Positions 1 to 55,569 of a DNA stretch of 55,569 nucleotides are shown piece after piece. Below the pieces are notes generated by a model. The model was not told the DNA's origin. It searched no databases and saw nothing but the letters and a program-made list of their open reading frames with translations. The stretch lies in IMG/VR virus record IMGVR_UViG_3300009068_002792, positions 1 to 55,569 of that record; one strand, given 5' to 3'. Position 1 is the stretch's first letter, and every line of letters begins with the position of its first letter. The DNA comes from a virus. A program made the position numbers and the translations under genes.

Positions 1-484
1 CAACTTCAGCAAAAATATTAATTGGTATATCATTCTCTGAGTATGCTGATATTTTCTTATTGTAAATATGATCAATCTTACCAATAATTTCATCCATTGA
101 ATCTTCGGAGTTCTTGTTTACATAATCTTTTAGCTTGTCTGCTGTTTGAGATATTTCTCTGCGAACTCTTAACTTAATTAATTCTCTGCAAGCTGTCATT
201 GTAGCTTCTTCTGTGATCTGTGAGAAGCTCAAATTATCAATATAATCAAATATATTAATCTCGTCTTTAAATGTAATACCAAGATTCTTGATCTTTTCAG
301 CTAATAGGACTTTATCTACGTTTTCGCCCTTATGCTTAATATTTTTAAATATAGTATATATTGATGAGTGAACATCATTATAAAAATCATTTTCAGTTAA
401 AAATACATCAATATCAGCAAATAGATCTTGATGCCTTAATAAACCGCTTAGTACATGTCTTTCTACTTGTAAAGAGTATATCAT
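1..484 (-). CDS. Replicative DNA helicase, DnaB family (partial, N-terminal domain only)
   Basis: The reading frame begins at an ATG at 484 and is open to the window edge, giving 161 residues. The start (MIYSLQVERHVLSGLL...) and the alpha-helical pattern that follows match the DnaB N-terminal domain, which mediates hexamer assembly and primase contact. The ATPase domain lies outside the window. It is the last visible gene of a leftward run that includes a RecA/UvsX protein, so a replication-recombination block is likely. A TTGACT-N17-TATCAT promoter sits 10 bases upstream of the ATG. The family call rests on the N-terminal domain alone. Confidence 0.8.
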   Translation of the reverse strand, partial: MIYSLQVERHVLSGLLRHQDLFADIDVFLTENDFYNDVHSSIYTIFKNIKHKGENVDKVLLAEKIKNLGITFKDEINIFDYIDNLSFSQITEEATMTACRELIKLRVRREISQTADKLKDYVNKNSEDSMDEIIGKIDHIYNKKISAYSENDIPINIFAEV

Positions 485-494
485 CCAGCTTTAT

Positions 495-523
495 ATGATA
501 CCAAACTAAAAATTAAAAGTCAA
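495..523 (-). promoter_or_regulatory. Sigma-70-like promoter of the helicase gene
   Basis: On the minus strand TTGACT (518-523) and TATCAT (495-500) are separated by 17 bases. The -10 box ends 10 bases before the ATG at 484, so the predicted leader is only about 3 nt. It lies just downstream of the preceding gene's stop codon. Confidence 0.6.
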
Positions 524-529
524 GTGTTT

Positions 530-808
530 TTAATCTCTATCTTCTTCGGAATCATCAAAATCGTCTTCTTCTAAATTTTTCTTTGCTATTTGATCAGTTG
601 TTGCTTCTAGATTTAATTGGTCTACGCTTTGACTCCAAGTATTAACATAATATAAAAGTGCCATAGCATTTATTTGATTGTCAAATTTTGTATATACTTG
701 AGGTTCGCCTTTGCTTGAAAAATTAAACATTATATATCCACCAAAACTGCATTCATCAATTTGTTTTAAAAGGGATTCTGGAAAATTGAATTTTTTCTTG
801 TTTGTCAC
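530..808 (-). CDS. Small acidic-tailed protein of unknown function
   Basis: This 92-residue protein uses a GTG start. I do not recognise it. The last 15 or so residues are nearly all Asp/Glu (EEDDFDDSEEDRD), a tail type also seen on single-strand DNA-binding proteins, but no OB-fold signature is visible. It sits between the helicase and a nuclease in the replication block, so a role in DNA replication is plausible but unproven. A GTGTAA box lies 9 bases before its start codon. Confidence 0.6.
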   Translation of the reverse strand: MTNKKKFNFPESLLKQIDECSFGGYIMFNFSSKGEPQVYTKFDNQINAMALLYYVNTWSQSVDQLNLEATTDQIAKKNLEEDDFDDSEEDRD

Positions 809-817
809 CAGATATTT

Positions 818-823
818 TTACAC
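818..823 (-). promoter_or_regulatory. GTGTAA start-proximal motif
   Basis: GTGTAA on the minus strand lies 9 bases upstream of the GTG start at 808, with TTTAA directly before it. It belongs to a recurrent motif class in this window and is a candidate phage-specific -10 element. Confidence 0.4.
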
Positions 824-1243
824 TTAAATAATCAAAATTCCACACTTTTCTTCTATATATTGTGGTGATAAATTCTTAAGATCACTTTCATATAGCTCTA
901 GGAATTTAAATTCATTCATTTCAATCCATTTTTCTTTTTTAACATCTCTTTTAATACTTTGAAGATATTTTAATCTAGAATTATCGTGAAAGAACTTATT
1001 AAAGCTCTCATGTTGATCGCCTTGTATCTCAATTGCTATCTTTTTTGTTGCATTTAATATATCAATTTTAAGCATCGTTCCGTAAACTGGAAACTCCTCA
1101 TATACAATATGATTTTTCCAATAAGGATAAAAGAATTGCTTAAATTTAAATTGCAGTTTACTTCTGCATTTTCCATCCCAATCTACAAGGTAATTTCTTA
1201 CGTTCTTATTAACGAGCGTGCCGTTAATATTTAATAATCTCAT
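824..1243 (-). CDS. PD-(D/E)XK-type endonuclease (Vsr/DUF559-like fold)
   Basis: This 139-residue protein contains D61, then E72-I-Q74 at the end of a beta-strand pattern (KIDILNATKKIAIEIQGDQH), followed by H78. This D-Xn-E-X-(K/Q) arrangement is typical of small PD-(D/E)XK nucleases of the very-short-patch-repair or DUF559 type. The following segment (RLKYLQSIKRDVKKEKW) resembles the helical part after the catalytic core in those families. It overlaps the RecA gene by 4 bases, so the two are probably translated together. A role in recombination or DNA processing is inferred from context. The family call is motif-based. Confidence 0.6.
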   Translation of the reverse strand: MRLLNINGTLVNKNVRNYLVDWDGKCRSKLQFKFKQFFYPYWKNHIVYEEFPVYGTMLKIDILNATKKIAIEIQGDQHESFNKFFHDNSRLKYLQSIKRDVKKEKWIEMNEFKFLELYESDLKNLSPQYIEEKCGILII

Positions 1244-2382
1244 AACGCAAGAGTTTTAATGAATTTATTATAAAAATAATCTACGATTGGTTTATTTTCT
1301 TCTAGATAAGCTCTTAGATTATCAATACCTTGATGTTGCTTTTTTAATTCTAAATTAGCATTTTTAAGTTCTTCAATAATCTCATCTGAGAAAGTAACCC
1401 ATGCACCTTTAGCAGTTGCAAATTCCCAAGAAAGAATTTGATCAATAACTTCATATTCTCTCCAAACAGAAGATCCGTCTTTGCGACCATACTTGATTGG
1501 ATATTGAACCTTGGAGTTTGTAGATTCATTTGTGGACTTTTTAATTACGATCTTAACATTATGTCCAATAATTTTATTCTTAATTGGGTCATATTTGTCA
1601 TTTGGTTTTTCTAGAATTAGATCTTTATTAAACTTTGGCTCAAATTCAAGAATCCAATTAGCAAAATGCAACAATGCATTTCCACCAGTAGCAGTAGTTT
1701 GGCGAATATCTTTATTCGCAGCATAAGGATCAAGTTTAATATCAGATCGAACTTGACTAATAAAAATAGCCATATGTCCACGCTTAGAAAGTGCAAGAGA
1801 AATCTTCTTCATTAACATTGATGAAATAACTGCACCTCCTGCAACCTTTGTAGCTTCTGTCATGCTTTTTTGAGAGTCACCTTTAGTCATTAATCCGTCA
1901 ACTGAATCAAGAATAAATATATACCTCTTGTTCTCATCATTAGATTGAATAAGATCTTTCATCAATTCAGAAACTGTTTCAAAAATATTACATTCAAATA
2001 CGAAGCAAGTTCCATCAACCCATTCTTTAGGATCAGTTACGAACTTAATTCCAGAACGATCTTTAATTTCTTTACTCAATCTTCCTTCCGCTTTAAAAAG
2101 TAAAGCTCTGGAATTTTCTACTGTTTTAAGAAAGTTCTTTGTTACTTCAAGTGCTTCTGATGTTTTTCCGCCTTCATTCATTCCAATAAATCTATGAAGT
2201 CCGGGGCAAAGACCACCGCTAGTAGCGATATCTAAATTCAAGCTACCAGTAGAAACCTTATAATAAATCTCATCTTCAAAATTATAATGATCTTCTTTGT
2301 TATCTTTTAAAAATGATAGTAGTCTATCTGATGCACTTGGACCAGATGATTGTTCGATTTCTTCTTTAGGTTTTCTTGCCAT
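1240..2382 (-). CDS. RecA/UvsX-family recombinase
   Basis: This 380-residue ATPase of homologous recombination would form filaments on single-stranded DNA and drive strand exchange. Walker A is GMNEGGKT at residues 67-74. A Walker B-type strand (YIFILDSVDGL) follows, then the RecA-family stretch with AGGAVISSMLMKKISLALSKRG and ISQVRSDI. Length and order fit phage UvsX/RecA proteins. Its start overlaps the preceding small gene by 17 bases and its stop overlaps the nuclease gene, placing it in a continuous leftward operon. Phages use such proteins for recombination-dependent replication. Calling it uvsX or recA specifically would need phylogeny. Confidence 0.88.
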   Translation of the reverse strand: MARKPKEEIEQSSGPSASDRLLSFLKDNKEDHYNFEDEIYYKVSTGSLNLDIATSGGLCPGLHRFIGMNEGGKTSEALEVTKNFLKTVENSRALLFKAEGRLSKEIKDRSGIKFVTDPKEWVDGTCFVFECNIFETVSELMKDLIQSNDENKRYIFILDSVDGLMTKGDSQKSMTEATKVAGGAVISSMLMKKISLALSKRGHMAIFISQVRSDIKLDPYAANKDIRQTTATGGNALLHFANWILEFEPKFNKDLILEKPNDKYDPIKNKIIGHNVKIVIKKSTNESTNSKVQYPIKYGRKDGSSVWREYEVIDQILSWEFATAKGAWVTFSDEIIEELKNANLELKKQHQGIDNLRAYLEENKPIVDYFYNKFIKTLAL

Positions 2383-2710
2383 ATCTTATAAATTCTAGCA
2401 GAGTTTTAGGTTTTTTGCAAATGTTTTTATCTTCATTTACTTTATTTTCCTCTAGTTCTACTTTCTCCTTATTTAAATTTAAATTAAAACTTTCATATTC
2501 CTTTAATATAAAAGCTTTGCCCTCTGGTTTAAGAAACCAAGCTAGTGAAGGAGGTGGACTTCCTAACTCTTTCAGATTATCCCAAAAATCAAAAGAATTA
2601 AATCTTTTAACTAATCTTTGGGCGATTTTAATCTCTCTTGCCCAATTAATATTTCCTTTAACAAATTTTTTAACTACTAATTGACAAAGTTTATGGTTTA
2701 CTGTTTTCAA
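2366..2710 (-). CDS. Conserved-looking small protein of unknown function
   Basis: This 114-residue protein is basic at the N-terminus and has a charged, Asn/Glu/Lys-rich middle. I do not recognise a family. The first 60 residues (NWAREIKIAQRLVKRFNSFDFWDNL) resemble a small helical DNA-linked phage module, but that is only an impression. It overlaps the GDP-mannose dehydratase gene upstream by 20 bases and recA downstream by 17 bases, so it bridges the glycan and recombination blocks in one transcript. Confidence 0.6.
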   Translation of the reverse strand: MKTVNHKLCQLVVKKFVKGNINWAREIKIAQRLVKRFNSFDFWDNLKELGSPPPSLAWFLKPEGKAFILKEYESFNLNLNKEKVELEENKVNEDKNICKKPKTLLEFIRYGKKT

Positions 2711-3836
2711 TATCCCATCTTACCATTTTTTCAACCAGCTTGTCAAATGAAATTTTTGGTGACCATCCTAATTCTGTTCTTGCTTTATTTGAGTCTCCAA
2801 GAAGAAGCTCTACTTCTGCTGGTCTATAAAATTTTGGATTTATCTGAACAAGAACTTTACTATCATCAGAAATATACATAACATGTTCATTTTCACCAAT
2901 CCATTTACCATTAATTCCAGCGATAGTAAATGCCTTTTCAACAAACTCCTTAATTGTGTGAGTTTCATTTGAAGAGAAAACGTATTCTTGTGGTGTGCCA
3001 CTATAGTTTTTATTATAGTGGTCTTGATTAAGCATCATCCATACGCCTTCTACAAAATCTTCTGCATCACTCCAATCTCTTTTTGCTTCGATATTTCCTA
3101 ATTCTAAAGGAGTGAATTCTTCATGATTTTTAATTGAATTAAAAATTCGAGCTACATTTTTTGTTACTTTTCTGGTAACAAACTCTTCTCCTCGTCTTGT
3201 GCCTTCATGATTAAATAACCATCCTTGGATTGCGTATAAATTATAAGAATCTCTATAAACTTTAATAAGTTGTCTTGAAGCGGCTTTGCTTGCCCCATAT
3301 GGGCTTCTTGGTCTTAATGGATGCTTTTCGTCTTGTGGTGCATAAAGAATATTTCCAAATTCTTCGCTTGAACCAGCTTGATATAAACGACAAGAAGGTT
3401 TGTAAAGTCTAATAGCTTCTAGAATATCTAAAACACTCGTAGAGTTAGCTGCCCAAGTTTGTCTAGCAAAATCCCAACTACTTGCAACAAAACTTTGTGC
3501 AGCAAAATTAATAAAATAATCTGGTTGTATTTTTTCTACTGTTCTAGATATGGCATGAGGGTCAGTTAAATCAAAGTTAATCAAATGAAATCTATCAGAA
3601 TTAATATGCTTAATGTTTTCATGATTATAAACGCTTAATCTTCTGACTCCACCAAAAATAAGATAATCAGTATTCTTAAGCAAAAAGTCTACCATATGAC
3701 TACCATCTTGACCAGTAACTCCTGTAATAACTACGGTTTTTCTTCCATTAATTAATTTACTTGCATCTTCAATATTTAAAATATTCGCTGTATCTATCTT
3801 TTTCCCATGATAAGTTTCTTGAAAATTTTTACTCAT
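2691..3836 (-). CDS. gmd: GDP-mannose 4,6-dehydratase
   Basis: This short-chain dehydrogenase/reductase converts GDP-D-mannose to GDP-4-keto-6-deoxy-D-mannose, the branch point to GDP-fucose, rhamnose, perosamine and colitose. The Rossmann motif GVTGQDG is at residues 39-45 and the catalytic Tyr-X3-Lys is Y180-GAS-K184. The GSSEEFG segment and DWSDAEDFVEGVW are characteristic of the GMD family. At 381 residues it carries an N-terminal extension of about 30 residues not usual in GMD. It is followed at 9 bases' distance by the RmlB-like gene in transcription order. Host GDP-mannose is presumably the substrate, since no mannose pyrophosphorylase is visible. Confidence 0.9.
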   Translation of the reverse strand: MSKNFQETYHGKKIDTANILNIEDASKLINGRKTVVITGVTGQDGSHMVDFLLKNTDYLIFGGVRRLSVYNHENIKHINSDRFHLINFDLTDPHAISRTVEKIQPDYFINFAAQSFVASSWDFARQTWAANSTSVLDILEAIRLYKPSCRLYQAGSSEEFGNILYAPQDEKHPLRPRSPYGASKAASRQLIKVYRDSYNLYAIQGWLFNHEGTRRGEEFVTRKVTKNVARIFNSIKNHEEFTPLELGNIEAKRDWSDAEDFVEGVWMMLNQDHYNKNYSGTPQEYVFSSNETHTIKEFVEKAFTIAGINGKWIGENEHVMYISDDSKVLVQINPKFYRPAEVELLLGDSNKARTELGWSPKISFDKLVEKMVRWDIENSKP

Positions 3837-3844
3837 ATTATATA

Positions 3845-4819
3845 TTATGATCTATTTTTATAAAATTCAACAGTTTGTTTTAAACCTTCGCTAAAAGAAG
3901 TTTTAGGATGCCAATTTAATTCTTGAGTTATTTTTGCATTATCTATAGCATATCTAAAATCGTGTCCTTTGCGATCTTCTACAAAAGATATATAATCTTG
4001 AGGATTAACATTTAATACTTGGCAAATATCATTAATAATTTCTAGGTTTGTTTTTTCGCAATTTCCACCTACATTATAAGTTTCTCCAATTTTACCATTA
4101 TTTAATACAAACCATACTGCTTCACAATGATCCTCAACAAAAATCCAATCTCTTATATTTTTTCCGTTGCCATAAACAGGTATTTTTTTATTATTTAATA
4201 TAGAGTTTATAACAACTGGTATAAACTTTTCATTATGTTGATTTGGTCCATAATTATTCGAGCAGTTTGAGATAGTGACTAAAGCTTTAAAAGTATGATT
4301 ATAAGCTCTAACTAGCATATCACTAGCGGCTTTTGATGCTGAGTATGGTGAATTTGGAGCATAAGCTGTTGTTTCTGTAAACTTGCCTTCTTCGCCTAAA
4401 CTGCCATAAACTTCATCAGTCGAAACATGATGAAATCTAATTTCTGGAAAATCTCTAATAATTTCTAATAGATTAAATGTACCAAGTATATTAGATTGAA
4501 TAAATCGCCTTGGATCAGATATTGAGTTATCAACATGAGATTCGGCCGCAAAATGAACTATATGAGTTATATTGTATTCTTTTATTATTTGTTTGAATTG
4601 ATCTTTAATAGAAGGATTATCTAACATTTCTAACCAGAAATCATAAAATTTATACTTTGGATTATCTTCAAAATCTTCTGCATTGTTTGTGTTTGATGCC
4701 GAATGTTGTTTTGTTATTGTATCTATGTTTACGACAATATTTATTTCTTTTTTATTAATTATATATTTAATAAAATTAGAACCAATAAACCCAAGTCCAC
4801 CAGTTACAAGTATATTCAT
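3845..4819 (-). CDS. NDP-glucose 4,6-dehydratase, RmlB-like
   Basis: This 324-residue extended SDR starts with the Rossmann motif TGGLGFIGSNF. It has the RmlB-type active-site stretches STDEVYGSLGE and PYSASKAASDMLVRAY, with Tyr-X3-Lys, plus NYGPNQHNEKFIP. RmlB converts dTDP-glucose to dTDP-4-keto-6-deoxyglucose. No RmlA, RmlC or RmlD is present, so either host dTDP-glucose is tapped or another nucleotide-glucose is used. It overlaps the next gene upstream by 4 bases (ATGA). The family is certain; the exact nucleotide sugar is not. Confidence 0.85.
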   Translation of the reverse strand: MNILVTGGLGFIGSNFIKYIINKKEINIVVNIDTITKQHSASNTNNAEDFEDNPKYKFYDFWLEMLDNPSIKDQFKQIIKEYNITHIVHFAAESHVDNSISDPRRFIQSNILGTFNLLEIIRDFPEIRFHHVSTDEVYGSLGEEGKFTETTAYAPNSPYSASKAASDMLVRAYNHTFKALVTISNCSNNYGPNQHNEKFIPVVINSILNNKKIPVYGNGKNIRDWIFVEDHCEAVWFVLNNGKIGETYNVGGNCEKTNLEIINDICQVLNVNPQDYISFVEDRKGHDFRYAIDNAKITQELNWHPKTSFSEGLKQTVEFYKNRS

Positions 4820-5589
4820 GAATTAATAATCTTCTCCCAATCTACAAATGGAGCAATAAAAGGTATTTGACAATGAGTTGAAAGAGATGGAATTGGAGTT
4901 AAGAATTTTGTTTGATGCTTTTCAGAGATTTTTCCACAAAATGTATTATCAGACATTCCAAATGACAGCAAATCATAATCTCTATCGAATAATTTTTTAG
5001 ACATAATCCAAGAAGAACATATTAGTGGAACTTCTCTCCAATGCAGATAAGAACTTAAGATTACTTTAGATTTTAAATCTTTATACATTCCCCAATGATC
5101 TACTCGGTTTTCTTGAACAAAAATATATTTATCTAAATGATCGTACAAGGAAATATAATAATTATCGCCAATGTATCTATTAAATAAATCTAAAGTCATT
5201 TCTGCCCAATGATTTTGATGTACATAATCATTTTCTAGAATATAAATCAAACTATCATCTGGTAGATTATCGTTTTTAATGATTTGAGATACCAAAGCTC
5301 CAGATTTAGAAGAGCCATCTGTTTGATAACTTTCGCCTTTAAAGTCTTTTGTATTTATTAATTTAACTTTAAATGGAAATTGATTTTGATACTTGGGAGT
5401 ATAATGCTCATTATAATCTTCTTGAGTTCCATCAAAACAAACAGTAAGCTCACAAAAATTAAAATTGGTTGTTGATAATAAGTTTTTAAAAACTTTTTCA
5501 TAGTCAAACCATTGAGGTCTTCCATTGTTTGGTTTATTCAATTTTGTTTGTCTGAGATAAATGTTTATTTTATTATATTTCATTTGCAT
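4816..5589 (-). CDS. Glycosyltransferase-like protein, family unassigned
   Basis: This 257-residue protein sits inside the glycan operon. Its N-terminus (NKINIYLRQT...FNFCELTVCFDGTQEDYNEHY) reads like the nucleotide-binding half of a GT-A fold. The SLIYILENDYVHQNHWAEM segment supplies an E-N-D acidic motif where GT-A enzymes have DXD. No named family is recognised. A second ATG at 5583 gives the 4-base ATGA overlap used by many neighbours and may be the true start. Transfer of a sugar made by the adjacent enzymes is inferred from context. Confidence 0.5.
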   Translation of the reverse strand: MQMKYNKINIYLRQTKLNKPNNGRPQWFDYEKVFKNLLSTTNFNFCELTVCFDGTQEDYNEHYTPKYQNQFPFKVKLINTKDFKGESYQTDGSSKSGALVSQIIKNDNLPDDSLIYILENDYVHQNHWAEMTLDLFNRYIGDNYYISLYDHLDKYIFVQENRVDHWGMYKDLKSKVILSSYLHWREVPLICSSWIMSKKLFDRDYDLLSFGMSDNTFCGKISEKHQTKFLTPIPSLSTHCQIPFIAPFVDWEKIINS

Positions 5590-6386
5590 AATATATTTAA
5601 AGTATCCTCTAAAGAATATTTAGGTTTAAACCCTAAAGATTCTAATTTATCTATATTCATATGGAAATTTTTAGCTTGTACTTGTTGATGAAACTTTGGG
5701 CTTTGTATAACATTAATTTTACTCCTTGAGTTCAATTTATTTTTACAATAATCAATAATATCTATCATTCTTGTACTTTCTTTACTTCCTATATTATATA
5801 TTGTTTCTTTACCATTATCTGTAATTAATTTAATTGCGCGACATGCATCTTCAACATTTAAAAAATTTCTATAATTGTCGCCTTCGTAAACATTAACTTC
5901 TTCGTTATTTCTTAATTTTGAAATCATGTATTCTGTAGCATTCTTTTTAGAGCTAGCGTTTTTATCTTTGCCAATTATATTGCAGAGCCTTAAAATTTTA
6001 TATTTAATATTAAAAGTTTCACAATAAGATTCTAGTAGTTGCTCTTGCGAAAGCTTTGCTATTGAATAAAATCCTTTGGGATTACAGCAATCAGATTCTT
6101 TATTAATTTCACAATTATTCTTGCCATAAACAAACCAACTTGATATTAAGTTAAAAGAATGCGCTGATGTTAAATTTTCAAACATTTCAGTTAATAATAA
6201 AAGGTTTGTTTTAACTTCTAAAGTCGGATCTTTAAAGACTGAATAATTAGAATTCGTGCCACGAAAATAAAGTATATCTTTATATTTTGATAAAATTGAA
6301 GATCTTTCTTCTGCAAAGGATAAGTCCGAATATAACTCCATCCATTTGCTTCCGATAAAACCGCTTGCACCAAAAACGCTTATCAT
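5580..6386 (-). CDS. NAD(P)-dependent sugar epimerase/reductase (SDR)
   Basis: This 268-residue protein begins with the Rossmann motif FGASGFIGS. The substrate-binding half has a YSIAKLSQEQLL Tyr-X3-Lys pair and RNFLNVEDACRAI, typical of NDP-sugar 4-reductases and epimerases. It could reduce a 4-keto-6-deoxy intermediate made by the neighbouring dehydratases. It lies one base from the RfbH-type dehydratase gene. Product stereochemistry cannot be read from sequence. Similar small SDRs occur at 19422 and 20204, so this phage carries at least three. Confidence 0.75.
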   Translation of the reverse strand: MISVFGASGFIGSKWMELYSDLSFAEERSSILSKYKDILYFRGTNSNYSVFKDPTLEVKTNLLLLTEMFENLTSAHSFNLISSWFVYGKNNCEINKESDCCNPKGFYSIAKLSQEQLLESYCETFNIKYKILRLCNIIGKDKNASSKKNATEYMISKLRNNEEVNVYEGDNYRNFLNVEDACRAIKLITDNGKETIYNIGSKESTRMIDIIDYCKNKLNSRSKINVIQSPKFHQQVQAKNFHMNIDKLESLGFKPKYSLEDTLNILCK

Positions 6387-6387
6387 A

Positions 6388-7692
6388 TTAATTCTGATAT
6401 TGCTGTAAAACTTTTTCTATATAATCAATATTTTTATCTGAAATTGTTGGCGCACATCCAACGAAGAATACTAAATCAAGAACTTTATTGGATTCTGGAT
6501 ATAGTTTATAATCATCTAAGTGCTTGTATCCATTATGCATTAATAGATTTCCTGCAAAATAATTTCTTGTTTGTATTCCATTTGATTCAAGATAAGAAAC
6601 AAGCTTTTGTTTCTGTTCTTTATTTTTACAAATTAATGGAACTCCAAAAGGAGTCCAATCTGTTTTATTCAAAACTTCTACAGATCGAATATTGTTTACA
6701 TATTTAATAAACAAATTTGAAATCTTTGAGCAATTTGAGCTTCTTGTTTCGCAAATGAAATTTAGTTTTTTAAGTTGCTCTATTCCAATTGCTCCTTGTA
6801 AATCTAGAGGTTTTAAATTGTATCCGATTCTATTGAAAACGTACTTATGGTCTATAATAATTTCTGGAAAATCAGAAAGCCAATTAGAGAATCTCTTACC
6901 GCAAGAACCATTGGCTAGTAAATTACAAGTTCCTACGCAGTAACAATCACGACCCCAAGTACCATAACTTCGAGCTAGTTGAACTATTTCTTCATGATTA
7001 GAAGAAACCATTCCTCCTTCTAATGTGGTAATTTCATGTGCAGGATAAAATGAGCAAGCTGAAGCCTCTGAGTATTCATTTAAATACTTGCCATTCCATT
7101 TAGATCCTAAAGAATCGCAATTATCTAAAAGTAATTTAATATTATTAGCTTCGAGCATATTAATTAATTGATCCATATCTGGTGGATTACCTAATACTGG
7201 AGATAAAAACGTTGCCACTGTTTTACTTGTTATTTTTTCTTTTATTTTATTGATATCATAATTTAATGTATTCCATTCAATATCAACGAATACTGGTTTA
7301 AGATTGTTCTGGATAATAGCTGAAACGGTTGTTGGAAATCCTACCGCTGATACGATAATCTCATCTCCATCTTTCCATTTGTAGTATTCTTTACAAGCTG
7401 CGACTAGTAATAGATTGGCCGAAGAACCAGAATTTGTGAAGAAAGAAGATTTTTGATTTATCGCTTTACTAAATTGCTTTTCAAATTGAGCGCAAACTTC
7501 TCCACTAGATGACCATTTACCAAATAAAAGAGTTTCAATAGCTGCTGCGATTTCATTATCATCAAAATATGCGCCAGAATAATATACTTTATTATCTGGT
7601 GCGTTTAAATTATGACAGAATTTGGGTAATCTACCATGCTCTTCTTGTAGATTATTTATAAAATCTTTAATTTTTTGTCTGTGTTCGCTCAT
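6388..7692 (-). CDS. rfbH: RfbH/E1-type 4-keto-6-deoxy-sugar 3-dehydratase, PMP and [2Fe-2S] dependent
   Basis: This 434-residue member of the DegT/DnrJ fold has His219 (SFYPAHE) where aminotransferases have the PLP-binding Lys. That is the hallmark of 3-dehydratases that use PMP to remove the C3 hydroxyl (E1 of the ascarylose pathway, RfbH, ColD). Cysteines C192, C250, C252 and C256/C264 match the E1 iron-sulfur ligand pattern, with the C192-X57-C250-X-C252 spacing kept. ColD lacks this cluster. The partner reductase (E3) is not in the window, so electrons must come from elsewhere. The product would be a 3,6-dideoxy-4-keto sugar nucleotide. Confidence 0.85.
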   Translation of the reverse strand: MSEHRQKIKDFINNLQEEHGRLPKFCHNLNAPDNKVYYSGAYFDDNEIAAAIETLLFGKWSSSGEVCAQFEKQFSKAINQKSSFFTNSGSSANLLLVAACKEYYKWKDGDEIIVSAVGFPTTVSAIIQNNLKPVFVDIEWNTLNYDINKIKEKITSKTVATFLSPVLGNPPDMDQLINMLEANNIKLLLDNCDSLGSKWNGKYLNEYSEASACSFYPAHEITTLEGGMVSSNHEEIVQLARSYGTWGRDCYCVGTCNLLANGSCGKRFSNWLSDFPEIIIDHKYVFNRIGYNLKPLDLQGAIGIEQLKKLNFICETRSSNCSKISNLFIKYVNNIRSVEVLNKTDWTPFGVPLICKNKEQKQKLVSYLESNGIQTRNYFAGNLLMHNGYKHLDDYKLYPESNKVLDLVFFVGCAPTISDKNIDYIEKVLQQYQN

Positions 7693-8531
7693 TTTATGTT
7701 TAAATAATAATCTCTATAGTTTTGAAATTCATTTATCTTCTTGGGATAATGAAATCCAAAGCTTAATTTATTATTATACTCATTTAATGTGATTGGGTCA
7801 AGTGAAAATTGCATGCATTGTTGGATATTTGCAACTGATCCTTGTTCAAAAATACCATTAATAATATGACTATAAAATAAATCCTCTGCTACTCTTGTTC
7901 CATTTGTGCCATATTCTCTTATTATTGATTTTGAATATCGTCTACTTACTTCTTCGCAAGCAGATCTTAATCTAAAACTAAAGCCTCCATTACCACACCT
8001 GACGCTAGGAAATCCCATGCTTTGCCAATTTCCATTATTATTAATTTCAATGCTTGGACTATGACACCAAGCAGACCCGATATATTTTAATTTATTATTT
8101 AATACGAAACGTTCCCAACCATTTTTAATTAAAAATCCATCTGGATGAAAGAAAAGCAGATTTTCAAATACTTTAGGAAGATACTTCCAAATCTCTTCAA
8201 ACATAAATTGGGAGTATTTATCGTGGCTATCTTGGATTGGTATTTTGATGTGTTCTACTCTAGCATTTTTGTATCTAGGATCATTATTTAATAGATTATT
8301 TGAGTTTGGGCTAAATATAAAAATAGGATAATTATATTCAGAAAAATTCTTAAAACTATGGACTACAGAAAAATCTTCTATAGCATTTATATCTCTATCT
8401 CTGCCTTCAAAATAAATACCACAAAAACTATCTGATTGTTGTTTGATATCTAAATTTGAAGTTAATGTATCAAAACAAATTTTACCAAGAACTTCTAAAT
8501 CTTCTTGATTTTTTTTATTTATAAAATTCAT
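7689..8531 (-). CDS. DUF5672-like putative glycosyltransferase
   Basis: This 280-residue protein shows the pattern of the DUF5672 family: FHPDGFLI, then YIGSAW, then CGNGGFSFRLRSA, then an E-D-L-F segment (RVAEDLFYSHI) and a terminal FGFHYP. These blocks resemble the GT-A donor and acceptor elements of glycosyltransferases, and the family is usually found in glycan loci. It overlaps its neighbours by 4 bases and 1 base in the glycan operon. Donor and acceptor are unknown. Confidence 0.65.
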   Translation of the reverse strand: MNFINKKNQEDLEVLGKICFDTLTSNLDIKQQSDSFCGIYFEGRDRDINAIEDFSVVHSFKNFSEYNYPIFIFSPNSNNLLNNDPRYKNARVEHIKIPIQDSHDKYSQFMFEEIWKYLPKVFENLLFFHPDGFLIKNGWERFVLNNKLKYIGSAWCHSPSIEINNNGNWQSMGFPSVRCGNGGFSFRLRSACEEVSRRYSKSIIREYGTNGTRVAEDLFYSHIINGIFEQGSVANIQQCMQFSLDPITLNEYNNKLSFGFHYPKKINEFQNYRDYYLNIK

Positions 8532-9352
8532 TAATAGTAAAAGCTGAGGTTTTCTTTAAATAATTCTTTATTGTTGAGAATATAATCTGGCATATTCTCT
8601 TTATTCCAATCTACTTGATACAATGGAGTTTTTAGAGGATCAAAAGAAATTTTATTTTTAATACAATTTATTAGACCTTCTTTATCTTTAACACAATTAT
8701 TCATTTCGTTTGCATGACAAAAAAATTTAAATTTATCAACTGTTCTATCTAATCCAGCACAATAGCTAAAATGCCATCCACCATTTTCAATAAAGATAAA
8801 TTTGTTTTTATGATCTATTCCATTGATGGTGTTATTAAGTCTTACTTGTCTAAGCCAAAAGAGTCTATCTTTCGTTAAATGTTCGCCTTTAATCAATATA
8901 GAACCAAAAAAGGGGTCTTCTGATCTTAGATCAAAACATAATTGTCTGCTATCATTAATAAATACATATGGTTTTTCTAAAGCAACGTCAGATAAAATAA
9001 TTTTTTCTAATAACTCTGGTCTTGGAATTTCATCTAAATCGCCATGGATTACTTTATAAGTTGTTTTTAATCCATGTTCTTTAATTAAGATTTCTGCGAT
9101 TACTTCTCTGCCATTCCAATCATTAAAAGTAAAATTCTTATCTTTGCAATAATGTCCTTGATAGTAGTGAATTTTATCTTTAAATTTATAAAATCTATCT
9201 GCTTGTTTTGGATATTCTAGCTCTCTAGGAAGCAAACTATGAGATATAGCTGACTCAACAATAATAAATTTATCGACAATTGGATCTAAAGTATTTAAAC
9301 GAATATCTAAAATATCCTCTTCGCCATTGTACATGAATGTATCAAATATCAT
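8531..9352 (-). CDS. Glycosyltransferase family 17
   Basis: This 273-residue protein starts with FDTFMYNGEEDILDIRL, then LDPIVDKFIIVESAISHS, and later HGDLDEIPRPELL and GGWHFSYC. These are the conserved blocks of GT17, the family of beta-1,4-mannosyl-glycoprotein N-acetylglucosaminyltransferase and its bacterial and viral relatives. D-L-D in HGDLDEIP is the likely metal-binding DXD. It lies within the glycan operon next to the sugar aminotransferase. It probably transfers an N-acetylhexosamine, but the donor is not determined here. Confidence 0.85.
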   Translation of the reverse strand: MIFDTFMYNGEEDILDIRLNTLDPIVDKFIIVESAISHSLLPRELEYPKQADRFYKFKDKIHYYQGHYCKDKNFTFNDWNGREVIAEILIKEHGLKTTYKVIHGDLDEIPRPELLEKIILSDVALEKPYVFINDSRQLCFDLRSEDPFFGSILIKGEHLTKDRLFWLRQVRLNNTINGIDHKNKFIFIENGGWHFSYCAGLDRTVDKFKFFCHANEMNNCVKDKEGLINCIKNKISFDPLKTPLYQVDWNKENMPDYILNNKELFKENLSFYY

Positions 9353-9353
9353 A

Positions 9354-10457
9354 TTAAAATTTATTTAATACATCGCAAACATATTCTATCTCTGCTTGAA
9401 CCATAAAAGGATGAATTGGTAAACTTAAAATTTGATCGCTAAATTCGCGAGTATTTTCGTTATTAAAATTTAGATTTTTATACATTGGCATTAATTCAAT
9501 CGGTATAGGGTAATGAATTCCACTTTCTATATTATTCTTTTTTAGATATGAAATTAAATCGTCTCTTTGATTTGTCCTAATGCAGAATATATGGTATACA
9601 TGCTCCATGTGTTCAGACTTCTTAGGAAGTATAATCTTTAGATTTTTAATTTTATCAATATAGTGATTAGCGACTTTAATCCTTGCTTCGTTCCATGAAT
9701 CAAGTTTTTTTATTTTTTCAATAAGAGCTGCGGCCTGTATTGAGTCTAATCTATGGTTAAAACCTTTTAATTCATGAACATATTTCTCTTGAGAACCTAG
9801 ATTTCTTAATTTTTTTATTGTCTTAAATATTTCTTCTGAATCTGTTGTGATAATTCCTGCGTCACCCATCGCTCCAAGATTTTTTCCGGGATATAAAGAG
9901 AAAGCTGAAACATGTCCAAATGATCCTGTTTTTTTATTTAAAATAGTAGATCCATGAGATTGAGAAGCATCCTCTACAATATATGATTCATATTTATTAG
10001 CTAAATCAATAATCTTAGCCATATTGCAAGATTTACCATAAAGATGAACTGGCATGATTATGCTGTTTTTATATAATATTCTTGTTCTTTCTAAACGCTC
10101 CTCTAGCTTTTGAACATCTATAAGATAATCCTCATTACAATCAATGAGTTCTACTCTAGCATTTGGTAGAGCTTGTTCTGCACCAAAAATAGTAGCAACA
10201 AAAGTATTCGCTGGAATATAAATGATTGTAGGTTCTTCGATGCATAATCCTTTTACTGCAAGCATAATTGCATCTGTGCCATTTGATACTCCAATTGAGT
10301 ATTTTGTGCCAATATATTTAGAAAATTCTTTTTCGAATTCTTCTACCATTGGTCCACTAATATAAGATGAATCATTAAATAACTTATCAAAGGATTTGGA
10401 TAAATTATCTTTGATTTCTAGATATTGGGCATTTAAATTGTTAAACTTTACTTGCAT
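9354..10457 (-). CDS. Sugar aminotransferase, DegT/DnrJ/EryC1 family
   Basis: This 367-residue PLP enzyme transfers an amino group from glutamate to a keto-sugar nucleotide. The Schiff-base lysine is K192 in LYPGKNLGAMGDAG, and the PLP-anchoring SNGTDAI and VEDASQSHGS segments are present. These are close to the 3-aminotransferases WbpE, FdtB and QdtB. Together with the Gfo/Idh dehydrogenase (14325) and hexapeptide acyltransferase (13880) it completes the set needed for a 3-acetamido sugar. Keeping the lysine distinguishes it from the dehydratase at 6388. Confidence 0.87.
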   Translation of the reverse strand: MQVKFNNLNAQYLEIKDNLSKSFDKLFNDSSYISGPMVEEFEKEFSKYIGTKYSIGVSNGTDAIMLAVKGLCIEEPTIIYIPANTFVATIFGAEQALPNARVELIDCNEDYLIDVQKLEERLERTRILYKNSIIMPVHLYGKSCNMAKIIDLANKYESYIVEDASQSHGSTILNKKTGSFGHVSAFSLYPGKNLGAMGDAGIITTDSEEIFKTIKKLRNLGSQEKYVHELKGFNHRLDSIQAAALIEKIKKLDSWNEARIKVANHYIDKIKNLKIILPKKSEHMEHVYHIFCIRTNQRDDLISYLKKNNIESGIHYPIPIELMPMYKNLNFNNENTREFSDQILSLPIHPFMVQAEIEYVCDVLNKF

Positions 10458-11316
10458 TATATTTATTATATATATTTATAATATTTTTCGCTACTTGATT
10501 TTTATTCATTGTTTCTAAATATTTTTTACCATATTCAAGTGCAATTTGCTGATATTGAGAGTAATTTTTATGTATCTCCATCATCTTATCAAAGATTGCT
10601 TGTGGATTTGGATCGCATATAAACTCTTTTGGAGAAAATTCAATAGCAGTTGGATTATCATTACAAGTAATTGGAATCGCGCCAGCAATCATACCTTCGA
10701 TCATAGATAATCCTATTCCTTCAAATTTCGAAGGCAAAAGAACAAATCGCGAAGTATTGTATATATCATTTAATGTTTCATCATCAATAATACCTATATA
10801 ATTACCAAAATTCGGATTTTCTGATCCACAAACAACTAATCCAGTTTCGCCATTAATACTTTCCAACGTATCTCTTATTAAGGAAAATCTTTTATTTGCA
10901 TCATTTGCTCTACCAACATAAAGAAATGGTATAGTTTTTTTTGAATTATTAAAACAAACATCTTTAATTGGATTATAAATTACCTCGGCATCTATATTAA
11001 GGTATTCTTTGATTTGATCTTTTACAGTATTTGATATGCAAGTTATAACATTTGCATGGGCTAGTTGTTCTTTTAATTTTTGTATATCATAATTTGGATT
11101 TCTAACTTGAAGATCTAGTATGTTAAAAATAACAAATGGATTATTTGTGCAGGTTTTTTTGAATTCAATAGCTTCATCAAAGAAGTCTTCGTTTTTATAA
11201 ATTAAATCTGGATTTTCATTTACAAAAATGACACCATTATTCTCCAGCCCTTCTTCGACTCTAGAGACTACGTCTAAAGGCTTACGTCTCCATCCAAATA
11301 CTTTAGCTTTAATCAT
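10441..11316 (-). CDS. Glycosyltransferase family 4
   Basis: This 291-residue GT-B protein has a compact N-terminal half (FGWRRKPLDVVSRVEEGL), VIYNPIKD, PFLYVGRANDANKRFSLI, and the C-terminal nucleotide-binding block ending FVLLPSKFEGIGLSMIEGMIAGAIPI. The EX7E-type motif around FEGIGLSMIEGM is typical of GT4. It overlaps the aminotransferase gene by 17 bases. The activity should be retaining transfer from an NDP-sugar. Donor and acceptor are not predictable. Confidence 0.8.
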   Translation of the reverse strand: MIKAKVFGWRRKPLDVVSRVEEGLENNGVIFVNENPDLIYKNEDFFDEAIEFKKTCTNNPFVIFNILDLQVRNPNYDIQKLKEQLAHANVITCISNTVKDQIKEYLNIDAEVIYNPIKDVCFNNSKKTIPFLYVGRANDANKRFSLIRDTLESINGETGLVVCGSENPNFGNYIGIIDDETLNDIYNTSRFVLLPSKFEGIGLSMIEGMIAGAIPITCNDNPTAIEFSPKEFICDPNPQAIFDKMMEIHKNYSQYQQIALEYGKKYLETMNKNQVAKNIINIYNKYNASKV

Positions 11317-12257
11317 TCCATCCCTCGATTTTGTTTGAGTCTATATTGATTAAATAATCCTACAAATCCATCATCCTTTCCTTGAGAAATCTCATTATTA
11401 TAATAAAATTTTCTAAAACTCCAATTAAATCTATTAACTGCGATTTCATTTAGAAAATCTTGCTTAAGGATATACAATCTTACTAAATCTTGCATATTTA
11501 CTTCGAGTTGAATATAGTTGACGATATATTCTGGTAAGTTTTTATTTTTAATTCCTTCTGATATATAATTTATTAGATTTTGAACTGTACATTCAAAACC
11601 TAATTGTTGCTCAACAAAAATCTGAAATGTTAGTCTTTGGTTTTCATGATATTGCCAAATATTGTTTCCAAATTGTTGATAAAGCAATTGAGTGGCATTT
11701 GATCTTTTGTATTCGCAGAAATATTTAATAGGATGAATTATGCCATATCTTAATACCTCTCTGGTATTGATAATATAGTTTTCTCTTTTATAAGATTGAT
11801 CTGAGGTTAAATTGATGATTTTATTTAAAAGATTTGATACTCCCCAATGAGGAGTTGATTCAAAGTATTGATGTCCAGTAAATTTAAACATAAATAGCCT
11901 ATCCAAAAAGATAGAATTTACATGAGTTTCATTCCATTGATTTACTGTTGCTTTTAGATTAATTAAGAAATCATCATTAAATCTATCAGTTGAATCCATT
12001 ACGCAAACATAATCTCCAGATTTAATCAATCCAGAATGAAGCCAATCATTCGCTCGCCAATCATGAGCTTGAGCAAAAGGTCTTACTATATAATGAAACT
12101 TGTCATTAGCTTTCTTTATCTCTTCAAATTTATCAAATAAACTCTTATCTGATTTTTCATCTAAAGTAAAAACTATACCATCAAAGTACGGAAGACTCTT
12201 TTCTATAAGAGGTATTACATCTATTGAGTTCGTTAATCCGCCTAGCCATATTTTCAT
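11313..12257 (-). CDS. GT2-like glycosyltransferase
   Basis: This 314-residue protein has a GT-A-like N-terminal half. GIVFTLDEKSDKS is followed by HDWRANDWLHSGLIKSGDYVCVMDSTDRFNDDFL, which mimics the GT2 arrangement with D-S-T-D at the metal site. The rest is a helical C-terminal region with no recognised domain. It has 4-base overlaps on both sides in the glycan operon. I assign it to glycan assembly with moderate confidence and no specific family. Confidence 0.55.
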   Translation of the reverse strand: MKIWLGGLTNSIDVIPLIEKSLPYFDGIVFTLDEKSDKSLFDKFEEIKKANDKFHYIVRPFAQAHDWRANDWLHSGLIKSGDYVCVMDSTDRFNDDFLINLKATVNQWNETHVNSIFLDRLFMFKFTGHQYFESTPHWGVSNLLNKIINLTSDQSYKRENYIINTREVLRYGIIHPIKYFCEYKRSNATQLLYQQFGNNIWQYHENQRLTFQIFVEQQLGFECTVQNLINYISEGIKNKNLPEYIVNYIQLEVNMQDLVRLYILKQDFLNEIAVNRFNWSFRKFYYNNEISQGKDDGFVGLFNQYRLKQNRGME

Positions 12258-13132
12258 TTTATAATATTAATAATCTCTTCTTGATTAATGCTATTAATAT
12301 TATCATGTCCACAGAATAAAGTCAAGTTATTTTTATAATTTACTGGAGTCATGGCTTCAAAATTTTGAAAATGATTTGGTTGGTAAGGGGAATATAAGCA
12401 AATTTGATTCATTCCATATGCACCAAAAATATGAGATACTCCCGAATCAGTAGTAATTACTAGATCACATCCTAAAGATATTTTAATTGAATCAAATAAA
12501 GACATATGCCTAAGATCTTGTATTTTGCTTGTCTTTTCTGTAAGAGATTTATTATTGGGATGACCAAATTCTAATAATTTATATCCTTTTAAAACTAAAG
12601 CATCACTTATTACTGACCACCATTCTGCTGAAGGAGATCTTTTTCTTGTAGTTTCTGAATCTCCATATCCAGAGAAAGGCCAAATTGCTATGGTTTTTTG
12701 AGATCTTTGTGTTTTAAAGTATTGATTTAATATAGGCAACTTTTCTTGATTTGTAAGTAGATCATATTCTTTGGGGTTAATTTTAACTAAACCATCTTTG
12801 GTATAAATTTCCGACATTATGAAATTTTCTTTTTGTACATTATGGTAATTGTAATAGTATGGATTTGTTAAATTATTATAAAGATTAAAGATTAAATCAT
12901 AATTCTTATCAATGTCTCTTGGGGTTACTTTATCTTCTTCCAACGAAACTTGAAAACGATCAATTCCGGGATAGTTTAAAAGAAATTGCGTAACTGGCGC
13001 ACAAGTTTTATCTATGAAAAAAGTTACATAAGACTCTGGATAAATCTTTTTTAAATAAGTAATAAAAGGAATAAAGCAAATAATATCTCCATATCTAGAA
13101 GGTTTACCAGTAAAAATTTTAGGATTATTCAT
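12254..13132 (-). CDS. Heptosyltransferase-like glycosyltransferase, family 9
   Basis: I choose the ATG at 13132 because the fold begins MNNPKIFTGKPSRYGDIICFIPFI. A longer frame would run 140 bases into the preceding gene. The 292-residue product has the GT9 pattern: an N-terminal phosphate-loop-like GDIICFIPFITYLKK, AIWPFSGYGDSETTRKRSPSAEWW, and a C-terminal CDLVITTDSGVSHIFGAYG, where the D-S-G-V-S-H block binds the nucleotide. Family members transfer heptose or related sugars to lipid A core. Here the donor is unknown. It overlaps the next gene by 8 bases. Confidence 0.75.
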   Translation of the reverse strand: MNNPKIFTGKPSRYGDIICFIPFITYLKKIYPESYVTFFIDKTCAPVTQFLLNYPGIDRFQVSLEEDKVTPRDIDKNYDLIFNLYNNLTNPYYYNYHNVQKENFIMSEIYTKDGLVKINPKEYDLLTNQEKLPILNQYFKTQRSQKTIAIWPFSGYGDSETTRKRSPSAEWWSVISDALVLKGYKLLEFGHPNNKSLTEKTSKIQDLRHMSLFDSIKISLGCDLVITTDSGVSHIFGAYGMNQICLYSPYQPNHFQNFEAMTPVNYKNNLTLFCGHDNINSINQEEIINIIK

Positions 13133-13883
13133 GATAAAGCTTTGGCATTTGTATATGAGGGTTCTTTTTATAAAATTCTTCGTTAAAAGATACTTTACCA
13201 TCTTCAATTTTATAAGAACAAATCCATCCTCTTGATTTTTGATATTGGATTTTCTTTTCACTTGTTTTACCATCTAACCAAGAGTAATGTTTGATTAGAA
13301 GTTCTGGAATAGTAGTCGAAGGAAAGTAGTCATCTTTTATCATTTGCTTTGAGTTCACTTCGTAAAAAATTCCATCATCATCAAATCTTAAACCATTAAA
13401 CAAACAACTTTCATACTGTGCTCGCCAAATTCTCTTTGGTTTGAAACCCAAAATGTAGGTTTTTTTGTTTCCTATATAATTTTTATAATTTATATAAAAT
13501 ACAGGATGTTCTTCATCATTTTTCAAGAAATTAAAAAGATATTTTATATCTTTAGTTTTAAAAATTTCATCTGGTGCAGTAGTTAAAACATGAGTAACAT
13601 CTTCATTTAATAAATATTGAACTCCTATATTTCTTGCTTCATTCTCTTGTAGATTTGGTTCGAGTTTTTGAAAGAAATCTATCTTGCCTTCTTGTAAGTA
13701 TTTTTCAAGTAATTCTATTGTGCCATCATTTGAGTTCGGAGTTTCTCCTTCAAAGTTAGCAAACAAACAATCTACTATTGCAATTTTAATATCTAACTTA
13801 GATCTTAAAGATATCCAATCTTTTAGACATTCTTCTAGGAATTCAATTCCATTGTATACCGAAATAATTACTCCAAGTTTCAT
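13125..13883 (-). CDS. Glycosyltransferase family 2
   Basis: The start at 13883 (MKLGVIISVYNGIEFL) matches the first strand of the GT2 fold and leaves a 4-base overlap with the upstream acyltransferase gene, so an in-frame ATG 36 bases earlier is unlikely. The 252-residue protein continues with a long first-half insertion, NEARNIGVQYLLNEDVTHVLTTAPDE (the N-x-G acceptor loop, then T-A-P-D-E in place of a classical DXD) and later WRAQYE. It is an inverting transferase of the glycan operon. Confidence 0.75.
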   Translation of the reverse strand: MKLGVIISVYNGIEFLEECLKDWISLRSKLDIKIAIVDCLFANFEGETPNSNDGTIELLEKYLQEGKIDFFQKLEPNLQENEARNIGVQYLLNEDVTHVLTTAPDEIFKTKDIKYLFNFLKNDEEHPVFYINYKNYIGNKKTYILGFKPKRIWRAQYESCLFNGLRFDDDGIFYEVNSKQMIKDDYFPSTTIPELLIKHYSWLDGKTSEKKIQYQKSRGWICSYKIEDGKVSFNEEFYKKNPHIQMPKLYHE

Positions 13884-14332
13884 ATTTTTCTTAAGAATTT
13901 TGCTGGTGATCCAACCCATACTTCATTATATGGAACATCTGTTGTTACTAATGAATTTGCGCCAATGATAGAGTTTTCGCCTATTGTAACATTACCCATG
14001 ATGGTTGAGCCTGTACCTATACTTACATTATCTCTAATGGTAATTTTTTCTACTACCCAATTTTCATTATTAACTTTTGGTAAGTTATCGTTAATTGTAT
14101 TTACGTTATGTCCAATAAAAACATTTTTACCAATATCAACTCCTTCACAAATAAAACTATGGCTTTGAATTCTTGAGTTCTCTCCAATTGTGACATTCTT
14201 TTGTACTTCTACGAATGGACCAATAAACACATTATCTTTTAATTCACATCCATAAATATTTGTAAAAGGTGAAATTTTTACATTTTTACCTAGTTTTATA
14301 TTTTTTAAAACTTTTAAAAAGAATTTATTCAT
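13880..14332 (-). CDS. Left-handed beta-helix acyltransferase (WbpD/FdtC-like)
   Basis: This protein of about 150 residues is built of hexapeptide repeats (NVTIGENS, VDIGKNVFIG, NVSIGTGSTIMGNVTIGENSIIGANS), which fold as a left-handed beta-helix trimer. It ends VGSPAKFLRKI, as sugar N-acetyltransferases do. The HNVNTIND segment carries the likely active-site His-Asn loop. An ATG at 14332 overlaps the upstream dehydrogenase by 8 bases and is preferred to one at 14353. It probably acetylates the amino sugar made by the DegT enzyme at 9354, using acetyl-CoA. Confidence 0.8.
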   Translation of the reverse strand: MNKFFLKVLKNIKLGKNVKISPFTNIYGCELKDNVFIGPFVEVQKNVTIGENSRIQSHSFICEGVDIGKNVFIGHNVNTINDNLPKVNNENWVVEKITIRDNVSIGTGSTIMGNVTIGENSIIGANSLVTTDVPYNEVWVGSPAKFLRKI

Positions 14333-15278
14333 TGACGCTAATATATTCTCCATTGTTTTTGATGGATTGACTAATTTTTTCTAAAACTTTAACAGTCCAA
14401 ACTCCTTCATTTGCGCCACTTAAAGTATTTTTATTTTGTTTGATTGATTCAAAGAAGTGGTTAATTTCTAAATATAATGGGTCAATAAGTTGTTGAGGCT
14501 CATAACTTCTTGGTGTTTGGTTGGGTCTTTCAATTATAAGCTTTGCATCTGGTAAAGCTGAATCATTATGCACAATTCCTAATGTCCCATTTAGGGCAAT
14601 TTTTCTAACTTTATTATGATTAAGAAAGCTAACGTCGATATAAGCTGTAAAGTCATTAGAATAGAATAATGTGGCTCTAGCTTTTTCTATTACATTTTTA
14701 TTTATTTGATTAGAGCCAGTAGCAGAAACTCCTTGAAGAACATATTTGCTTGGTACAATATAATTTAATATGCTAATATCGTGAGTCATTAAATCCCAAA
14801 CTACATCTATATCTTTTTTGAATGGGCCCCAATTTGCCCTAGTTGATTCAAAGTTAGTTATTTTACCTATAAAATCAAAATTAATTACTTGTTTAAGGAA
14901 ATTAACCTCTGGAGTATAGATAAAGGTGTTATCTGTATGTAGGATTTTATTATTGCTTTCTGCTGTTTTCTTTAAATTTAAAGCATCGCTATAAGCCAAT
15001 GTTATTGGTTTCTCTACGAATACATGCTTATTATTCTTAAGAGCTTGGTCTGCTAATTCAAAATGAGTGTGAGGTGGTGTTATAACAAATACTGCATCAA
15101 TATTTGGGTCAGCTATACTTTCATTTAAATTATTAGTAATAGATATATTTTGATTAATTAATTCATCAAGTATCTTTGTATTAGTATCAAAGACCTTGAT
15201 ATTAATATCATTGAACTTCTTAAGTGTGTTTAATATTTTAGCGCCCCAAAATCCTGCGCCAACTAATAATACGTTCAT
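14325..15278 (-). CDS. Gfo/Idh/MocA-family sugar dehydrogenase (WbpB/WlbA-like)
   Basis: This 317-residue NAD(P)-dependent oxidoreductase starts MNVLLVGAGFWGAKIL, has DAVFVITPPHTHFELADQAL and the diagnostic NNKHVFVEKPITL with the E-K-P motif, and the DLMTHDISIL helix. WbpB and WlbA oxidise C3 of a UDP-N-acetylglucosaminuronate to a 3-keto sugar for transamination by WbpE and acetylation by WbpD, and all three types are encoded here. The gene order dehydrogenase-acyltransferase supports the same pathway. The substrate is inferred. Confidence 0.8.
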   Translation of the reverse strand: MNVLLVGAGFWGAKILNTLKKFNDINIKVFDTNTKILDELINQNISITNNLNESIADPNIDAVFVITPPHTHFELADQALKNNKHVFVEKPITLAYSDALNLKKTAESNNKILHTDNTFIYTPEVNFLKQVINFDFIGKITNFESTRANWGPFKKDIDVVWDLMTHDISILNYIVPSKYVLQGVSATGSNQINKNVIEKARATLFYSNDFTAYIDVSFLNHNKVRKIALNGTLGIVHNDSALPDAKLIIERPNQTPRSYEPQQLIDPLYLEINHFFESIKQNKNTLSGANEGVWTVKVLEKISQSIKNNGEYISVNE

Positions 15279-15280
15279 TA

Positions 15281-16516
15281 TTAAATTATTTCAATTTCTG
15301 GTAATGGAAATAAGAATTTAACGCCCTTTTTGATTGTCTCTTCTTCTCTTTTAAGAATTTCTTCTTTGAAATGATACGGACCGACTAAGTAGACATCTAC
15401 ATTTTTCCTACTTTCTTCTTCACTTACCATTGGTATACCACTAATTGTTTTAGCTCCAAATTTTTCTGGACTTCTTTCAGCAGCGCATTCAATTAAATCT
15501 GTGCTTATGCCGCAATAAGAAAGAATCGTATTTAACTTGGTAGACATTCCATAGATATGGATTCTTTTGCCTTCTGATTTTAATTTCTTCAATAGAGTTA
15601 AAAGATTTTCTTTATGCTTTAAAACTCTATCCATAAATGGAATATAAGTGTTTGAATCTTCTAAAGCCATTTGGAATTCTTTAAGTTTTATTGCTAATGC
15701 TTCTTTTTGAAAAGACTCTTGATCAAATTTATAGTTATTTTCTTTGATAACCCAAGCTTGTAATGATCCTCCATTTGTATCATTTTCTTCAAGTTTAAGA
15801 ATTTTAAGACCTGTTCTTTTCAAGATGTGTTCAAAAGTTGCGACAGAATATAAACACAAATGCTCATGTACCATTCCGTCGTAAGCTAATTTATCATAAA
15901 CTGCTGGAAGATAAGCGAACTCGACAATCCATACACCATTCGGGCTAAGTGCTTTTTCTATTTGTTTGCAGAAATTAGTGGGATCTTCAATATCATAAAA
16001 ACAAGCTATAGAAGAAATCACATCAAATGTTCCAACAACTTTAGAGCTTGGATAGCAGTCGTGAATTGTTTCAATTCCTTCTTTTGGGACTTCGTTAATT
16101 ACATTACTTGGATCAATTCCAATTCTTTTGATATTTGATGGATATTGTTTTAAAGTAAAAAGATCATTTGCGCCAATATCTAAAACTCTAGATACATTCA
16201 CATTATGAAAGTCTAGAAAATCAAGTATATTTTTAACTATTTTACTTAAATGATTTTTCATGGTATTAGAAACAGAACTTCTATAACCATAATTTGAATA
16301 AAGAATTTCTGGCGAAATAGATACTTTATTTTGTATTAAACCACATCCACCAGTTTTAGTTTCACAAATCATAATAGAAGAATCAATTGCTCTTGTAGGA
16401 GGCTTTGGTTTATTTGGATAAACAAAAGAGCCTTGAATTGGTTGACTGCCTAAATCTATAATAGGATTTAAATGATTATGCCCACAAGATCTACAATTTT
16501 GTCTATACTTTATCAT
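15281..16516 (-). CDS. Sugar C-methyltransferase family protein (zinc-binding N-terminus, SAM domain, C-terminal domain)
   Basis: This 411-residue protein has three parts. Residues 1-60 hold a zinc-binding module with CRSCGH near the start and a later Cys pair. The middle is a class I SAM methyltransferase domain with motif I VLDIGANDLFTL and VGTFDVISSIACFYDIEDP. The C-terminal Rossmann-like domain has RIHIYGMSTKLNTILSY. This is the layout of NovU/TylC3/TcaB9 C-methyltransferases, which methylate C3 or C5 of 4-keto sugars. The family is well supported; the sugar acted on is unknown. Confidence 0.8.
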   Translation of the reverse strand: MIKYRQNCRSCGHNHLNPIIDLGSQPIQGSFVYPNKPKPPTRAIDSSIMICETKTGGCGLIQNKVSISPEILYSNYGYRSSVSNTMKNHLSKIVKNILDFLDFHNVNVSRVLDIGANDLFTLKQYPSNIKRIGIDPSNVINEVPKEGIETIHDCYPSSKVVGTFDVISSIACFYDIEDPTNFCKQIEKALSPNGVWIVEFAYLPAVYDKLAYDGMVHEHLCLYSVATFEHILKRTGLKILKLEENDTNGGSLQAWVIKENNYKFDQESFQKEALAIKLKEFQMALEDSNTYIPFMDRVLKHKENLLTLLKKLKSEGKRIHIYGMSTKLNTILSYCGISTDLIECAAERSPEKFGAKTISGIPMVSEEESRKNVDVYLVGPYHFKEEILKREEETIKKGVKFLFPLPEIEII

Positions 16517-16874
16517 AACCTATTTTAGCTTCTTTTAGAGGATTTTTAAAAAATTTTTTTTGTAATTTATTTTTTAATATAAATCTATCGTAATTCGCCA
16601 TCGCAGTAGTCTTAGCTAAACCTTCTTGATCTTTACCTAAATCTACAAGATCAAAAACTTTGCTATTAATAACTACTAAATTTTTGTATTCTTCACTTTT
16701 AATTACTTGATGCATTTTAATATCAGTAATTTGTTCTGATATTTCATCGTATAAAGTGTCATAGTTTTCAATATGCTTTTGATTATCTTCTTTTCCAGCA
16801 GATTTAGTTCTTTTTAAATCTAGAATGGAAAGCAAATCAAATACATAAGCCTCATCTAATGAGATTTTAATCAT
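16503..16874 (-). CDS. Small phage-type protein of unknown function
   Basis: This 123-residue, mostly helical, charged protein opens MIKISLDEAYVFDLLSILDLKRTK and contains a run of heptad-like residues. I do not recognise it. It overlaps the methyltransferase gene downstream by 14 bases and the gene upstream by 4 bases, so it is co-translated inside the glycan operon although nothing in it suggests sugar chemistry. It may be a small partner of one of its neighbours. Confidence 0.6.
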   Translation of the reverse strand: MIKISLDEAYVFDLLSILDLKRTKSAGKEDNQKHIENYDTLYDEISEQITDIKMHQVIKSEEYKNLVVINSKVFDLVDLGKDQEGLAKTTAMANYDRFILKNKLQKKFFKNPLKEAKIGYDKV

Positions 16875-17497
16875 CGTGGATGTAGGGCGAAGAAGCCTTG
16901 AGCAATTGTAATTACATGAGGAGTATGAGTATTTTTAAATATTTCTGTTGCTTTGCCGATAATTTTTCTATATTCTGGCGGAACGGCATTTGGTCCAAGC
17001 CTAGCGACAGAATCTTCGTAGCGATCTAATTCATCATAAAGCATAGCATCGTCAAGAAGAATAAAGTCTTTTGCTCCTAGATCTGTTCTAAGGCGTTTAA
17101 TAATTCTTAATTCATTTAATGCTGGAAGTCTAATCTCGGCATCTCCTTCTGAATGTTTTACTAAAGGTTTATGGCCAAGATTATAATCACTATTAGAAAA
17201 ATGACTATCTAACCAAAAGAAAATAGGCTTATTTAATGGAATCTTTGGAAGAAGATTTTCCAAAACATTGGGACCTTCATCATGAATAATATGAACTCTT
17301 GTGTCAAAAGAAAATGTTCTTTGAGAGTGTTCGGCCAACTCCTTATCAATATCACAAGATATTAATAGTTCTTGTCCATATTCTGGTTGAATCATTCTCA
17401 TTAATCCAGAACCTAAACCAGTTCCTGTTTCAAAGAAAATTCTTGTGTTGTATTTAAAAATCCAAGGGATTATTTGAATATCTCTTAATGCACTCAT
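16871..17497 (-). CDS. Putative SAM-dependent methyltransferase-like protein
   Basis: This 208-residue protein has an N-terminal FFETGTGLGSGLMRMI that fits motif I of class I methyltransferases, then ISCDIDKELAEHSQRTF, where acidic D-I-D could bind the SAM ribose, and PIFFWLDSHFSNSD, a motif IV-like strand. FILLDDAMLYDELDRYED adds further acidic residues. The pattern resembles cephalosporin-hydroxylase or FkbM-like proteins of glycan loci. It heads a sub-operon, with its own promoter and a ribosome binding site (AAGGAT) upstream. Confidence 0.5.
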   Translation of the reverse strand: MSALRDIQIIPWIFKYNTRIFFETGTGLGSGLMRMIQPEYGQELLISCDIDKELAEHSQRTFSFDTRVHIIHDEGPNVLENLLPKIPLNKPIFFWLDSHFSNSDYNLGHKPLVKHSEGDAEIRLPALNELRIIKRLRTDLGAKDFILLDDAMLYDELDRYEDSVARLGPNAVPPEYRKIIGKATEIFKNTHTPHVITIAQGFFALHPR

Positions 17498-17514
17498 ATT
17501 TTATCCTTTTTATT

Positions 17515-17542
17515 ATTATAATGTATTTATAATAAATGTCAA
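17515..17542 (-). promoter_or_regulatory. Internal sigma-70 promoter with a leadered start
   Basis: On the minus strand TTGACA (17537-17542) and TATAAT (17515-17520) are separated by 16 bases. Unlike the leaderless promoters elsewhere, 17 bases separate the -10 box from the ATG at 17497, and this leader contains AAAGGATA, a Shine-Dalgarno sequence. It overlaps the 3' end of the preceding gene and would re-initiate transcription for the distal half of the glycan block. Confidence 0.72.
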
Positions 17543-18129
17543 TTCTTTTCTACAGTTTGAACGAGCATTGTTGCTTTAATTTGATCCTTCTTATATAAAG
17601 CCATCTTGTGGCCAATTGGTGCGGGCCAAGTCATCTCAAGATGATTAGGATATTTAACAGAAAGAATTGTTCCTTTTGAAGAGAAGTCGTCTACAAATAC
17701 TACTGAATTATCTAAATTCATTTTTTCAAAACATTGAACAGTTAAAACTGGATCATCTGAAACATCAAGATAAATTAAATCTGTATTCTCATTATGAAAT
17801 TGTTTTTCCTCTAATACTTTTAACGCATCTCCCACTAAAAAGTTAAGTTTGGGTTTGAGTTCATTAAATTTCGGATGAGTTGATAACATGGTAATACAAT
17901 TTTCCACATTCTCTTTAATAAGGTCTATGGTAGTAAATGAACCACCATATTTACTAATATACTCAAGGAAATGAAAAGATGACCATCCATCACCAAGTCT
18001 AGAATTAAAATCTCTAGCGCAACCCAATTCAAGAATATTGATTGGTTTTCTATTAAATAGACTTAATGTATAATTAAAATATGGATCTCTATTTGATTGT
18101 TGATTTTTGAATTGTTCGTAATAGTTCAT
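17539..18129 (-). CDS. Class I SAM-dependent methyltransferase-like protein
   Basis: I place the start at 18129 (MNYYEQFKNQQSN), 4 bases into the upstream gene's stop, rather than 39 bases further upstream. The 196-residue product has INILELGCARDFNSRLGDGWSSFHFLEYI (motif I, E-L-G-C), TTIDLIKENVENC, FLVGDALKVLEE and DLIYLDVSDDPVLTVQCFEKM, followed by VFVDDFSSKG. This is the O-methyltransferase/TylF-like pattern common in surface-glycan loci. The acceptor may be a sugar hydroxyl. This is inferred. Confidence 0.65.
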   Translation of the reverse strand: MNYYEQFKNQQSNRDPYFNYTLSLFNRKPINILELGCARDFNSRLGDGWSSFHFLEYISKYGGSFTTIDLIKENVENCITMLSTHPKFNELKPKLNFLVGDALKVLEEKQFHNENTDLIYLDVSDDPVLTVQCFEKMNLDNSVVFVDDFSSKGTILSVKYPNHLEMTWPAPIGHKMALYKKDQIKATMLVQTVEKN

Positions 18130-18827
18130 TGTATGTTTTCGTCTCCTATGTTTAGAAATGGCTTGCAAGATATTTTGTAATCATTTGATTTAATGATATT
18201 ATCTTTCATTTCTTTAAAAATTTTTTCTCTGTAAGAATTTGATGTTCCAGCTAAATGTAGTATAAAATCTCCATGCTTATAATTTCCATTAGGATGCCAT
18301 TCATGGTAATAAGAATTAAAGAATCTAAGATTCATAATCTTAAAGTGCTTTCTAGCTTCTTCGTTTTGATTGACTTCATCTGATATAGCTGCTTGCTCAA
18401 CCATTTGATGGCTATAATATTCTTTTTTATTTAAAAGATGTTCGAAAAACTTCTTATTCCATTCGCAAGACCTTACTAGCATTGGCCCACAATTTAATTC
18501 AATTGTATTTGGAGTATCAGTTTTGGTCATTATAATATCATGATGATCGTCTATTAAATTTTCTAATCTTATTGTTTGATTCATTACCATGCTGTCACAT
18601 TCTACATAAAACATCCAATCATATTTATCCATATTTTCTAAAAATATTTCAAATTTAGACCATCCTACAGTTCTTCCTTCTGTAAAGTTTTGTGTTTTAC
18701 AATAAAAATCATATCCATGTTTTTCACAATATTCTTTATACGTAGGCATTGTGGTTTTAGCTAATTCATCAAATGAACAGCCATGATGAGCCAATTCGTT
18801 ATAATATGAAAAAATTAAAAATTTCAT
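18126..18827 (-). CDS. GT34-like glycosyltransferase (GMA12/MNN10 type)
   Basis: The start at 18827 (MKFLIFSYYNELAHHGCSF) overlaps the upstream gene by 4 bases; an earlier in-frame ATG would lie deep inside that gene. The 233-residue protein contains YKEYCEKHGYDFYCKTQ, WSKFEIFLENMDKYDWMFYVECDSMVMNQ (with E-C-D in the DXD position) and a late FILHLAGTSNSYREK. These match the order of motifs in the galactosyl/mannosyltransferase family GT34, found in some bacterial and viral glycan loci. Confidence 0.65.
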   Translation of the reverse strand: MKFLIFSYYNELAHHGCSFDELAKTTMPTYKEYCEKHGYDFYCKTQNFTEGRTVGWSKFEIFLENMDKYDWMFYVECDSMVMNQTIRLENLIDDHHDIIMTKTDTPNTIELNCGPMLVRSCEWNKKFFEHLLNKKEYYSHQMVEQAAISDEVNQNEEARKHFKIMNLRFFNSYYHEWHPNGNYKHGDFILHLAGTSNSYREKIFKEMKDNIIKSNDYKISCKPFLNIGDENIQ

Positions 18828-19432
18828 TTTACTCTTCGAAAGACATGATCTACGTCTAATTGATGAATCTTTTTGTATCCTAAAGATTCTATATAAGGTA
18901 TTGGATTTTGAGCTGTGACTTCCACAACGATAATTGGATTGCATTTTTCAATAGTTTTTTCCGCGCCTTTTAAAGCTTGTTCTTCAAATCCTTCAATATC
19001 TAAATGAATTAACGAGACATTTTTTAAATTTAAATCATCTATTTTTAGTATTGGTATATTTCCTTCTCCGTTTAAAATGTATGCACCGCAATTATCATTT
19101 TCTGATAATACTACTGGATCGCCTCCATTTCCCAAAGCAGATTGGTATCTATATATATTTGGACATTCTAAAGTATTTAAAACTAAACAGTTAAAATTTA
19201 AAATATCTGGTTCAAAGGTATAGACATTTTTAAAATGTTTTGAATACTCTTTAGGATAATAACCAGCATTACCTCCAGCTTGAATTACCGTCTGCTTCTT
19301 CTTGCAAAAATCTGCTATAATACTAGGCGCAGAAAGTCTATCGTTATCATGAAGATAATTCCACATGATTTTATCCTTTTTAGGCCAAAAAAATCCATCT
19401 CTAAATTCGATTTGTTGATTATCAATTTGCAT
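18824..19432 (-). CDS. FkbM-family methyltransferase
   Basis: This 202-residue protein has VIQAGGNAGYYPKEYSKHFKNVYTFEPDILNFNCL, a motif I plus E-P-D pair typical of FkbM methyltransferases, and later LIHLDIEGFEEQALKGAEKTI followed by CNPIIVVEVT, the family's best conserved block. FkbM enzymes methylate hydroxyl groups of sugars and polyketides. It is joined by 4-base and 11-base overlaps to the flanking genes, so it belongs to the glycan operon. Confidence 0.82.
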   Translation of the reverse strand: MQIDNQQIEFRDGFFWPKKDKIMWNYLHDNDRLSAPSIIADFCKKKQTVIQAGGNAGYYPKEYSKHFKNVYTFEPDILNFNCLVLNTLECPNIYRYQSALGNGGDPVVLSENDNCGAYILNGEGNIPILKIDDLNLKNVSLIHLDIEGFEEQALKGAEKTIEKCNPIIVVEVTAQNPIPYIESLGYKKIHQLDVDHVFRRVK

Positions 19433-20207
19433 TTTTATTTATATATTGTATCATACTCTTTAAGCTATCGTCTAATTTAGTGGAGTTTAAGTTATGAATT
19501 TCTTGGAAATTGCCAATATATGAAGTTAATCCTTGCTGTTCTATGGTAATATTACTATTAGAATTGCAAAGGTTTTTAATTAATTCTGCGATCTGACTTA
19601 ATTTATGCTTTTGGGGATAAACACAATCAATTTCTTGATATTCTTTTGTATCATTTTGGATTAATAATTCAATTAACTGAATCAAATCATCCATATAATA
19701 AATATCAAACTCTATATCTTCCCAAATAATAATATCTTCATTTTTTAAAGCTTTCTTGATTGTGGAGTAAACGAAAGAATCTTCCATTCCTAATTGACCA
19801 AAGACATTGTATATTCTTAAATTTTTAATATTATTTTTTTCTTTAATGATATAAGTGCATATCTTTTTACTTAAACCATAAAAATCATTTTGTTTATAAA
19901 ATTCCGCGCCACTTGAAAATGTTATTAACTTACAATCATCATTAACAAAATTCAACAAATTATCCAAGGAACTTATATTGTTATATAAATCTTCAGATGT
20001 ATCTTTTTTCATTCGTCTACCGCCCTTAACTGCACAATTTATTATCCAATCAAATTTCTTATTTGACATCCAAGATTTTAATTGTTCCAATTCTGTTAGA
20101 TTTAATTCTTCGCTACTTGGAGCATGAATTTCATATTTTTTAGATAACTTATCTAATATACTGCGCCCAACAAAACCATACCCACCAGTTAAAAGAATTT
20201 TTTTCAT
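19422..20207 (-). CDS. NAD-dependent sugar epimerase/reductase (GDP-fucose synthase-like SDR)
   Basis: The start at 20207 (MKKILLTGGYGFVGRSILDKL) gives the 4-base overlap seen elsewhere. The 261-residue protein has GGYGFVG, FDWIINCAVKGGRR, FSSGAEFYKQNDFYGLSKK (catalytic Tyr-X3-Lys), LRIYNVFGQLG and FDIYYMDDLIQLI. Size and short C-terminal half resemble GDP-4-keto-6-deoxymannose reductases/epimerases of the Fcl/Rmd group, which act after GMD. GMD is encoded in this block, so GDP-fucose or GDP-rhamnose formation is possible but unproven. Confidence 0.72.
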   Translation of the reverse strand: MKKILLTGGYGFVGRSILDKLSKKYEIHAPSSEELNLTELEQLKSWMSNKKFDWIINCAVKGGRRMKKDTSEDLYNNISSLDNLLNFVNDDCKLITFSSGAEFYKQNDFYGLSKKICTYIIKEKNNIKNLRIYNVFGQLGMEDSFVYSTIKKALKNEDIIIWEDIEFDIYYMDDLIQLIELLIQNDTKEYQEIDCVYPQKHKLSQIAELIKNLCNSNSNITIEQQGLTSYIGNFQEIHNLNSTKLDDSLKSMIQYINKNAN

Positions 20208-21115
20208 TGTAGCTTTTTGTAAAATTCTATTGTTTTTTCTAGCCCTTGAGAGATGTCTGTTTTTTGCTTCCATCCAATTCTTTGCAATTTATCATTTTCA
20301 CCTTCTAGATTAAAAACAAAATCTTTTGGATATGGTTTATTATATTTAATATTTAATTTAAAATCAACTACTTTTGCTATTTGCTCTACTATATCCTTAA
20401 CCCTTTTGGGATAAGATCCACAGAAATTGTATATTCCTTCGTGTTGGTTTTCAATTAATAGATTGATGCCATCAACAAAATCATCAATAAACAAGTAACT
20501 AGTAAAATGTTCACATGGATTTAATTCTATTTCTTCACTTTTTAAGCATTTATTAATAACTTGTGGAATAAGTCTTTTTTCAAAGTCTTTATCTCCGTAC
20601 AACCAGAATGGTCTTACCCATGTAAATTTAACGCCATGAATCTTGAGCAATTCATTACAGATTTGATAAGCTATATATTTAGCTGATCCATATGCATTGA
20701 TGGGTTTTGGTGTTTGATCTTCTTTTGGTTTGATATCAAAATTTCCATATTCCCAACCAGCTCCAACTCCCACAAAATGTTTAACATTACAATCTTTAGC
20801 GATTTGGATTAAATCAAGCAAACCGGGAATATTCTCTGTAAATTGTTTTTCGTCAGTTAGTAATAATTGACTACTAGAACCATACCATCCACAATAAAAT
20901 ATTACGTCTGGTCTAAAATCTTTAATTTGATTAATATAGTCTTTAATGTTATTGATCTTGCAGTTTATCGTTTCGATCTTATGTATAAAGTCTTTTATTC
21001 TCCATATGTTTTGTGGATTATTAATTGTGCCTAAAACGCTATGTTTTTTATTTAAAAATGATTCGGCTACTTTTGAACCGATAAAACCATTGATTCCTAT
21101 AATTAGTATATTCAT
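20204..21115 (-). CDS. NAD(P)-dependent NDP-sugar epimerase/reductase (SDR)
   Basis: This 303-residue extended SDR has INGFIGSKVAESFL, PDVIFYCGWYG, VGVGAGWEYGNFD, NAYGSAKYIAYQIC (Tyr-X3-Lys), WVRPFWLYGDKDFEKRLIPQVINKC and TSYLFIDDFVDGI. It is probably a reductase of a 4-keto sugar nucleotide (Rmd- or RmlD-like role). It follows the aldolase gene with a one-base gap. Together with the ThDP cassette just upstream in transcription it could finish a branched or 6-deoxy sugar. Confidence 0.75.
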   Translation of the reverse strand: MNILIIGINGFIGSKVAESFLNKKHSVLGTINNPQNIWRIKDFIHKIETINCKINNIKDYINQIKDFRPDVIFYCGWYGSSSQLLLTDEKQFTENIPGLLDLIQIAKDCNVKHFVGVGAGWEYGNFDIKPKEDQTPKPINAYGSAKYIAYQICNELLKIHGVKFTWVRPFWLYGDKDFEKRLIPQVINKCLKSEEIELNPCEHFTSYLFIDDFVDGINLLIENQHEGIYNFCGSYPKRVKDIVEQIAKVVDFKLNIKYNKPYPKDFVFNLEGENDKLQRIGWKQKTDISQGLEKTIEFYKKLQ

Positions 21116-21116
21116 A

Positions 21117-22121
21117 TTATTTTTTATTTGCTAAGTTTTGAGCAGCTTCTATGATTAAATCTTCTTGAACTGCTATGAGTTTTTTATTTTTTAATTCTTC
21201 AATCAAGTCTATGTAGTTTATATTATAAGTTTTTGCAATCTCAAGAATTGGCTTTTCGAAACCACAGAACAATTTATTTAAACCTGTTAAGATATTGATC
21301 GGAGAAATAGAAGGATTCGTTGGCACTAAATAATCCATCGCTTCATCTGCGCCATTTATAAGTTTTTTGAAATCTATATTTGTGGAGAAATTGTATTTTT
21401 GTAAAACTGGAATTAATACTTCTATTTGAGTATTTCCTGCTCCTGCACCAAATCCTTTAATACAAGCATCAATCATATCTGCCCCATTTTGAACAGCAGT
21501 TATAGAGTTTGCTACAGCTAGTCCAAGATTATTATGTGCATGAAAACCAACTTTTATTGATAAATTATCCTTAAGAGCTTTGATTCTTTCTTCTGTATCT
21601 ATAGTTGTATATGTTCCAGTTGAGTCCATAATGAATATTCCATTAGCTCCATATTCTTGCATCTTCTTTGCTTCTTGAACTAAAGTTTTAGCATCTACTA
21701 AAGCAGTCATCATTAATATACCATAAACATCTTTATTTTTATTTTTAAGATATTCTATGTGAGGTCTTGTAACATTTGCTTCTGTACAATGAGATCCAAC
21801 TCTGAAAATATCTACTCCAATATCAATTGCAGATTCTATATTCTTTTTAATCGTAGCCATTCCGGGGACAATATGTACGGCTAGCTTAGATTTTTTAAGA
21901 TTTTCTCTAGCTGTCTTTAGCATTTGCTCGTCCGAAGTTGGAATTAATCCCATCAATAATGAAGATGCGCCGATCCCTAAACCATGTCCAACTTCTACAG
22001 AATCAATTCCAGCATCATCAGCAAAAGTGCAATATCTTTTAATCTGCTCTAAAGTTATCTTATGCTTTACGAAATGATTACCATCTCTCAAAGAAGAATC
22101 GTTTATAAAGATTTTATTCAT
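21117..22121 (-). CDS. 4-hydroxy-2-oxovalerate aldolase-like protein (DmpG/MhpE family)
   Basis: Start at 22121 (MNKIFINDSSLRDGNHF), giving an 8-base overlap with the upstream dehydrogenase gene. The 334-residue TIM-barrel enzyme shows the family's metal site (SLRDGNH, and GFHAHNNLGLAVANS with the His pair) and the C-terminal communication domain (DEAMDYLVPTNPS). DmpG-type aldolases split 4-hydroxy-2-oxoacids to pyruvate and an aldehyde that is channelled to a DmpF dehydrogenase, whose gene is adjacent here. In a glycan locus it more likely handles a two- or three-carbon unit for sugar branching. The substrate is not known. Confidence 0.85.
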   Translation of the reverse strand: MNKIFINDSSLRDGNHFVKHKITLEQIKRYCTFADDAGIDSVEVGHGLGIGASSLLMGLIPTSDEQMLKTARENLKKSKLAVHIVPGMATIKKNIESAIDIGVDIFRVGSHCTEANVTRPHIEYLKNKNKDVYGILMMTALVDAKTLVQEAKKMQEYGANGIFIMDSTGTYTTIDTEERIKALKDNLSIKVGFHAHNNLGLAVANSITAVQNGADMIDACIKGFGAGAGNTQIEVLIPVLQKYNFSTNIDFKKLINGADEAMDYLVPTNPSISPINILTGLNKLFCGFEKPILEIAKTYNINYIDLIEELKNKKLIAVQEDLIIEAAQNLANKK

Positions 22122-23013
22122 AAATATCCTCAACTTTATCATAGATTGTTTGATTGCTATCAATGTATTTAGCTGCTTCAATTGATGCACAAGTTATAAT
22201 ATCTAAATTGCCAGCGTATGCTGGTAAGTAATCGCCAGTACCAATAACTTTGATTCCTAGTATTAGAATGTTCTCTTTGTTTAACATTGGCTTTAATGTT
22301 AGTTCGTAACCCGGAATTATCTTTTTTAATTTTTGGATTCTGAAATCGAGTAATTTTGCAATATAATTTATATCAATAATCTCGCTATTTATTTTTAAAA
22401 ACATCGTAGTTTGCATGTTAACGCATGGTTCTGCTGGATTTAAGTTTAATATTACTTTCGCTTTCTTACAATTAGTGAATTTTTTAATTGCAGATTCTGT
22501 TGTTTCAACATATTCATCTATATTTAGTCTAGTGGCAATCCCTGCGCTTTTAGAAGCAATTTGAGACACTACTTCTATGTATTCTATATCTGGATAAATA
22601 TTTGATATTAAATTTAAAATTGGAATAGAAGCTTGGCCTCCACAAGTTATCATATTTATGTTAGCTGTATCTTTTAATATGTTTCCATTTATAATTGGAA
22701 CGCACAACTCTCCAATTCTAGATGGTGTCAAATCTATAACTTTTATACCTTGCTCTTTCAGCACTTCATTATTTATAATTGCAGAAAAAGCATTTGTACA
22801 GTCGAAAACAATATCACAATAGTTTTTATTCTTAACAAAAAAATCTATTCCTTCATCAGAAGTATTAATGTTATGTTTTTGAGCTAGTTTTATGCCTTGT
22901 GAATCCTTGTTTCTTCCAGAGAAAATAGATAGCTGTATAAAATTACATTTAAGCATTTTAAGTAATAAATCGCATCCTATATTTCCTGTGCCTATTATAC
23001 CAGCCTTAATCAT
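22114..23013 (-). CDS. Acylating acetaldehyde dehydrogenase-like protein (DmpF/MhpF family)
   Basis: This 299-residue protein has a Rossmann start IGTGNIGCDLLLKML and the thiolate nucleophile in NMITCGGQASIPIL, exactly the DmpF/MhpF motif. VVSQIASKSAGIATRLNIDEY and NPAEPCVNMQTTMF follow as in the family, at the usual length. Such enzymes oxidise the aldehyde released by the partner aldolase to acyl-CoA. The gene overlaps the aldolase gene by 8 bases, the same pairing as in phenol degradation operons, but here the neighbours are sugar genes. Confidence 0.87.
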   Translation of the reverse strand: MIKAGIIGTGNIGCDLLLKMLKCNFIQLSIFSGRNKDSQGIKLAQKHNINTSDEGIDFFVKNKNYCDIVFDCTNAFSAIINNEVLKEQGIKVIDLTPSRIGELCVPIINGNILKDTANINMITCGGQASIPILNLISNIYPDIEYIEVVSQIASKSAGIATRLNIDEYVETTESAIKKFTNCKKAKVILNLNPAEPCVNMQTTMFLKINSEIIDINYIAKLLDFRIQKLKKIIPGYELTLKPMLNKENILILGIKVIGTGDYLPAYAGNLDIITCASIEAAKYIDSNQTIYDKVEDIYE

Positions 23014-23021
23014 ATAATATA

Positions 23022-23774
23022 TTAATCTTTTATAAACTCTTTTTCCATTTCTTCTTTTGATAGGAATGGATGCATATTCGAGAAGTCATTTTGTATATAT
23101 CTTCCAGTTTCATCTTTAGAAGCGGTTATGCTTGGAGAAATATCTTGGATTTCTTTGCATTTAATTTCGCAAATATATGGGTTTGTATCTTTTAATATTG
23201 AATCTATCTCTTGGTCAAAATCTTTTATTGTTTTTATAAGGCAATATTTAATATCATAAGCATTTGCTATTTTATTGATGCTTGGAAAAAAGATACCATC
23301 ATCTCCACAAGTACCAATTCTTCTGCCTTCATAGAATTTATCTTGGCTATTTTTAATGCTTAGATATCCATTGTTATTCAAGATGAATATCTTAATTGGT
23401 AAATTATGTTTTTTTATTACAGCTAGAGCTTGAGGATTAGTATTGAAACTTCCATCACCTTGAATTACTATAGTTTGTTTTTTGTTTCTTGCGAAGCAAA
23501 CTCCAGAAGCTATACCAAGTGCTGCGCCCATTTCTCCTTGAGATAAGGAGCAAATAATTTTTTGACCTTTCTTTGGTTTGAACCCTTGATTGCAAATATA
23601 AAAAGCTGAACCAGCATCAGTAATAATTGGTTCGTCTTCATTTAAATTGTAATTCATGATCTCTATCACTTTATATAGATCAATACCATTAGAATCATCG
23701 TTATATGATTCTTGGAAAACTGGCCAACTCTTTTTCCAATGTTGGCATTTTTTAATCCATGATTCTTTATTCAT
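23022..23774 (-). CDS. Thiamine diphosphate enzyme, C-terminal (ThDP-binding) half
   Basis: This 250-residue protein carries the ThDP motif GDGSF (106-110) to NNN (133-135), preceded by ITDAGSAFYICNQG and SLSQGEMGAALGIASG. This is the PP domain of acetolactate synthase-like enzymes. It lacks the N-terminal pyrimidine domain, which is encoded by the overlapping upstream gene. The first 30 residues (KKCQHWKKSWPVFQ) look like the linker that normally joins middle and C-terminal domains. The two halves should assemble as one enzyme. Confidence 0.85.
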   Translation of the reverse strand: MNKESWIKKCQHWKKSWPVFQESYNDDSNGIDLYKVIEIMNYNLNEDEPIITDAGSAFYICNQGFKPKKGQKIICSLSQGEMGAALGIASGVCFARNKKQTIVIQGDGSFNTNPQALAVIKKHNLPIKIFILNNNGYLSIKNSQDKFYEGRRIGTCGDDGIFFPSINKIANAYDIKYCLIKTIKDFDQEIDSILKDTNPYICEIKCKEIQDISPSITASKDETGRYIQNDFSNMHPFLSKEEMEKEFIKD

Positions 23775-24798
23775 TGATATGCTCTAAAAAATTATTTAAA
23801 TCAGACTCTATAAACAAATCGATGTTAATAATATTTTTTCTATGATTTTCTGAATCTATGTCTACAACTATCTTCTTTGCATTTTTTGCAAACTTTTCAC
23901 TTATGTATCCAACTTGAGGAGTATTCAAGCAACATCCTAAACAAATTATTCCATCTGCATTTTGAATAGCAAAATTTCCAGCTCTATCACCTTTTACTCC
24001 AATAATTCCGATTCTTAATGGATGATTGTATTCTAATATATCTGCTCCTCCATATGTAAAAACACAAGGGATTTTATACTTTTGAATAAATTTTTTAAAT
24101 TCATTTTCTGTGTTAGAAAGTTTGATTCCATTTCCTCCAAGAACAATTGGTCGTTTGAATTTCTTTAACATATTCTTAAATTTTGAGATTTGAGAATTAT
24201 TCTTTTTGGGGGTTTTCTTTTTTTGATACTTAATCAAATTTGATTGTTTAATAAATGTTGCGCCAATATCCGCTGGAATATCAATCCATACTGGGCCAAA
24301 TGGAGCAGTTAAGGCTATATCAATTGCTTTGTCTAATTCATGTTCAATTAGTTCGGGATTATCAATTGTTACTGCGTACTTTGTAATTGGCTTTACCATC
24401 TCAATAATATCTGCTTCTTGTGCTCCTAGCTTTTTTAAATTTATCTTTTCTTTCGTTTTAAAGTATCTAGTTGTTTGTTTTAAAGCTACGTTACCAGAAA
24501 GAAATAGAATTGGGGTGTGATCTTGAAACGCTGATAGTAGTGGAGTTAAAACATTAAAACTCGCGCAACCTGTAGTTGGATTACATACTGATATTTTATT
24601 ACTATATTTAGAATAACCAAGACAAAAGTATCCAGCATCTTGTTCGTGATGAACGCAGATTGGTTTTATGTTTTTATTTTTAGCTAAAGCATCATTTAAT
24701 ACCAATGCTCCGTTGCCAGTTATTAAAGATATATATTTGACTTTATACTTTTCATATAATCTATTTATTACAAATTCAGATACTCGAATATCTTTCAT
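23767..24798 (-). CDS. Thiamine diphosphate enzyme, N-terminal and middle domains (acetolactate synthase-like)
   Basis: This 343-residue protein starts MKDIRVSEFVINRLYEKYKV and has the catalytic glutamate E52 in VHHEQDAGYF, then NPTTGCASFNVLTPLLSAFQDHTPILFLSG. These are signatures of the pyrimidine domain of acetolactate synthase-type enzymes. The middle domain follows (RPIVLGGNGIKLS). It ends where a normal enzyme continues into the PP domain, which is the next gene, overlapping by 8 bases. YerE-type relatives add a two-carbon acetyl unit from pyruvate to a 4-keto-3,6-dideoxy sugar. Confidence 0.85.
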   Translation of the reverse strand: MKDIRVSEFVINRLYEKYKVKYISLITGNGALVLNDALAKNKNIKPICVHHEQDAGYFCLGYSKYSNKISVCNPTTGCASFNVLTPLLSAFQDHTPILFLSGNVALKQTTRYFKTKEKINLKKLGAQEADIIEMVKPITKYAVTIDNPELIEHELDKAIDIALTAPFGPVWIDIPADIGATFIKQSNLIKYQKKKTPKKNNSQISKFKNMLKKFKRPIVLGGNGIKLSNTENEFKKFIQKYKIPCVFTYGGADILEYNHPLRIGIIGVKGDRAGNFAIQNADGIICLGCCLNTPQVGYISEKFAKNAKKIVVDIDSENHRKNIINIDLFIESDLNNFLEHINE

Positions 24799-24800
24799 AA

Positions 24801-25712
24801 TTAATATTTGAAATAGAATATATCTTTCCAGTTAGTATTTCCACTCTTGATAAACTCTAGAACTTTTTTTCTATCAATTAGTGTTGTCTCTGGATTCTTG
24901 ATGTTTGCTGTGACAAGATTAACCACATCTGTATATTGAGTATTAATATCAATACATTCTTCATAGTCTTCTTTCCACCTGCTCATCCAAGGAATTTTAT
25001 TGAATTGAGGATCAAGAATTAATCTTGGAATACCCATTTGATAAGCTATATGACTTGGTCCATTACAAGTAAATATGCCATAACAGCTTTTCTTTAAGTA
25101 TTCTAAAGAGTCAGAAAAACTAGGGTTATTGTCAATTAATACATTAGGTGGAAAATTAACATCAAAATTTCCAAGATTATCGATAGGTTTATCCCAAGCC
25201 TTGACTAATGGAAAGTATATGGTATAATCTGGCAAAAATTCCGCTAATTGTTTTAATAAGATAGGTATATTATAGTAAACATAACCTTCTGTGGTACTGC
25301 ACAATCCGCAATAGATCATTTTTTGTTTATTAGGAAATTGATTAGTTAAAGATCTTGTTTTTTTAATTAAAGATATGTTTAAATCATACTTCTTATAGTC
25401 TAGGGCTAATGGATTTCTATAAAGCAGATCTGGCACATTATATGTAATATTATTTGAGCTATATTGATCTTCTAATTCTTTCCTTAATGATTCATCTGAG
25501 ATTATAGCATTATTATGTGAATATCTTTCGTCTATTTTATAAAGATCAAATTCATTATGAAAAACACTATATAATGGTTCAAAAACGCTTTGTCTTGTAG
25601 ATATTAAATTGATATGATGAATGTTTTTTTGTTTTAATAAGTAAGATATTTGCAATGATAGGATACAGTCTCCTAGACCATGTCCACCTATATTTATTAA
25701 TTTAGAATCCAC
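24801..25712 (-). CDS. GT9-like glycosyltransferase with a GTG start
   Basis: This 303-residue protein begins at GTG (25712) with DSKLINIGGHGLGDCILSLQISYLL, a GT9-type N-terminal loop. It ends with CYGIFTCNGPSHIAYQMGIPRLIL, matching the D-S-G-x-x-H nucleotide-binding block of heptosyltransferase-like proteins, with N-G-P-S-H. It is the first gene of the leftward glycan block. The -10 box of its promoter lies 6 bases from the GTG, so the mRNA is probably leaderless. A 6-bp inverted repeat overlaps the -10 box and start codon. Confidence 0.6.
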   Translation of the reverse strand: MDSKLINIGGHGLGDCILSLQISYLLKQKNIHHINLISTRQSVFEPLYSVFHNEFDLYKIDERYSHNNAIISDESLRKELEDQYSSNNITYNVPDLLYRNPLALDYKKYDLNISLIKKTRSLTNQFPNKQKMIYCGLCSTTEGYVYYNIPILLKQLAEFLPDYTIYFPLVKAWDKPIDNLGNFDVNFPPNVLIDNNPSFSDSLEYLKKSCYGIFTCNGPSHIAYQMGIPRLILDPQFNKIPWMSRWKEDYEECIDINTQYTDVVNLVTANIKNPETTLIDRKKVLEFIKSGNTNWKDIFYFKY

Positions 25713-25728
25713 CTAAGTATTGTAGGTG
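25710..25728. promoter_or_regulatory. Inverted repeat over the -10 box and start codon
   Basis: CACCTA (25710-25715) and TAGGTG (25723-25728) form a perfect 6-bp dyad with a 7-base spacer. It covers the -10 box and the GTG start of the first glycan gene, where a bound repressor would block both transcription and leaderless initiation. Confidence 0.45.
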
Positions 25729-25747
25729 AATTTTATAGAGAAGTCAA
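25719..25747 (-). promoter_or_regulatory. Sigma-70 promoter of the glycan block, leaderless
   Basis: TTGACT (25742-25747), 17-base spacer, TACAAT (25719-25724); then 6 bases to the GTG start codon at 25712. A transcription start 7 bases after the -10 box falls on the start codon itself. It could drive all genes down to the next promoter at 17515. Confidence 0.7.
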
Positions 25748-25758
25748 CCAATAAATAT

Positions 25759-26469
25759 TTAAACCAGTGTCAAAAGATATTTTAATCTATTTAAACTACC
25801 AAGTATCTCATCTCTAGTATTCAATAGATCTGTATCTCTAGCTGTATCGAGCATATTTGTTAAATTAATTAAGAATTCAATATATGAATCTGTTGCGGTT
25901 GCAAAATTCAAATCAGAATAATTCGACATTTCAAGATTAAATTTAGAAGCAGAAATTACTCTGCCATATTTACCCATATATGTTTCAATAAAAATATCTA
26001 TGTTTTGATCTAAGCTTTCATAAACTTTTGCAAAACTCTTATGTTGAGAAAATGAAGTTGTTTGCCAATGAAAAATTTGATATTGTTTTTGCATTTCTAG
26101 CATTGTTGTTTGAATAAGTTCACCCTTGCCATCAGTTTCAGCTTTGACTTCAATTTTTACTGCTTCTGTTTTTACTTCTGGAGCTGGTGCAGTAACTGCT
26201 GTGTTTGCTGGTGCTTCAATTTTAGCCTCAACTTTTGCGGCTTCTACTTTTACTTCTTGTTGTTTATTCATATTTTTAATATCTTCGGTAAAATCTATTT
26301 CCATTTCATTTGCTTTACTTTTCTTTTTAGGATTTTGAAAAGTGTTCAAACAAATTGCAACTTTTTGATCTTGTGGTCTTTCGGGTTCGCCTTCTTTGTT
26401 TAAAAAAGTCATGCAACGACCCATGTAATCGCTTTCTTTTTCGTTGTCTTTTCTTTGAGGTATAGGCAT
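25759..26469 (-). CDS. Phage protein with DUF5856-like C-terminal domain
   Basis: This 236-residue protein has three parts. The N-terminal module (residues 1-45, MPIPQRKDNEKESDYMGRC) is a short phage-type sequence with paired Cys. A low-complexity linker rich in Ala, Glu, Lys and Val occupies about 60-115. The helical C-terminal half (MLEMQKQYQIFHWQTTSFSQHKSFAKVYESLDQNIDIFI) matches ferritin/Dps-like phage proteins that I recall under the name DUF5856; its function is not established. A GTGTAA box precedes the start by 8 bases. Confidence 0.6.
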   Translation of the reverse strand: MPIPQRKDNEKESDYMGRCMTFLNKEGEPERPQDQKVAICLNTFQNPKKKSKANEMEIDFTEDIKNMNKQQEVKVEAAKVEAKIEAPANTAVTAPAPEVKTEAVKIEVKAETDGKGELIQTTMLEMQKQYQIFHWQTTSFSQHKSFAKVYESLDQNIDIFIETYMGKYGRVISASKFNLEMSNYSDLNFATATDSYIEFLINLTNMLDTARDTDLLNTRDEILGSLNRLKYLLTLV

Positions 26470-26477
26470 ATATAGAA

Positions 26478-26483
26478 TTACAC
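26478..26483 (-). promoter_or_regulatory. GTGTAA motif, 8 bases before the start at 26469
   Basis: Minus-strand GTGTAA followed by 8 bases and the ATG of the DUF5856-like gene, with TTAAAA just upstream. It faces a plus-strand copy at 26497, so the two form a divergent pair. Confidence 0.45.
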
Positions 26484-26496
26484 ATATTTTAATCTA

Positions 26497-26502
26497 GTGT
26501 AA
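26497..26502 (+). promoter_or_regulatory. GTGTAA motif, 8 bases before a microprotein start
   Basis: Plus-strand GTGTAA, 8 bases, then ATG at 26511; TTTTAAT lies upstream. This spacing equals that of the minus-strand copies and supports the small gene at 26511 as real. Confidence 0.45.
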
Positions 26503-26510
26503 GAAAGAAT

Positions 26511-26585
26511 ATGACCATTTCTACTAGTTTAATTTGCTTTGCTGTATTAGTTTATATATATTATTTAGTAGAGAGAGTTAAGTAA
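26511..26585 (+). CDS. 24-residue membrane microprotein
   Basis: This tiny frame encodes a start Met, a short polar stretch, then one hydrophobic helix (LICFAVLVYIYYLV) and a basic end (ERVK). It is isolated on the plus strand amid minus-strand genes. The evidence for translation is the well-placed GTGTAA-N8-ATG and its membrane-like composition. No homologue is recognised. It could be a false frame in AT-rich DNA. Confidence 0.35.
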   Translation: MTISTSLICFAVLVYIYYLVERVK

Positions 26586-26598
26586 AATATTAATTAAT

Positions 26599-27216
26599 TT
26601 ACAAGTTTTTTATTACTGTGACATTGGTATTACCTTTAAAAGTTAACCCAGTTCCAGCCGTCCAAGTATCACTAACTGGTCCAGAAGTAGGCACTCGGAT
26701 GGTTAATGTCTCGGCAGTTAAAAGAAATATGTTGGTCCCAACAAAAGCTGATTGTGGAACATAACAAAGAACTGTGGATAGAACGGAGGACTCTTTGAAC
26801 GCATTGTTCCCAATGCTGTTCACGCTATTTGGGATAGTTATGCTGGTTAGGCCGTAGGAAAGGCCGAACGCAGCATTCCCAATACTCGTTACGCTGTTAC
26901 CAATAGTTAAACTGGATAGGTCATAGCAACCATAGAATGCACCAAGCCCAATACTCGTTACGCTATTAGGTATAATGATACTGGTTAGATTGATGCAAAA
27001 CTCAAAAGCCGAGGCTCCAATACTCGTCACGCTGTTATCATTTGCAAAGATAACAGAAGCAACGGAGGTTTGAGAAGATAACCAATTAGAAGGTATATCC
27101 CCTGTATTTGTTGAGCCAACTTGGACACCAGAAGAATTGAAAGCTCTTGAGGTGGTAATGAGCTGGGGCGTTCTTGGAATTTTGAATGTTGTATTTTTTT
27201 TAATTATTAAGCTCAT
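26599..27216 (-). CDS. BspA-type leucine-rich repeat surface protein
   Basis: This 205-residue protein has an N-terminal module (MSLIIKKNTTFKIP) and then about four 23-residue LRR_5 repeats of the form SVTSIGxxAFxxCxxLTSIxIPN. BspA-like repeats form extended solenoids in surface adhesins and phage host-recognition proteins. The repeats are close to one another at DNA level, suggesting recent expansion. The N-terminal I-K-K module is similar to that of the next gene, hinting that both dock to the same virion or surface partner. Confidence 0.75.
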   Translation of the reverse strand: MSLIIKKNTTFKIPRTPQLITTSRAFNSSGVQVGSTNTGDIPSNWLSSQTSVASVIFANDNSVTSIGASAFEFCINLTSIIIPNSVTSIGLGAFYGCYDLSSLTIGNSVTSIGNAAFGLSYGLTSITIPNSVNSIGNNAFKESSVLSTVLCYVPQSAFVGTNIFLLTAETLTIRVPTSGPVSDTWTAGTGLTFKGNTNVTVIKNL

Positions 27217-27220
27217 ATTT

Positions 27221-27589
27221 TTAAGCAGCGGTGATGGTGATGCTTGGAGACCAGTTAGTTGTGGGGATAAAGTCTTGATTTGACGATGAATTTTGGGTCA
27301 CAAAACCGTACCCAGTACCTGTGTCACCAAAATCTACTGCACTACCGATTTCCCATTTGTTGCTATTTGTAACAAATACAAGCAACCACCCATTGGGTCC
27401 AGAATATTTTCTAGTTACGTATGTAAAAGGATTGTCTGCAATCGCAATCTGTCCGCCAGCATAATCTTTAGTATATGTTCCATTGATATTTGGATCGGTA
27501 TTGCTAGATATAATTACCTGTTGACCATTGGCACCCACAGGAATATCAACTGGAATTACAATAAGATCTCTTTTAACTATAAAAGCCAT
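27221..27589 (-). CDS. Small structural-type protein
   Basis: This 122-residue, beta-rich protein (GANGQQVIISSNTDPNINGTYTKDYAGG) has no charged clusters and begins MAFIVKRDLIVIPVDIP, similar to the neighbouring LRR protein. A short lectin-like or tail-fibre-tip fold is plausible, but no family is recognised. It sits 4 bases from the LRR gene in the same orientation. A GTGTAA motif lies 8 bases upstream of its ATG. Confidence 0.6.
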   Translation of the reverse strand: MAFIVKRDLIVIPVDIPVGANGQQVIISSNTDPNINGTYTKDYAGGQIAIADNPFTYVTRKYSGPNGWLLVFVTNSNKWEIGSAVDFGDTGTGYGFVTQNSSSNQDFIPTTNWSPSITITAA

Positions 27590-27597
27590 AAACTATA

Positions 27598-27603
27598 TTA
27601 CAC
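27598..27603 (-). promoter_or_regulatory. GTGTAA motif, 8 bases before the start at 27589
   Basis: Minus-strand GTGTAA overlaps the stop codon region of the preceding gene (27603..27869) and lies 8 bases from the ATG at 27589. Confidence 0.45.
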
Positions 27604-27869
27604 TAGTCATTTAAATAGGTTTTGATATCTTTAATTAACTTTTTTCTCTTATTGTGTTCTAGTACAGTTATGAAAGTAGCTATTGATATTGGAAAGAATA
27701 CTCTAAGAAAGAATTGAAGGTGATCTTCTTTACTTAATAAATCAAAGTAATTAATATAAAGGTCACTTAGCCCCCAAAGCGTAAAAAGTATCGCAGGAAT
27801 GAAGGTGATAAAAAAGAACTTATCATAAGTTTTTAAATTACCCCACCAATTTTTTATTTTGATTGCCAT
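27603..27869 (-). CDS. Small membrane protein, two transmembrane helices
   Basis: This 88-residue protein has a short basic-aromatic N-terminus (KIKNWWGNLKTYDK), a first hydrophobic helix at about residues 17-35 (FFFITFIPAILFTLW) and a second at about 53-70 (FFLRVFFPISIATFITVL), then a basic tail. Both ends should be cytoplasmic. No family is recognised; a holin-like role is possible on size alone. A GTGTAA motif precedes it by 8 bases. Confidence 0.6.
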   Translation of the reverse strand: MAIKIKNWWGNLKTYDKFFFITFIPAILFTLWGLSDLYINYFDLLSKEDHLQFFLRVFFPISIATFITVLEHNKRKKLIKDIKTYLND

Positions 27870-27877
27870 ACATAGGC

Positions 27878-27883
27878 TTACAC
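27878..27883 (-). promoter_or_regulatory. GTGTAA motif, 8 bases before the start at 27869
   Basis: Minus-strand GTGTAA with TTTAATCT just upstream, 8 bases from the ATG at 27869. Confidence 0.45.
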
Positions 27884-27887
27884 AAGA

Positions 27888-28271
27888 TTAAATTGGAGTT
27901 GCTTCTTTAGGGTTTGGATTAGAATTTACTGGAGGTATAAGTAGAGGGTTAAATTGTTGAGATCCAAATGGCTGCGAGATATTGCTCGTGCGATTTTCAG
28001 ATCCGCTTTCAGCATTAACATCTAAAGTAGGATCAACCTCTGTTTCTGTTTTAGATTCAAATCCTTTTGATTCAACTTCTACTGATCCACCACCAGATGG
28101 AACATCATAGTTTTTGCCCATAATATCAAAAGATATTGGAACTGAATGTCCAGAGCTAGTTAATGTTATTTTACCATTTTTATCTTTATTGATTGATATT
28201 TTGATTTTATCTTCAGCATAAGAAGATTGAATTAAAATTGCGGCTAATAATATATATATTAATTTGTGCAT
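27888..28271 (-). CDS. Small secreted protein with signal peptide
   Basis: Start at 28271 gives MHKLIYILLAAILIQSSYA, a clean Sec signal peptide with an SYA cleavage site. The mature part (about 108 residues) is polar, rich in Gly, Ser and Lys near the start and Pro/Asn at the end (FNPLLIPPVNSNPNPKEATPI). No family is recognised. It is the last gene of a small cluster with two membrane proteins and the PEP-CTERM protein, suggesting an envelope role. Confidence 0.6.
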   Translation of the reverse strand: MHKLIYILLAAILIQSSYAEDKIKISINKDKNGKITLTSSGHSVPISFDIMGKNYDVPSGGGSVEVESKGFESKTETEVDPTLDVNAESGSENRTSNISQPFGSQQFNPLLIPPVNSNPNPKEATPI

Positions 28272-28573
28272 AAATTTGTTATTAATCTTATTCTTTTTCT
28301 CATATAACCTACGCATATATAATGTTCATTTGTATCTATAACTGGTTTTGGTTTTGGTTGCAAGCTTAATATCCAAGGTTGGCTATTCTCGCCTATTGGT
28401 TCTGCTCTGCATATAAAAGATGACCCTTCATCAACTGGCACATATTCAAAATCAAGACCAAGATTATATTGCTTTATGGGTCCAACATTTTTTGTGTAGA
28501 AAAATGCACAAACAGCACCTATTGGAAATAGCATAAAATAAAATAAAACTTCCAATCTTATAAATGATTTCAC
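28259..28573 (-). CDS. Small membrane-anchored protein
   Basis: This 104-residue protein has one N-terminal transmembrane helix (about residues 8-26, VLFYFMLFPIGAVCAFFYT) and a periplasmic-looking tail of about 75 residues with Cys (SSFICRAEP, HYICVGYM, LCTN). No family is recognised. It overlaps the next upstream gene by 4 bases and the secreted protein gene by 13 bases. Location between membrane and secreted proteins suggests an envelope function. Confidence 0.55.
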   Translation of the reverse strand: MKSFIRLEVLFYFMLFPIGAVCAFFYTKNVGPIKQYNLGLDFEYVPVDEGSSFICRAEPIGENSQPWILSLQPKPKPVIDTNEHYICVGYMRKRIRLITNLCTN

Positions 28574-28815
28574 TTTTGGACTTGACCAGATGCGGTTTGT
28601 ATATCTAAATTATTTTTAGTTTGTTTGGCCACAATTGATCCTATCATAGTTAATACTAAAATGCAAGCAAAAAGTAATCCATAATGAGTTTTTTCTTGGG
28701 CTTTCTTTTTGACTCTATATTGATGAAAATTACTTATAAAGTCTTCTGTATCCCTTTTGGATGGAAGATTTCTTTCATAATTATTCAATAATAAGTTTCT
28801 CAATTGATTATCCAT
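28570..28815 (-). CDS. Small protein with a C-terminal transmembrane helix
   Basis: Start at 28815 (MDNQLRNLLLNNYERN), overlapping the PEP-CTERM gene by 8 bases. The 81-residue product has an N-terminal helical, charged part and one hydrophobic helix (LLFACILVLTMIGSIV), then a short polar tail. Its arrangement resembles anti-sigma-factor-like or small anchor proteins, but no conserved motif supports that. It is co-oriented and translationally coupled to the PEP-CTERM gene. Confidence 0.55.
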   Translation of the reverse strand: MDNQLRNLLLNNYERNLPSKRDTEDFISNFHQYRVKKKAQEKTHYGLLFACILVLTMIGSIVAKQTKNNLDIQTASGQVQK

Positions 28816-30835
28816 TTCTTTTAGATATTCTACGACAAGCAAGTAAAGAAATCAAACCAATTCCAAATAATTGTATCGCAGATGGTTCTGGAACATTATC
28901 AACAACGCTAACTATTCCATCTGTTGCAAATGAACTAGTATTCCAACTTAAATCACTTGAATTTAAAGTTGGTAATGCAACTTGTAATTTTGTTATATCA
29001 AAATTTGTAGCATCAATACTTCCAAAATTAAATAGATCATATGAATCTCCACTAGAGAAATTATAAGTATCTAATACTTCAAATGTAAAGTTTGTACTTG
29101 CTCCAAGAGTTAATAAATTAGTAACATTGATGGCATCATAGGTAACTCCTCTTGTAGTGGGCGCGCCTATTTGGAATGCAAATGTTCCATTACTTCCATT
29201 TAAATCATAAGCGGTAAGCAGACCCGGACTATTGCCCGGAGCCACAATACCACCATTTAAAGTCAAGCCTTGTACGCTACCAGAGCCACCTAATGTACCT
29301 CCTGTATTTACTATAACATCTCCTGCGCGTCCATTTACGGAAAGTAAACTTCCATTAATTGTGGTACTTCCAATGGTGCCACCTAAATTTACTGTAGCTG
29401 TTCCAGCATTAACTATAGTTGTTCCAGCTGTACCAGAAACTAATAGAGTGCCACCTCCAACTGTTGTAGATCCAACTGTACCACCATTATCTACAAGTAA
29501 ATTTCCGCTATTTAGAGTTACTCCACCTGCAACTCCTTTGACTTGAAGAGTTCCTCCAGAAACTATAGCAGAACTTGATAATATAGAACCAGTTGTATTA
29601 ACTAGTAATTTTCCTTCTTGCACTGTTGTATCTCCATTATAAGAATTAACTCCTTCTAGAGTTACTGTTCCTAATCCTGTTTTTGTAAGCCCTCTGATTG
29701 CGGAACCAGTATTAAGCAAAGATCCTTTAAATAAGAAATCTCCAACACCTCCAACAACATTATAATCTGCTGTAGTAGATCCAACATCTAATGTGCCATC
29801 AAATTGCACTAGTAAGTTTGTGCTATTGTTGAACATTCTTCTACCACCACTATTACCAGTAGATACAGTTAATGTATTAGCAGAATTAGTAAATTGAAGC
29901 AATGTTTTACCTCCGCCATGATTCGTAAAATTCATATTATTACCTTGATACTGATTCATGATAAAAGTAGTAACAGCATCAGGATTTGATCCTAACAAAT
30001 CTAGCGTTCCCATCGTAGATAAACTAGTTGATCCCTTCAAACTACTAAGAGTAGATAAACCATTTGCAGTATTAATTTTTAATATAGGTACATTTGTTGT
30101 TCCACTTGCTCCACCTAATGTTACCAATCCTTGTCCAACACCAGTTCCACCATTTACATTAACAGTGCCACTTCCTGTTATATCAAAACCACCTCCACCA
30201 GAACCTCCAATTACGTTTGTACCATTAAATGTAATACTGCCATTACCTGTATAAATTACTTTAGCAGCAGGAGCTAAACTTGTACCATTGTTTATAAGAT
30301 TATTATTAAATATATATGCACCATCTCCAGCAAGAGTAAGAGTCCTAGAAGTACTAGATGCATCTGTGGTTAATCCTACTTGTTGATTAAACGTAAGACC
30401 TCCACCAGCAGCAGTAAACCAAGTATAATTACCACCGCTGTTATTAACTCGTAAATTAAAAGTTTGTATAGATGATGAAGCGTTAGTGATTCCGCCAGAT
30501 GCTATTTCAAGTAACTTACTGCTTGCAGTTGTAAATGTATAAGCATTTGCTCCACTAAAAAACTCAAGTTTTTGAGCTGTTCTTGTAGAAGTTAAATCTA
30601 CAGTATTAAAATTTGCACCATAGTTACTAAACTGAACAACATCTGTACCAGTTGTAGTGGTAGAGGTTGGTTGAGCGTTATTTGTCCAGCTAGTTGGAGA
30701 TGTCCATTGCGTGCCAGTATTATTCCATAAGAAATTTACTGCTTGTGATTCTTGGACGGCTCCAGACATTAAAAAAGCCGCAATTAATTTTGCGGCTGTG
30801 CTTCTTAGTAACCCTTTTAGTAGGTTTATTTTCAT
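28808..30835 (-). CDS. PEP-CTERM surface protein with autotransporter-associated beta-strand repeat
   Basis: This 675-residue secreted protein starts with a signal peptide (MKINLLKGLLRSTAAKLIAAF, processing near QESQA). It continues as a Gly/Ser/Thr/Asn-rich beta-solenoid and includes one clear PATR repeat (LTKTGLGTVTLEGVNSYNGD, then TTVQEGKLLVN). It ends with VPEPSAIQLFGIGLISLLACRRISKRNG-type features: V-P-E-P, a hydrophobic helix and a basic tail, which is the PEP-CTERM exosortase signal. No beta-barrel domain is present. Exosortase substrates of this build are frequent in Verrucomicrobiota. No exosortase is in this window, so the host's enzyme would have to process it. Confidence 0.88.
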   Translation of the reverse strand: MKINLLKGLLRSTAAKLIAAFLMSGAVQESQAVNFLWNNTGTQWTSPTSWTNNAQPTSTTTTGTDVVQFSNYGANFNTVDLTSTRTAQKLEFFSGANAYTFTTASSKLLEIASGGITNASSSIQTFNLRVNNSGGNYTWFTAAGGGLTFNQQVGLTTDASSTSRTLTLAGDGAYIFNNNLINNGTSLAPAAKVIYTGNGSITFNGTNVIGGSGGGGFDITGSGTVNVNGGTGVGQGLVTLGGASGTTNVPILKINTANGLSTLSSLKGSTSLSTMGTLDLLGSNPDAVTTFIMNQYQGNNMNFTNHGGGKTLLQFTNSANTLTVSTGNSGGRRMFNNSTNLLVQFDGTLDVGSTTADYNVVGGVGDFLFKGSLLNTGSAIRGLTKTGLGTVTLEGVNSYNGDTTVQEGKLLVNTTGSILSSSAIVSGGTLQVKGVAGGVTLNSGNLLVDNGGTVGSTTVGGGTLLVSGTAGTTIVNAGTATVNLGGTIGSTTINGSLLSVNGRAGDVIVNTGGTLGGSGSVQGLTLNGGIVAPGNSPGLLTAYDLNGSNGTFAFQIGAPTTRGVTYDAINVTNLLTLGASTNFTFEVLDTYNFSSGDSYDLFNFGSIDATNFDITKLQVALPTLNSSDLSWNTSSFATDGIVSVVDNVPEPSAIQLFGIGLISLLACRRISKRNG

Positions 30836-30844
30836 ATTATTAGT

Positions 30845-31375
30845 TTACTCCTTCTTGTCTTCATCTAAATGTATAGACACCTCTTTATAAGTTTTGTTCA
30901 TTTTATTTTTCTTTGTTTTTTGAACATATGTCCAATCATTTAACATAAAATCCTCTATTACTATTATAGGGTAAGTTTTGTTTATATACAATCTTATTTT
31001 TTCTTTGTATCTTTTTCTATCTCCAATTTTGCATACAGGAGATGTGCCCCAATTAGGATCGTACATCCATAAGTTATTATTATACTCAAAAACGCAAACT
31101 GCATGACCAAGTATAGCTTCTTTGTCATCTTTATAACCAAATGTAAAACCATAAACACTATTCCAAGAATCAGAACTACTTATTAAAAGAAGATTACATC
31201 TAGAGGCATATATCATTGAATCAACAAAACAAGAATTAGGAAGATTTGTTATTGAGTTATATTTCTTTAATTCAAAACCAATTTTTAAACAGGCGACCCA
31301 AGATACGATTAATGCTAACCCAACAGATATTGTTTTCGATTTCCAATTCCAAAGTTTATTCTTCTCTTTGAGCAT
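30845..31375 (-). CDS. Membrane-anchored transglutaminase-like cysteine peptidase candidate
   Basis: This 176-residue protein has one N-terminal transmembrane helix (about residues 14-32). The outer domain has a Cys in LPNSCFVDSMIYASRC, then GHAVCVFEYNNNLWMYDPNWGTSP with His and Asp in the order Cys-His-Asp, the layout of papain/transglutaminase-like enzymes. It sits directly upstream, in transcription order, of the PEP-CTERM gene with a 9-base gap. A role in processing or crosslinking surface protein is inferred from motif and position only. Confidence 0.55.
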   Translation of the reverse strand: MLKEKNKLWNWKSKTISVGLALIVSWVACLKIGFELKKYNSITNLPNSCFVDSMIYASRCNLLLISSSDSWNSVYGFTFGYKDDKEAILGHAVCVFEYNNNLWMYDPNWGTSPVCKIGDRKRYKEKIRLYINKTYPIIVIEDFMLNDWTYVQKTKKNKMNKTYKEVSIHLDEDKKE

Positions 31376-32465
31376 CCTCGTTTATTTTTCTTAACTGAAT
31401 CTCTGTTTTACCAATCATGTCACCTTTTTTCCAAGATGAGCCATCATTACTGCATTCATAAATTACTGCATAACCCATATCTTCTGGAAGATCTCTAATT
31501 TCTTTAACTTCACCTTCGCTACCATAATGCTTGCAATATGGATTAATATTTCTGACTTTATCGCCTACTTTGAAAATTGAATTTGATTGAGTATATTCGT
31601 TAATTGGAGTTGACCAATTATTTGTTTTTTTAGATTCCTTAGAAACATAATCATCAATTGGCCCTGTCATTTGAGCTACAGATTCATCTTCTTTATTAAA
31701 CATAACAAAATTATGAATTGTAATCATATAATCTTCGGCCAGAGCAGCCATTTGTTGTAAGAATGGTTCTGTAAGATTTTCTTTTACCATTGGGTCATTG
31801 AGTTTATCTAAAATATTTTTTGCATGTTGTTGAATTGAATTAATTGAACCAACTATCATTTCATAAAAATCTTCTTTATATTCTTGCAATTCTTCTTCTG
31901 GAGTTTCTGGCATTTCTTCAGCTTGAGCAAGAGTTGGATCTAATTTTAAAAGTTCAGCTTGATCAAATTCTGTTTCACCATCCCATTCGTATTCTTCTGC
32001 TTGAGCTTTTTTAAGTGCCTCTGGACTTGGACGATCTGGTGATCCAACTGGTGCTGGGCGATAATTTTTGCCCATTCTTTTTTTCTTTTGTTGAATATTG
32101 TACCAAAGACCTTTATTTTTAGCTTGGATATCAGCTTCTAAGGTTATCTCTTCTTCACTTCCAGTAATTTTGCTAACTGGTTTTGCACTCCACATTTTGC
32201 AAGACCAATAATTAGCTTTATATTTTGGGCCGGGATTGTCACAACCATGCCTTGATCTATAAGCTTTGCGTCTAGCTGGATTATCTCTTTTAATAGACAT
32301 ATTTGGATCGCCAAAAGTAACTTTTACAATATTACCTTTATCATTCTTGACGTAAACGCCAAATTTCTTTTTACTTCCAGAAGGAAGACGAAATGGTTTA
32401 TTAAGTGGCGCTTTGCCTTTTTTGGCTGTTATTTGAGAACTAAAATCTATCTCTAGTTCTTTCAT
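31356..32465 (-). CDS. Phage protein with conserved Cys/Trp N-terminal domain (DUF5872-like)
   Basis: This 369-residue protein starts with a region ending at about residue 95 that reads KKFGVYVKNDKGNIVKVTFGDPNM, then NPARRKAYRSRHGCDNP and NYWSCKMWS, a well-conserved phage domain that I recall as DUF5872, often fused to virion maturation proteins. An acidic middle (about 160-215) and a helical part follow. A C-terminal KOW-like region (VGDKVRNINPYCKHYGSEGEVKEIRD) may bind nucleic acid. The function is unknown. It overlaps the next gene by 20 bases. Confidence 0.6.
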   Translation of the reverse strand: MKELEIDFSSQITAKKGKAPLNKPFRLPSGSKKKFGVYVKNDKGNIVKVTFGDPNMSIKRDNPARRKAYRSRHGCDNPGPKYKANYWSCKMWSAKPVSKITGSEEEITLEADIQAKNKGLWYNIQQKKKRMGKNYRPAPVGSPDRPSPEALKKAQAEEYEWDGETEFDQAELLKLDPTLAQAEEMPETPEEELQEYKEDFYEMIVGSINSIQQHAKNILDKLNDPMVKENLTEPFLQQMAALAEDYMITIHNFVMFNKEDESVAQMTGPIDDYVSKESKKTNNWSTPINEYTQSNSIFKVGDKVRNINPYCKHYGSEGEVKEIRDLPEDMGYAVIYECSNDGSSWKKGDMIGKTEIQLRKINEDAQREE

Positions 32466-32469
32466 AAGA

Positions 32470-32769
32470 TTATAATGCTACACCAGATTCAACGTAGTAG
32501 AAAATTGAAGTCGAATCATTTGCTGATGAAAAGATATGTTTATTTCCAGTTATTGGTATTGTTGCTGGAAAACTAGCATTGCCTGCACCAACATAGGCTA
32601 TTACTGAACCATTATTATTGTTTTCTTTTAATGTTGTATTAATATGAGTATTTACCCCTAGTAAATAAGTTATTGTGTTTGAGCCTTGTCCAGATAATAC
32701 TACTCCAGATAATACTTGGCTTGCTACTGATGCTATGTTTTCAAATCCTGCTTCTCTAAAAAGTTTCAT
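32470..32769 (-). CDS. Small beta-rich structural-type protein, paralogue A
   Basis: This 99-residue protein (REAGFENIASVASQVLSGVVLSGQGSNTITYLLGV) shares overall length and pattern with the next gene: a GFENI start motif, an L-G-V/L-G-T turn, and a final FYYV/FYYI strand. The fold may be a small virion or trimeric decoration protein. It has no enzyme motifs. The two genes arose by tandem duplication. A GTGTAA motif lies 13 bases upstream of its start, a looser spacing than elsewhere. Confidence 0.6.
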   Translation of the reverse strand: MKLFREAGFENIASVASQVLSGVVLSGQGSNTITYLLGVNTHINTTLKENNNNGSVIAYVGAGNASFPATIPITGNKHIFSSANDSTSIFYYVESGVAL

Positions 32770-32782
32770 AAATTTATATTAT

Positions 32783-32788
32783 TTACAC
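32783..32788 (-). promoter_or_regulatory. GTGTAA motif upstream of the start at 32769
   Basis: Minus-strand GTGTAA with TTTAA directly upstream; 13 bases separate it from the ATG, the longest distance in the set, so this copy is the weakest. Confidence 0.3.
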
Positions 32789-33085
32789 TTAAACAACGTC
32801 TATGTAATAAAAAACTGTTGCACCAGTACCATTACCAATAAGATGAACTGCTGTATTTTCTTTAACTTTTACTGTAGCTGAAAAATCAGCTATTCCTGCG
32901 TTAGATGTAACTATAAGTGCTCCAGAAGCATTAGTTTCAGTTAATCTAATGTCATCATAACTAGAAGTCCCAAGTATATGTATGCTTAGTCCTGCTCCGG
33001 GTGCAGGGATAATAACTCCGTCAGCTAAAATAGATGCTGTTAAAGATATATTTTCAAAACCTGTATATCTATAAAGTTTAGGCAT
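32789..33085 (-). CDS. Small beta-rich structural-type protein, paralogue B
   Basis: This 98-residue protein starts MPKLYRYTGFENISLTASILADGVIIPAPGAGLS and ends with FYYIDVV, matching paralogue A in length and in GFENI and FYY positions while differing in most other residues. It is probably a virion or surface-layer component. It shows no signal peptide and no metal-binding motif. A GTGTAA motif precedes it by 8 bases. Confidence 0.6.
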   Translation of the reverse strand: MPKLYRYTGFENISLTASILADGVIIPAPGAGLSIHILGTSSYDDIRLTETNASGALIVTSNAGIADFSATVKVKENTAVHLIGNGTGATVFYYIDVV

Positions 33086-33093
33086 AATAATTA

Positions 33094-33099
33094 TTACAC
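33094..33099 (-). promoter_or_regulatory. GTGTAA motif, 8 bases before the start at 33085
   Basis: Minus-strand GTGTAA with TTTTAAA upstream; 8 bases to the ATG. Confidence 0.45.
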
Positions 33100-33129
33100 T
33101 TTAAAATATAAAGTTAAGACTATAATAAA

Positions 33130-33903
33130 TTAATTATTAATTTCAAATAAATAATCTAAAAATGAACCTTTATTGGGATGAATATTCTTATTTATCTCTT
33201 TTGAGAGTATTTCGTTCCATAAATGACATACATACGAATCTTTAACTAAAGATTTTAAAGACTTTGTATATCTTGGATTATTCATTAATCTTGTTTGAGT
33301 ATAATGAATGGGATAAAATGTGTTCTTATTTAGAACCTCTTTTAATAAGTTATTTTTAGTAAACCAATTGGTTAGTAATCTAGGGCATAAATCACCCCAT
33401 ATTAAATTAACTTTATTATTTGTAATATTTTTTTGTTCTGAAACTAAATCTAAACCAATTTTATTGTCTATGAAATTTAAGCAAGCGCCATTCAAAAAAT
33501 TAGAATCTTCCCATGCTACTATAATTTTTTTATCTTTTTTTAGTTGTTTAAATTTTTTTTCGTTTTTTAAACATATGCAATCAATATCAAACCACCATTC
33601 CCCATTTCTTTCTGATAATAATTTAAATCTAAATACATCAGAAAATGGCGCCAAGTGATTATATTTATGTAAATCCGTCTTAGGTGAATGACCAGAAAAA
33701 GGTGCCAAATAGTTATATTTATGTAAATCTACTTTAGGTAAAATTTTTTCTGCATCCATAAGTTCAATCCCATTTGGTAAATCAAGCTTATCATAACTCC
33801 ATACTCTAACTATAAAATTGTTTAATAAAAATGATTTTAATGATAATTGTTCGTATATAGATAACGAATTTCCTGCCCAAAAAAAGTTTGCAATTTCACT
33901 CAT
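33130..33903 (-). CDS. GT32-like capsular glycosyltransferase with an internal duplication
   Basis: This 257-residue protein matches GT32/capsule-synthesis sugar-binding proteins: NFFWAGNSLS start, a segment ending SDVFRFKLLSERNGEWWFDIDCICL with the metal-binding D106-I-D108, and VCHLWNE near the end. Between residues 57 and 88 there is a direct repeat of an 18-residue unit (KVDLHKYNYLAPFS and KTDLHKYNHLAPFS), not usual for the family. It may be a recent 54-base duplication. The domain is otherwise complete, so activity is possible. Confidence 0.7.
   Translation of the reverse strand: MSEIANFFWAGNSLSIYEQLSLKSFLLNNFIVRVWSYDKLDLPNGIELMDAEKILPKVDLHKYNYLAPFSGHSPKTDLHKYNHLAPFSDVFRFKLLSERNGEWWFDIDCICLKNEKKFKQLKKDKKIIVAWEDSNFLNGACLNFIDNKIGLDLVSEQKNITNNKVNLIWGDLCPRLLTNWFTKNNLLKEVLNKNTFYPIHYTQTRLMNNPRYTKSLKSLVKDSYVCHLWNEILSKEINKNIHPNKGSFLDYLFEINN
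33640..33735. repeat. Direct repeat inside the GT32-like gene, 54-base unit
   Basis: Residues 57-74 and 75-88 are near-identical, with an 18-codon unit. The two copies differ in a few positions (V/T, Y/H), so the event is not brand new but is young relative to the rest of the gene. Confidence 0.75.
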
Positions 33904-33920
33904 TTTATAAATGAGCTATA

Positions 33921-34346
33921 TTAGCGCTGGATTATTCTAGCGTTTTCAACCCTAGCTCTTAGTTCACTTGATGAAAATACATGCTTTCTTTTATGGTAGT
34001 GTATTTCAATGCCGTTGTCTAAGCAGTATTGCTTTGCTGTAAATTCTTTATTAATATATTCTTCGCTCAAGAATCTGATGTCTATTTTTTGAGTTTTAAT
34101 TAATTGTTCGAGATCATATTCAGTATTATATAATAAAATTTCATCAACATACTTACAAGCCTGTAATTGAACATATCTTTCGTAAACGCTTTGAACTGGT
34201 TTATTCTTAACATCTGGCCTATCAATTGTTGGATCAATTTGTAATCCTACTTTCAAGTAATCGCATAAATCTTTTTCCATTCTTAACATTGTGACATGGC
34301 CAGCATGAAACAAATCGAAGCTACTGCAATTAAAACCTATTTTCAT
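33921..34346 (-). CDS. Cytidylyltransferase (TagD/RfaE-type nucleotidyltransferase)
   Basis: This 141-residue protein has the HxGH-type motif FDLFHAGHVTML near the start and the C-terminal SSSELR motif, both catalytic in the cytidylyltransferase family. TagD makes CDP-glycerol from glycerol 3-phosphate; other members make CDP-alcohols or ADP-heptose. Length matches the family. It lies among glycosyltransferase genes, so it probably activates a polyol or sugar phosphate for transfer. The substrate is undetermined. Confidence 0.8.
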   Translation of the reverse strand: MKIGFNCSSFDLFHAGHVTMLRMEKDLCDYLKVGLQIDPTIDRPDVKNKPVQSVYERYVQLQACKYVDEILLYNTEYDLEQLIKTQKIDIRFLSEEYINKEFTAKQYCLDNGIEIHYHKRKHVFSSSELRARVENARIIQR

Positions 34347-34358
34347 AATATATTATAT

Positions 34359-34985
34359 TTAAATTTTCTTATTATTTCTATCTGAAATTGATTCACCAAA
34401 AGTAAAAGGAAGAACTATTGGTCTATAAATTTTTAAATTTACAGATTCAATTGTAAGTTTTAATATATTTTCAGTCATCCAACTATCAGGACCTTCTTTA
34501 GGAAAAAAAAATAAATTCCTCCAAGCATTTTGAAGGAATTTTGTTTTATGTATAATTGGCATATATATTACTGCGTGTGACCCAAAGAATGGTTTGTCTA
34601 CTTGAGTCCAAGATTGTATTCTTTCTGGCAGTTCCCATCCTATAGCGCTTCCCCAAGGATGATCGCCTCCTCCAAGTAATATGATTCCACAATCTTCTGG
34701 CGGATTGCCTAAAGATAAAAATTGTTTATATTTTTGTTTATCAATAACAGCATCATCCTCAAGAACAAGAAGTGGTTTATCTGTATTTGATTTTTCTACT
34801 GCCATTAAATGCGAAGCTGAACATCCTGCGCCAAAATTACAATTCTCATTTGGCATATTCGCATTCTTTGCTGTGATTGCATCTAATATTTTTATTCTAA
34901 TAAAATAATCTTTAATATCATCAATGAATTTTTGCCTATCAGTTCTTTCTGGTCTATGTATAATTGTTGGGATTAAATTTTTCAT
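34359..34985 (-). CDS. Glycosyltransferase family 25-like protein
   Basis: This 208-residue protein starts NLIPTIIHRPERTDRQ, then IKILDAITAK, GAGCSASHLMAVE and PLLVLEDDAVID, the signature blocks of GT25 (LPS core beta-1,4-galactosyltransferases). The E-D-D motif is the metal site. The fold is a little shorter than classic GT25. Overlaps the HNH gene by 4 bases and follows a cytidylyltransferase gene, so it could act on phage or host glycans. Confidence 0.75.
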   Translation of the reverse strand: MKNLIPTIIHRPERTDRQKFIDDIKDYFIRIKILDAITAKNANMPNENCNFGAGCSASHLMAVEKSNTDKPLLVLEDDAVIDKQKYKQFLSLGNPPEDCGIILLGGGDHPWGSAIGWELPERIQSWTQVDKPFFGSHAVIYMPIIHKTKFLQNAWRNLFFFPKEGPDSWMTENILKLTIESVNLKIYRPIVLPFTFGESISDRNNKKI

Positions 34986-35533
34986 TTTTTAATTTGATTT
35001 ATAAAATCAACCATTTGATCTTTCGTAAAATCATTTTTCATTACATTAACGCAATAACATACAAACTCAACATTGCCTACAATATATCCTTTATTTGGAT
35101 CAATTCTATCGAGGCTTGCTTTTGTAGGAGTTTTCTTAATATCTTCATCTCCGCTTGTTCTGCTTAATTCCATCTGTATTTTTGTATATGGACAAGTTCC
35201 ATTTTGTTTATCCCAAATTTCTTTTAAATATTCTGTGGTTAAATCTGTTATGTATCCTTTTTGTTTACTTCGTGATCTTGCTTTATTTGCATGATACTTA
35301 AATGGACTATATTGATCTAACCTATTAGCTTCATGTCCTTTTAGTAAAGATATATTACCTTTATTTTTTTCTAGTTTACTTGGATTGTTTTTATAATCAG
35401 CTTTTCCAGAACATTTTAAACTGCAATAAAATTTATTTTGACCAACTTTAATTTTTCTATTGTAATCACTCTGTCTTATTTCATGTTCATTACTGCAAGT
35501 AGCGCAAATTATTTTTGTATTTTTTATACTCAT
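34982..35533 (-). CDS. HNH homing-type endonuclease
   Basis: I place the start at 35533 because a TAGACA-N17-TATGAT promoter ends 6 bases before it. The 183-residue protein has an N-terminal zinc-finger-like segment (CATCSNEHEIRQSDYNRK and CSLKCSGKA) and a C-terminal HNH-type region: CPYTKIQMEL, ASLDRIDPNKGYIVGNVEFVCYCVN, where D-R-I-D-x-x-x-G-Y and N-V-x-x-V form the beta-beta-alpha metal site. Such nucleases are selfish or assist genome arrangement. It lies directly upstream of the tmRNA 3' end. Confidence 0.75.
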   Translation of the reverse strand: MSIKNTKIICATCSNEHEIRQSDYNRKIKVGQNKFYCSLKCSGKADYKNNPSKLEKNKGNISLLKGHEANRLDQYSPFKYHANKARSRSKQKGYITDLTTEYLKEIWDKQNGTCPYTKIQMELSRTSGDEDIKKTPTKASLDRIDPNKGYIVGNVEFVCYCVNVMKNDFTKDQMVDFINQIKK

Positions 35534-35539
35534 ATTAAG

Positions 35540-35568
35540 ATCATACATGATACTGATCTAATTGTCTA
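35540..35568 (-). promoter_or_regulatory. Leaderless sigma-70 promoter of the HNH gene
   Basis: TAGACA (35563-35568), 17 bases, TATGAT (35540-35545), then 6 bases to the ATG at 35533. It decides the start codon, since an in-frame ATG upstream lies inside the promoter. Confidence 0.6.
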
Positions 35569-35599
35569 ATAAAAATGCAGACAGAGGGATTCGTTTACT

Positions 35600-35989
35600 T
35601 GGACCCGGAAGGAGTTGAACCTTCGTGTTTTAAAAATCTAAATTAAAATACTACAAGTTTAGTTCTTTTTGTTTTTTAGCTTTGTATAGATATAAGAACA
35701 AACATACTCAGCGTATTCTATCTTGAATATTATTACTTAAAGAACAGAAAAACTATTAAATAATAAACATCTAATTACGCAATATTCCAGTAGATGCGTC
35801 GTGGATATCACGCTGTAGAACTTAGGCTACAGAAGCGGTCATCTCAACAAGAGAAACTCTTGCAGAAATATGACCTTTATATTTTGCTGTTTTGGCAGTT
35901 AATATAAATGAAACTTTTTTAGGAGTCCTCGATTCAACCTCCACTTGCATTTTAATTTATTTTCTTAAAATCGAAACCAGTACGGGCCA
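35600..35989 (-). ncRNA. ssrA: Transfer-messenger RNA (tmRNA), with an unusually long tag
   Basis: Reading the minus strand, the 5' end UGGCCCG pairs with the 3' CGGGUCC (one end mismatch) and is followed by the CUGG...UUCGA block typical of tmRNA. The T-arm is GAAGG-UUCAACU-CCUUC. The tag frame ends TAA at 35822-35824. A start at 35887 gives 21 residues (AKYKGHISARVSLVEMTASVA) and one at 35896 gives 24. A CTGTAG/CTACAG hairpin encloses the stop, as in tmRNA helix 5. No CCA is encoded. It would rescue stalled ribosomes and tag products for proteolysis. Confidence 0.85.
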
Positions 35990-36009
35990 AATAAGAAAGA
36001 ACTAATAGA

Positions 36010-36038
36010 ATTATAATATAATATTATTAAAAAATCAA
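36010..36038 (-). promoter_or_regulatory. Promoter of the tmRNA gene
   Basis: TTGATT (36033-36038), 17 bases, TATAAT (36010-36015), about 14 bases before the mapped tmRNA 5' end on the minus strand. The short 5' extension would be removed by RNase P. Confidence 0.65.
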
Positions 36039-36070
36039 ATATATTTAATGGATTTTATTTGTTTAAAATA

Positions 36071-36076
36071 TATAAT
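36071..36076 (+). promoter_or_regulatory. -10 box before the gene at 36083
   Basis: TATAAT followed by 6 bases and ATG. No clear -35 box is seen, so this depends on the 6-base spacing rule. Confidence 0.4.
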
Positions 36077-36082
36077 ATATAA

Positions 36083-36514
36083 ATGTATACTGTAGAAAAA
36101 ATTCATAAATACTTAAGGGTTTTAGTAGGAGTGGATGAATCATTTCAAATTCTTACGAAAAATTTTCCAGATTTATTAGAGGATCTTGTATCTGCAAAAA
36201 ATAGTTCATCTTGTTCTTGCAATGATAGAGTAATACAAGGTTTGACACAAAAATATCAAGAGAATGACGAAGCAAGAATGATAATTGATGATATATTTTC
36301 TAGAGTAAAAATTGTTAAAGCTATAAAAGCTTGGGATGAAATGATGGAAGGATTGGAAAATCAAGAGAAAGAAATTTTTGAAAAAGTACATAAAGTAGGC
36401 AAAACAAGCGAAGATTGGAAAGCTTTCCGCAAAATGGTGAAAGCTTCAAGTGTAAATATTCAAGGGTTTTCTGTGATAGAAAAGAAAGATAGACTTGAAG
36501 TAAGATTCATTTAA
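36083..36514 (+). CDS. Protein of unknown function with C-x-C motif
   Basis: This 143-residue, mostly helical protein has SSCSCNDRVIQGLTQKY at residues 43-59. The C-x-C-(x)2-R-V-x-x-L pattern recurs in the protein at 44189. A short charged C-terminal region follows. I do not recognise a family. It starts at an ATG 6 bases after TATAAT (36071-36076), the leaderless spacing seen for other genes, and its 3' end overlaps the stop of the opposing gene. Confidence 0.55.
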   Translation: MYTVEKIHKYLRVLVGVDESFQILTKNFPDLLEDLVSAKNSSSCSCNDRVIQGLTQKYQENDEARMIIDDIFSRVKIVKAIKAWDEMMEGLENQEKEIFEKVHKVGKTSEDWKAFRKMVKASSVNIQGFSVIEKKDRLEVRFI

Positions 36515-36707
36515 GTTTTTCAGCGTCTCGTTTATAAACGAAATTAAATTTAACTCTTGCGCCATTAATATCTGAAATTAATTGAGGTATGGCGATACAT
36601 GGATACTCGTTTGGTTCATCATAAATATTCTCATTAGAGATATTATAATGCTTTACGCACTTACTAGCGTAAACTGTCCATCTGGCTTTATTTTTAATAA
36701 TTTCCAT
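36507..36707 (-). CDS. Small protein of unknown function
   Basis: This 66-residue protein (MEIIKNKARWTVYASKCVKHYNISNENIYDEPNEYPCIAIPQLISDING) has one Cys near the centre and no recognised motif. It converges with the gene at 36083 (8-base overlap at the 3' ends). A -10 box (TATAAT, 36716-36721) lies 8 bases before the start. Function unknown. Confidence 0.5.
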   Translation of the reverse strand: MEIIKNKARWTVYASKCVKHYNISNENIYDEPNEYPCIAIPQLISDINGARVKFNFVYKRDAEKLK

Positions 36708-36715
36708 TTCTATGT

Positions 36716-36744
36716 ATTATAAATAAAATTTGACAAAAAAGCAA
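36716..36744 (-). promoter_or_regulatory. Promoter of the gene at 36507..36707
   Basis: TTGCTT (36739-36744), 17 bases, TATAAT (36716-36721) on the minus strand, 8 bases from the ATG. It overlaps the plus-strand TTGACA at 36730-36735, so the two promoters are interlocked and divergent. Confidence 0.5.
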
Positions 36745-36758
36745 ACTTAATATAATAT
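36730..36758 (+). promoter_or_regulatory. Promoter of the structured RNA at 36765
   Basis: Plus-strand TTGACA (36730-36735), 17 bases, TAATAT (36753-36758). No start codon follows within a sensible distance, so the product is probably an untranslated RNA. Confidence 0.6.
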
Positions 36759-36764
36759 AAGTTA

Positions 36765-37075
36765 ACATAGTTCCCAATTAGAGCAGTTTGTTGATGTCAA
36801 AAAATCAACTATCAATCCTTGAGATAGCAACGTCCCAAGGGCTGACGACTATTAAAACCTTTATATGTACATTATATGGCTAATAAAGGGAATGTAGCTA
36901 TAGGCATCGCAGAATGTAGTGATCGAAGCTACCTCTGATCCGTAAGTGCGATGGCCCGTTTACTGCTGAGATCGCAGTAAAATTTGGAGTCAAAAGAAAA
37001 GTTGGATTGATAATACTTAACTTCGGATATATTACATCTGGAGGTAAAGCCCTTTTGGATATCAAAGAAAAGTTA
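36765..37075 (+). ncRNA. Structured non-coding RNA candidate, family unknown
   Basis: About 300 bases with no gene on either strand. Helices seen on the plus strand: GTTGAT/ATCAAC (36790-36809); a compact pseudoknot in which ATAG/CTAT and CGTC/GACG form a stem (36824-36852) whose loop CAAGG (36836-36840) pairs with upstream CCTTG (36817-36821); CCTTTAT/ATAAAGG (36858-36889); GTAGCT/AGCTAC (36894-36932) with an inner stem; an alternative pairing CATCGCA/TGCGATG (36905-36953); and an 8-bp stem TTTACTGC/GCAGTAAA (36959-36981). I recognise no known family. The 3' end is not defined by a terminator. Confidence 0.5.
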
Positions 37076-37100
37076 TAATAATAAGAATACAATACTATAA

Positions 37101-37439
37101 TTAGTTCTTATTATTTTTATTAAAATGATTCTGTATTATATCAAAGTTACGATCTAATTTAGCTTCTATTCTATCAAAGTAATCATCAAAAGATTCTTTA
37201 GTTACATAAGTAGTTGAAATTTTTAATGCTAAATCTGAAATTTCTTGTTGATGTTTTCTACTTTCTGATTCCATTTCTTTTCTTAAAGTTATGAAGTCAC
37301 TAAAAGTTTTGTCGTTAATTTCTTTCATAAGATTCTCTTGTTTATCAAAAAGTGAGAATACTCTAGTAAATAACCATCCTCCAAGAAAGGATAGCGCTCC
37401 TAAAATCAAATTAAATAATAGTGTAATATCTAAATTCAC
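37101..37439 (-). CDS. Membrane-anchored coiled-coil protein
   Basis: This 112-residue protein (GTG start) has an N-terminal hydrophobic helix (about residues 6-28, LLFNLILGALSFLGGWLFTRV) and then a long charged helix (about 30-112) with heptad character, ending in NKNNKN. The layout resembles small phage spanin/anchor or scaffold proteins, but there is no lipobox. A GTGTAA motif lies 8 bases upstream of the start. Confidence 0.6.
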   Translation of the reverse strand: MNLDITLLFNLILGALSFLGGWLFTRVFSLFDKQENLMKEINDKTFSDFITLRKEMESESRKHQQEISDLALKISTTYVTKESFDDYFDRIEAKLDRNFDIIQNHFNKNNKN

Positions 37440-37447
37440 ATAGATAA

Positions 37448-37453
37448 TTACAC
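37448..37453 (-). promoter_or_regulatory. GTGTAA motif, 8 bases before the start at 37439
   Basis: Minus-strand GTGTAA, preceded by TATTAAT, 8 bases from the GTG start codon. Confidence 0.45.
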
Positions 37454-37468
37454 ATTAATATATAATTA

Positions 37469-38533
37469 TTATAGTTTTAAATCACCAAAATCATCATCAG
37501 AGATATCAGTTTTCCTTGCTCCGACCTTATAACTGGATATCTCTGTTTCTTGAGGAGCTACTTGAACTTTACTGCTATCTAGATAACTATCAAGCCAGCC
37601 AGCGATAGGATTATCCTTTTGATTAAAGATTTTCTTATAACCAAGGCTTCTGAGTCTAGAATCGCATAACCATTTAGAGTAACCATCGAGAACTTCTGCA
37701 TTCAAACCAAGTAAATTACCTTTACTAAATAGATATTTAGACCATTCGCTTTCATTTTTAGCTGCTTGTTCATAAAAAGCGTATATCTTGTCTTCGCTTT
37801 TCTTAACGATAGAAGTAAAACCTTCTTTATCTTCGTCTCTCAAAATTTTAAGTAAGTTTTGACTGACGGCAAAATGAAGTGCTTCATCTCTTTGAATAAA
37901 TTTAATAATTTTTGAATTACCTTCCATCTTACCACGATATCCAAAATAAAAAGAGCAAGCGAATGAAACATAAAATACAAGACCTTCCATTACATTAATA
38001 GAAAGAATAGCATCAAAAATCTTTTGTTTAGGATCTTTCTTTTCATCATCACCAAGAATTTTATCAAAGTTATTTCTAATTAACTCGGCGCGACTTGTAA
38101 TTTCTTTATCTTCCATAATACTATCAAAGAATTTAGTTGGGTCTGGATAAACATTATTTAATAGATAAGAATAAGAATAACTATGAATGCCTTCAAATTG
38201 AGCCCAAGTATTCATGCAAATTTCAAGTTCTGGATTACTCACATAATCTTTAAGAGAATGAATACTACGAGAAAGCATACTATCTCCAAGAGTTTGAAAT
38301 CTTAAATTACTATCAAATACAAATCTTTCTGTATCTGTTAAATTTTTATAATCGCTTCTATCTTTACCTAAAGCAATTTCATGTGGCCACCAGAAATTTT
38401 CATTTTGCTTTTTAAACAATTCAAAAAATATAGGATATTTAAAACGATCATATCTTTGTAGATTAAGATCTTCACCAAGAAATAATGGTTGTTTAGTAGT
38501 ATCTACATTTTTAAAATTTAAAACTGTTTTCAT
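37469..38533 (-). CDS. nrdB: Class Ia ribonucleotide reductase, beta subunit
   Basis: This 354-residue ferritin-like protein houses the diiron-tyrosyl cofactor. Ligand candidates fit E. coli NrdB: D84, E114, H117, E183, E217 and H220, with the radical tyrosine Y121 seven residues after E114. Length and the aromatic C-terminal tail are normal. It lies 3 bases from nrdA in the same orientation. With NrdA it reduces ribonucleoside diphosphates to deoxyribonucleotides for phage replication. Confidence 0.93.
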   Translation of the reverse strand: MKTVLNFKNVDTTKQPLFLGEDLNLQRYDRFKYPIFFELFKKQNENFWWPHEIALGKDRSDYKNLTDTERFVFDSNLRFQTLGDSMLSRSIHSLKDYVSNPELEICMNTWAQFEGIHSYSYSYLLNNVYPDPTKFFDSIMEDKEITSRAELIRNNFDKILGDDEKKDPKQKIFDAILSINVMEGLVFYVSFACSFYFGYRGKMEGNSKIIKFIQRDEALHFAVSQNLLKILRDEDKEGFTSIVKKSEDKIYAFYEQAAKNESEWSKYLFSKGNLLGLNAEVLDGYSKWLCDSRLRSLGYKKIFNQKDNPIAGWLDSYLDSSKVQVAPQETEISSYKVGARKTDISDDDFGDLKL

Positions 38534-38536
38534 GGA

Positions 38537-40792
38537 CTATAATTTACACGCTCCACTTGAACAATCTCTATCTTCTTTTTGATTAAGTGATTGTTCTTTA
38601 TCTCCATCATCAGTATTATTATAATACAAACTAATTAAACCAAGGCTATATGCATACATTAGCTCTTTCATTACTTTAGCATCTGGTAATACATTGTTTT
38701 CATAATGACTATAATTGTAGTATACATTAGTTGATATGGCCATGTCAATATATTTTTGAATAACTGCATTAATTTTTAATAATCCAGTATTATCTTTAAG
38801 ATCATATGCTAGTTCATAATTTTCATCATACTTTCCAATTCCCGGAACTAGTACTGGTAGCTTGCCCATTTTGCTAGTTTTATAAGTAATAAGACTACGA
38901 ATTGGTTCAACTCCATTTGTTGATGATTGAATTACAGAACTACTTTCGCAAGGCATACAAGAAGATAATGTAGAATGTCTTAATCCAAATTCTTTGATAT
39001 CTTTTCTTAACTTATCCCAATCAAGAGATAATTTTCTTTTTACAATTTCATCAATCTTATTTTTGTAAGTATCAATTGGAAGAATGCCTTTAGAATATTT
39101 AGTATGATTAAATTTTTCGCACTTGCCTTTTTCTTTAGCTAATTCAACGCTACTTTTTAAGAGATAGTATTGAAAATGTTCCATCCATTCATCTATAATA
39201 TTTAATGATTTATCTGATGAATATTTTAATTCATTTTTAGCAAGAAAAGCTGCAAGATTAGTAATTCCAATCCCAAGGCTTCTACGTTTTTTAGCAAAAT
39301 TTTCAGCAGCAACATTAAAGTAATCTTGAAGTTCAATGATTTCATCAAGAAATCTTACGATAAGATCGCAAGTCTTTTCAAGATCTTGCCAGTTTTTTAT
39401 TTCTAGCATATTTACTGCCGAAAGAATACACATTCCAATTTCACCATCTTTATCGTGATAATCATTCAATGGAATGGTTGGATGAATAACTTCTGTGCAA
39501 AGATTACTCATAGTAACTTTATCAGACCAAGCTCCGTGTTCATTAGCATGATCTACATTAAGAATATAAATACGACCAGTTTCGACTCTTTCTTTAACTA
39601 TGAGAGAAAATAATTTACGAGCAGATACTTTCTTTTTAAGTTTTAGTTTCTTAGATTCACATTCCTTGTATACTTTATCAAAGTCTTTTGTTCCCCATGC
39701 TTCATAAAGTTCTGGAACTTCTGCATTATTAAATAGAGTAATATCTTCGTCTTTCAATACTCTATCGTAAAATAGTTTACTCATACCAACTGTATAATCA
39801 AGTTTGCGAACTCTGTTATCATCTGTTCCAGCGTTGTTCTTTAATACAACGACATCTTCAATCTCATAATGCCACCATTGAATATTACAAGTTGCGCTTC
39901 CACCTCGTAATCCATTTTGTTGCCAAGCTTTTACGCTACTTTCATAGATTTTTAAAAATGGAATTAAGCCAGTATGAACAACTTCGCCATTCTTAATAGG
40001 AGAACCAATAGCTCTGATTTTACTTATATCAATGCCAATTCCACATCTATTAGCAGTAGCCATACTAACAGCAGTAGCACTAGCTGTAATACTATCTTTA
40101 GTATCATCAACCCCAATCAAACAGCAACTAGCATAATTTCTACTTGAAGTTCTAACTCCTGCCATTACTGGAGTTGGTAAATTAATTTTATGCTTGCTAA
40201 TAGCATCGTAAAATTTTCTTACATAAGATAGTCTTGTCTCTACTGGATATTTAGCAAAAGCATATGCAGCAATTAATATATAAGCAAATTGTGGTGTTTC
40301 GTAAATCTTTCCAGTCACTCTATCTTTAATAAGATATTTATCGCATAATTGTTTTATACCAGCATATGTAAAATTATAATCTCTTTCGTGATCAATAAAT
40401 TCACCAAGTTTATTTATTTCATCTTCAGAATAATTTTCTAAAATAATAGGATCATATACTTTGTTCTTGATTCCTTGAGTTAAGAATTCTGATAGTCTTG
40501 GAGCATGTTTGCCTTTCCAAACATCTTTTCTTAATTGATAATTTAATAATCTTCCAGCAACAAATTGATAATTTGGTTTTTCAACAGAAATTAAATTCGC
40601 AGCACTTTCAATTAATAGATTATGAATTTCTTTTGTGGTAATACCTTCGTGAATATTTATTTTAGCGTTAATCTCAACATCAGTAAGACTTACATCACTC
40701 AAATCATTAACAGCCCATTCAATTACTTTGTTTATTTTTTCTATATTAAACTTTTCAGATGATCCATTTCTTTTTTTAATTTTTATATTCAT
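38537..40792 (-). CDS. nrdA: Class Ia ribonucleotide reductase, alpha subunit
   Basis: This 751-residue protein has an N-terminal ATP cone (about residues 1-90), a first active-site cysteine in YASCCLIGVDD, the radical triad N-x-C-x-E in SNLCTEVIHP, the electron-transfer tyrosine pair in NVYYNYS, and a C-terminal redox pair CSSGACKL. All features needed for an aerobic class Ia enzyme are present. A perfect 8-bp inverted repeat with a 17-base spacer lies just upstream and may be an operator. Confidence 0.95.
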   Translation of the reverse strand: MNIKIKKRNGSSEKFNIEKINKVIEWAVNDLSDVSLTDVEINAKINIHEGITTKEIHNLLIESAANLISVEKPNYQFVAGRLLNYQLRKDVWKGKHAPRLSEFLTQGIKNKVYDPIILENYSEDEINKLGEFIDHERDYNFTYAGIKQLCDKYLIKDRVTGKIYETPQFAYILIAAYAFAKYPVETRLSYVRKFYDAISKHKINLPTPVMAGVRTSSRNYASCCLIGVDDTKDSITASATAVSMATANRCGIGIDISKIRAIGSPIKNGEVVHTGLIPFLKIYESSVKAWQQNGLRGGSATCNIQWWHYEIEDVVVLKNNAGTDDNRVRKLDYTVGMSKLFYDRVLKDEDITLFNNAEVPELYEAWGTKDFDKVYKECESKKLKLKKKVSARKLFSLIVKERVETGRIYILNVDHANEHGAWSDKVTMSNLCTEVIHPTIPLNDYHDKDGEIGMCILSAVNMLEIKNWQDLEKTCDLIVRFLDEIIELQDYFNVAAENFAKKRRSLGIGITNLAAFLAKNELKYSSDKSLNIIDEWMEHFQYYLLKSSVELAKEKGKCEKFNHTKYSKGILPIDTYKNKIDEIVKRKLSLDWDKLRKDIKEFGLRHSTLSSCMPCESSSVIQSSTNGVEPIRSLITYKTSKMGKLPVLVPGIGKYDENYELAYDLKDNTGLLKINAVIQKYIDMAISTNVYYNYSHYENNVLPDAKVMKELMYAYSLGLISLYYNNTDDGDKEQSLNQKEDRDCSSGACKL

Positions 40793-40796
40793 ACTT

Positions 40797-40829
40797 CAAT
40801 GTAACTAGTGTGAATCTTATATTACATTG
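40797..40829. promoter_or_regulatory. Inverted repeat upstream of nrdA
   Basis: CAATGTAA (40797-40804) and TTACATTG (40822-40829), perfect arms 17 bases apart, 5 bases upstream of the nrdA ATG. It does not match the NrdR box (a 16-bp palindrome). A -10-like TACATT is part of it. Confidence 0.55.
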
Positions 40830-40838
40830 ATTTTGTTC

Positions 40839-40860
40839 TTCTGGAAAGAAAAAACCAGAA
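40839..40860 (-). terminator. Stem-loop between the 40874 gene and nrdA
   Basis: TTCTGG (40839-40844) pairs with CCAGAA (40855-40860) around a 10-base loop. On the minus strand it follows the gene at 40874 and precedes nrdA. There is no strong poly-U tail, so termination would be weak or aided. Confidence 0.35.
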
Positions 40861-40873
40861 ACTTACTAACAAT

Positions 40874-41224
40874 TTATTCAGAACGAGCTTTTGGGTGTAC
40901 TTTACCTTTTCGTTTTTTAGACCAATCTTTATAATATTTCTTTTTCACTGGATCTTCACCACCATAAAGTTTTTTTCTTTTATCAGAAAGCTCTTGACTT
41001 CTATCCCAAAGATCACCCATCGTACCTTTTTGTTTGCCAGTTAATTCAGAGAATTGTCTTGCAGTAGATTCAGCATGTAGTTTATCATGAGTATTAACTT
41101 CTGGAGCAGTAAAAACTCTGTCCCATTTAATTCCATCTTCAGAATATTCATGAATATCATGCACACTTTGTATAATTTCTTTTACTTTACCAGTTTTAGG
41201 ATTTTGATATAAATAGATTGGCAT
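40874..41224 (-). CDS. FmdB-like N-terminal phage protein
   Basis: This 116-residue protein starts MPIYLYQNPKTGKVKEIIQSVHDIHEYSEDGIKWDRVFTAPE, like FmdB-type regulatory proteins but without the usual cysteines. It continues with a charged C-terminal part (KQKGTMGDLWDRSQELSDKRKKLYGGEDPVKKKYYKDW), a pattern I recall from phage proteins of unknown function. It sits between nrdA and a GT4 gene. Role unknown. Confidence 0.6.
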   Translation of the reverse strand: MPIYLYQNPKTGKVKEIIQSVHDIHEYSEDGIKWDRVFTAPEVNTHDKLHAESTARQFSELTGKQKGTMGDLWDRSQELSDKRKKLYGGEDPVKKKYYKDWSKKRKGKVHPKARSE

Positions 41225-41225
41225 A

Positions 41226-42317
41226 TTAGCTATTGATGATATTTAGAACATCATTTGCAAATTTTTCAGAGGTAAATTTATCTTGTAATTTTAATCCTTC
41301 AGAATTTAGTTTATTTGATTTAACTCTTTCGATTGCTTTTTCACATCCAGCAATAAATTCTTCATCATCAAATATAAAAATATTACCTTGATTAAATGGT
41401 TGGCCTTTATGAAAAAACATATTGTCTACTGCTTCAATCTTCGAAGAAGGTTCAACAAGAATTGAATTATCTTTATTAGCCCAATCTTTATATGAATGAG
41501 CATTTAAAATAATTGCATGTTTACCGATAGCAACAGAATGAAATTCTGGTAATCCCCAACCTTCTCCACCACTCATTCCAATAATAATATCTGCACTATT
41601 GAGATAATCATTATACATAGCATTTTTAGGCATATGTCCAATAAATGAAATATTAAAATATTGTTTACCCTCTAAAATGGAATTTAGTAAAGCCTTATTA
41701 TCTTCTTCTTTTAAGAATGGATTATAAATAGAACATTGCAAATGATATCTGGAATCATTACCAAATTTCTTAACCCAAGCTTGAATTACTTTCTTATGAT
41801 TTTTCCTTTTCTCTAGCTTACCTACAAGGTTAAAAACTATACGATCATCAGAGAAATATTTCTTTTCTAATCTTTTAAAATTATATTTATCAAAAGCTAA
41901 TGGTAAGAATTCTACATTAGAACATCCAAACATTTTGAATGTGTCAACAGTATAATTAGAAGAAAACAAAACCTTGTCTTGATTCTTAACAATATTTATT
42001 TCTTCTTTAGTAGGATTATCTAATTCATAAAATGAAAGAAGATATCTTTTATTTGATGGTGCGTCCAATGATCCATTTAGATGCCAAAGTTTAAATGCTG
42101 GGTCAGTTCTTTTTATCTTAGAAATAAAATCCGCTGTACGAGCTTGAATGAAATTGAAAAAACCTTCATCCGATTCTTGAGTAGATAGGTCATATCTATC
42201 GCCAATCGGATAAAGGATAAAATCGTTTAAATTTTTTTTATACAACTCTCTTAAAAGAAGAGTTGAAACTTGTCCAAAACTAACAGAGTTTACAGGCAAG
42301 TTTAGAGTGAAACTCAT
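41226..42317 (-). CDS. Glycosyltransferase family 4-like protein
   Basis: This 363-residue protein is a GT-B transferase. Its N-terminus (SFTLNLPVNSVSFGQVSTLLLREL) is followed by FNLVGKLEKRKNHKKVIQAW in the linker region and SADIIIGMSGGEGWGLPEFHSVAIGKHAII, where E-x-W-G-L-P-E-F-H provides the EX7E-like donor site. It sits away from the main glycan block, beside DNA-precursor genes. Possible targets include virion proteins or modified DNA bases, but nothing shows which. Confidence 0.75.
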   Translation of the reverse strand: MSFTLNLPVNSVSFGQVSTLLLRELYKKNLNDFILYPIGDRYDLSTQESDEGFFNFIQARTADFISKIKRTDPAFKLWHLNGSLDAPSNKRYLLSFYELDNPTKEEINIVKNQDKVLFSSNYTVDTFKMFGCSNVEFLPLAFDKYNFKRLEKKYFSDDRIVFNLVGKLEKRKNHKKVIQAWVKKFGNDSRYHLQCSIYNPFLKEEDNKALLNSILEGKQYFNISFIGHMPKNAMYNDYLNSADIIIGMSGGEGWGLPEFHSVAIGKHAIILNAHSYKDWANKDNSILVEPSSKIEAVDNMFFHKGQPFNQGNIFIFDDEEFIAGCEKAIERVKSNKLNSEGLKLQDKFTSEKFANDVLNIINS

Positions 42318-42613
42318 AGAATATCGTCTTCGACCTCTTCTATTACTGGTTTACTCTTTTGAACTGGCTTAACTGGAGCTTTAGCTTGAGTTGGGGCTGA
42401 AGTTTTAGATTCTAGAGGTTTAGAAACATAGAGTCTATAATCTGGAGCCTTTTCATTGGTCTTCTTGCTATTAGCGAAAACTACAACATCAATTCTTTGT
42501 CCATCGTGATCATTTATATAACCAGATAGAAAAGACATTCCTGTTTTACTTTTCTTTTTCCAAAGTGCGCCAAGTTCATTTTGGTTTTTATTTGTGTTTG
42601 TATTTGTACTCAT
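42314..42613 (-). CDS. Small phage protein, possible DUF736-like
   Basis: This 99-residue protein (ELGALWKKKSKTGMSFLSGYI...VVVFANSKKTNEKAPDYRLYVSKP) has a compact beta-rich N-terminal module resembling DUF736-type proteins found beside replication genes, and a disordered Pro/Ala/Lys-rich tail that ends EEVEDDIL. The acidic end suggests a protein-interaction tip. Function unknown. It starts at ATG 42613, 6 bases after a -10 box. Confidence 0.55.
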   Translation of the reverse strand: MSTNTNTNKNQNELGALWKKKSKTGMSFLSGYINDHDGQRIDVVVFANSKKTNEKAPDYRLYVSKPLESKTSAPTQAKAPVKPVQKSKPVIEEVEDDIL

Positions 42614-42619
42614 AGAAAT

Positions 42620-42648
42620 ATTATAGATTATTTATTATATTTTGTCAG
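42620..42648 (-). promoter_or_regulatory. Leaderless sigma-70 promoter of the gene at 42314
   Basis: CTGACA (42643-42648), 17-base spacer, TATAAT (42620-42625), then 6 bases to the ATG at 42613. It lies inside the 3' end of the sigma-factor gene. Confidence 0.62.
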
Positions 42649-43225
42649 ACGAAATATCACTAGATATTTTTTTATTAAGAAAGGATAACGCTTTATTATG
42701 AATATTAATGACTGTTTGGGTGCTTATATGCATTTTCTTACCTATCTTATTCCAAGGTTGAATTTTCCTATCAGAGAAATATCTTAAATTAAATATCTCT
42801 TTAACTCTAGAATCTGACATTTGATCAAGAATATTGAAAATTAAATCTACTTTTTCTTTATTAAGTAATGCATTATCAATTTGTTTGGATTGATTGTTTT
42901 CAGTAATATATTTGATATTTTCATTTTCCATAGATACATCTTTGCTCTGTTTATTAAATGTATTTAAACAATGATATCTCATTTGATTGCCTAACCAAGT
43001 AGAGAATTTAATCTTTTTATTACTTTTAAAACTTAAAGCAGACCTATATACTACATAAATTTTTTCAGAATTGAGATCTTCTAAAGATACTCCAATATCA
43101 TAACAGACCTTACAGTATTTTTGAAGCATTTTATTGCAGATACCTTGATGTCTTGAATAAAGTTCTAGCAAACTTTGTTCGCAATTATTTTTCTTGATCT
43201 TTTGAACTAGCTGTAAGTCTGTCAT
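42635..43225 (-). CDS. Phage-encoded sigma-70-family RNA polymerase sigma factor
   Basis: This 196-residue protein has a sigma region 2-like segment (about residues 50-92, ending FSTWLGNQMRYHCLNTF, a core-binding pattern) and a C-terminal region 4-like helix-turn-helix (PWNKIGKKMHISTQTVINIHNKALSFL). Region 1.1 and most of region 3 are missing, as in small phage and ECF-type sigma factors. It is likely to redirect host RNA polymerase, possibly to the GTGTAA promoters seen in this window. It overlaps the dNMP kinase gene by 41 bases. Confidence 0.72.
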   Translation of the reverse strand: MTDLQLVQKIKKNNCEQSLLELYSRHQGICNKMLQKYCKVCYDIGVSLEDLNSEKIYVVYRSALSFKSNKKIKFSTWLGNQMRYHCLNTFNKQSKDVSMENENIKYITENNQSKQIDNALLNKEKVDLIFNILDQMSDSRVKEIFNLRYFSDRKIQPWNKIGKKMHISTQTVINIHNKALSFLNKKISSDISSDKI

Positions 43226-43787
43226 ATATATTCCTTAAATTCTTTTGAATCAACTCGTATAAGAAGTTTGTATCTTGACAAGTTTCCCAACATATAGCAA
43301 AATCAGCGACAGCTTTTAATTTATTGTCGTTAGATTTTTCTTCTATATTAGCTGGAGGTACTAAGCTACCATCATCAAGCTTTCTAGACAAGTGAATCAA
43401 AATGCCATTATGAGATTTAATCCATGAATATTCATCTTCTTTATATTCTATATATCTCACATCAGTTATAATTGGAACAATGTTTTCTTCTTTAAGTTCT
43501 TTTACTTTATCATCTAATAAAGAGGTCCAATACTTTCCTTCAGTTTGAACTCTTCTGCATTTTCCATAAGCTACCATTAAAGGTCTTACTAACTCTTTTT
43601 CTTGACCTTCACATTTAAATAAGTCAATTTTAAATTTTTCTTTAGTGAACTCATTAAGCTCTTTTTTCAAGTCATCAGCAAAAGCTAATCTTTGAGACTT
43701 AATTTGTCTTTCTTCTAGGTATTTTTTCAAAATAGAGTAGAATGTGTCTTTACCACATCTGGCTACACCCGTTATGCCTATAATCAT
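43185..43787 (-). CDS. Deoxynucleoside monophosphate kinase
   Basis: The start is set to 43787 (MIIGITGVARCGKDTF), 7 bases after a -10 box, although upstream ATGs exist in frame. The 200-residue product has the P-loop GVARCGKD near the N-terminus and is followed by FADDLKKEL, TEGKYWTSLLDDKV, VPIITDVRYIEYKEDE and a lid-like ILIHLSRKL, the order seen in phage dNMP kinases such as T4 gp1. It would phosphorylate dNMPs for the dNTP pool. Confidence 0.75.
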   Translation of the reverse strand: MIIGITGVARCGKDTFYSILKKYLEERQIKSQRLAFADDLKKELNEFTKEKFKIDLFKCEGQEKELVRPLMVAYGKCRRVQTEGKYWTSLLDDKVKELKEENIVPIITDVRYIEYKEDEYSWIKSHNGILIHLSRKLDDGSLVPPANIEEKSNDNKLKAVADFAICWETCQDTNFLYELIQKNLRNIYDRLTASSKDQEK

Positions 43788-43794
43788 AACTCCC

Positions 43795-43823
43795 ACATTA
43801 CCATACATAAATATACTTGTCAA
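43795..43823 (-). promoter_or_regulatory. Leaderless promoter of the dNMP kinase gene
   Basis: TTGACA (43818-43823), 17 bases, TAATGT (43795-43800), then 7 bases to the ATG at 43787. The -35 box overlaps that of the opposite-strand promoter. Confidence 0.68.
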
Positions 43824-43845
43824 GGTTTTTATTATATTATATAAT
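43817..43845 (+). promoter_or_regulatory. Leaderless promoter of the membrane protein at 43852
   Basis: Plus-strand TTGTCA (43817-43822), 17 bases, TATAAT (43840-43845), then 6 bases to the ATG at 43852. The -35 hexamer shares bases 43818-43822 with the divergent promoter. Confidence 0.7.
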
Positions 43846-43851
43846 ATTATT

Positions 43852-44202
43852 ATGGATTTAATATTAGCAGGCTCATTATCAGCTTTTGCACTATTTGTAT
43901 GGTTTAAGACTAATTTCTTATATGAATATGTTAAATTATTTAAATTAAATAAATCAAAATTAATTCAAGAGTACGAAGCGTTTATTAAGATAACTCAACT
44001 TAATTTCTCTGAATTTCTTGGTTTCAAGAATACTTTCTTTTTTAAACTTATAAGTTGCCCATTATGTTTGAATTTTTGGTTTAATTTATCTCTAGTATTA
44101 TTTTTTGAATTTCCATTATACTATATTGGGTTATTATATGTAATATCTATTATGGAATATATGATATTGAGTATAGTTTTATCTAAATATGAAAACAACT
44201 GA
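43852..44202 (+). CDS. Small integral membrane protein with CPxC motif
   Basis: This 116-residue protein has an N-terminal helix (about residues 1-18), a charged loop, then a hydrophobic C-terminal half (about 68-110) with SCPLCLNFWF at its start. The C-x-x-C-x-x-F-W pattern occurs in small membrane proteins such as DUF1360, but the match is loose. It is followed by a 14-base overlap with the next gene. Function unknown. Confidence 0.6.
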   Translation: MDLILAGSLSAFALFVWFKTNFLYEYVKLFKLNKSKLIQEYEAFIKITQLNFSEFLGFKNTFFFKLISCPLCLNFWFNLSLVLFFEFPLYYIGLLYVISIMEYMILSIVLSKYENN

Positions 44203-44476
44203 ATTTAAGACAATTAAAGATTTTGTTGATTTTTTAAGTAAAAATATAGCTAATTCCAAATTATCAGATTTAATTTCAATAATAGATTATTATAATGGTA
44301 GTTTAGGTGGTTGCGGTTGCAGTAGAAATAAAAGAGTCCAAACACTAATAGACATATTTAATTACAAGATATTGAATTTAAATGCAGATTCTGCTCAAGA
44401 AATTAAAATATTAACCACTTCAGATATACTTATTTTCTATAAAGATAATACTCAAGAAATTCTAAAACAATTTTAA
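44189..44476 (+). CDS. Small protein of unknown function with GCGC motif
   Basis: This 95-residue protein has a helical N-terminal part, GGCGCSRNKRVQTLI at about residues 40-54 and a C-terminal part of mixed strands. The C-x-C-x-x-x-x-R-V-x-x-L spacing resembles that in the protein at 36083, suggesting a shared small metal- or protein-binding module. No family is recognised. Confidence 0.5.
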   Translation: MKTTEFKTIKDFVDFLSKNIANSKLSDLISIIDYYNGSLGGCGCSRNKRVQTLIDIFNYKILNLNADSAQEIKILTTSDILIFYKDNTQEILKQF

Positions 44477-44505
44477 TTGACAAGTATATATAAGTCATTT
44501 AATAT
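44477..44505 (+). promoter_or_regulatory. Leaderless promoter of the GMP reductase/IMPDH-family gene
   Basis: TTGACA (44477-44482), 17 bases, TAATAT (44500-44505), 6 bases to the ATG at 44512. It begins directly after the preceding gene's stop codon. Confidence 0.72.
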
Positions 44506-44511
44506 TAGGTT

Positions 44512-45609
44512 ATGTTTAAAACCGCTTTAAGTTACGATGATATATCTTTGCTACCCAATTTCTCTGATATCAATTCAAGAAAAGAAGTAGATACAACCAC
44601 TAAAATTTCAAGACATTTCCAAATCAAACTTCCAATTATATTATCTCCGATGGATACAGTATCATCTGTAAAATCATGTATTAAGTTAAATAAACTTGGG
44701 GGCGCTGGAGTTCTTCATCGTTTCATGTCGGTAGAAGATCAAAGAAGCAAAGCTAAATTCATTAAAGATGAAAGCAATCTTTGCATAACAGCAATTGGAT
44801 TAAGGGATGCCGAGGAAAGAATTCGTGCGACTAGCACTTATACAGATATTTACTTTTTAGATACAGCAAATGGTTTAGCTAAGAATGTGGAAGATTTTCT
44901 TAGATGGTATAAAACATCTGGATTTTCACAAGATGTAATTGTTGGAAATACCTTAACAAAAGAAAGCGTTTATAGATTAGCAAACCTTAAAGCAGATGGT
45001 TTTAGGCATCTTATTGGGCCGGGGTCAATGTGTCTTACTCAAGTTAAAACTGGTATTTGGTGTCCAAGTTTAACTGGTAATTTTTATGCATGGAAAGCAG
45101 TAAGAAACTGGGAGTTATCTCAAGTAGATTTATTTAAACAAGATAAACCAAATCCAGAAAATCGCCCAAGTATTCTTGCAGATGGAGGTATTCGTTATCC
45201 TAAAGATCTTGTTAAAGCTATTGCTAGTGGTTGCGATGCTGTAATTTGTGGAAGAATATTCGCTGGACTACTTGATGTTGTAGATGATGAAAATATTATT
45301 GAAAAAGATGGAAAGCTATTCGCTAAATACAGAGGAATGGCAAGTAAGGATGTAGTAGAGGATTATGAACTTCACGATGGAACAAAGAAAAATCTTTTTG
45401 TTGAAGGTGATAATACCTTGATTCCAATCAATCAAAGTGTTACAATAGAGGATGTTGTATATGATTTTATTAATGGACTTAGAAGCGCTATGAGTTATCT
45501 AGGGTTTAGATCTTTACAAGATATGCGAGGAGGATTATGGCTTGATACAATCAAAGCCGTTCAAGTAACATCTAATGCGATGTATGAAGGAGTAGCTCAT
45601 GGAAAATAA
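44512..45609 (+). CDS. GMP reductase/IMP dehydrogenase family enzyme, without CBS domains
   Basis: This 365-residue TIM-barrel enzyme has the catalytic Cys loop IGPGSMCLTQVKTG (C174), the phosphate loop ADGGIRYPKDLVKAI and the flap KYRGMAS. Its size and missing CBS pair resemble GMP reductase (GuaC, about 345 residues) more than IMPDH (about 490), but the two share these motifs. GMP reductase turns GMP into IMP, the substrate of PurA encoded nearby. The Cys-loop residues GSMCLTQ differ from the usual GS(I/V)CTTR. Confidence 0.75.
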   Translation: MFKTALSYDDISLLPNFSDINSRKEVDTTTKISRHFQIKLPIILSPMDTVSSVKSCIKLNKLGGAGVLHRFMSVEDQRSKAKFIKDESNLCITAIGLRDAEERIRATSTYTDIYFLDTANGLAKNVEDFLRWYKTSGFSQDVIVGNTLTKESVYRLANLKADGFRHLIGPGSMCLTQVKTGIWCPSLTGNFYAWKAVRNWELSQVDLFKQDKPNPENRPSILADGGIRYPKDLVKAIASGCDAVICGRIFAGLLDVVDDENIIEKDGKLFAKYRGMASKDVVEDYELHDGTKKNLFVEGDNTLIPINQSVTIEDVVYDFINGLRSAMSYLGFRSLQDMRGGLWLDTIKAVQVTSNAMYEGVAHGK

Positions 45610-45919
45610 AGAAATTAAATTCTACGATATTATTAAATATATTATTATAATTTTTATTTTTGCTTGGAGTAACTCCTCAGCAAAAGCACAAGCATGCAAA
45701 CCTCAGTCGTGTTTAGAGAGAGGCATGGATTATCATATTTTAAAAACTCAATATAATTCCAATTTTCAAATGGTCAAAATGCTGGAAAATCAAAAAAGCT
45801 CTTTAACAGTTATGAAACCAAACGAATCTATTCAAAGGTCTAGAATTCAAGCTGTGATCGGTGCAAAAGAACAAGAGAATTTTAGATTACAAAGAAAAAT
45901 GGATTATTTGACGAAATGA
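45599..45919 (+). CDS. Small membrane-anchored protein with an external helix
   Basis: This 106-residue protein has an N-terminal hydrophobic stretch (IIKYIIIIFIFAW), ending near SSAKAQA, which may be a signal peptide, and a helical outer part with Cys (ACKPQSCLERG). It overlaps the preceding gene by 11 bases, so it is co-translated with the purine enzyme. No family is recognised. Confidence 0.5.
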   Translation: MENKEIKFYDIIKYIIIIFIFAWSNSSAKAQACKPQSCLERGMDYHILKTQYNSNFQMVKMLENQKSSLTVMKPNESIQRSRIQAVIGAKEQENFRLQRKMDYLTK

Positions 45920-45920
45920 T

Positions 45921-46577
45921 ATGTATGATTATTTGATAATATCTGATATCCATCTTGGAGATAAAGATTGCAAATCAGAAGATTTACTTAAAGTTTTTAA
46001 AAAGTATAAAGCAAAAACAATTATAATTGCTGGTGATCTTTTTGATCATCATAATTTGCACAGATTAAAAGGCAGTCATTGGAAAGTTCTTTCTAAATTA
46101 AGAAAGCTTTCAAAGAAACACAAGGTAATTTACTTAATTGGCAATCATTGTTTTTTAAAAGCAGAGTTTATGAGCATACTTCTTGGATTCTATTGTGCAA
46201 ATGAGCATATTATAGAATATAATGATCAAAAGATTTTAGTTGTTCATGGAGATATTTTCGACATTTATTTCACAAAATATAAAGCAATTACTAATTTTAT
46301 AATTAAATTATATTATCTTGTTAGAAAATTCACACCATATGCAGATAACTTTTTTAGATTCTTTAAAGCCAGAACTAATGATTTTGTAGAAAAAAGTGGA
46401 GATGTTAAAAAGAATGCTTTGAAATATATTGAACTTAATGGTTATGATAAAGTCATTTGCGGTCACACTCATATGCCTAATCAAGATGAAAATTATATAA
46501 ATCTTGGAAGTTTTTGTGAATCAAAATCTTCTTTTGTTACAATAAAGAAAAAAGAAATAAAATTAAATTATATATGA
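45921..46577 (+). CDS. Calcineurin-like metallophosphoesterase
   Basis: This 218-residue protein has all the metallophosphoesterase motifs in order: SDIHLGD, AGDLFDHH, IGNHCF, VVHGDIFD and CGHTHMPN. The fold resembles LpxH/YfcE-like phosphodiesterases. A role in nucleotide or lipid phosphate metabolism is possible. It starts 1 base after the previous stop codon. The substrate is not known. Confidence 0.85.
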   Translation: MYDYLIISDIHLGDKDCKSEDLLKVFKKYKAKTIIIAGDLFDHHNLHRLKGSHWKVLSKLRKLSKKHKVIYLIGNHCFLKAEFMSILLGFYCANEHIIEYNDQKILVVHGDIFDIYFTKYKAITNFIIKLYYLVRKFTPYADNFFRFFKARTNDFVEKSGDVKKNALKYIELNGYDKVICGHTHMPNQDENYINLGSFCESKSSFVTIKKKEIKLNYI

Positions 46578-46987
46578 GAATTTCATTTGAACATATGGCA
46601 GTTAAATTTGCGCTAGATGCTTCTTTAAGATCAGAAGATCCACATAAAAAAGTTGGTTGCTCTATATTAAATAACGAAGGTAGATTATTGAGTATTGGAT
46701 ATAATGGATTACTTCCAAAGCAAGAGGTATCTCAAGATTTTTGGGAAAATAGAGATGAAAGAAGAAAATACGTTATTCATGCAGAAACAAATGCATTAGC
46801 TTGTATATCTAGATATGAACAACCTTATATTATGGCTTGCACATTATTACCTTGCCCAAGCTGTGCAATTAACGTTATCTCTCATGGGATTAAAAAAGTT
46901 TTGTATATTGAAGAATATGAAAGAGATAATTTAGCTCACGAAATATTTGATTTTCATAAAGTTTCTTTAAAAAAGATCAGTATTTGA
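46574..46987 (+). CDS. dCMP deaminase-like protein
   Basis: This 137-residue zinc deaminase has H69-A-E71 in VIHAETNAL and PCPSC (C94, C97) downstream, the zinc site of dCMP deaminases and of TadA-type enzymes. Length and SEDPHKKVGCSILNNEGRLLSIGYNG fit phage dCMP deaminase. It makes dUMP from dCMP for thymidylate synthesis. It overlaps the metallophosphoesterase gene by 4 bases. Confidence 0.85.
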   Translation: MRISFEHMAVKFALDASLRSEDPHKKVGCSILNNEGRLLSIGYNGLLPKQEVSQDFWENRDERRKYVIHAETNALACISRYEQPYIMACTLLPCPSCAINVISHGIKKVLYIEEYERDNLAHEIFDFHKVSLKKISI

Positions 46988-46999
46988 GTATAATATATT

Positions 47000-47170
47000 A
47001 TGACAGAAGATAAACAGCAGCAAATCATTCATTTACTTAATCAAATTATTGAAGCAGCTTTATTTCAAGATTTAATTGATAATGGTAAAAAAATGGACGG
47101 TGAAACTTGGCAAGTTCATCACTTAAGACTTTTAAGAGGATTGATACAAGATTATTTTAATGAAAAATAA
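47000..47170 (+). CDS. Small helical protein of unknown function
   Basis: This 56-residue frame (MTEDKQQQIIHLLNQIIEAAL..., ending YFNEK) is predicted helical and follows the deaminase gene closely. TATAAT lies 5 bases before its ATG, nearly the leaderless spacing, and its 3' end overlaps the next small gene by 11 bases, which supports both. No homologue is recognised. Confidence 0.45.
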   Translation: MTEDKQQQIIHLLNQIIEAALFQDLIDNGKKMDGETWQVHHLRLLRGLIQDYFNEK

Positions 47171-47315
47171 AAACAAATATTATGGCATTTACTCAAAGAA
47201 TGATAATTTCTTATATGGAGTATTTCCACTAAGTAAAGATGGCCACGAAAAAGCTAAAAATTATATCTCAAAAATTTCTAAAAATAAAAATGACTACTAC
47301 ATCAAGAAGAAATAA
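47160..47315 (+). CDS. Small basic protein of unknown function
   Basis: This 51-residue frame (MKNKNKYYGIYSKNDNFLYGVFPL..., ending KKK) is Lys- and Asn-rich. It follows the 47000 gene with an overlap, and its stop codon abuts the stop of the opposite-strand gene at 47316. Function unknown. Confidence 0.4.
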   Translation: MKNKNKYYGIYSKNDNFLYGVFPLSKDGHEKAKNYISKISKNKNDYYIKKK

Positions 47316-48305
47316 TTAATTATTTTCTGGTAAATTTGGATCGGCTAATCTAGGATTATGTACTCTTTTAGTTCCTCTTTTAAAGTTTTTAAAAACAGTT
47401 TTTACAATCTCAACTGGTTTCTCTATGATTTTTTCTACAATCTTTTCAACTATGATTGGTTCAGAATTGCTTTCTGTTTTGTTATTCTTTACAAGTGAAT
47501 TGTAAGCGATAACCAAACATACTGCTAGTGGATCAAAAACAATAACAATTAATACAATAAATATTCTTACTGCTGTTTCTATTTTTAATCCAAAAGCATC
47601 TGCTACAAATTTAAATGTTCCTATTTCCCCTTTAGTATTATCACTTTCAAGTTCTAGGATAGTTTGATTATTTTCTGTATTCTTTTTAGTTAAATCATCT
47701 AACTCTTTATTTACGAATGATATTTGTTCAAATAATGAATTGATATTTTGTTGAGAACCAGTAACAATCTTCTCTCTGCTTTGTATGAGTTTAGAATCAG
47801 TTACTTTTTCAGTTTTGCCACTACTGAATATTCCTCCTTCTGTTGTTTTAGTGATAGTAACATCTTGCTTAACTGCACTATCTAATGATGCTTGGTAAGT
47901 CTTTTGAAGTTCAATTAGGTCTTTTAATTTACTTTTATTGAAATCTATTTGGGAAATATAAAAAACTTGTTGAGATTTTAAACCCTGTATTTTATTTTGA
48001 TTTAAACTATATTGCGAAAAGTTTCTTTGAAATGCGTCCGAAAGAAACCCAAATATACCAAGACTTGTTATGCCCATTAAAAGTAAAGTTGCACCAAGCA
48101 TATATTTTTTAAGAATTTTATTTGTATCATTCCAATAGCGGTATAGATAACTCGCACTAATAAGTTTAGCTAATTCCATTGTTCCAGCCATAACAGCTAC
48201 GCTCCAAAAACTCGCTGCAAATAGTAGAGCTATTCCCTTAACAGAGAAAAAAGCTGCACAAGAAGCTAGCGCAAATGCTGAAAATCCTAATATATACTTA
48301 AACAT
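47316..48305 (-). CDS. Multi-pass membrane protein with a coiled-coil loop
   Basis: The start is set to 48305 because a GTGTAA motif lies 7 bases upstream and an earlier ATG overlaps that motif. The 329-residue product has three N-terminal hydrophobic helices (about 4-20, 25-45, 68-86), a long charged region with coiled-coil character (about 95-235) and another helix near residue 250-280, with a Pro/Glu/Lys-rich tail. I recall this type from several phages; its function is not known. Confidence 0.6.
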   Translation of the reverse strand: MFKYILGFSAFALASCAAFFSVKGIALLFAASFWSVAVMAGTMELAKLISASYLYRYWNDTNKILKKYMLGATLLLMGITSLGIFGFLSDAFQRNFSQYSLNQNKIQGLKSQQVFYISQIDFNKSKLKDLIELQKTYQASLDSAVKQDVTITKTTEGGIFSSGKTEKVTDSKLIQSREKIVTGSQQNINSLFEQISFVNKELDDLTKKNTENNQTILELESDNTKGEIGTFKFVADAFGLKIETAVRIFIVLIVIVFDPLAVCLVIAYNSLVKNNKTESNSEPIIVEKIVEKIIEKPVEIVKTVFKNFKRGTKRVHNPRLADPNLPENN

Positions 48306-48312
48306 AATATAA

Positions 48313-48318
48313 TTACAC
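48313..48318 (-). promoter_or_regulatory. GTGTAA motif, 7 bases before the start at 48305
   Basis: Minus-strand GTGTAA in an AT-rich region divergent from a plus-strand leaderless -10 box at 48352. Confidence 0.45.
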
Positions 48319-48351
48319 AATCTTTTTTCTTTACTTTTACCAATAATATAT

Positions 48352-48357
48352 TATAAT
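48352..48357 (+). promoter_or_regulatory. -10 box before the gene at 48364
   Basis: TATAAT followed by 6 bases and ATG. A CTTTAC -35-like hexamer lies 17 bases upstream. Confidence 0.5.
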
Positions 48358-48363
48358 CAATAT

Positions 48364-48627
48364 ATGGAAGAAAATACACAAAATACATCAAATACAGAAG
48401 ATAAGAGAATTGTATTACCAAATAATTCGTATGCCAGAGCAACTCCATTTTCTCCAGTAGTAAGAGTATTACCTAAAATATCAAGAAACTCTTATTGTCC
48501 ACTTAATAATGTTAAATTTAAAAAGTGCTGTGGCGCATCTGGACAAGATTATTGCACAAAGGCTAAAGAAAATCTAGAGAATTATGTCAATGATTTGAGA
48601 ACGAAAGATAATGATAAAAGCAGTTGA
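48364..48627 (+). CDS. Small protein with a SEC-C-like zinc motif
   Basis: This 87-residue protein has a polar N-terminus and CPLNNVKFKKCCGASGQDYC at residues 41-60, a variant of the SEC-C zinc motif (CxCxxxxxxKxCC) found in SecA tails and phage proteins. The spacing is similar but the first C-x-C is reduced to one Cys. It overlaps the next gene by 17 bases. A zinc-dependent protein-binding role is inferred. Confidence 0.6.
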   Translation: MEENTQNTSNTEDKRIVLPNNSYARATPFSPVVRVLPKISRNSYCPLNNVKFKKCCGASGQDYCTKAKENLENYVNDLRTKDNDKSS

Positions 48628-49597
48628 TATTATTTTTGGTTTAGCTTGGGGCGATGAAGGCAAAGGTAAAATAAGTAATGCAATTAGCAAAAACTATGAC
48701 ATTGTTTGTCGTTGGAATGGTGGCCCCAATGCAGGTCACACAGTTTATCTCAATGATAAAAAATATAAAACTCATATTATTCCTTGTGGAGTTTTTCAAA
48801 ATAAACTTAGCGTCATTGGTCCAAATTGCGTTATCAATGTTGATAAATTTTTTGATGAAATAGAGTATTTACAAAAAGAAGGATTTGATACTTCTTTAAT
48901 TAAGGTTAGTCCAAAAGCTCATATTATTACTGAAAGACATATTCAGTATGATCTTAAATTCTTAAAACCTAAACTCGGCACAACTGGTCAAGGAATTGCA
49001 CCAGCTTATTCAGACAAAATGTTACGAGTAGGAAAATTAGCGGGAGATTATATTGATAAAAAATATCTTTGGGATGGAAATCTTGAAGGAGAAATTCTTT
49101 GCGAAGGGGCACAGAGTTTTTGGCTTGATATTAATTATGGTGATTATCCTTACGTTACAAGTAGCGAAACATTACCTTACAATGCTTGCTCTCTTGGCTT
49201 TAGTCCAAAGAAGATCAGAGAAATAATTGGCGTTGCAAAAATTTACGATACAAAAAGTGGAGTCGATCCATTGTTTCCAGAATCTTTATGGCAAGACGAT
49301 GAGCTTAATCAAATTATTGATCTTGGTCAAGAGTATGGTTCAACTACTGGTAGAAAAAGATTAGTAAATTGGTTGAATCTAAATAAATTAAAAGAAGCAG
49401 TTAAAATTTCTGGCGTAACAAAACTCATTATTAATAAATGCGACATCTTACAGAAACTTAACAAATATAAACTTTTCTTAAATCAGAATTTATATAATAC
49501 AAATGATTTTATACAAATGAAAAATATGATAAAAAATTATATAAACGATACAGAATATTGTGAAATAGTATTTTCTGGAAACAAATCAGACATTTAA
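48611..49597 (+). CDS. purA: Adenylosuccinate synthetase (shortened)
   Basis: This 328-residue protein has the GTP/IMP site WGDEGKGK with the catalytic Asp (D15) kept, WNGGPNAGHT with His43, LGTTGQGIAPAYSDK, a central CEGAQSFWLDINYGDYPYVTSS and STTGRKRLVNW for aspartate/phosphate binding. PurA is usually about 430 residues; this copy is shorter. It would convert IMP to adenylosuccinate on the way to AMP. Because Asp15 is retained, it is not the PurZ type that makes 2-aminoadenine. Confidence 0.87.
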   Translation: MIKAVDIIFGLAWGDEGKGKISNAISKNYDIVCRWNGGPNAGHTVYLNDKKYKTHIIPCGVFQNKLSVIGPNCVINVDKFFDEIEYLQKEGFDTSLIKVSPKAHIITERHIQYDLKFLKPKLGTTGQGIAPAYSDKMLRVGKLAGDYIDKKYLWDGNLEGEILCEGAQSFWLDINYGDYPYVTSSETLPYNACSLGFSPKKIREIIGVAKIYDTKSGVDPLFPESLWQDDELNQIIDLGQEYGSTTGRKRLVNWLNLNKLKEAVKISGVTKLIINKCDILQKLNKYKLFLNQNLYNTNDFIQMKNMIKNYINDTEYCEIVFSGNKSDI

Positions 49598-49599
49598 TA

Positions 49600-49605
49600 G
49601 TGTAA
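49600..49605 (+). promoter_or_regulatory. GTGTAA motif, 7 bases before the start at 49613
   Basis: Plus-strand GTGTAA, preceded by TTTAATA, 7 bases from the GTG start. Confidence 0.42.
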
Positions 49606-49612
49606 ACTATTA

Positions 49613-49846
49613 GTGAGTAATCAAAATCAAGCATTAGCTATTTGTTCTGAATTTGCCGATGAATATGGAATTGATACTCACGACAATGAAACAATTGTTG
49701 TCTATATAAATAGCAAATACGTAAATGAATTAAAAAATATGCTAGATAAAAAAGATTATAAACTTTCAACTTTTCAAGTATATGGCAAAGATGCCTTAGT
49801 TAATTTTATACCTAAATCTAGAAAAGAAAAAGATTCAGATATATAA
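49613..49846 (+). CDS. Small protein of unknown function
   Basis: This 77-residue protein begins at GTG (MSNQNQALAICSEFADEYGID) and has alternating helix and strand features. Function unknown. It is supported by its GTGTAA motif and the following nucleotidyltransferase gene 6 bases away. Confidence 0.45.
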   Translation: MSNQNQALAICSEFADEYGIDTHDNETIVVYINSKYVNELKNMLDKKDYKLSTFQVYGKDALVNFIPKSRKEKDSDI

Positions 49847-49852
49847 TATAAT

Positions 49853-50386
49853 ATGCATCCAGTAATATCAAGACTTTTAATTGTTAAAGGTTTCTTTTTA
49901 GGAGGATTTGTAAGAGATTTTTTAATTAGAGGAGAAAAATTTCAAGATATAGATTATTCATTTCATTATCCATTCGCTCTTTCAGATTCAGACGCTACCA
50001 TTTTAAATCAAAATGAAACTATTCGTTTGGATGATTCAGAAGAACCTAAAAGACGGATAAATGGTTTATATTTTCACTATTGTCCTACATCTTATTATTA
50101 TGATTTATCTTGCAATCTTTTCGGTTTTGACAAAGATGGATTTTTCCCTTTGCCATCTTATCACTTATTTGATTTAAATAAAGCTTGGGAACTTATATTA
50201 GATAAAAAGTTTTATAAACTATGTGATGGAAAATTAACTACGCAAAAAATGTTAAGACAAAATTGGGAAATGGTTGGAGAAATTCAAGATAAAAAAAATC
50301 AAATCATACATCACGATAGAAATGGGATATGGAATGATTATAATAAAATAGCCAAGCAAAAATTAAATGAACTTGTTTACCGATAA
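49853..50386 (+). CDS. Nucleotidyltransferase-like protein (CCA-adding enzyme head pattern)
   Basis: This 177-residue protein has LGGFVRDFLIRGEKFQDIDYSF at residues 16-37, the GG-x-x-R-D-...-D-I-D pattern of class II CCA-adding enzymes and poly(A) polymerases. The rest (residues 60-177) lacks the usual neck and body domains, so the enzyme is small. It sits directly before another nucleotidyltransferase-like gene and a tRNA gene. Because the tRNA and tmRNA here lack encoded CCA, a link to tRNA 3' ends is worth testing. Confidence 0.55.
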   Translation: MHPVISRLLIVKGFFLGGFVRDFLIRGEKFQDIDYSFHYPFALSDSDATILNQNETIRLDDSEEPKRRINGLYFHYCPTSYYYDLSCNLFGFDKDGFFPLPSYHLFDLNKAWELILDKKFYKLCDGKLTTQKMLRQNWEMVGEIQDKKNQIIHHDRNGIWNDYNKIAKQKLNELVYR

Positions 50387-50987
50387 AGAATTCTATTGCG
50401 AAAAGAATAAAGAATTAGCTTCGATATTAAGTGATGTAATTAATACTAAAAAATTTTACATTCTTCGAGGGTCTTTAGCTATAGCTTTATATTTTAAAAA
50501 ATTCTATAGATGTTATAAAGATATTGATTTCTACATGGACGATAAAGATATAGACTTCTGGATAAACTTTTTTTCTAAAAAATACATTGTTAAAAAATGC
50601 TTCATACCAATATCTAGAAGTCAAAAAATGTTTCAATTAGTTAAAAACCAAGAGCATATGGGACATTTAGTTTTTATTGAAGATCCGTATGATAAAAAAA
50701 ATATGTTAAAACAAATATATACCCAAAGATTTCTTGATGAAAGAAATGATATTATTGCAAAATACTCTAAATATATTCCTGTAACACAAAACGAAAGAAA
50801 TAAAGCATTAGAAAGCAAAGAAGATATAATTACAGAAATAGAAATAGACAATATTAAAATTAACATTTTAAACATTAAATACTTGAAAGAACAAAAAATT
50901 TTCGCTAAAATATATAATGAAGATAAATTAGCTCCAATAGACAATGATTTAGAATTTTATTTTAATATTAAATGGGGCGATGGTTGA
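50367..50987 (+). CDS. Nucleotidyltransferase-like protein (AbiEii/MenT-type pattern)
   Basis: This 206-residue protein has ILRGSLAIALYFKKFYRCYKDIDFYMDD near residue 32-59, the G-S-x(n)-K-D-I-D-F core of DUF1814/AbiEii-type nucleotidyltransferases. Some of these toxins add bases to tRNA acceptor ends. It overlaps the upstream gene by 20 bases, and its last 14 bases overlap the first 14 bases of tRNA-Ser. This unusual overlap couples transcript ends. Substrate unknown. Confidence 0.5.
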   Translation: MNLFTDKEFYCEKNKELASILSDVINTKKFYILRGSLAIALYFKKFYRCYKDIDFYMDDKDIDFWINFFSKKYIVKKCFIPISRSQKMFQLVKNQEHMGHLVFIEDPYDKKNMLKQIYTQRFLDERNDIIAKYSKYIPVTQNERNKALESKEDIITEIEIDNIKINILNIKYLKEQKIFAKIYNEDKLAPIDNDLEFYFNIKWGDG

Positions 50988-51060
50988 GTGGTTGAAAACA
51001 GCAGTTTACTAAACTGCCGATGGAGAAATTCATTCGTAGGTTCGAATCCTACTCGCCCCG
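50974..51060 (+). tRNA. tRNA-Ser, anticodon ACT
   Basis: The acceptor GGGGCGA pairs with TCGCCCC, and the discriminator is G, as in serine tRNAs. The T-arm is GTAGG-TTCGAAT-CCTAC. The anticodon stem GCAGT/ACTGC closes the loop TTACTAA, giving anticodon ACT. A long variable arm, as in Ser/Leu/Tyr tRNAs, follows. ACT is a very unusual anticodon in bacteria, where GCT reads both AGT and AGC. No CCA is encoded. Confidence 0.85.
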
Positions 51061-51068
51061 AAATTTAT

Positions 51069-51096
51069 TAGACATTCTTAAAATAAACACTATAAT
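51069..51096 (+). promoter_or_regulatory. Promoter of the secreted protein at 51104
   Basis: TAGACA (51069-51074), 16 bases, TATAAT (51091-51096), then 7 bases to the ATG at 51104. It starts 9 bases after the tRNA. Confidence 0.6.
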
Positions 51097-51103
51097 ATAT
51101 ATT

Positions 51104-51394
51104 ATGAATAAAATTAAAGCTCTATTATTGTCTATGACATTTGCCTCAGTTAGTCTTGCTGATGTTGGAGCATCAAATGAAAATACTCCAGTAGCAGATG
51201 GTTTCTTATCCGCTGGAGATCTCGTAATTGTTCGTCCAATTTCAACCGCAGCTACAATTGGTGCTTTTGGAATTTTCGCAGTAGTCGCACCATTTACTGA
51301 AATGGCTGGATGCACAGAAGAAACTTACGAAGGTCTTGTAGAAAAGACTGGCAAGTTTTCTTTTGATCGTGATCTTGGTGATTTTACAAAGTAA
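51104..51394 (+). CDS. Small secreted protein with signal peptide
   Basis: The start at 51104 (MNKIKALLLSMTFASVSLA) gives a signal peptide; an earlier frame start overlaps the tRNA. The mature part has a hydrophobic helix (AATIGAFGIFAVVAPF), one Cys (MAGCTEE), and a polar end. It could be membrane- or surface-attached. No family is recognised. Its promoter gives a 7-base leader. Confidence 0.55.
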   Translation: MNKIKALLLSMTFASVSLADVGASNENTPVADGFLSAGDLVIVRPISTAATIGAFGIFAVVAPFTEMAGCTEETYEGLVEKTGKFSFDRDLGDFTK

Positions 51395-51422
51395 TATTTA
51401 CTAACGAAAAAATCCCAAATAT
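51394..51422 (+). repeat. 29-base repeat, copy 1
   Basis: ATATTTA, 15-base spacer containing CTAACGAAA, CAAATAT. It lies just upstream of the -35 box of the gene at 51463. Confidence 0.6.
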
Positions 51423-51428
51423 ATAAAC

Positions 51429-51456
51429 TTGACATAGTTTATATGTTGAATATAAT
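51429..51456 (+). promoter_or_regulatory. Leaderless promoter of the gene at 51463
   Basis: TTGACA (51429-51434), 16 bases, TATAAT (51451-51456), 6 bases to ATG. Confidence 0.72.
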
Positions 51457-51462
51457 GGTCTT

Positions 51463-52014
51463 ATGAGCAAAGAACTTTTTCTTGAATGTGATTGTTATTC
51501 AGAAGGTATTAAATTCAATTATGATGAAGATGGACTACTATACATCTCTCTTTATCAAAGAGGATTTAAACCAAGAACTAAAACTTGGCGTGAAAAGCTA
51601 AGATGGATCTGGCAAATAATTATTAAAGATGTTCCTTACGATGATGAAGTGATTATTTCAAAAGATAAAATCAAACAATTAAGTGAATTTGTGAACGAGA
51701 TTTCACCAAATAAGAATGTATTTGCTAACGAAAATTCGCCAAATATAGAACTGAAAAGAGGAACACTTTACAAAATCCAAGGCGAAGATATGCCATTTAG
51801 GTATGTTGAATATACAAAATTAGTGAATACTAAAGATGACGGACTTTATCATTTTAAATATCATCAGTTAAAAACTCACACTCTTTCAAAGAAATATTTG
51901 AATAGAGTAGAAAGAGAAGCAACTTCAGAAGAAATAAGAATATATAATTTAACAAAAAAAGAAGCAGACAGATTATGGGAGGAGCAAAATTCTAGAAATT
52001 ATAATTTCTATTGA
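51463..52014 (+). CDS. Phage protein of unknown function
   Basis: This 183-residue protein has a conserved-looking N-terminal region (residues 1-80, LFLECDCYSEGIKFNYDEDGLLYISLYQRGFKPRTKTWREKLRWIW) of a type I recall from phage and plasmid genes. It continues with a region whose DNA includes two copies of the 29-base repeat (residues about 75-95, FVNEISPNKNVFANENSPN), and a charged C-terminal part. Function unknown. Confidence 0.6.
   Translation: MSKELFLECDCYSEGIKFNYDEDGLLYISLYQRGFKPRTKTWREKLRWIWQIIIKDVPYDDEVIISKDKIKQLSEFVNEISPNKNVFANENSPNIELKRGTLYKIQGEDMPFRYVEYTKLVNTKDDGLYHFKYHQLKTHTLSKKYLNRVEREATSEEIRIYNLTKKEADRLWEEQNSRNYNFY
51685..51713 (+). repeat. 29-base repeat, copy 2 (inside a gene)
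   Basis: GAATTTG, 15 bases (TGAACGAGA...), CAAATAA. Within the coding region of the gene at 51463, in frame as part of VNEISPN. Confidence 0.5.
51718..51746 (+). repeat. 29-base repeat, copy 3 (inside a gene)
   Basis: GTATTTG, 15 bases (CTAACGAAA...), CAAATAT, five bases after copy 2. Confidence 0.6.
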
Positions 52015-52040
52015 TTTGCTAACGAGATCAAGCCAAATAT
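52012..52040 (+). repeat. 29-base repeat, copy 4
   Basis: TGATTTG, 15 bases (CTAACGAGA...), CAAATAT, starting within the stop codon of the gene at 51463. Confidence 0.6.
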
Positions 52041-52044
52041 AGTC

Positions 52045-52073
52045 ATATTTGCTAACGAAAAAAAGCCAAATAT
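52045..52073 (+). repeat. 29-base repeat, copy 5
   Basis: ATATTTG, 15 bases (CTAACGAAA...), CAAATAT; arms are perfect inverted repeats. Confidence 0.65.
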
Positions 52074-52096
52074 ATGAACGAAAAAAGTGCAAATAA
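52068..52096 (+). repeat. 29-base repeat, copy 6 (degenerate, overlapping copy 5)
   Basis: The core TGAACGAAA and right arm CAAATAA are kept, but the left arm is replaced by copy 5's right end. It overlaps the start codon of the small gene at 52074. Confidence 0.4.
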
Positions 52097-52250
52097 TGGT
52101 GCTGGAAAAGGTGATAAACCAAGAAATTGTTTCTCTAATAGGTTTAAGGAAAACTATGATAGTATAAACTGGTCAGACGAAAAAGATAAGTCGTTGATTA
52201 AAAAAGAATTAAAAAACAAAGATGGTTCAGCTACATATATTTACAAATAA
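52074..52250 (+). CDS. Small basic protein of unknown function
   Basis: This 58-residue frame (MNEKSANNGAGKGDKPRNCFSNRFKENYDS...) has GAGKGDKPR near its start, a pattern I recall from short phage proteins. Its first codons come from a copy of the 29-base repeat, so the start may have evolved from it. No promoter is evident. Function unknown. Confidence 0.45.
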   Translation: MNEKSANNGAGKGDKPRNCFSNRFKENYDSINWSDEKDKSLIKKELKNKDGSATYIYK

Positions 52251-52261
52251 TATATAGAGTA

Positions 52262-52290
52262 TTGACAGATTTAACAAAGAGTAATATACT
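52262..52290 (+). promoter_or_regulatory. Leaderless promoter of the UV endonuclease gene
   Basis: TTGACA (52262-52267), 17 bases, TATACT (52285-52290), 6 bases to ATG at 52297. Confidence 0.75.
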
Positions 52291-52296
52291 CTTACT

Positions 52297-53196
52297 ATGA
52301 GAAAAGGAGTTTGTTGTATTGTATTAAGTCTAACTGAACAAGATAATCCTATCAAGTTCAATACTATGACTTATGCTCGTTTCTCATCTATGGATAGAAA
52401 GGAAGCTCTTTCTACCCTTTCCTCTAGAATATTAAACAATATGCTTACTACATATCACTATATCAAGTATTGTGCAGACCATAATCATACTTATAGAATT
52501 TCTTCTGATCTATTTCCTCTTATCACTTATGATAAAGCAGATGTTAAGCTGGAAAACTTACCAGATTATACCAGAATACTAGCATCATTTGATAGTATCA
52601 AGAAACTAATACAATCTAGAAATGTTAGAGTATCTTGCCATCCCTCTGAATTTAATGTTCTTGCAAGTGATAACGATAATGCAGTAACTAAAACAATCAA
52701 AGAATTAAATCATTATGGTTGGTTTATGACGCAAATTGGTTGTCCTCTTAACTATGATTCTCCTATGAATATGCACATACATAATTCTAAAGGCGATTTA
52801 AATAATATAATAAAAAAGTTTATGAGCAACTTTCAAAGACTATCAGATGATGTTAAATCTAGATTAGTTATTGAGAATGACGATAAGGACACTTGCTGGT
52901 CAGTTAAGAAACTTATCAAGCATTTTCATTCTGTTTCTAATATTCCTATTACTTTCGATTATCTTCATCACAAATGTCATCCAGATAATTTAACAGAAGA
53001 AGAAGCATTTCATCTCGCCCGAATTACTTGGGGTAATCATACTCCACTATTTCATTATTCAGAAAGCATTGATGGTCATAAGAATCCTAGAAAACACGCC
53101 GACTACGCAAAGTTCTTGCCAAATACTTATGGTTATGATAACATAGATGTAGACTTTGAATTAAAGATGAAAGAACAATCATTCGCTAAACTATGA
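52297..53196 (+). CDS. uvdE: UV DNA damage endonuclease
   Basis: This 299-residue TIM-barrel protein matches UvdE: YRISSDLFPLITY, VSCHPSEFNVLASDN, MHIHNSKGD, LVIENDDKDTCWSV, FDYLHHKCHP, with metal-binding His/Glu/Asp residues in these blocks. UvdE nicks DNA 5' to cyclobutane dimers and 6-4 photoproducts, starting an alternative excision pathway. A phage copy would repair UV damage before or during infection. It starts 6 bases after a -10 box. The C-terminal part is slightly shorter than in cellular enzymes. Confidence 0.88.
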   Translation: MRKGVCCIVLSLTEQDNPIKFNTMTYARFSSMDRKEALSTLSSRILNNMLTTYHYIKYCADHNHTYRISSDLFPLITYDKADVKLENLPDYTRILASFDSIKKLIQSRNVRVSCHPSEFNVLASDNDNAVTKTIKELNHYGWFMTQIGCPLNYDSPMNMHIHNSKGDLNNIIKKFMSNFQRLSDDVKSRLVIENDDKDTCWSVKKLIKHFHSVSNIPITFDYLHHKCHPDNLTEEEAFHLARITWGNHTPLFHYSESIDGHKNPRKHADYAKFLPNTYGYDNIDVDFELKMKEQSFAKL

Positions 53197-53282
53197 CACA
53201 TAAATTATATGAATTATTTGTAGTTGTTTTAGGCGTGATAGCCAATATTGTGCTTATCATAAATGCAATTCATCATTGGTAA
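53193..53282 (+). CDS. 29-residue membrane microprotein
   Basis: An ATG that overlaps the uvdE stop by 4 bases opens a frame of 29 residues with one hydrophobic helix (ELFVVVLGVIANIVLIINAI) and a polar end (HHW). The coupling and clean transmembrane composition support it; no homologue is known. Confidence 0.45.
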   Translation: MTHKLYELFVVVLGVIANIVLIINAIHHW

Positions 53283-53287
53283 TACTT

Positions 53288-53764
53288 ATGATAGAATTAC
53301 AAGTATCAAATAAAATCTTAACAGAAGCAAAGTTAAGAGCAACAAAACTTGGCAAATTAAATAATTCTATTACAGAAGGTGCGGGAAATATTGCTGGTTA
53401 TATTGGGCAATTAATTGTTGCAGAATATTTAAATGCAGAAGAACCAGACAATTACAATTTTGATGTTAAGAAAGATCATACTACTTACGAAGTGAAAACA
53501 AAGCGTTGCACTTCAAGGCCAAGGCGAGAATACGATTGTAGCGTTTCAGATTTTAATACAAAACAAAATTGTGACTATTATCTTTTTGTAAGAGTATTAG
53601 AGGATTTTTCTAAAGCGTGGATTCTTGGCAAGAAAAAGAAAGCAGATTATTTCAATGAAGCACGATTTTGTGAAAAAGGCAAGGTCGATGAAAAATCTAC
53701 TTTTGGTTGGAGATTTAAAGCAGATTGTTATAATCTAGAAATATCTAAATTGGAGACTATATGA
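53288..53764 (+). CDS. PD-(D/E)XK-like nuclease candidate
   Basis: The start at 53288 (MIELQVSNKILTEAKLRATKLGKLNNS) is preferred to one 12 bases earlier. The 158-residue protein has GNIAGYIGQLIVAEYLNAEE, then NFDVKKDHTTYEVKTKRC, where D-(x)n-E-x-K-x-K fits the PD-(D/E)XK metal site after a D. The rest is a mixed strand region with Cys and Trp. It could be a restriction-like or recombination nuclease. The call rests on one motif. Confidence 0.5.
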   Translation: MIELQVSNKILTEAKLRATKLGKLNNSITEGAGNIAGYIGQLIVAEYLNAEEPDNYNFDVKKDHTTYEVKTKRCTSRPRREYDCSVSDFNTKQNCDYYLFVRVLEDFSKAWILGKKKKADYFNEARFCEKGKVDEKSTFGWRFKADCYNLEISKLETI

Positions 53765-53886
53765 ACATAATTAAACTTGCATTATCAATCGGTATGGTAT
53801 ATAATGTATGCAAAGGAAACATACAAACTGCAACATTAATTGGAGTTTGTTTAATTTTAACTAATTTTTATGGAAGAACACGATAG
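53761..53886 (+). CDS. 41-residue membrane protein
   Basis: Starts 4 bases before the preceding stop and encodes one hydrophobic helix (ATLIGVCLILTNFYG) after a partly hydrophobic start (IIKLALSIGMVYNV). It overlaps the next gene by 17 bases. Function unknown. Confidence 0.4.
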   Translation: MNIIKLALSIGMVYNVCKGNIQTATLIGVCLILTNFYGRTR

Positions 53887-54139
53887 ACTATTAAATCTAG
53901 TAATTAAAAAGCCAGAAGATTACGAACCTTTTGGAGAATTAAAAAAATGGGAAAAGGAAAATATGGATTATCCAGATTGTTCTTGTGGATGTGGATATTT
54001 TATTCCCCTTCGTGGAAGTTTAGGTGAGGATTGGGGAATTTGTAGTAATCCAGAAAGTCATAGAAATGGATTATTAACTAACGAACATCAAGGATGCCTC
54101 AAGTTTAATAATATTGACAAGAAAAGAGATTATTTGTAA
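53870..54139 (+). CDS. Cysteine-rich small protein, probably zinc-binding
   Basis: This 89-residue protein has CSCGCGYFIPL near residue 38, WGICSNPESHRNGLLTNEHQGC from about 55, and no other enzyme motif. The Cys spacing suggests a zinc ribbon with the WG-x-C-x-N-P block seen in several uncharacterised bacterial proteins. Function unknown. It is overlapped by the promoter of the next gene. Confidence 0.6.
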   Translation: MEEHDRLLNLVIKKPEDYEPFGELKKWEKENMDYPDCSCGCGYFIPLRGSLGEDWGICSNPESHRNGLLTNEHQGCLKFNNIDKKRDYL

Positions 54140-54142
54140 TAT
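54114..54142 (+). promoter_or_regulatory. Leaderless promoter of the gene at 54150
   Basis: TTGACA (54114-54119), 17 bases, TAATAT (54137-54142), 7 bases to the ATG at 54150. It lies inside the 3' end of the preceding gene. It fixes the start at MGMFNYI rather than at an upstream TTG. Confidence 0.72.
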
Positions 54143-54149
54143 AAATTAT

Positions 54150-54797
54150 ATGGGAATGTTTAATTATATCAAGGTTGAGCAAGATTTACCTATTAATGAT
54201 GAGTTAAAAGCTCTTAATATTGACTTCAAGAAAGAAGAATTTCAAACAAAAGAATTAGAAGATAATGTAATGGCTACTTATATTATCCGTGATTATAGGT
54301 TGTTTGAATTAAAAATAACTAGCCATTGGGAAGATAATCCAGATTATGTAAAAGATGGTAGTAGATTTGGTGAATTTTTTAATAAGAATAAATTGGTAGA
54401 AGATAGTAGAGAAGAAATCTTTAGGGATGATTATACTGGAACATTTACTTTTGGAACTTATGTTCTTGGTCAAGATAAAGAAAGCTATGATTGGTTTCCA
54501 GATTGGAAATGTGTTGTAGTTAAAGGTTTATTAACAGAAATATCCTTAATTAAGCCCATAGAAAAAAATTCATCTGGAACAAGAATAGAATTAGACGAAC
54601 AATTTAAAAAACAATTAGACGATCACGAAAGAAAAATGAAATGTCCAGTTTATAGTTTTTACTTTAAATATTATGTTAAGACTATGAATCTTATTGAATG
54701 GAAACTTGATGCTCTAATAGGTCGTATTATACGATTATTAGATTGGCTACGATGGAAAGGTATTAGAAAATTAATAAGGATTTTAACACCAAGATGA
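54150..54797 (+). CDS. Conserved phage protein (MGMFxYI-type), unknown function
   Basis: This 215-residue protein starts MGMFNYIKVEQDLPIN and has EFQTKELEDNVMATYIIRD, a pattern I recognise from a widespread family of small phage proteins that starts M-G-M-F-D-Y-I. A C-terminal part of about 60 residues is basic and partly hydrophobic (LIEWKLDALIGRIIRLLDWLRWKG) and may associate with membrane. The function of the family is not known. It overlaps the HNH gene by 4 bases. Confidence 0.6.
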   Translation: MGMFNYIKVEQDLPINDELKALNIDFKKEEFQTKELEDNVMATYIIRDYRLFELKITSHWEDNPDYVKDGSRFGEFFNKNKLVEDSREEIFRDDYTGTFTFGTYVLGQDKESYDWFPDWKCVVVKGLLTEISLIKPIEKNSSGTRIELDEQFKKQLDDHERKMKCPVYSFYFKYYVKTMNLIEWKLDALIGRIIRLLDWLRWKGIRKLIRILTPR

Positions 54798-55399
54798 AGA
54801 AAAATAATAAAAATAAAATTGATTGTCTCATAAAAAATCTGTGGGCTTCAGTCGAAGAAATGAATAAAGATTTATTTATAGATTTAGAAAAACAAGAGAT
54901 ATTTAAAGTTTCTTCTGGAGAAAAATGCAAATTTTTTTCAAGTGGTAGTAAGAAAAACGATAGTATATATTATGTAATAAATTTTAACGGAACAAAATTG
55001 AAAGTCCATCGTTTATTTTTCTATTACCATCACGGATATTTACCACCTCTAGTAGATCATAAAGACAGAAATTCTCAAAATAATAATATAGAAAATTTAA
55101 GAGAATTAACTAAGAGTGAGAATGGTAGAAATACAGATAAAAGAAGTGGTTTAACATCAAGACATAAAGGAGTATTTTGGTCTATTAAAAGAAAAAAATG
55201 GGAAACAAGGATTACGCTGAATGGAAAAGGTAAGTTTTTAGGTTATTATGAAAACGAAGATTATGCTGGTCAAGTAGTCAATGACGCAATAAGAAAATAT
55301 GGTTTAGAAGAAGTATCAGTAATGAATGATACTCCTCAAGAAAGAGCAAGGAAATTAAGTTTATTTGACAACCTAGAACCTATTACAGATTTAAAATGA
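54794..55399 (+). CDS. HNH homing endonuclease with AP2 DNA-binding domain
   Basis: This 201-residue protein has an N-terminal NUMOD-like region, an HNH motif (KVHRLFFYYHHGYLPPLVDHKDRN, NNIENLRELTKSENGRN), then an AP2-like DNA-binding domain (HKGVFWSIKRKKWETRITLNGKGKFLGYY). This is a common layout of phage homing endonucleases. It likely mobilises itself or neighbouring DNA. It overlaps the genes on both sides by 4 bases, so it has become part of the operon. Confidence 0.8.
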   Translation: MKKNNKNKIDCLIKNLWASVEEMNKDLFIDLEKQEIFKVSSGEKCKFFSSGSKKNDSIYYVINFNGTKLKVHRLFFYYHHGYLPPLVDHKDRNSQNNNIENLRELTKSENGRNTDKRSGLTSRHKGVFWSIKRKKWETRITLNGKGKFLGYYENEDYAGQVVNDAIRKYGLEEVSVMNDTPQERARKLSLFDNLEPITDLK

Positions 55400-55569
55400 A
55401 GAAAAAACCTCATATTTTAGAAGTCAAAGAGCAAGATGGATACCAATATATCGAATTACCAGATTCTCTTTTAAAGAAGATGGGATGGAAAATTGGTGAT
55501 ACGATTGATTGGCAAGACAACAAAGATGGTAGTTGGACTTTATTGAAAGTCGCAAGTCCTTGTAAATCA
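55396..55569 (+). CDS. AbrB-like small protein (partial at the window edge)
   Basis: The last frame (MKKKPHILEVKEQDGYQYIE...LPDSLLKKMGWKIGDTIDWQDNKDGSW) runs to the window edge. LPDSLLKKMGWKIGDTIDW resembles the swapped-hairpin AbrB/MazE-type DNA-binding fold found in small phage proteins. Only 58 residues are visible. Confidence 0.45.
   Translation, partial: MKKKPHILEVKEQDGYQYIELPDSLLKKMGWKIGDTIDWQDNKDGSWTLLKVASPCKS

Follow-up and report, generated by a model that had tools for sequence, protein, structure and literature searches.

Gene content of the window

The window, that is, the whole 55,569-nucleotide stretch of DNA analysed here, belongs to a viral record and holds genes of T4 type, namely those for UvsX, a gp55-like sigma factor, dNMP kinase, endonuclease VII and RNR, in agreement with the phage carriage claimed in the initial annotation; no structural gene was identified among the window proteins tested. 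Four intact, co-directional genes are transcribed in the order ThDP N+M half, ThDP C half, MhpF-like and MhpE-like (Table 1), and their surroundings are rich in glycosyltransferases, with many further sugar genes in the block. A PurZ (Z-genome) assignment for 48611-49597 was dropped, as WGDEGKGK is retained in that protein, which matches PurA models.

Table 1. Features of the sugar block in the window
Feature	Position	Strand	Basis and remarks
Putative ThDP carboligase, N+M half (Pyr and central domains; YerE/ErwE/JanthE-like)	23767..24798	-	343 aa; Pfam TPP_enzyme_N, TPP_enzyme_M
Putative ThDP carboligase, C half (ThDP-binding), GDG-NN	23022..23774	-	250 aa; Pfam TPP_enzyme_C
MhpF/DmpF-like acylating acetaldehyde dehydrogenase	22114..23013	-	299 aa; TIGR03215 310.5 bits, cut-off 282.25; AcetDehyd-dimer domain
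MhpE/DmpG-like 4-hydroxy-2-oxovalerate aldolase with communication domain	21117..22121	-	334 aa; TIGR03217 320.9 bits, cut-off 286; DmpG_comm
First SDR-family protein, directly after MhpE	20204..21115	-	Pfam Epimerase; candidate ketoreductase acting on the transferred acyl group
Second SDR-family protein, candidate reductase/epimerase	19422..20273	-	Pfam; probable start internal to the ORF
Gfo/Idh/MocA protein	14325-15278		Possible 3-keto sugar source in an alternative reading
RfbH/E1-type NDP-4-keto-6-deoxyhexose 3-dehydratase	6388..7692	-	NCBIfam PRK15407 344.5 bits, below the RfbH equivalog cut-off of 423; motifs
RmlB-type dTDP-glucose 4,6-dehydratase, candidate 4-keto-6-deoxy sugar source	3845..4819	-	TIGR01181 427.4 bits, cut-off 365.1
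GDP-mannose 4,6-dehydratase-like protein, alternative 4-keto-6-deoxy sugar source	2691..3836	-	TIGR01472 325.3 bits, below cut-off 415

The MhpF-like and MhpE-like genes had been recognised beside the ThDP pair from the outset, and both proteins exceed the cut-offs of their family models; in the PDB the first matches acetaldehyde dehydrogenases and the second aldolases. The length given for the MhpE-like protein is counted from a conserved Met, the listed GTG start adding 23 residues beyond the family match. The RfbH-type 3-dehydratase previously placed in the same block is also present, about 15 kb downstream of the ThDP/MhpF/MhpE genes and co-directional with them: despite its sub-threshold score, it has His at the position of the PLP lysine (SFYPAH) and the CxC...C cluster motif (CYC...C). 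Such a deoxysugar context recurs in many related loci. Within the CDP-3,6-dideoxy-4-ketohexose set (RfbF, RfbG, RfbH, RfbI), RfbH is the sole clear relative in the window, where neither RfbF nor RfbI found a relative, no electron donor to serve the RfbH-type enzyme was identified, and an RfbG query reached only the GMD- and RmlB-like genes as distant matches. Because RfbF and RfbI have no relative here and the RfbG matches are distant, the nucleotide of the acceptor sugar is uncertain.

The two-gene ThDP enzyme

The description of an acetolactate synthase-like enzyme spread over two overlapping genes is confirmed by the Pfam domains, the motifs and the overlap itself. The N+M half carries the catalytic Glu at residue 52 in a CVHHEQ motif, this Glu being found in essentially all aligned relatives, and the C half carries the GDG...NN motif of ThDP binding. 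The stop codon of the first gene is overlapped by the start codon of the second, the two sharing 8 nt (ATGAATAA). In the frame of the C half a TAG lies four codons upstream of the ATG, so that a sequencing indel would have to fall in a stretch of some 20 nt, which lacks a long homopolymer, to join the halves. The same split occurs in five other viral contigs, with overlaps of 4-14 nt and proteins 37-48% identical to those of the window, and the split genes form one clade in the tree (support 100/99). This recurrence within a single clade of related contigs, together with the overlapping frames and the nearby stop, leads us to reject a sequencing frameshift as the origin of the split, which is inherited. 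Decay can also produce splits, and other domain splits are found elsewhere in the viral family (L095, L103, L206), which might suggest pieces that no longer make one enzyme and a non-functional cassette. We regard this as extremely improbable, as the frames are open, every motif is present, and the same division has been retained in phages that differ so much in protein sequence.

In a PDB search, the best solved structure for both halves was 8RPH, which is JanthE (PMC12188165), at 158.7 bits against 119.6 for acetolactate synthase with the N half and 128.9 bits against 61.8 for the next best with the C half, leads over acetolactate synthases of 39 and 67 bits, respectively. In the tree, the window enzyme clusters with that of a bacterial locus, L267, and with other MhpF/E-linked enzymes (99/97), although the halves are only 32-33% identical to the L267 enzyme. 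The best NCBIfam models are acetolactate synthases, far under cut-off, and tblastn searches of phages and plasmids with the two halves matched mostly acetolactate synthases; that identity is rejected on the PDB and tree results. The earlier assignment to the YerE family is thus borne out, and by homology and motifs the two genes are predicted to encode a ketone-accepting, YerE-like carboligase.

The association with MhpF and MhpE

Each of the 50 viral loci fetched with MhpF contains a YerE-like ThDP gene, complete or as a truncated end; these loci do not form an unbiased sample, the scans having been built on patterns from sugar-type alignments; gene order in them is mostly ThDP-MhpF-MhpE-SDR and catabolic partners occur in none. 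When the gene set was sought in other genomes, MhpF and MhpE were both present in 55 unique viral ThDP loci; in 28 of these the fetched stretch also contained an RfbH homologue (at least 35%). Relatives of the second SDR protein occur in 39 of the 55, and several viral loci (e.g., L140, L107 and L125) have a relative of the first at the corresponding position. Viral homologues reach at most 64% identity for MhpF, alongside YerE-like ThDP genes, and 67% for MhpE. These loci were recovered with alignments that included distant relatives; single-protein viral scans with the window genes gave no matches because exact back-translated peptides were too strict, and an MhpF search of phage records gave one bacterial-type match.

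The same association is found in bacteria, where RfbH, YerE-like ThDP, MhpF and MhpE occur together in six clusters (L010, L011, L021, L264, L266 and L267). L010 encodes a near-identical JanthE orthologue adjoining MhpF and MhpE, and the order seen in the window, with MhpF and MhpE next to the carboligase, is that of most viral loci and of L010, L011 and L267. L267 has RfbI, RfbF and RfbG in addition, and its genome contains five pectate lyases, three in tandem, which suggests a Pectobacterium-like organism. It is likely the erwiniose cluster of ErwE type; our literature search found no description of an erwiniose gene cluster. ThDP and MhpF/E trees conflict, in that split ThDP genes stand beside MhpF/E of two separate lineages (in the window and in L143/L144), so the pairing was reassembled, which favours a functional link. 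In L027, L032 and L035, which carry close relatives of the split enzyme, the fetched stretch contains no MhpF/E, so that enzymes of this ThDP clade do not depend on the product of MhpE.

The catabolic equivalog cut-offs exceeded by MhpE and MhpF, like the top NCBIfam models of the ThDP enzyme, would suit catabolism or amino-acid metabolism, in which 4-hydroxy-2-oxovalerate is degraded to acetyl-CoA beside an acetolactate synthase. This is very unlikely, and a catabolic role of the pair is rejected: neither a hydratase nor a ring-cleavage dioxygenase was matched in the window or related loci, the MhpF/E lie apart from three catabolic-type pairs of plasmid origin in the tree, JanthE outscores acetolactate synthases on both halves, and the context is one of glycosyltransferases. 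The initial annotation had MhpF and MhpE supplying or removing two-carbon units. This does not fit well with their constant company of a carboligase, without ring-cleavage partners, in the viral loci found with MhpF; a C4 donor is the simpler account, and it is more likely that the two enzymes build the donor of the adjacent carboligase.

Proposed pathway and comparison with known systems

According to PMC12247030, ErwE of Pectobacterium atrosepticum couples hydroxy-functionalised 2-oxo acids, including 4-hydroxy-2-oxopentanoate, and not pyruvate, to CDP-4-keto-3,6-dideoxyglucose, giving erwiniose, whereas YerE uses pyruvate as donor. Erwiniose is a 10-carbon sugar. Dihydro-2H-pyran-3(4H)-one has also served as a ketone substrate for ErwE. 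Taking together homology and motifs, the genes present and their conserved order, and the inherited split, we infer, with a probability of roughly three in four, that the block encodes the central part of a pathway to an erwiniose-type C-branched sugar, with a C4 donor, a 4-keto-3,6-dideoxy acceptor and a C10 product; reaction direction, donor, acceptor, product and use are predictions. MhpF and MhpE would serve as markers of an ErwE-type pathway by analogy with L267. As the CDP-sugar gene set is incomplete, the pathway is better said to work like erwiniose synthesis than to be it.

An RmlB-like or GMD-like 4,6-dehydratase would provide an NDP-4-keto-6-deoxyhexose, from which the RfbH-type enzyme would strip the C3 oxygen. 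MhpF would convert acetyl-CoA to acetaldehyde, which MhpE, working in the condensing direction, would join to pyruvate to give 4-hydroxy-2-oxopentanoate. The two ThDP gene products are predicted to assemble into a single YerE/ErwE-like enzyme, which would decarboxylate this acid and let the resulting 3-hydroxybutanoyl (C4) carbanion attack the sugar's ketone at C4, leaving a tertiary alcohol. One or both adjacent SDR proteins could then reduce the side-chain ketone to yield an erwiniose-like C10 sugar, and phage glycosyltransferases may link this sugar to a surface glycan. The sum of six and four carbons is consistent with a C4 donor.

Of the branched-sugar pathway first suggested, RfbH and the YerE-like enzyme stand, while a C2 unit from pyruvate is probably not the donor. 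A yersiniose-type route, in which the split enzyme adds an acetyl unit from pyruvate and MhpF/MhpE only adjust the acetaldehyde, acetyl-CoA and pyruvate pools, would agree with the founding member YerE and with the split relatives L027 and L035, which lack MhpF/E in the fetched stretch. We consider it unlikely: pyruvate-using YerE requires neither enzyme, yet both accompany the YerE-like genes in the viral loci, and ErwE is reported to prefer longer hydroxylated acids and not to accept pyruvate (PMC12247030). The same C4 carboligation might instead act on another keto sugar, e.g., a 3-keto sugar made via the Gfo/Idh/MocA protein, with a product unlike erwiniose, as the distance to RfbH, the many other sugar genes in the block and the missing CDP-glucose genes of the bacterial clusters would allow. 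This, too, seems rather improbable, since both viruses and bacteria with this ThDP family repeatedly carry RfbH homologues as well, and the known YerE/ErwE acceptors are 4-keto-3,6-dideoxy sugars (PMC12247030).

The route was initially suggested to be possibly new; its phage carriage, split gene and changed sugar-nucleotide genes, with a dTDP-glucose-type dehydratase in place of the CDP-glucose genes, are apparently undescribed, but the ErwE chemistry was already reported (PMC12247030). More tentatively, and with rather less than even odds, aquatic T4-like phages may have repeatedly carried and reshuffled an erwiniose-type cassette, rebuilt on dTDP- (or GDP-) rather than CDP-sugars and with a two-subunit carboligase, placing a C10 sugar on their particles or on the host surface. 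If true, higher-carbon sugar biosynthesis would have a viral class, with an acceptor different from the bacterial one. Many environmental phages are indicated as carriers of the cassette, with sugar-nucleotide genes apparently exchanged. Few pathways to the long-branched C10-C12 sugars of bacteria have been studied, and genes alone seldom reveal where the carboligase donor comes from; the linkage of MhpF and MhpE to the carboligase offers a testable donor for many enzymes, and makes the natural donor of JanthE predictable. Natural two-part carboligases may also be a source for chiral tertiary alcohol synthesis.

The closest counterpart is the ErwE/erwiniose pathway, which, with L267 as its likely cluster, has a YerE-like carboligase, MhpF, MhpE, RfbH and reductases together and, as predicted for the window, leads from a hydroxylated 2-oxo acid to a C10 branched sugar; the window differs in being phage-borne, in its two-gene carboligase, and in its dehydratases, which are RmlB-like and GMD-like and replace RfbG, with no RfbF or RfbI found. 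JanthE of Janthinobacterium (8RPH) is the best solved match to both halves and, in its L010 orthologue, has MhpF/MhpE neighbours, but it is a single chain with a CDG rather than GDG motif, and the window enzyme falls on a different branch of the tree. The yersiniose A enzyme, YerE of Yersinia pseudotuberculosis, has the family, the RfbH-type partner and the ketone acceptor in common with the window enzyme but takes its C2 unit from pyruvate, and no MhpF/MhpE step is known to us in that pathway. The pairs DmpG/DmpF, BphI/BphJ and MhpE/MhpF of aromatic meta-cleavage come from the same two families, aldolase and acylating dehydrogenase, and have the communication domain too, whereas the window pair has other neighbours, falls in another clade and probably runs in the condensing direction. 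Finally, the split-gene transketolases of Streptomyces branched-sugar antibiotics are likewise two-gene ThDP enzymes with a proposed keto-sugar substrate (PMC12247030), but of a ThDP superfamily other than that of the window enzyme.

The split enzyme and its neighbours in the window

The initial annotation had placed a split ThDP enzyme, an acylating acetaldehyde dehydrogenase-like (MhpF-like) gene and a 4-hydroxy-2-oxovalerate aldolase-like (MhpE-like) gene side by side, and all four genes are indeed present where it had put them, each intact and each read from the minus strand. Its division of the catalytic residues between the two ThDP genes and its RfbH-type 3-dehydratase were likewise borne out by the motifs listed in the table. 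The MhpF-like and MhpE-like proteins pass the curated cut-offs for their respective activities, the latter with the DmpG communication domain (Pfam), and the MhpE gene probably starts at 22121, giving a short overlap with the MhpF gene. The record is viral and carries genes for UvsX, a gp55-like sigma factor, dNMP kinase, endonuclease VII and ribonucleotide reductase. The PATR-repeat protein in the table may hint at the host group.

Features of the window
Feature	Coordinates	Strand	Characteristics
ThDP N+M half	24798-23767	-	Pfam domains N and M; Glu52 in HHEQ
ThDP C half	23774-23022	-	Pfam C domain; GDG-NN motif
RfbH-like gene	7692-6388	-	His-for-Lys change and cysteine cluster motif of E1-type 3-dehydratases
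BspA-type leucine-rich-repeat protein	26599-27216	-	near sugar block
Secreted beta-strand-repeat protein	28808-30835	-	675 aa; PATR repeat; PEP-CTERM-like tail
Heptose-1-phosphate adenylyltransferase-like protein	33921-34346	-	PHROG 7878; outside main sugar block
Phage-encoded tmRNA	35600-35989	-	tag end SVA
IMPDH/GMP-reductase-like gene	44512-45609	+	same phage as PurA-like gene
PurA-like adenylosuccinate synthetase	48611-49597	+	canonical WGDEGKGK motif; PHROGs label PurZ-type family

Among solved structures, both halves match best to 8RPH (158.7 bits against 119.6 for the runner-up with the N+M half, and 128.9 against 61.8 with the C half), which is JanthE, a YerE-like enzyme (PMC12188165). 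Catalytic Glu and ThDP motif are both conserved in the alignment of relatives. No description of YerE-type enzymes in phages was found in the literature searched, which was largely open-access.

The gene split is genuine. The two genes share 8 nt, and shortly before the ATG of the C half a TAG closes its frame. The identical split, with overlaps of 4-14 nt, recurs in viral contigs L027, L032, L035, L143 and L144. Together with the window these form one clade (SH-like 100; bootstrap/SH-aLRT 100/99 in further trees). Its sisters L028-L031, with fused genes, come from viruses too, and the clade joins MhpF/E-linked enzymes, including that of bacterial locus L267, with support 99/97 (bootstrap/SH-aLRT). 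Every full ThDP gene seen in the bacterial loci (about 70) is unsplit. A different cut, separating Pyr from M-C, occurs in viral L095, L096, L097 and L206, and viral L103 (3163-4728) encodes a YerE-like enzyme in three genes of 175, 169 and 179 aa.

Distribution of the gene set in viruses and bacteria

Alignment-based viral scans gave 80 loci for ThDP-C, 50 for MhpF and 55 for MhpE. A YerE-like ThDP gene is present in 50/50 viral MhpF loci (one cut by the contig end), a frequency biased by search patterns built from sugar-type sequences and by several near-duplicate loci; most show the order ThDP-MhpF-MhpE-SDR. The gene set proposed initially recurs elsewhere: both MhpF and MhpE accompany 55 of the 120 unique viral ThDP genes gathered, and within about 20 kb of these an RfbH homologue at >=35% is found in 28 and a second-SDR relative in 39.

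In bacteria, six clusters (L010, L011, L021, L264, L266, L267) unite RfbH, ThDP, MhpF and MhpE. The fullest, L267, reads RfbI, RfbF, RfbG, RfbH, HpaI-like aldolase, ThDP, SDR, MhpF, MhpE, SDR, with names assigned by sequence inspection and local BLAST; the HpaI-like gene (7320-8102), between RfbH and ThDP, gives the cluster two aldolases. L267 would derive from Pectobacterium, which fits the five pectate lyases, three in tandem, of its genome. In L010 (8942-12730), a near-identical JanthE orthologue is followed directly by MhpF and MhpE and adjoins RfbG and RfbH; from this gene order, the predicted natural donor for JanthE is 4-hydroxy-2-oxopentanoate.

The split ThDP gene adjoins MhpF/E of two clades. 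Those of the window fall in a viral clade (support 100) whose other members adjoin unsplit ThDP genes, the majority of which have a CDG motif, and L143 and L144 carry MhpF/E of the JanthE-side clade. ThDP and MhpF/E have thus been brought together more than once, as would be expected if they work together. L032 is without MhpF/E; it has instead a class I/II aminotransferase (7825-8994), flanked by RfbH on one side and the split ThDP genes on the other, possibly an alternative supply of the 2-oxo acid donor.

Putative sugar nucleotide, donor and product

RfbF and RfbG relatives have 12 matches each in bacterial loci and are scarce in viral ones (RfbF 2; RfbG 3, one weak); no RfbI relative was found within the window. 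An RmlB-like gene lies within about 20 kb in 44/55 viral MhpF/E loci, against 1/24 bacterial, and directly adjoins the ThDP gene in several. The RmlB-like genes in these last loci best match the dTDP-glucose 4,6-dehydratase model, below cut-off in the four tested; the one in the window scores above it. Since RfbF and RfbG are nearly absent and RmlB-like genes common, phages may use dTDP- or GDP-sugars, or depend on host enzymes.

In established DmpFG chemistry, condensing MhpE joins pyruvate to acetaldehyde, forming 4-hydroxy-2-oxopentanoate, and the acetaldehyde can be produced by MhpF from acetyl-CoA. Erwiniose is 3,6,8-trideoxy-4-C-(1-hydroxyethyl)-gulo-octose. If this is viewed as a 3,6-dideoxyhexose bearing 1,3-dihydroxybutyl at C4, it matches the product expected from C4 transfer followed by reduction. 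In the phage, MhpF would convert acetyl-CoA to acetaldehyde, which MhpE, in the condensing direction, would join to pyruvate; the resulting 4-hydroxy-2-oxopentanoate would lose CO2 to give a C4 unit, and a C6 sugar plus C4 would make C10. Direction, acceptor and product are what we infer for this phage.

Erwiniose is a ten-carbon sugar (PMC8657720). It is made by ErwE of Pectobacterium atrosepticum from a hydroxy-functionalised 2-oxo acid and CDP-4-keto-3,6-dideoxyglucose; ErwE prefers 4-hydroxy-2-oxobutanoate, -pentanoate or -hexanoate and uses neither pyruvate nor acetaldehyde (review PMC12247030). Gene linkage and this specificity lend support to the putative donor step, and favour a C4 branch over the C2 branch first proposed. 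For the aldolase and dehydrogenase, donor building is better supported than the supply or removal of C2 units. The initial annotation was right in its observation and close in its interpretation: the cassette is better read as an ErwE-type C4 branch, in which aldolase and dehydrogenase would make the donor.
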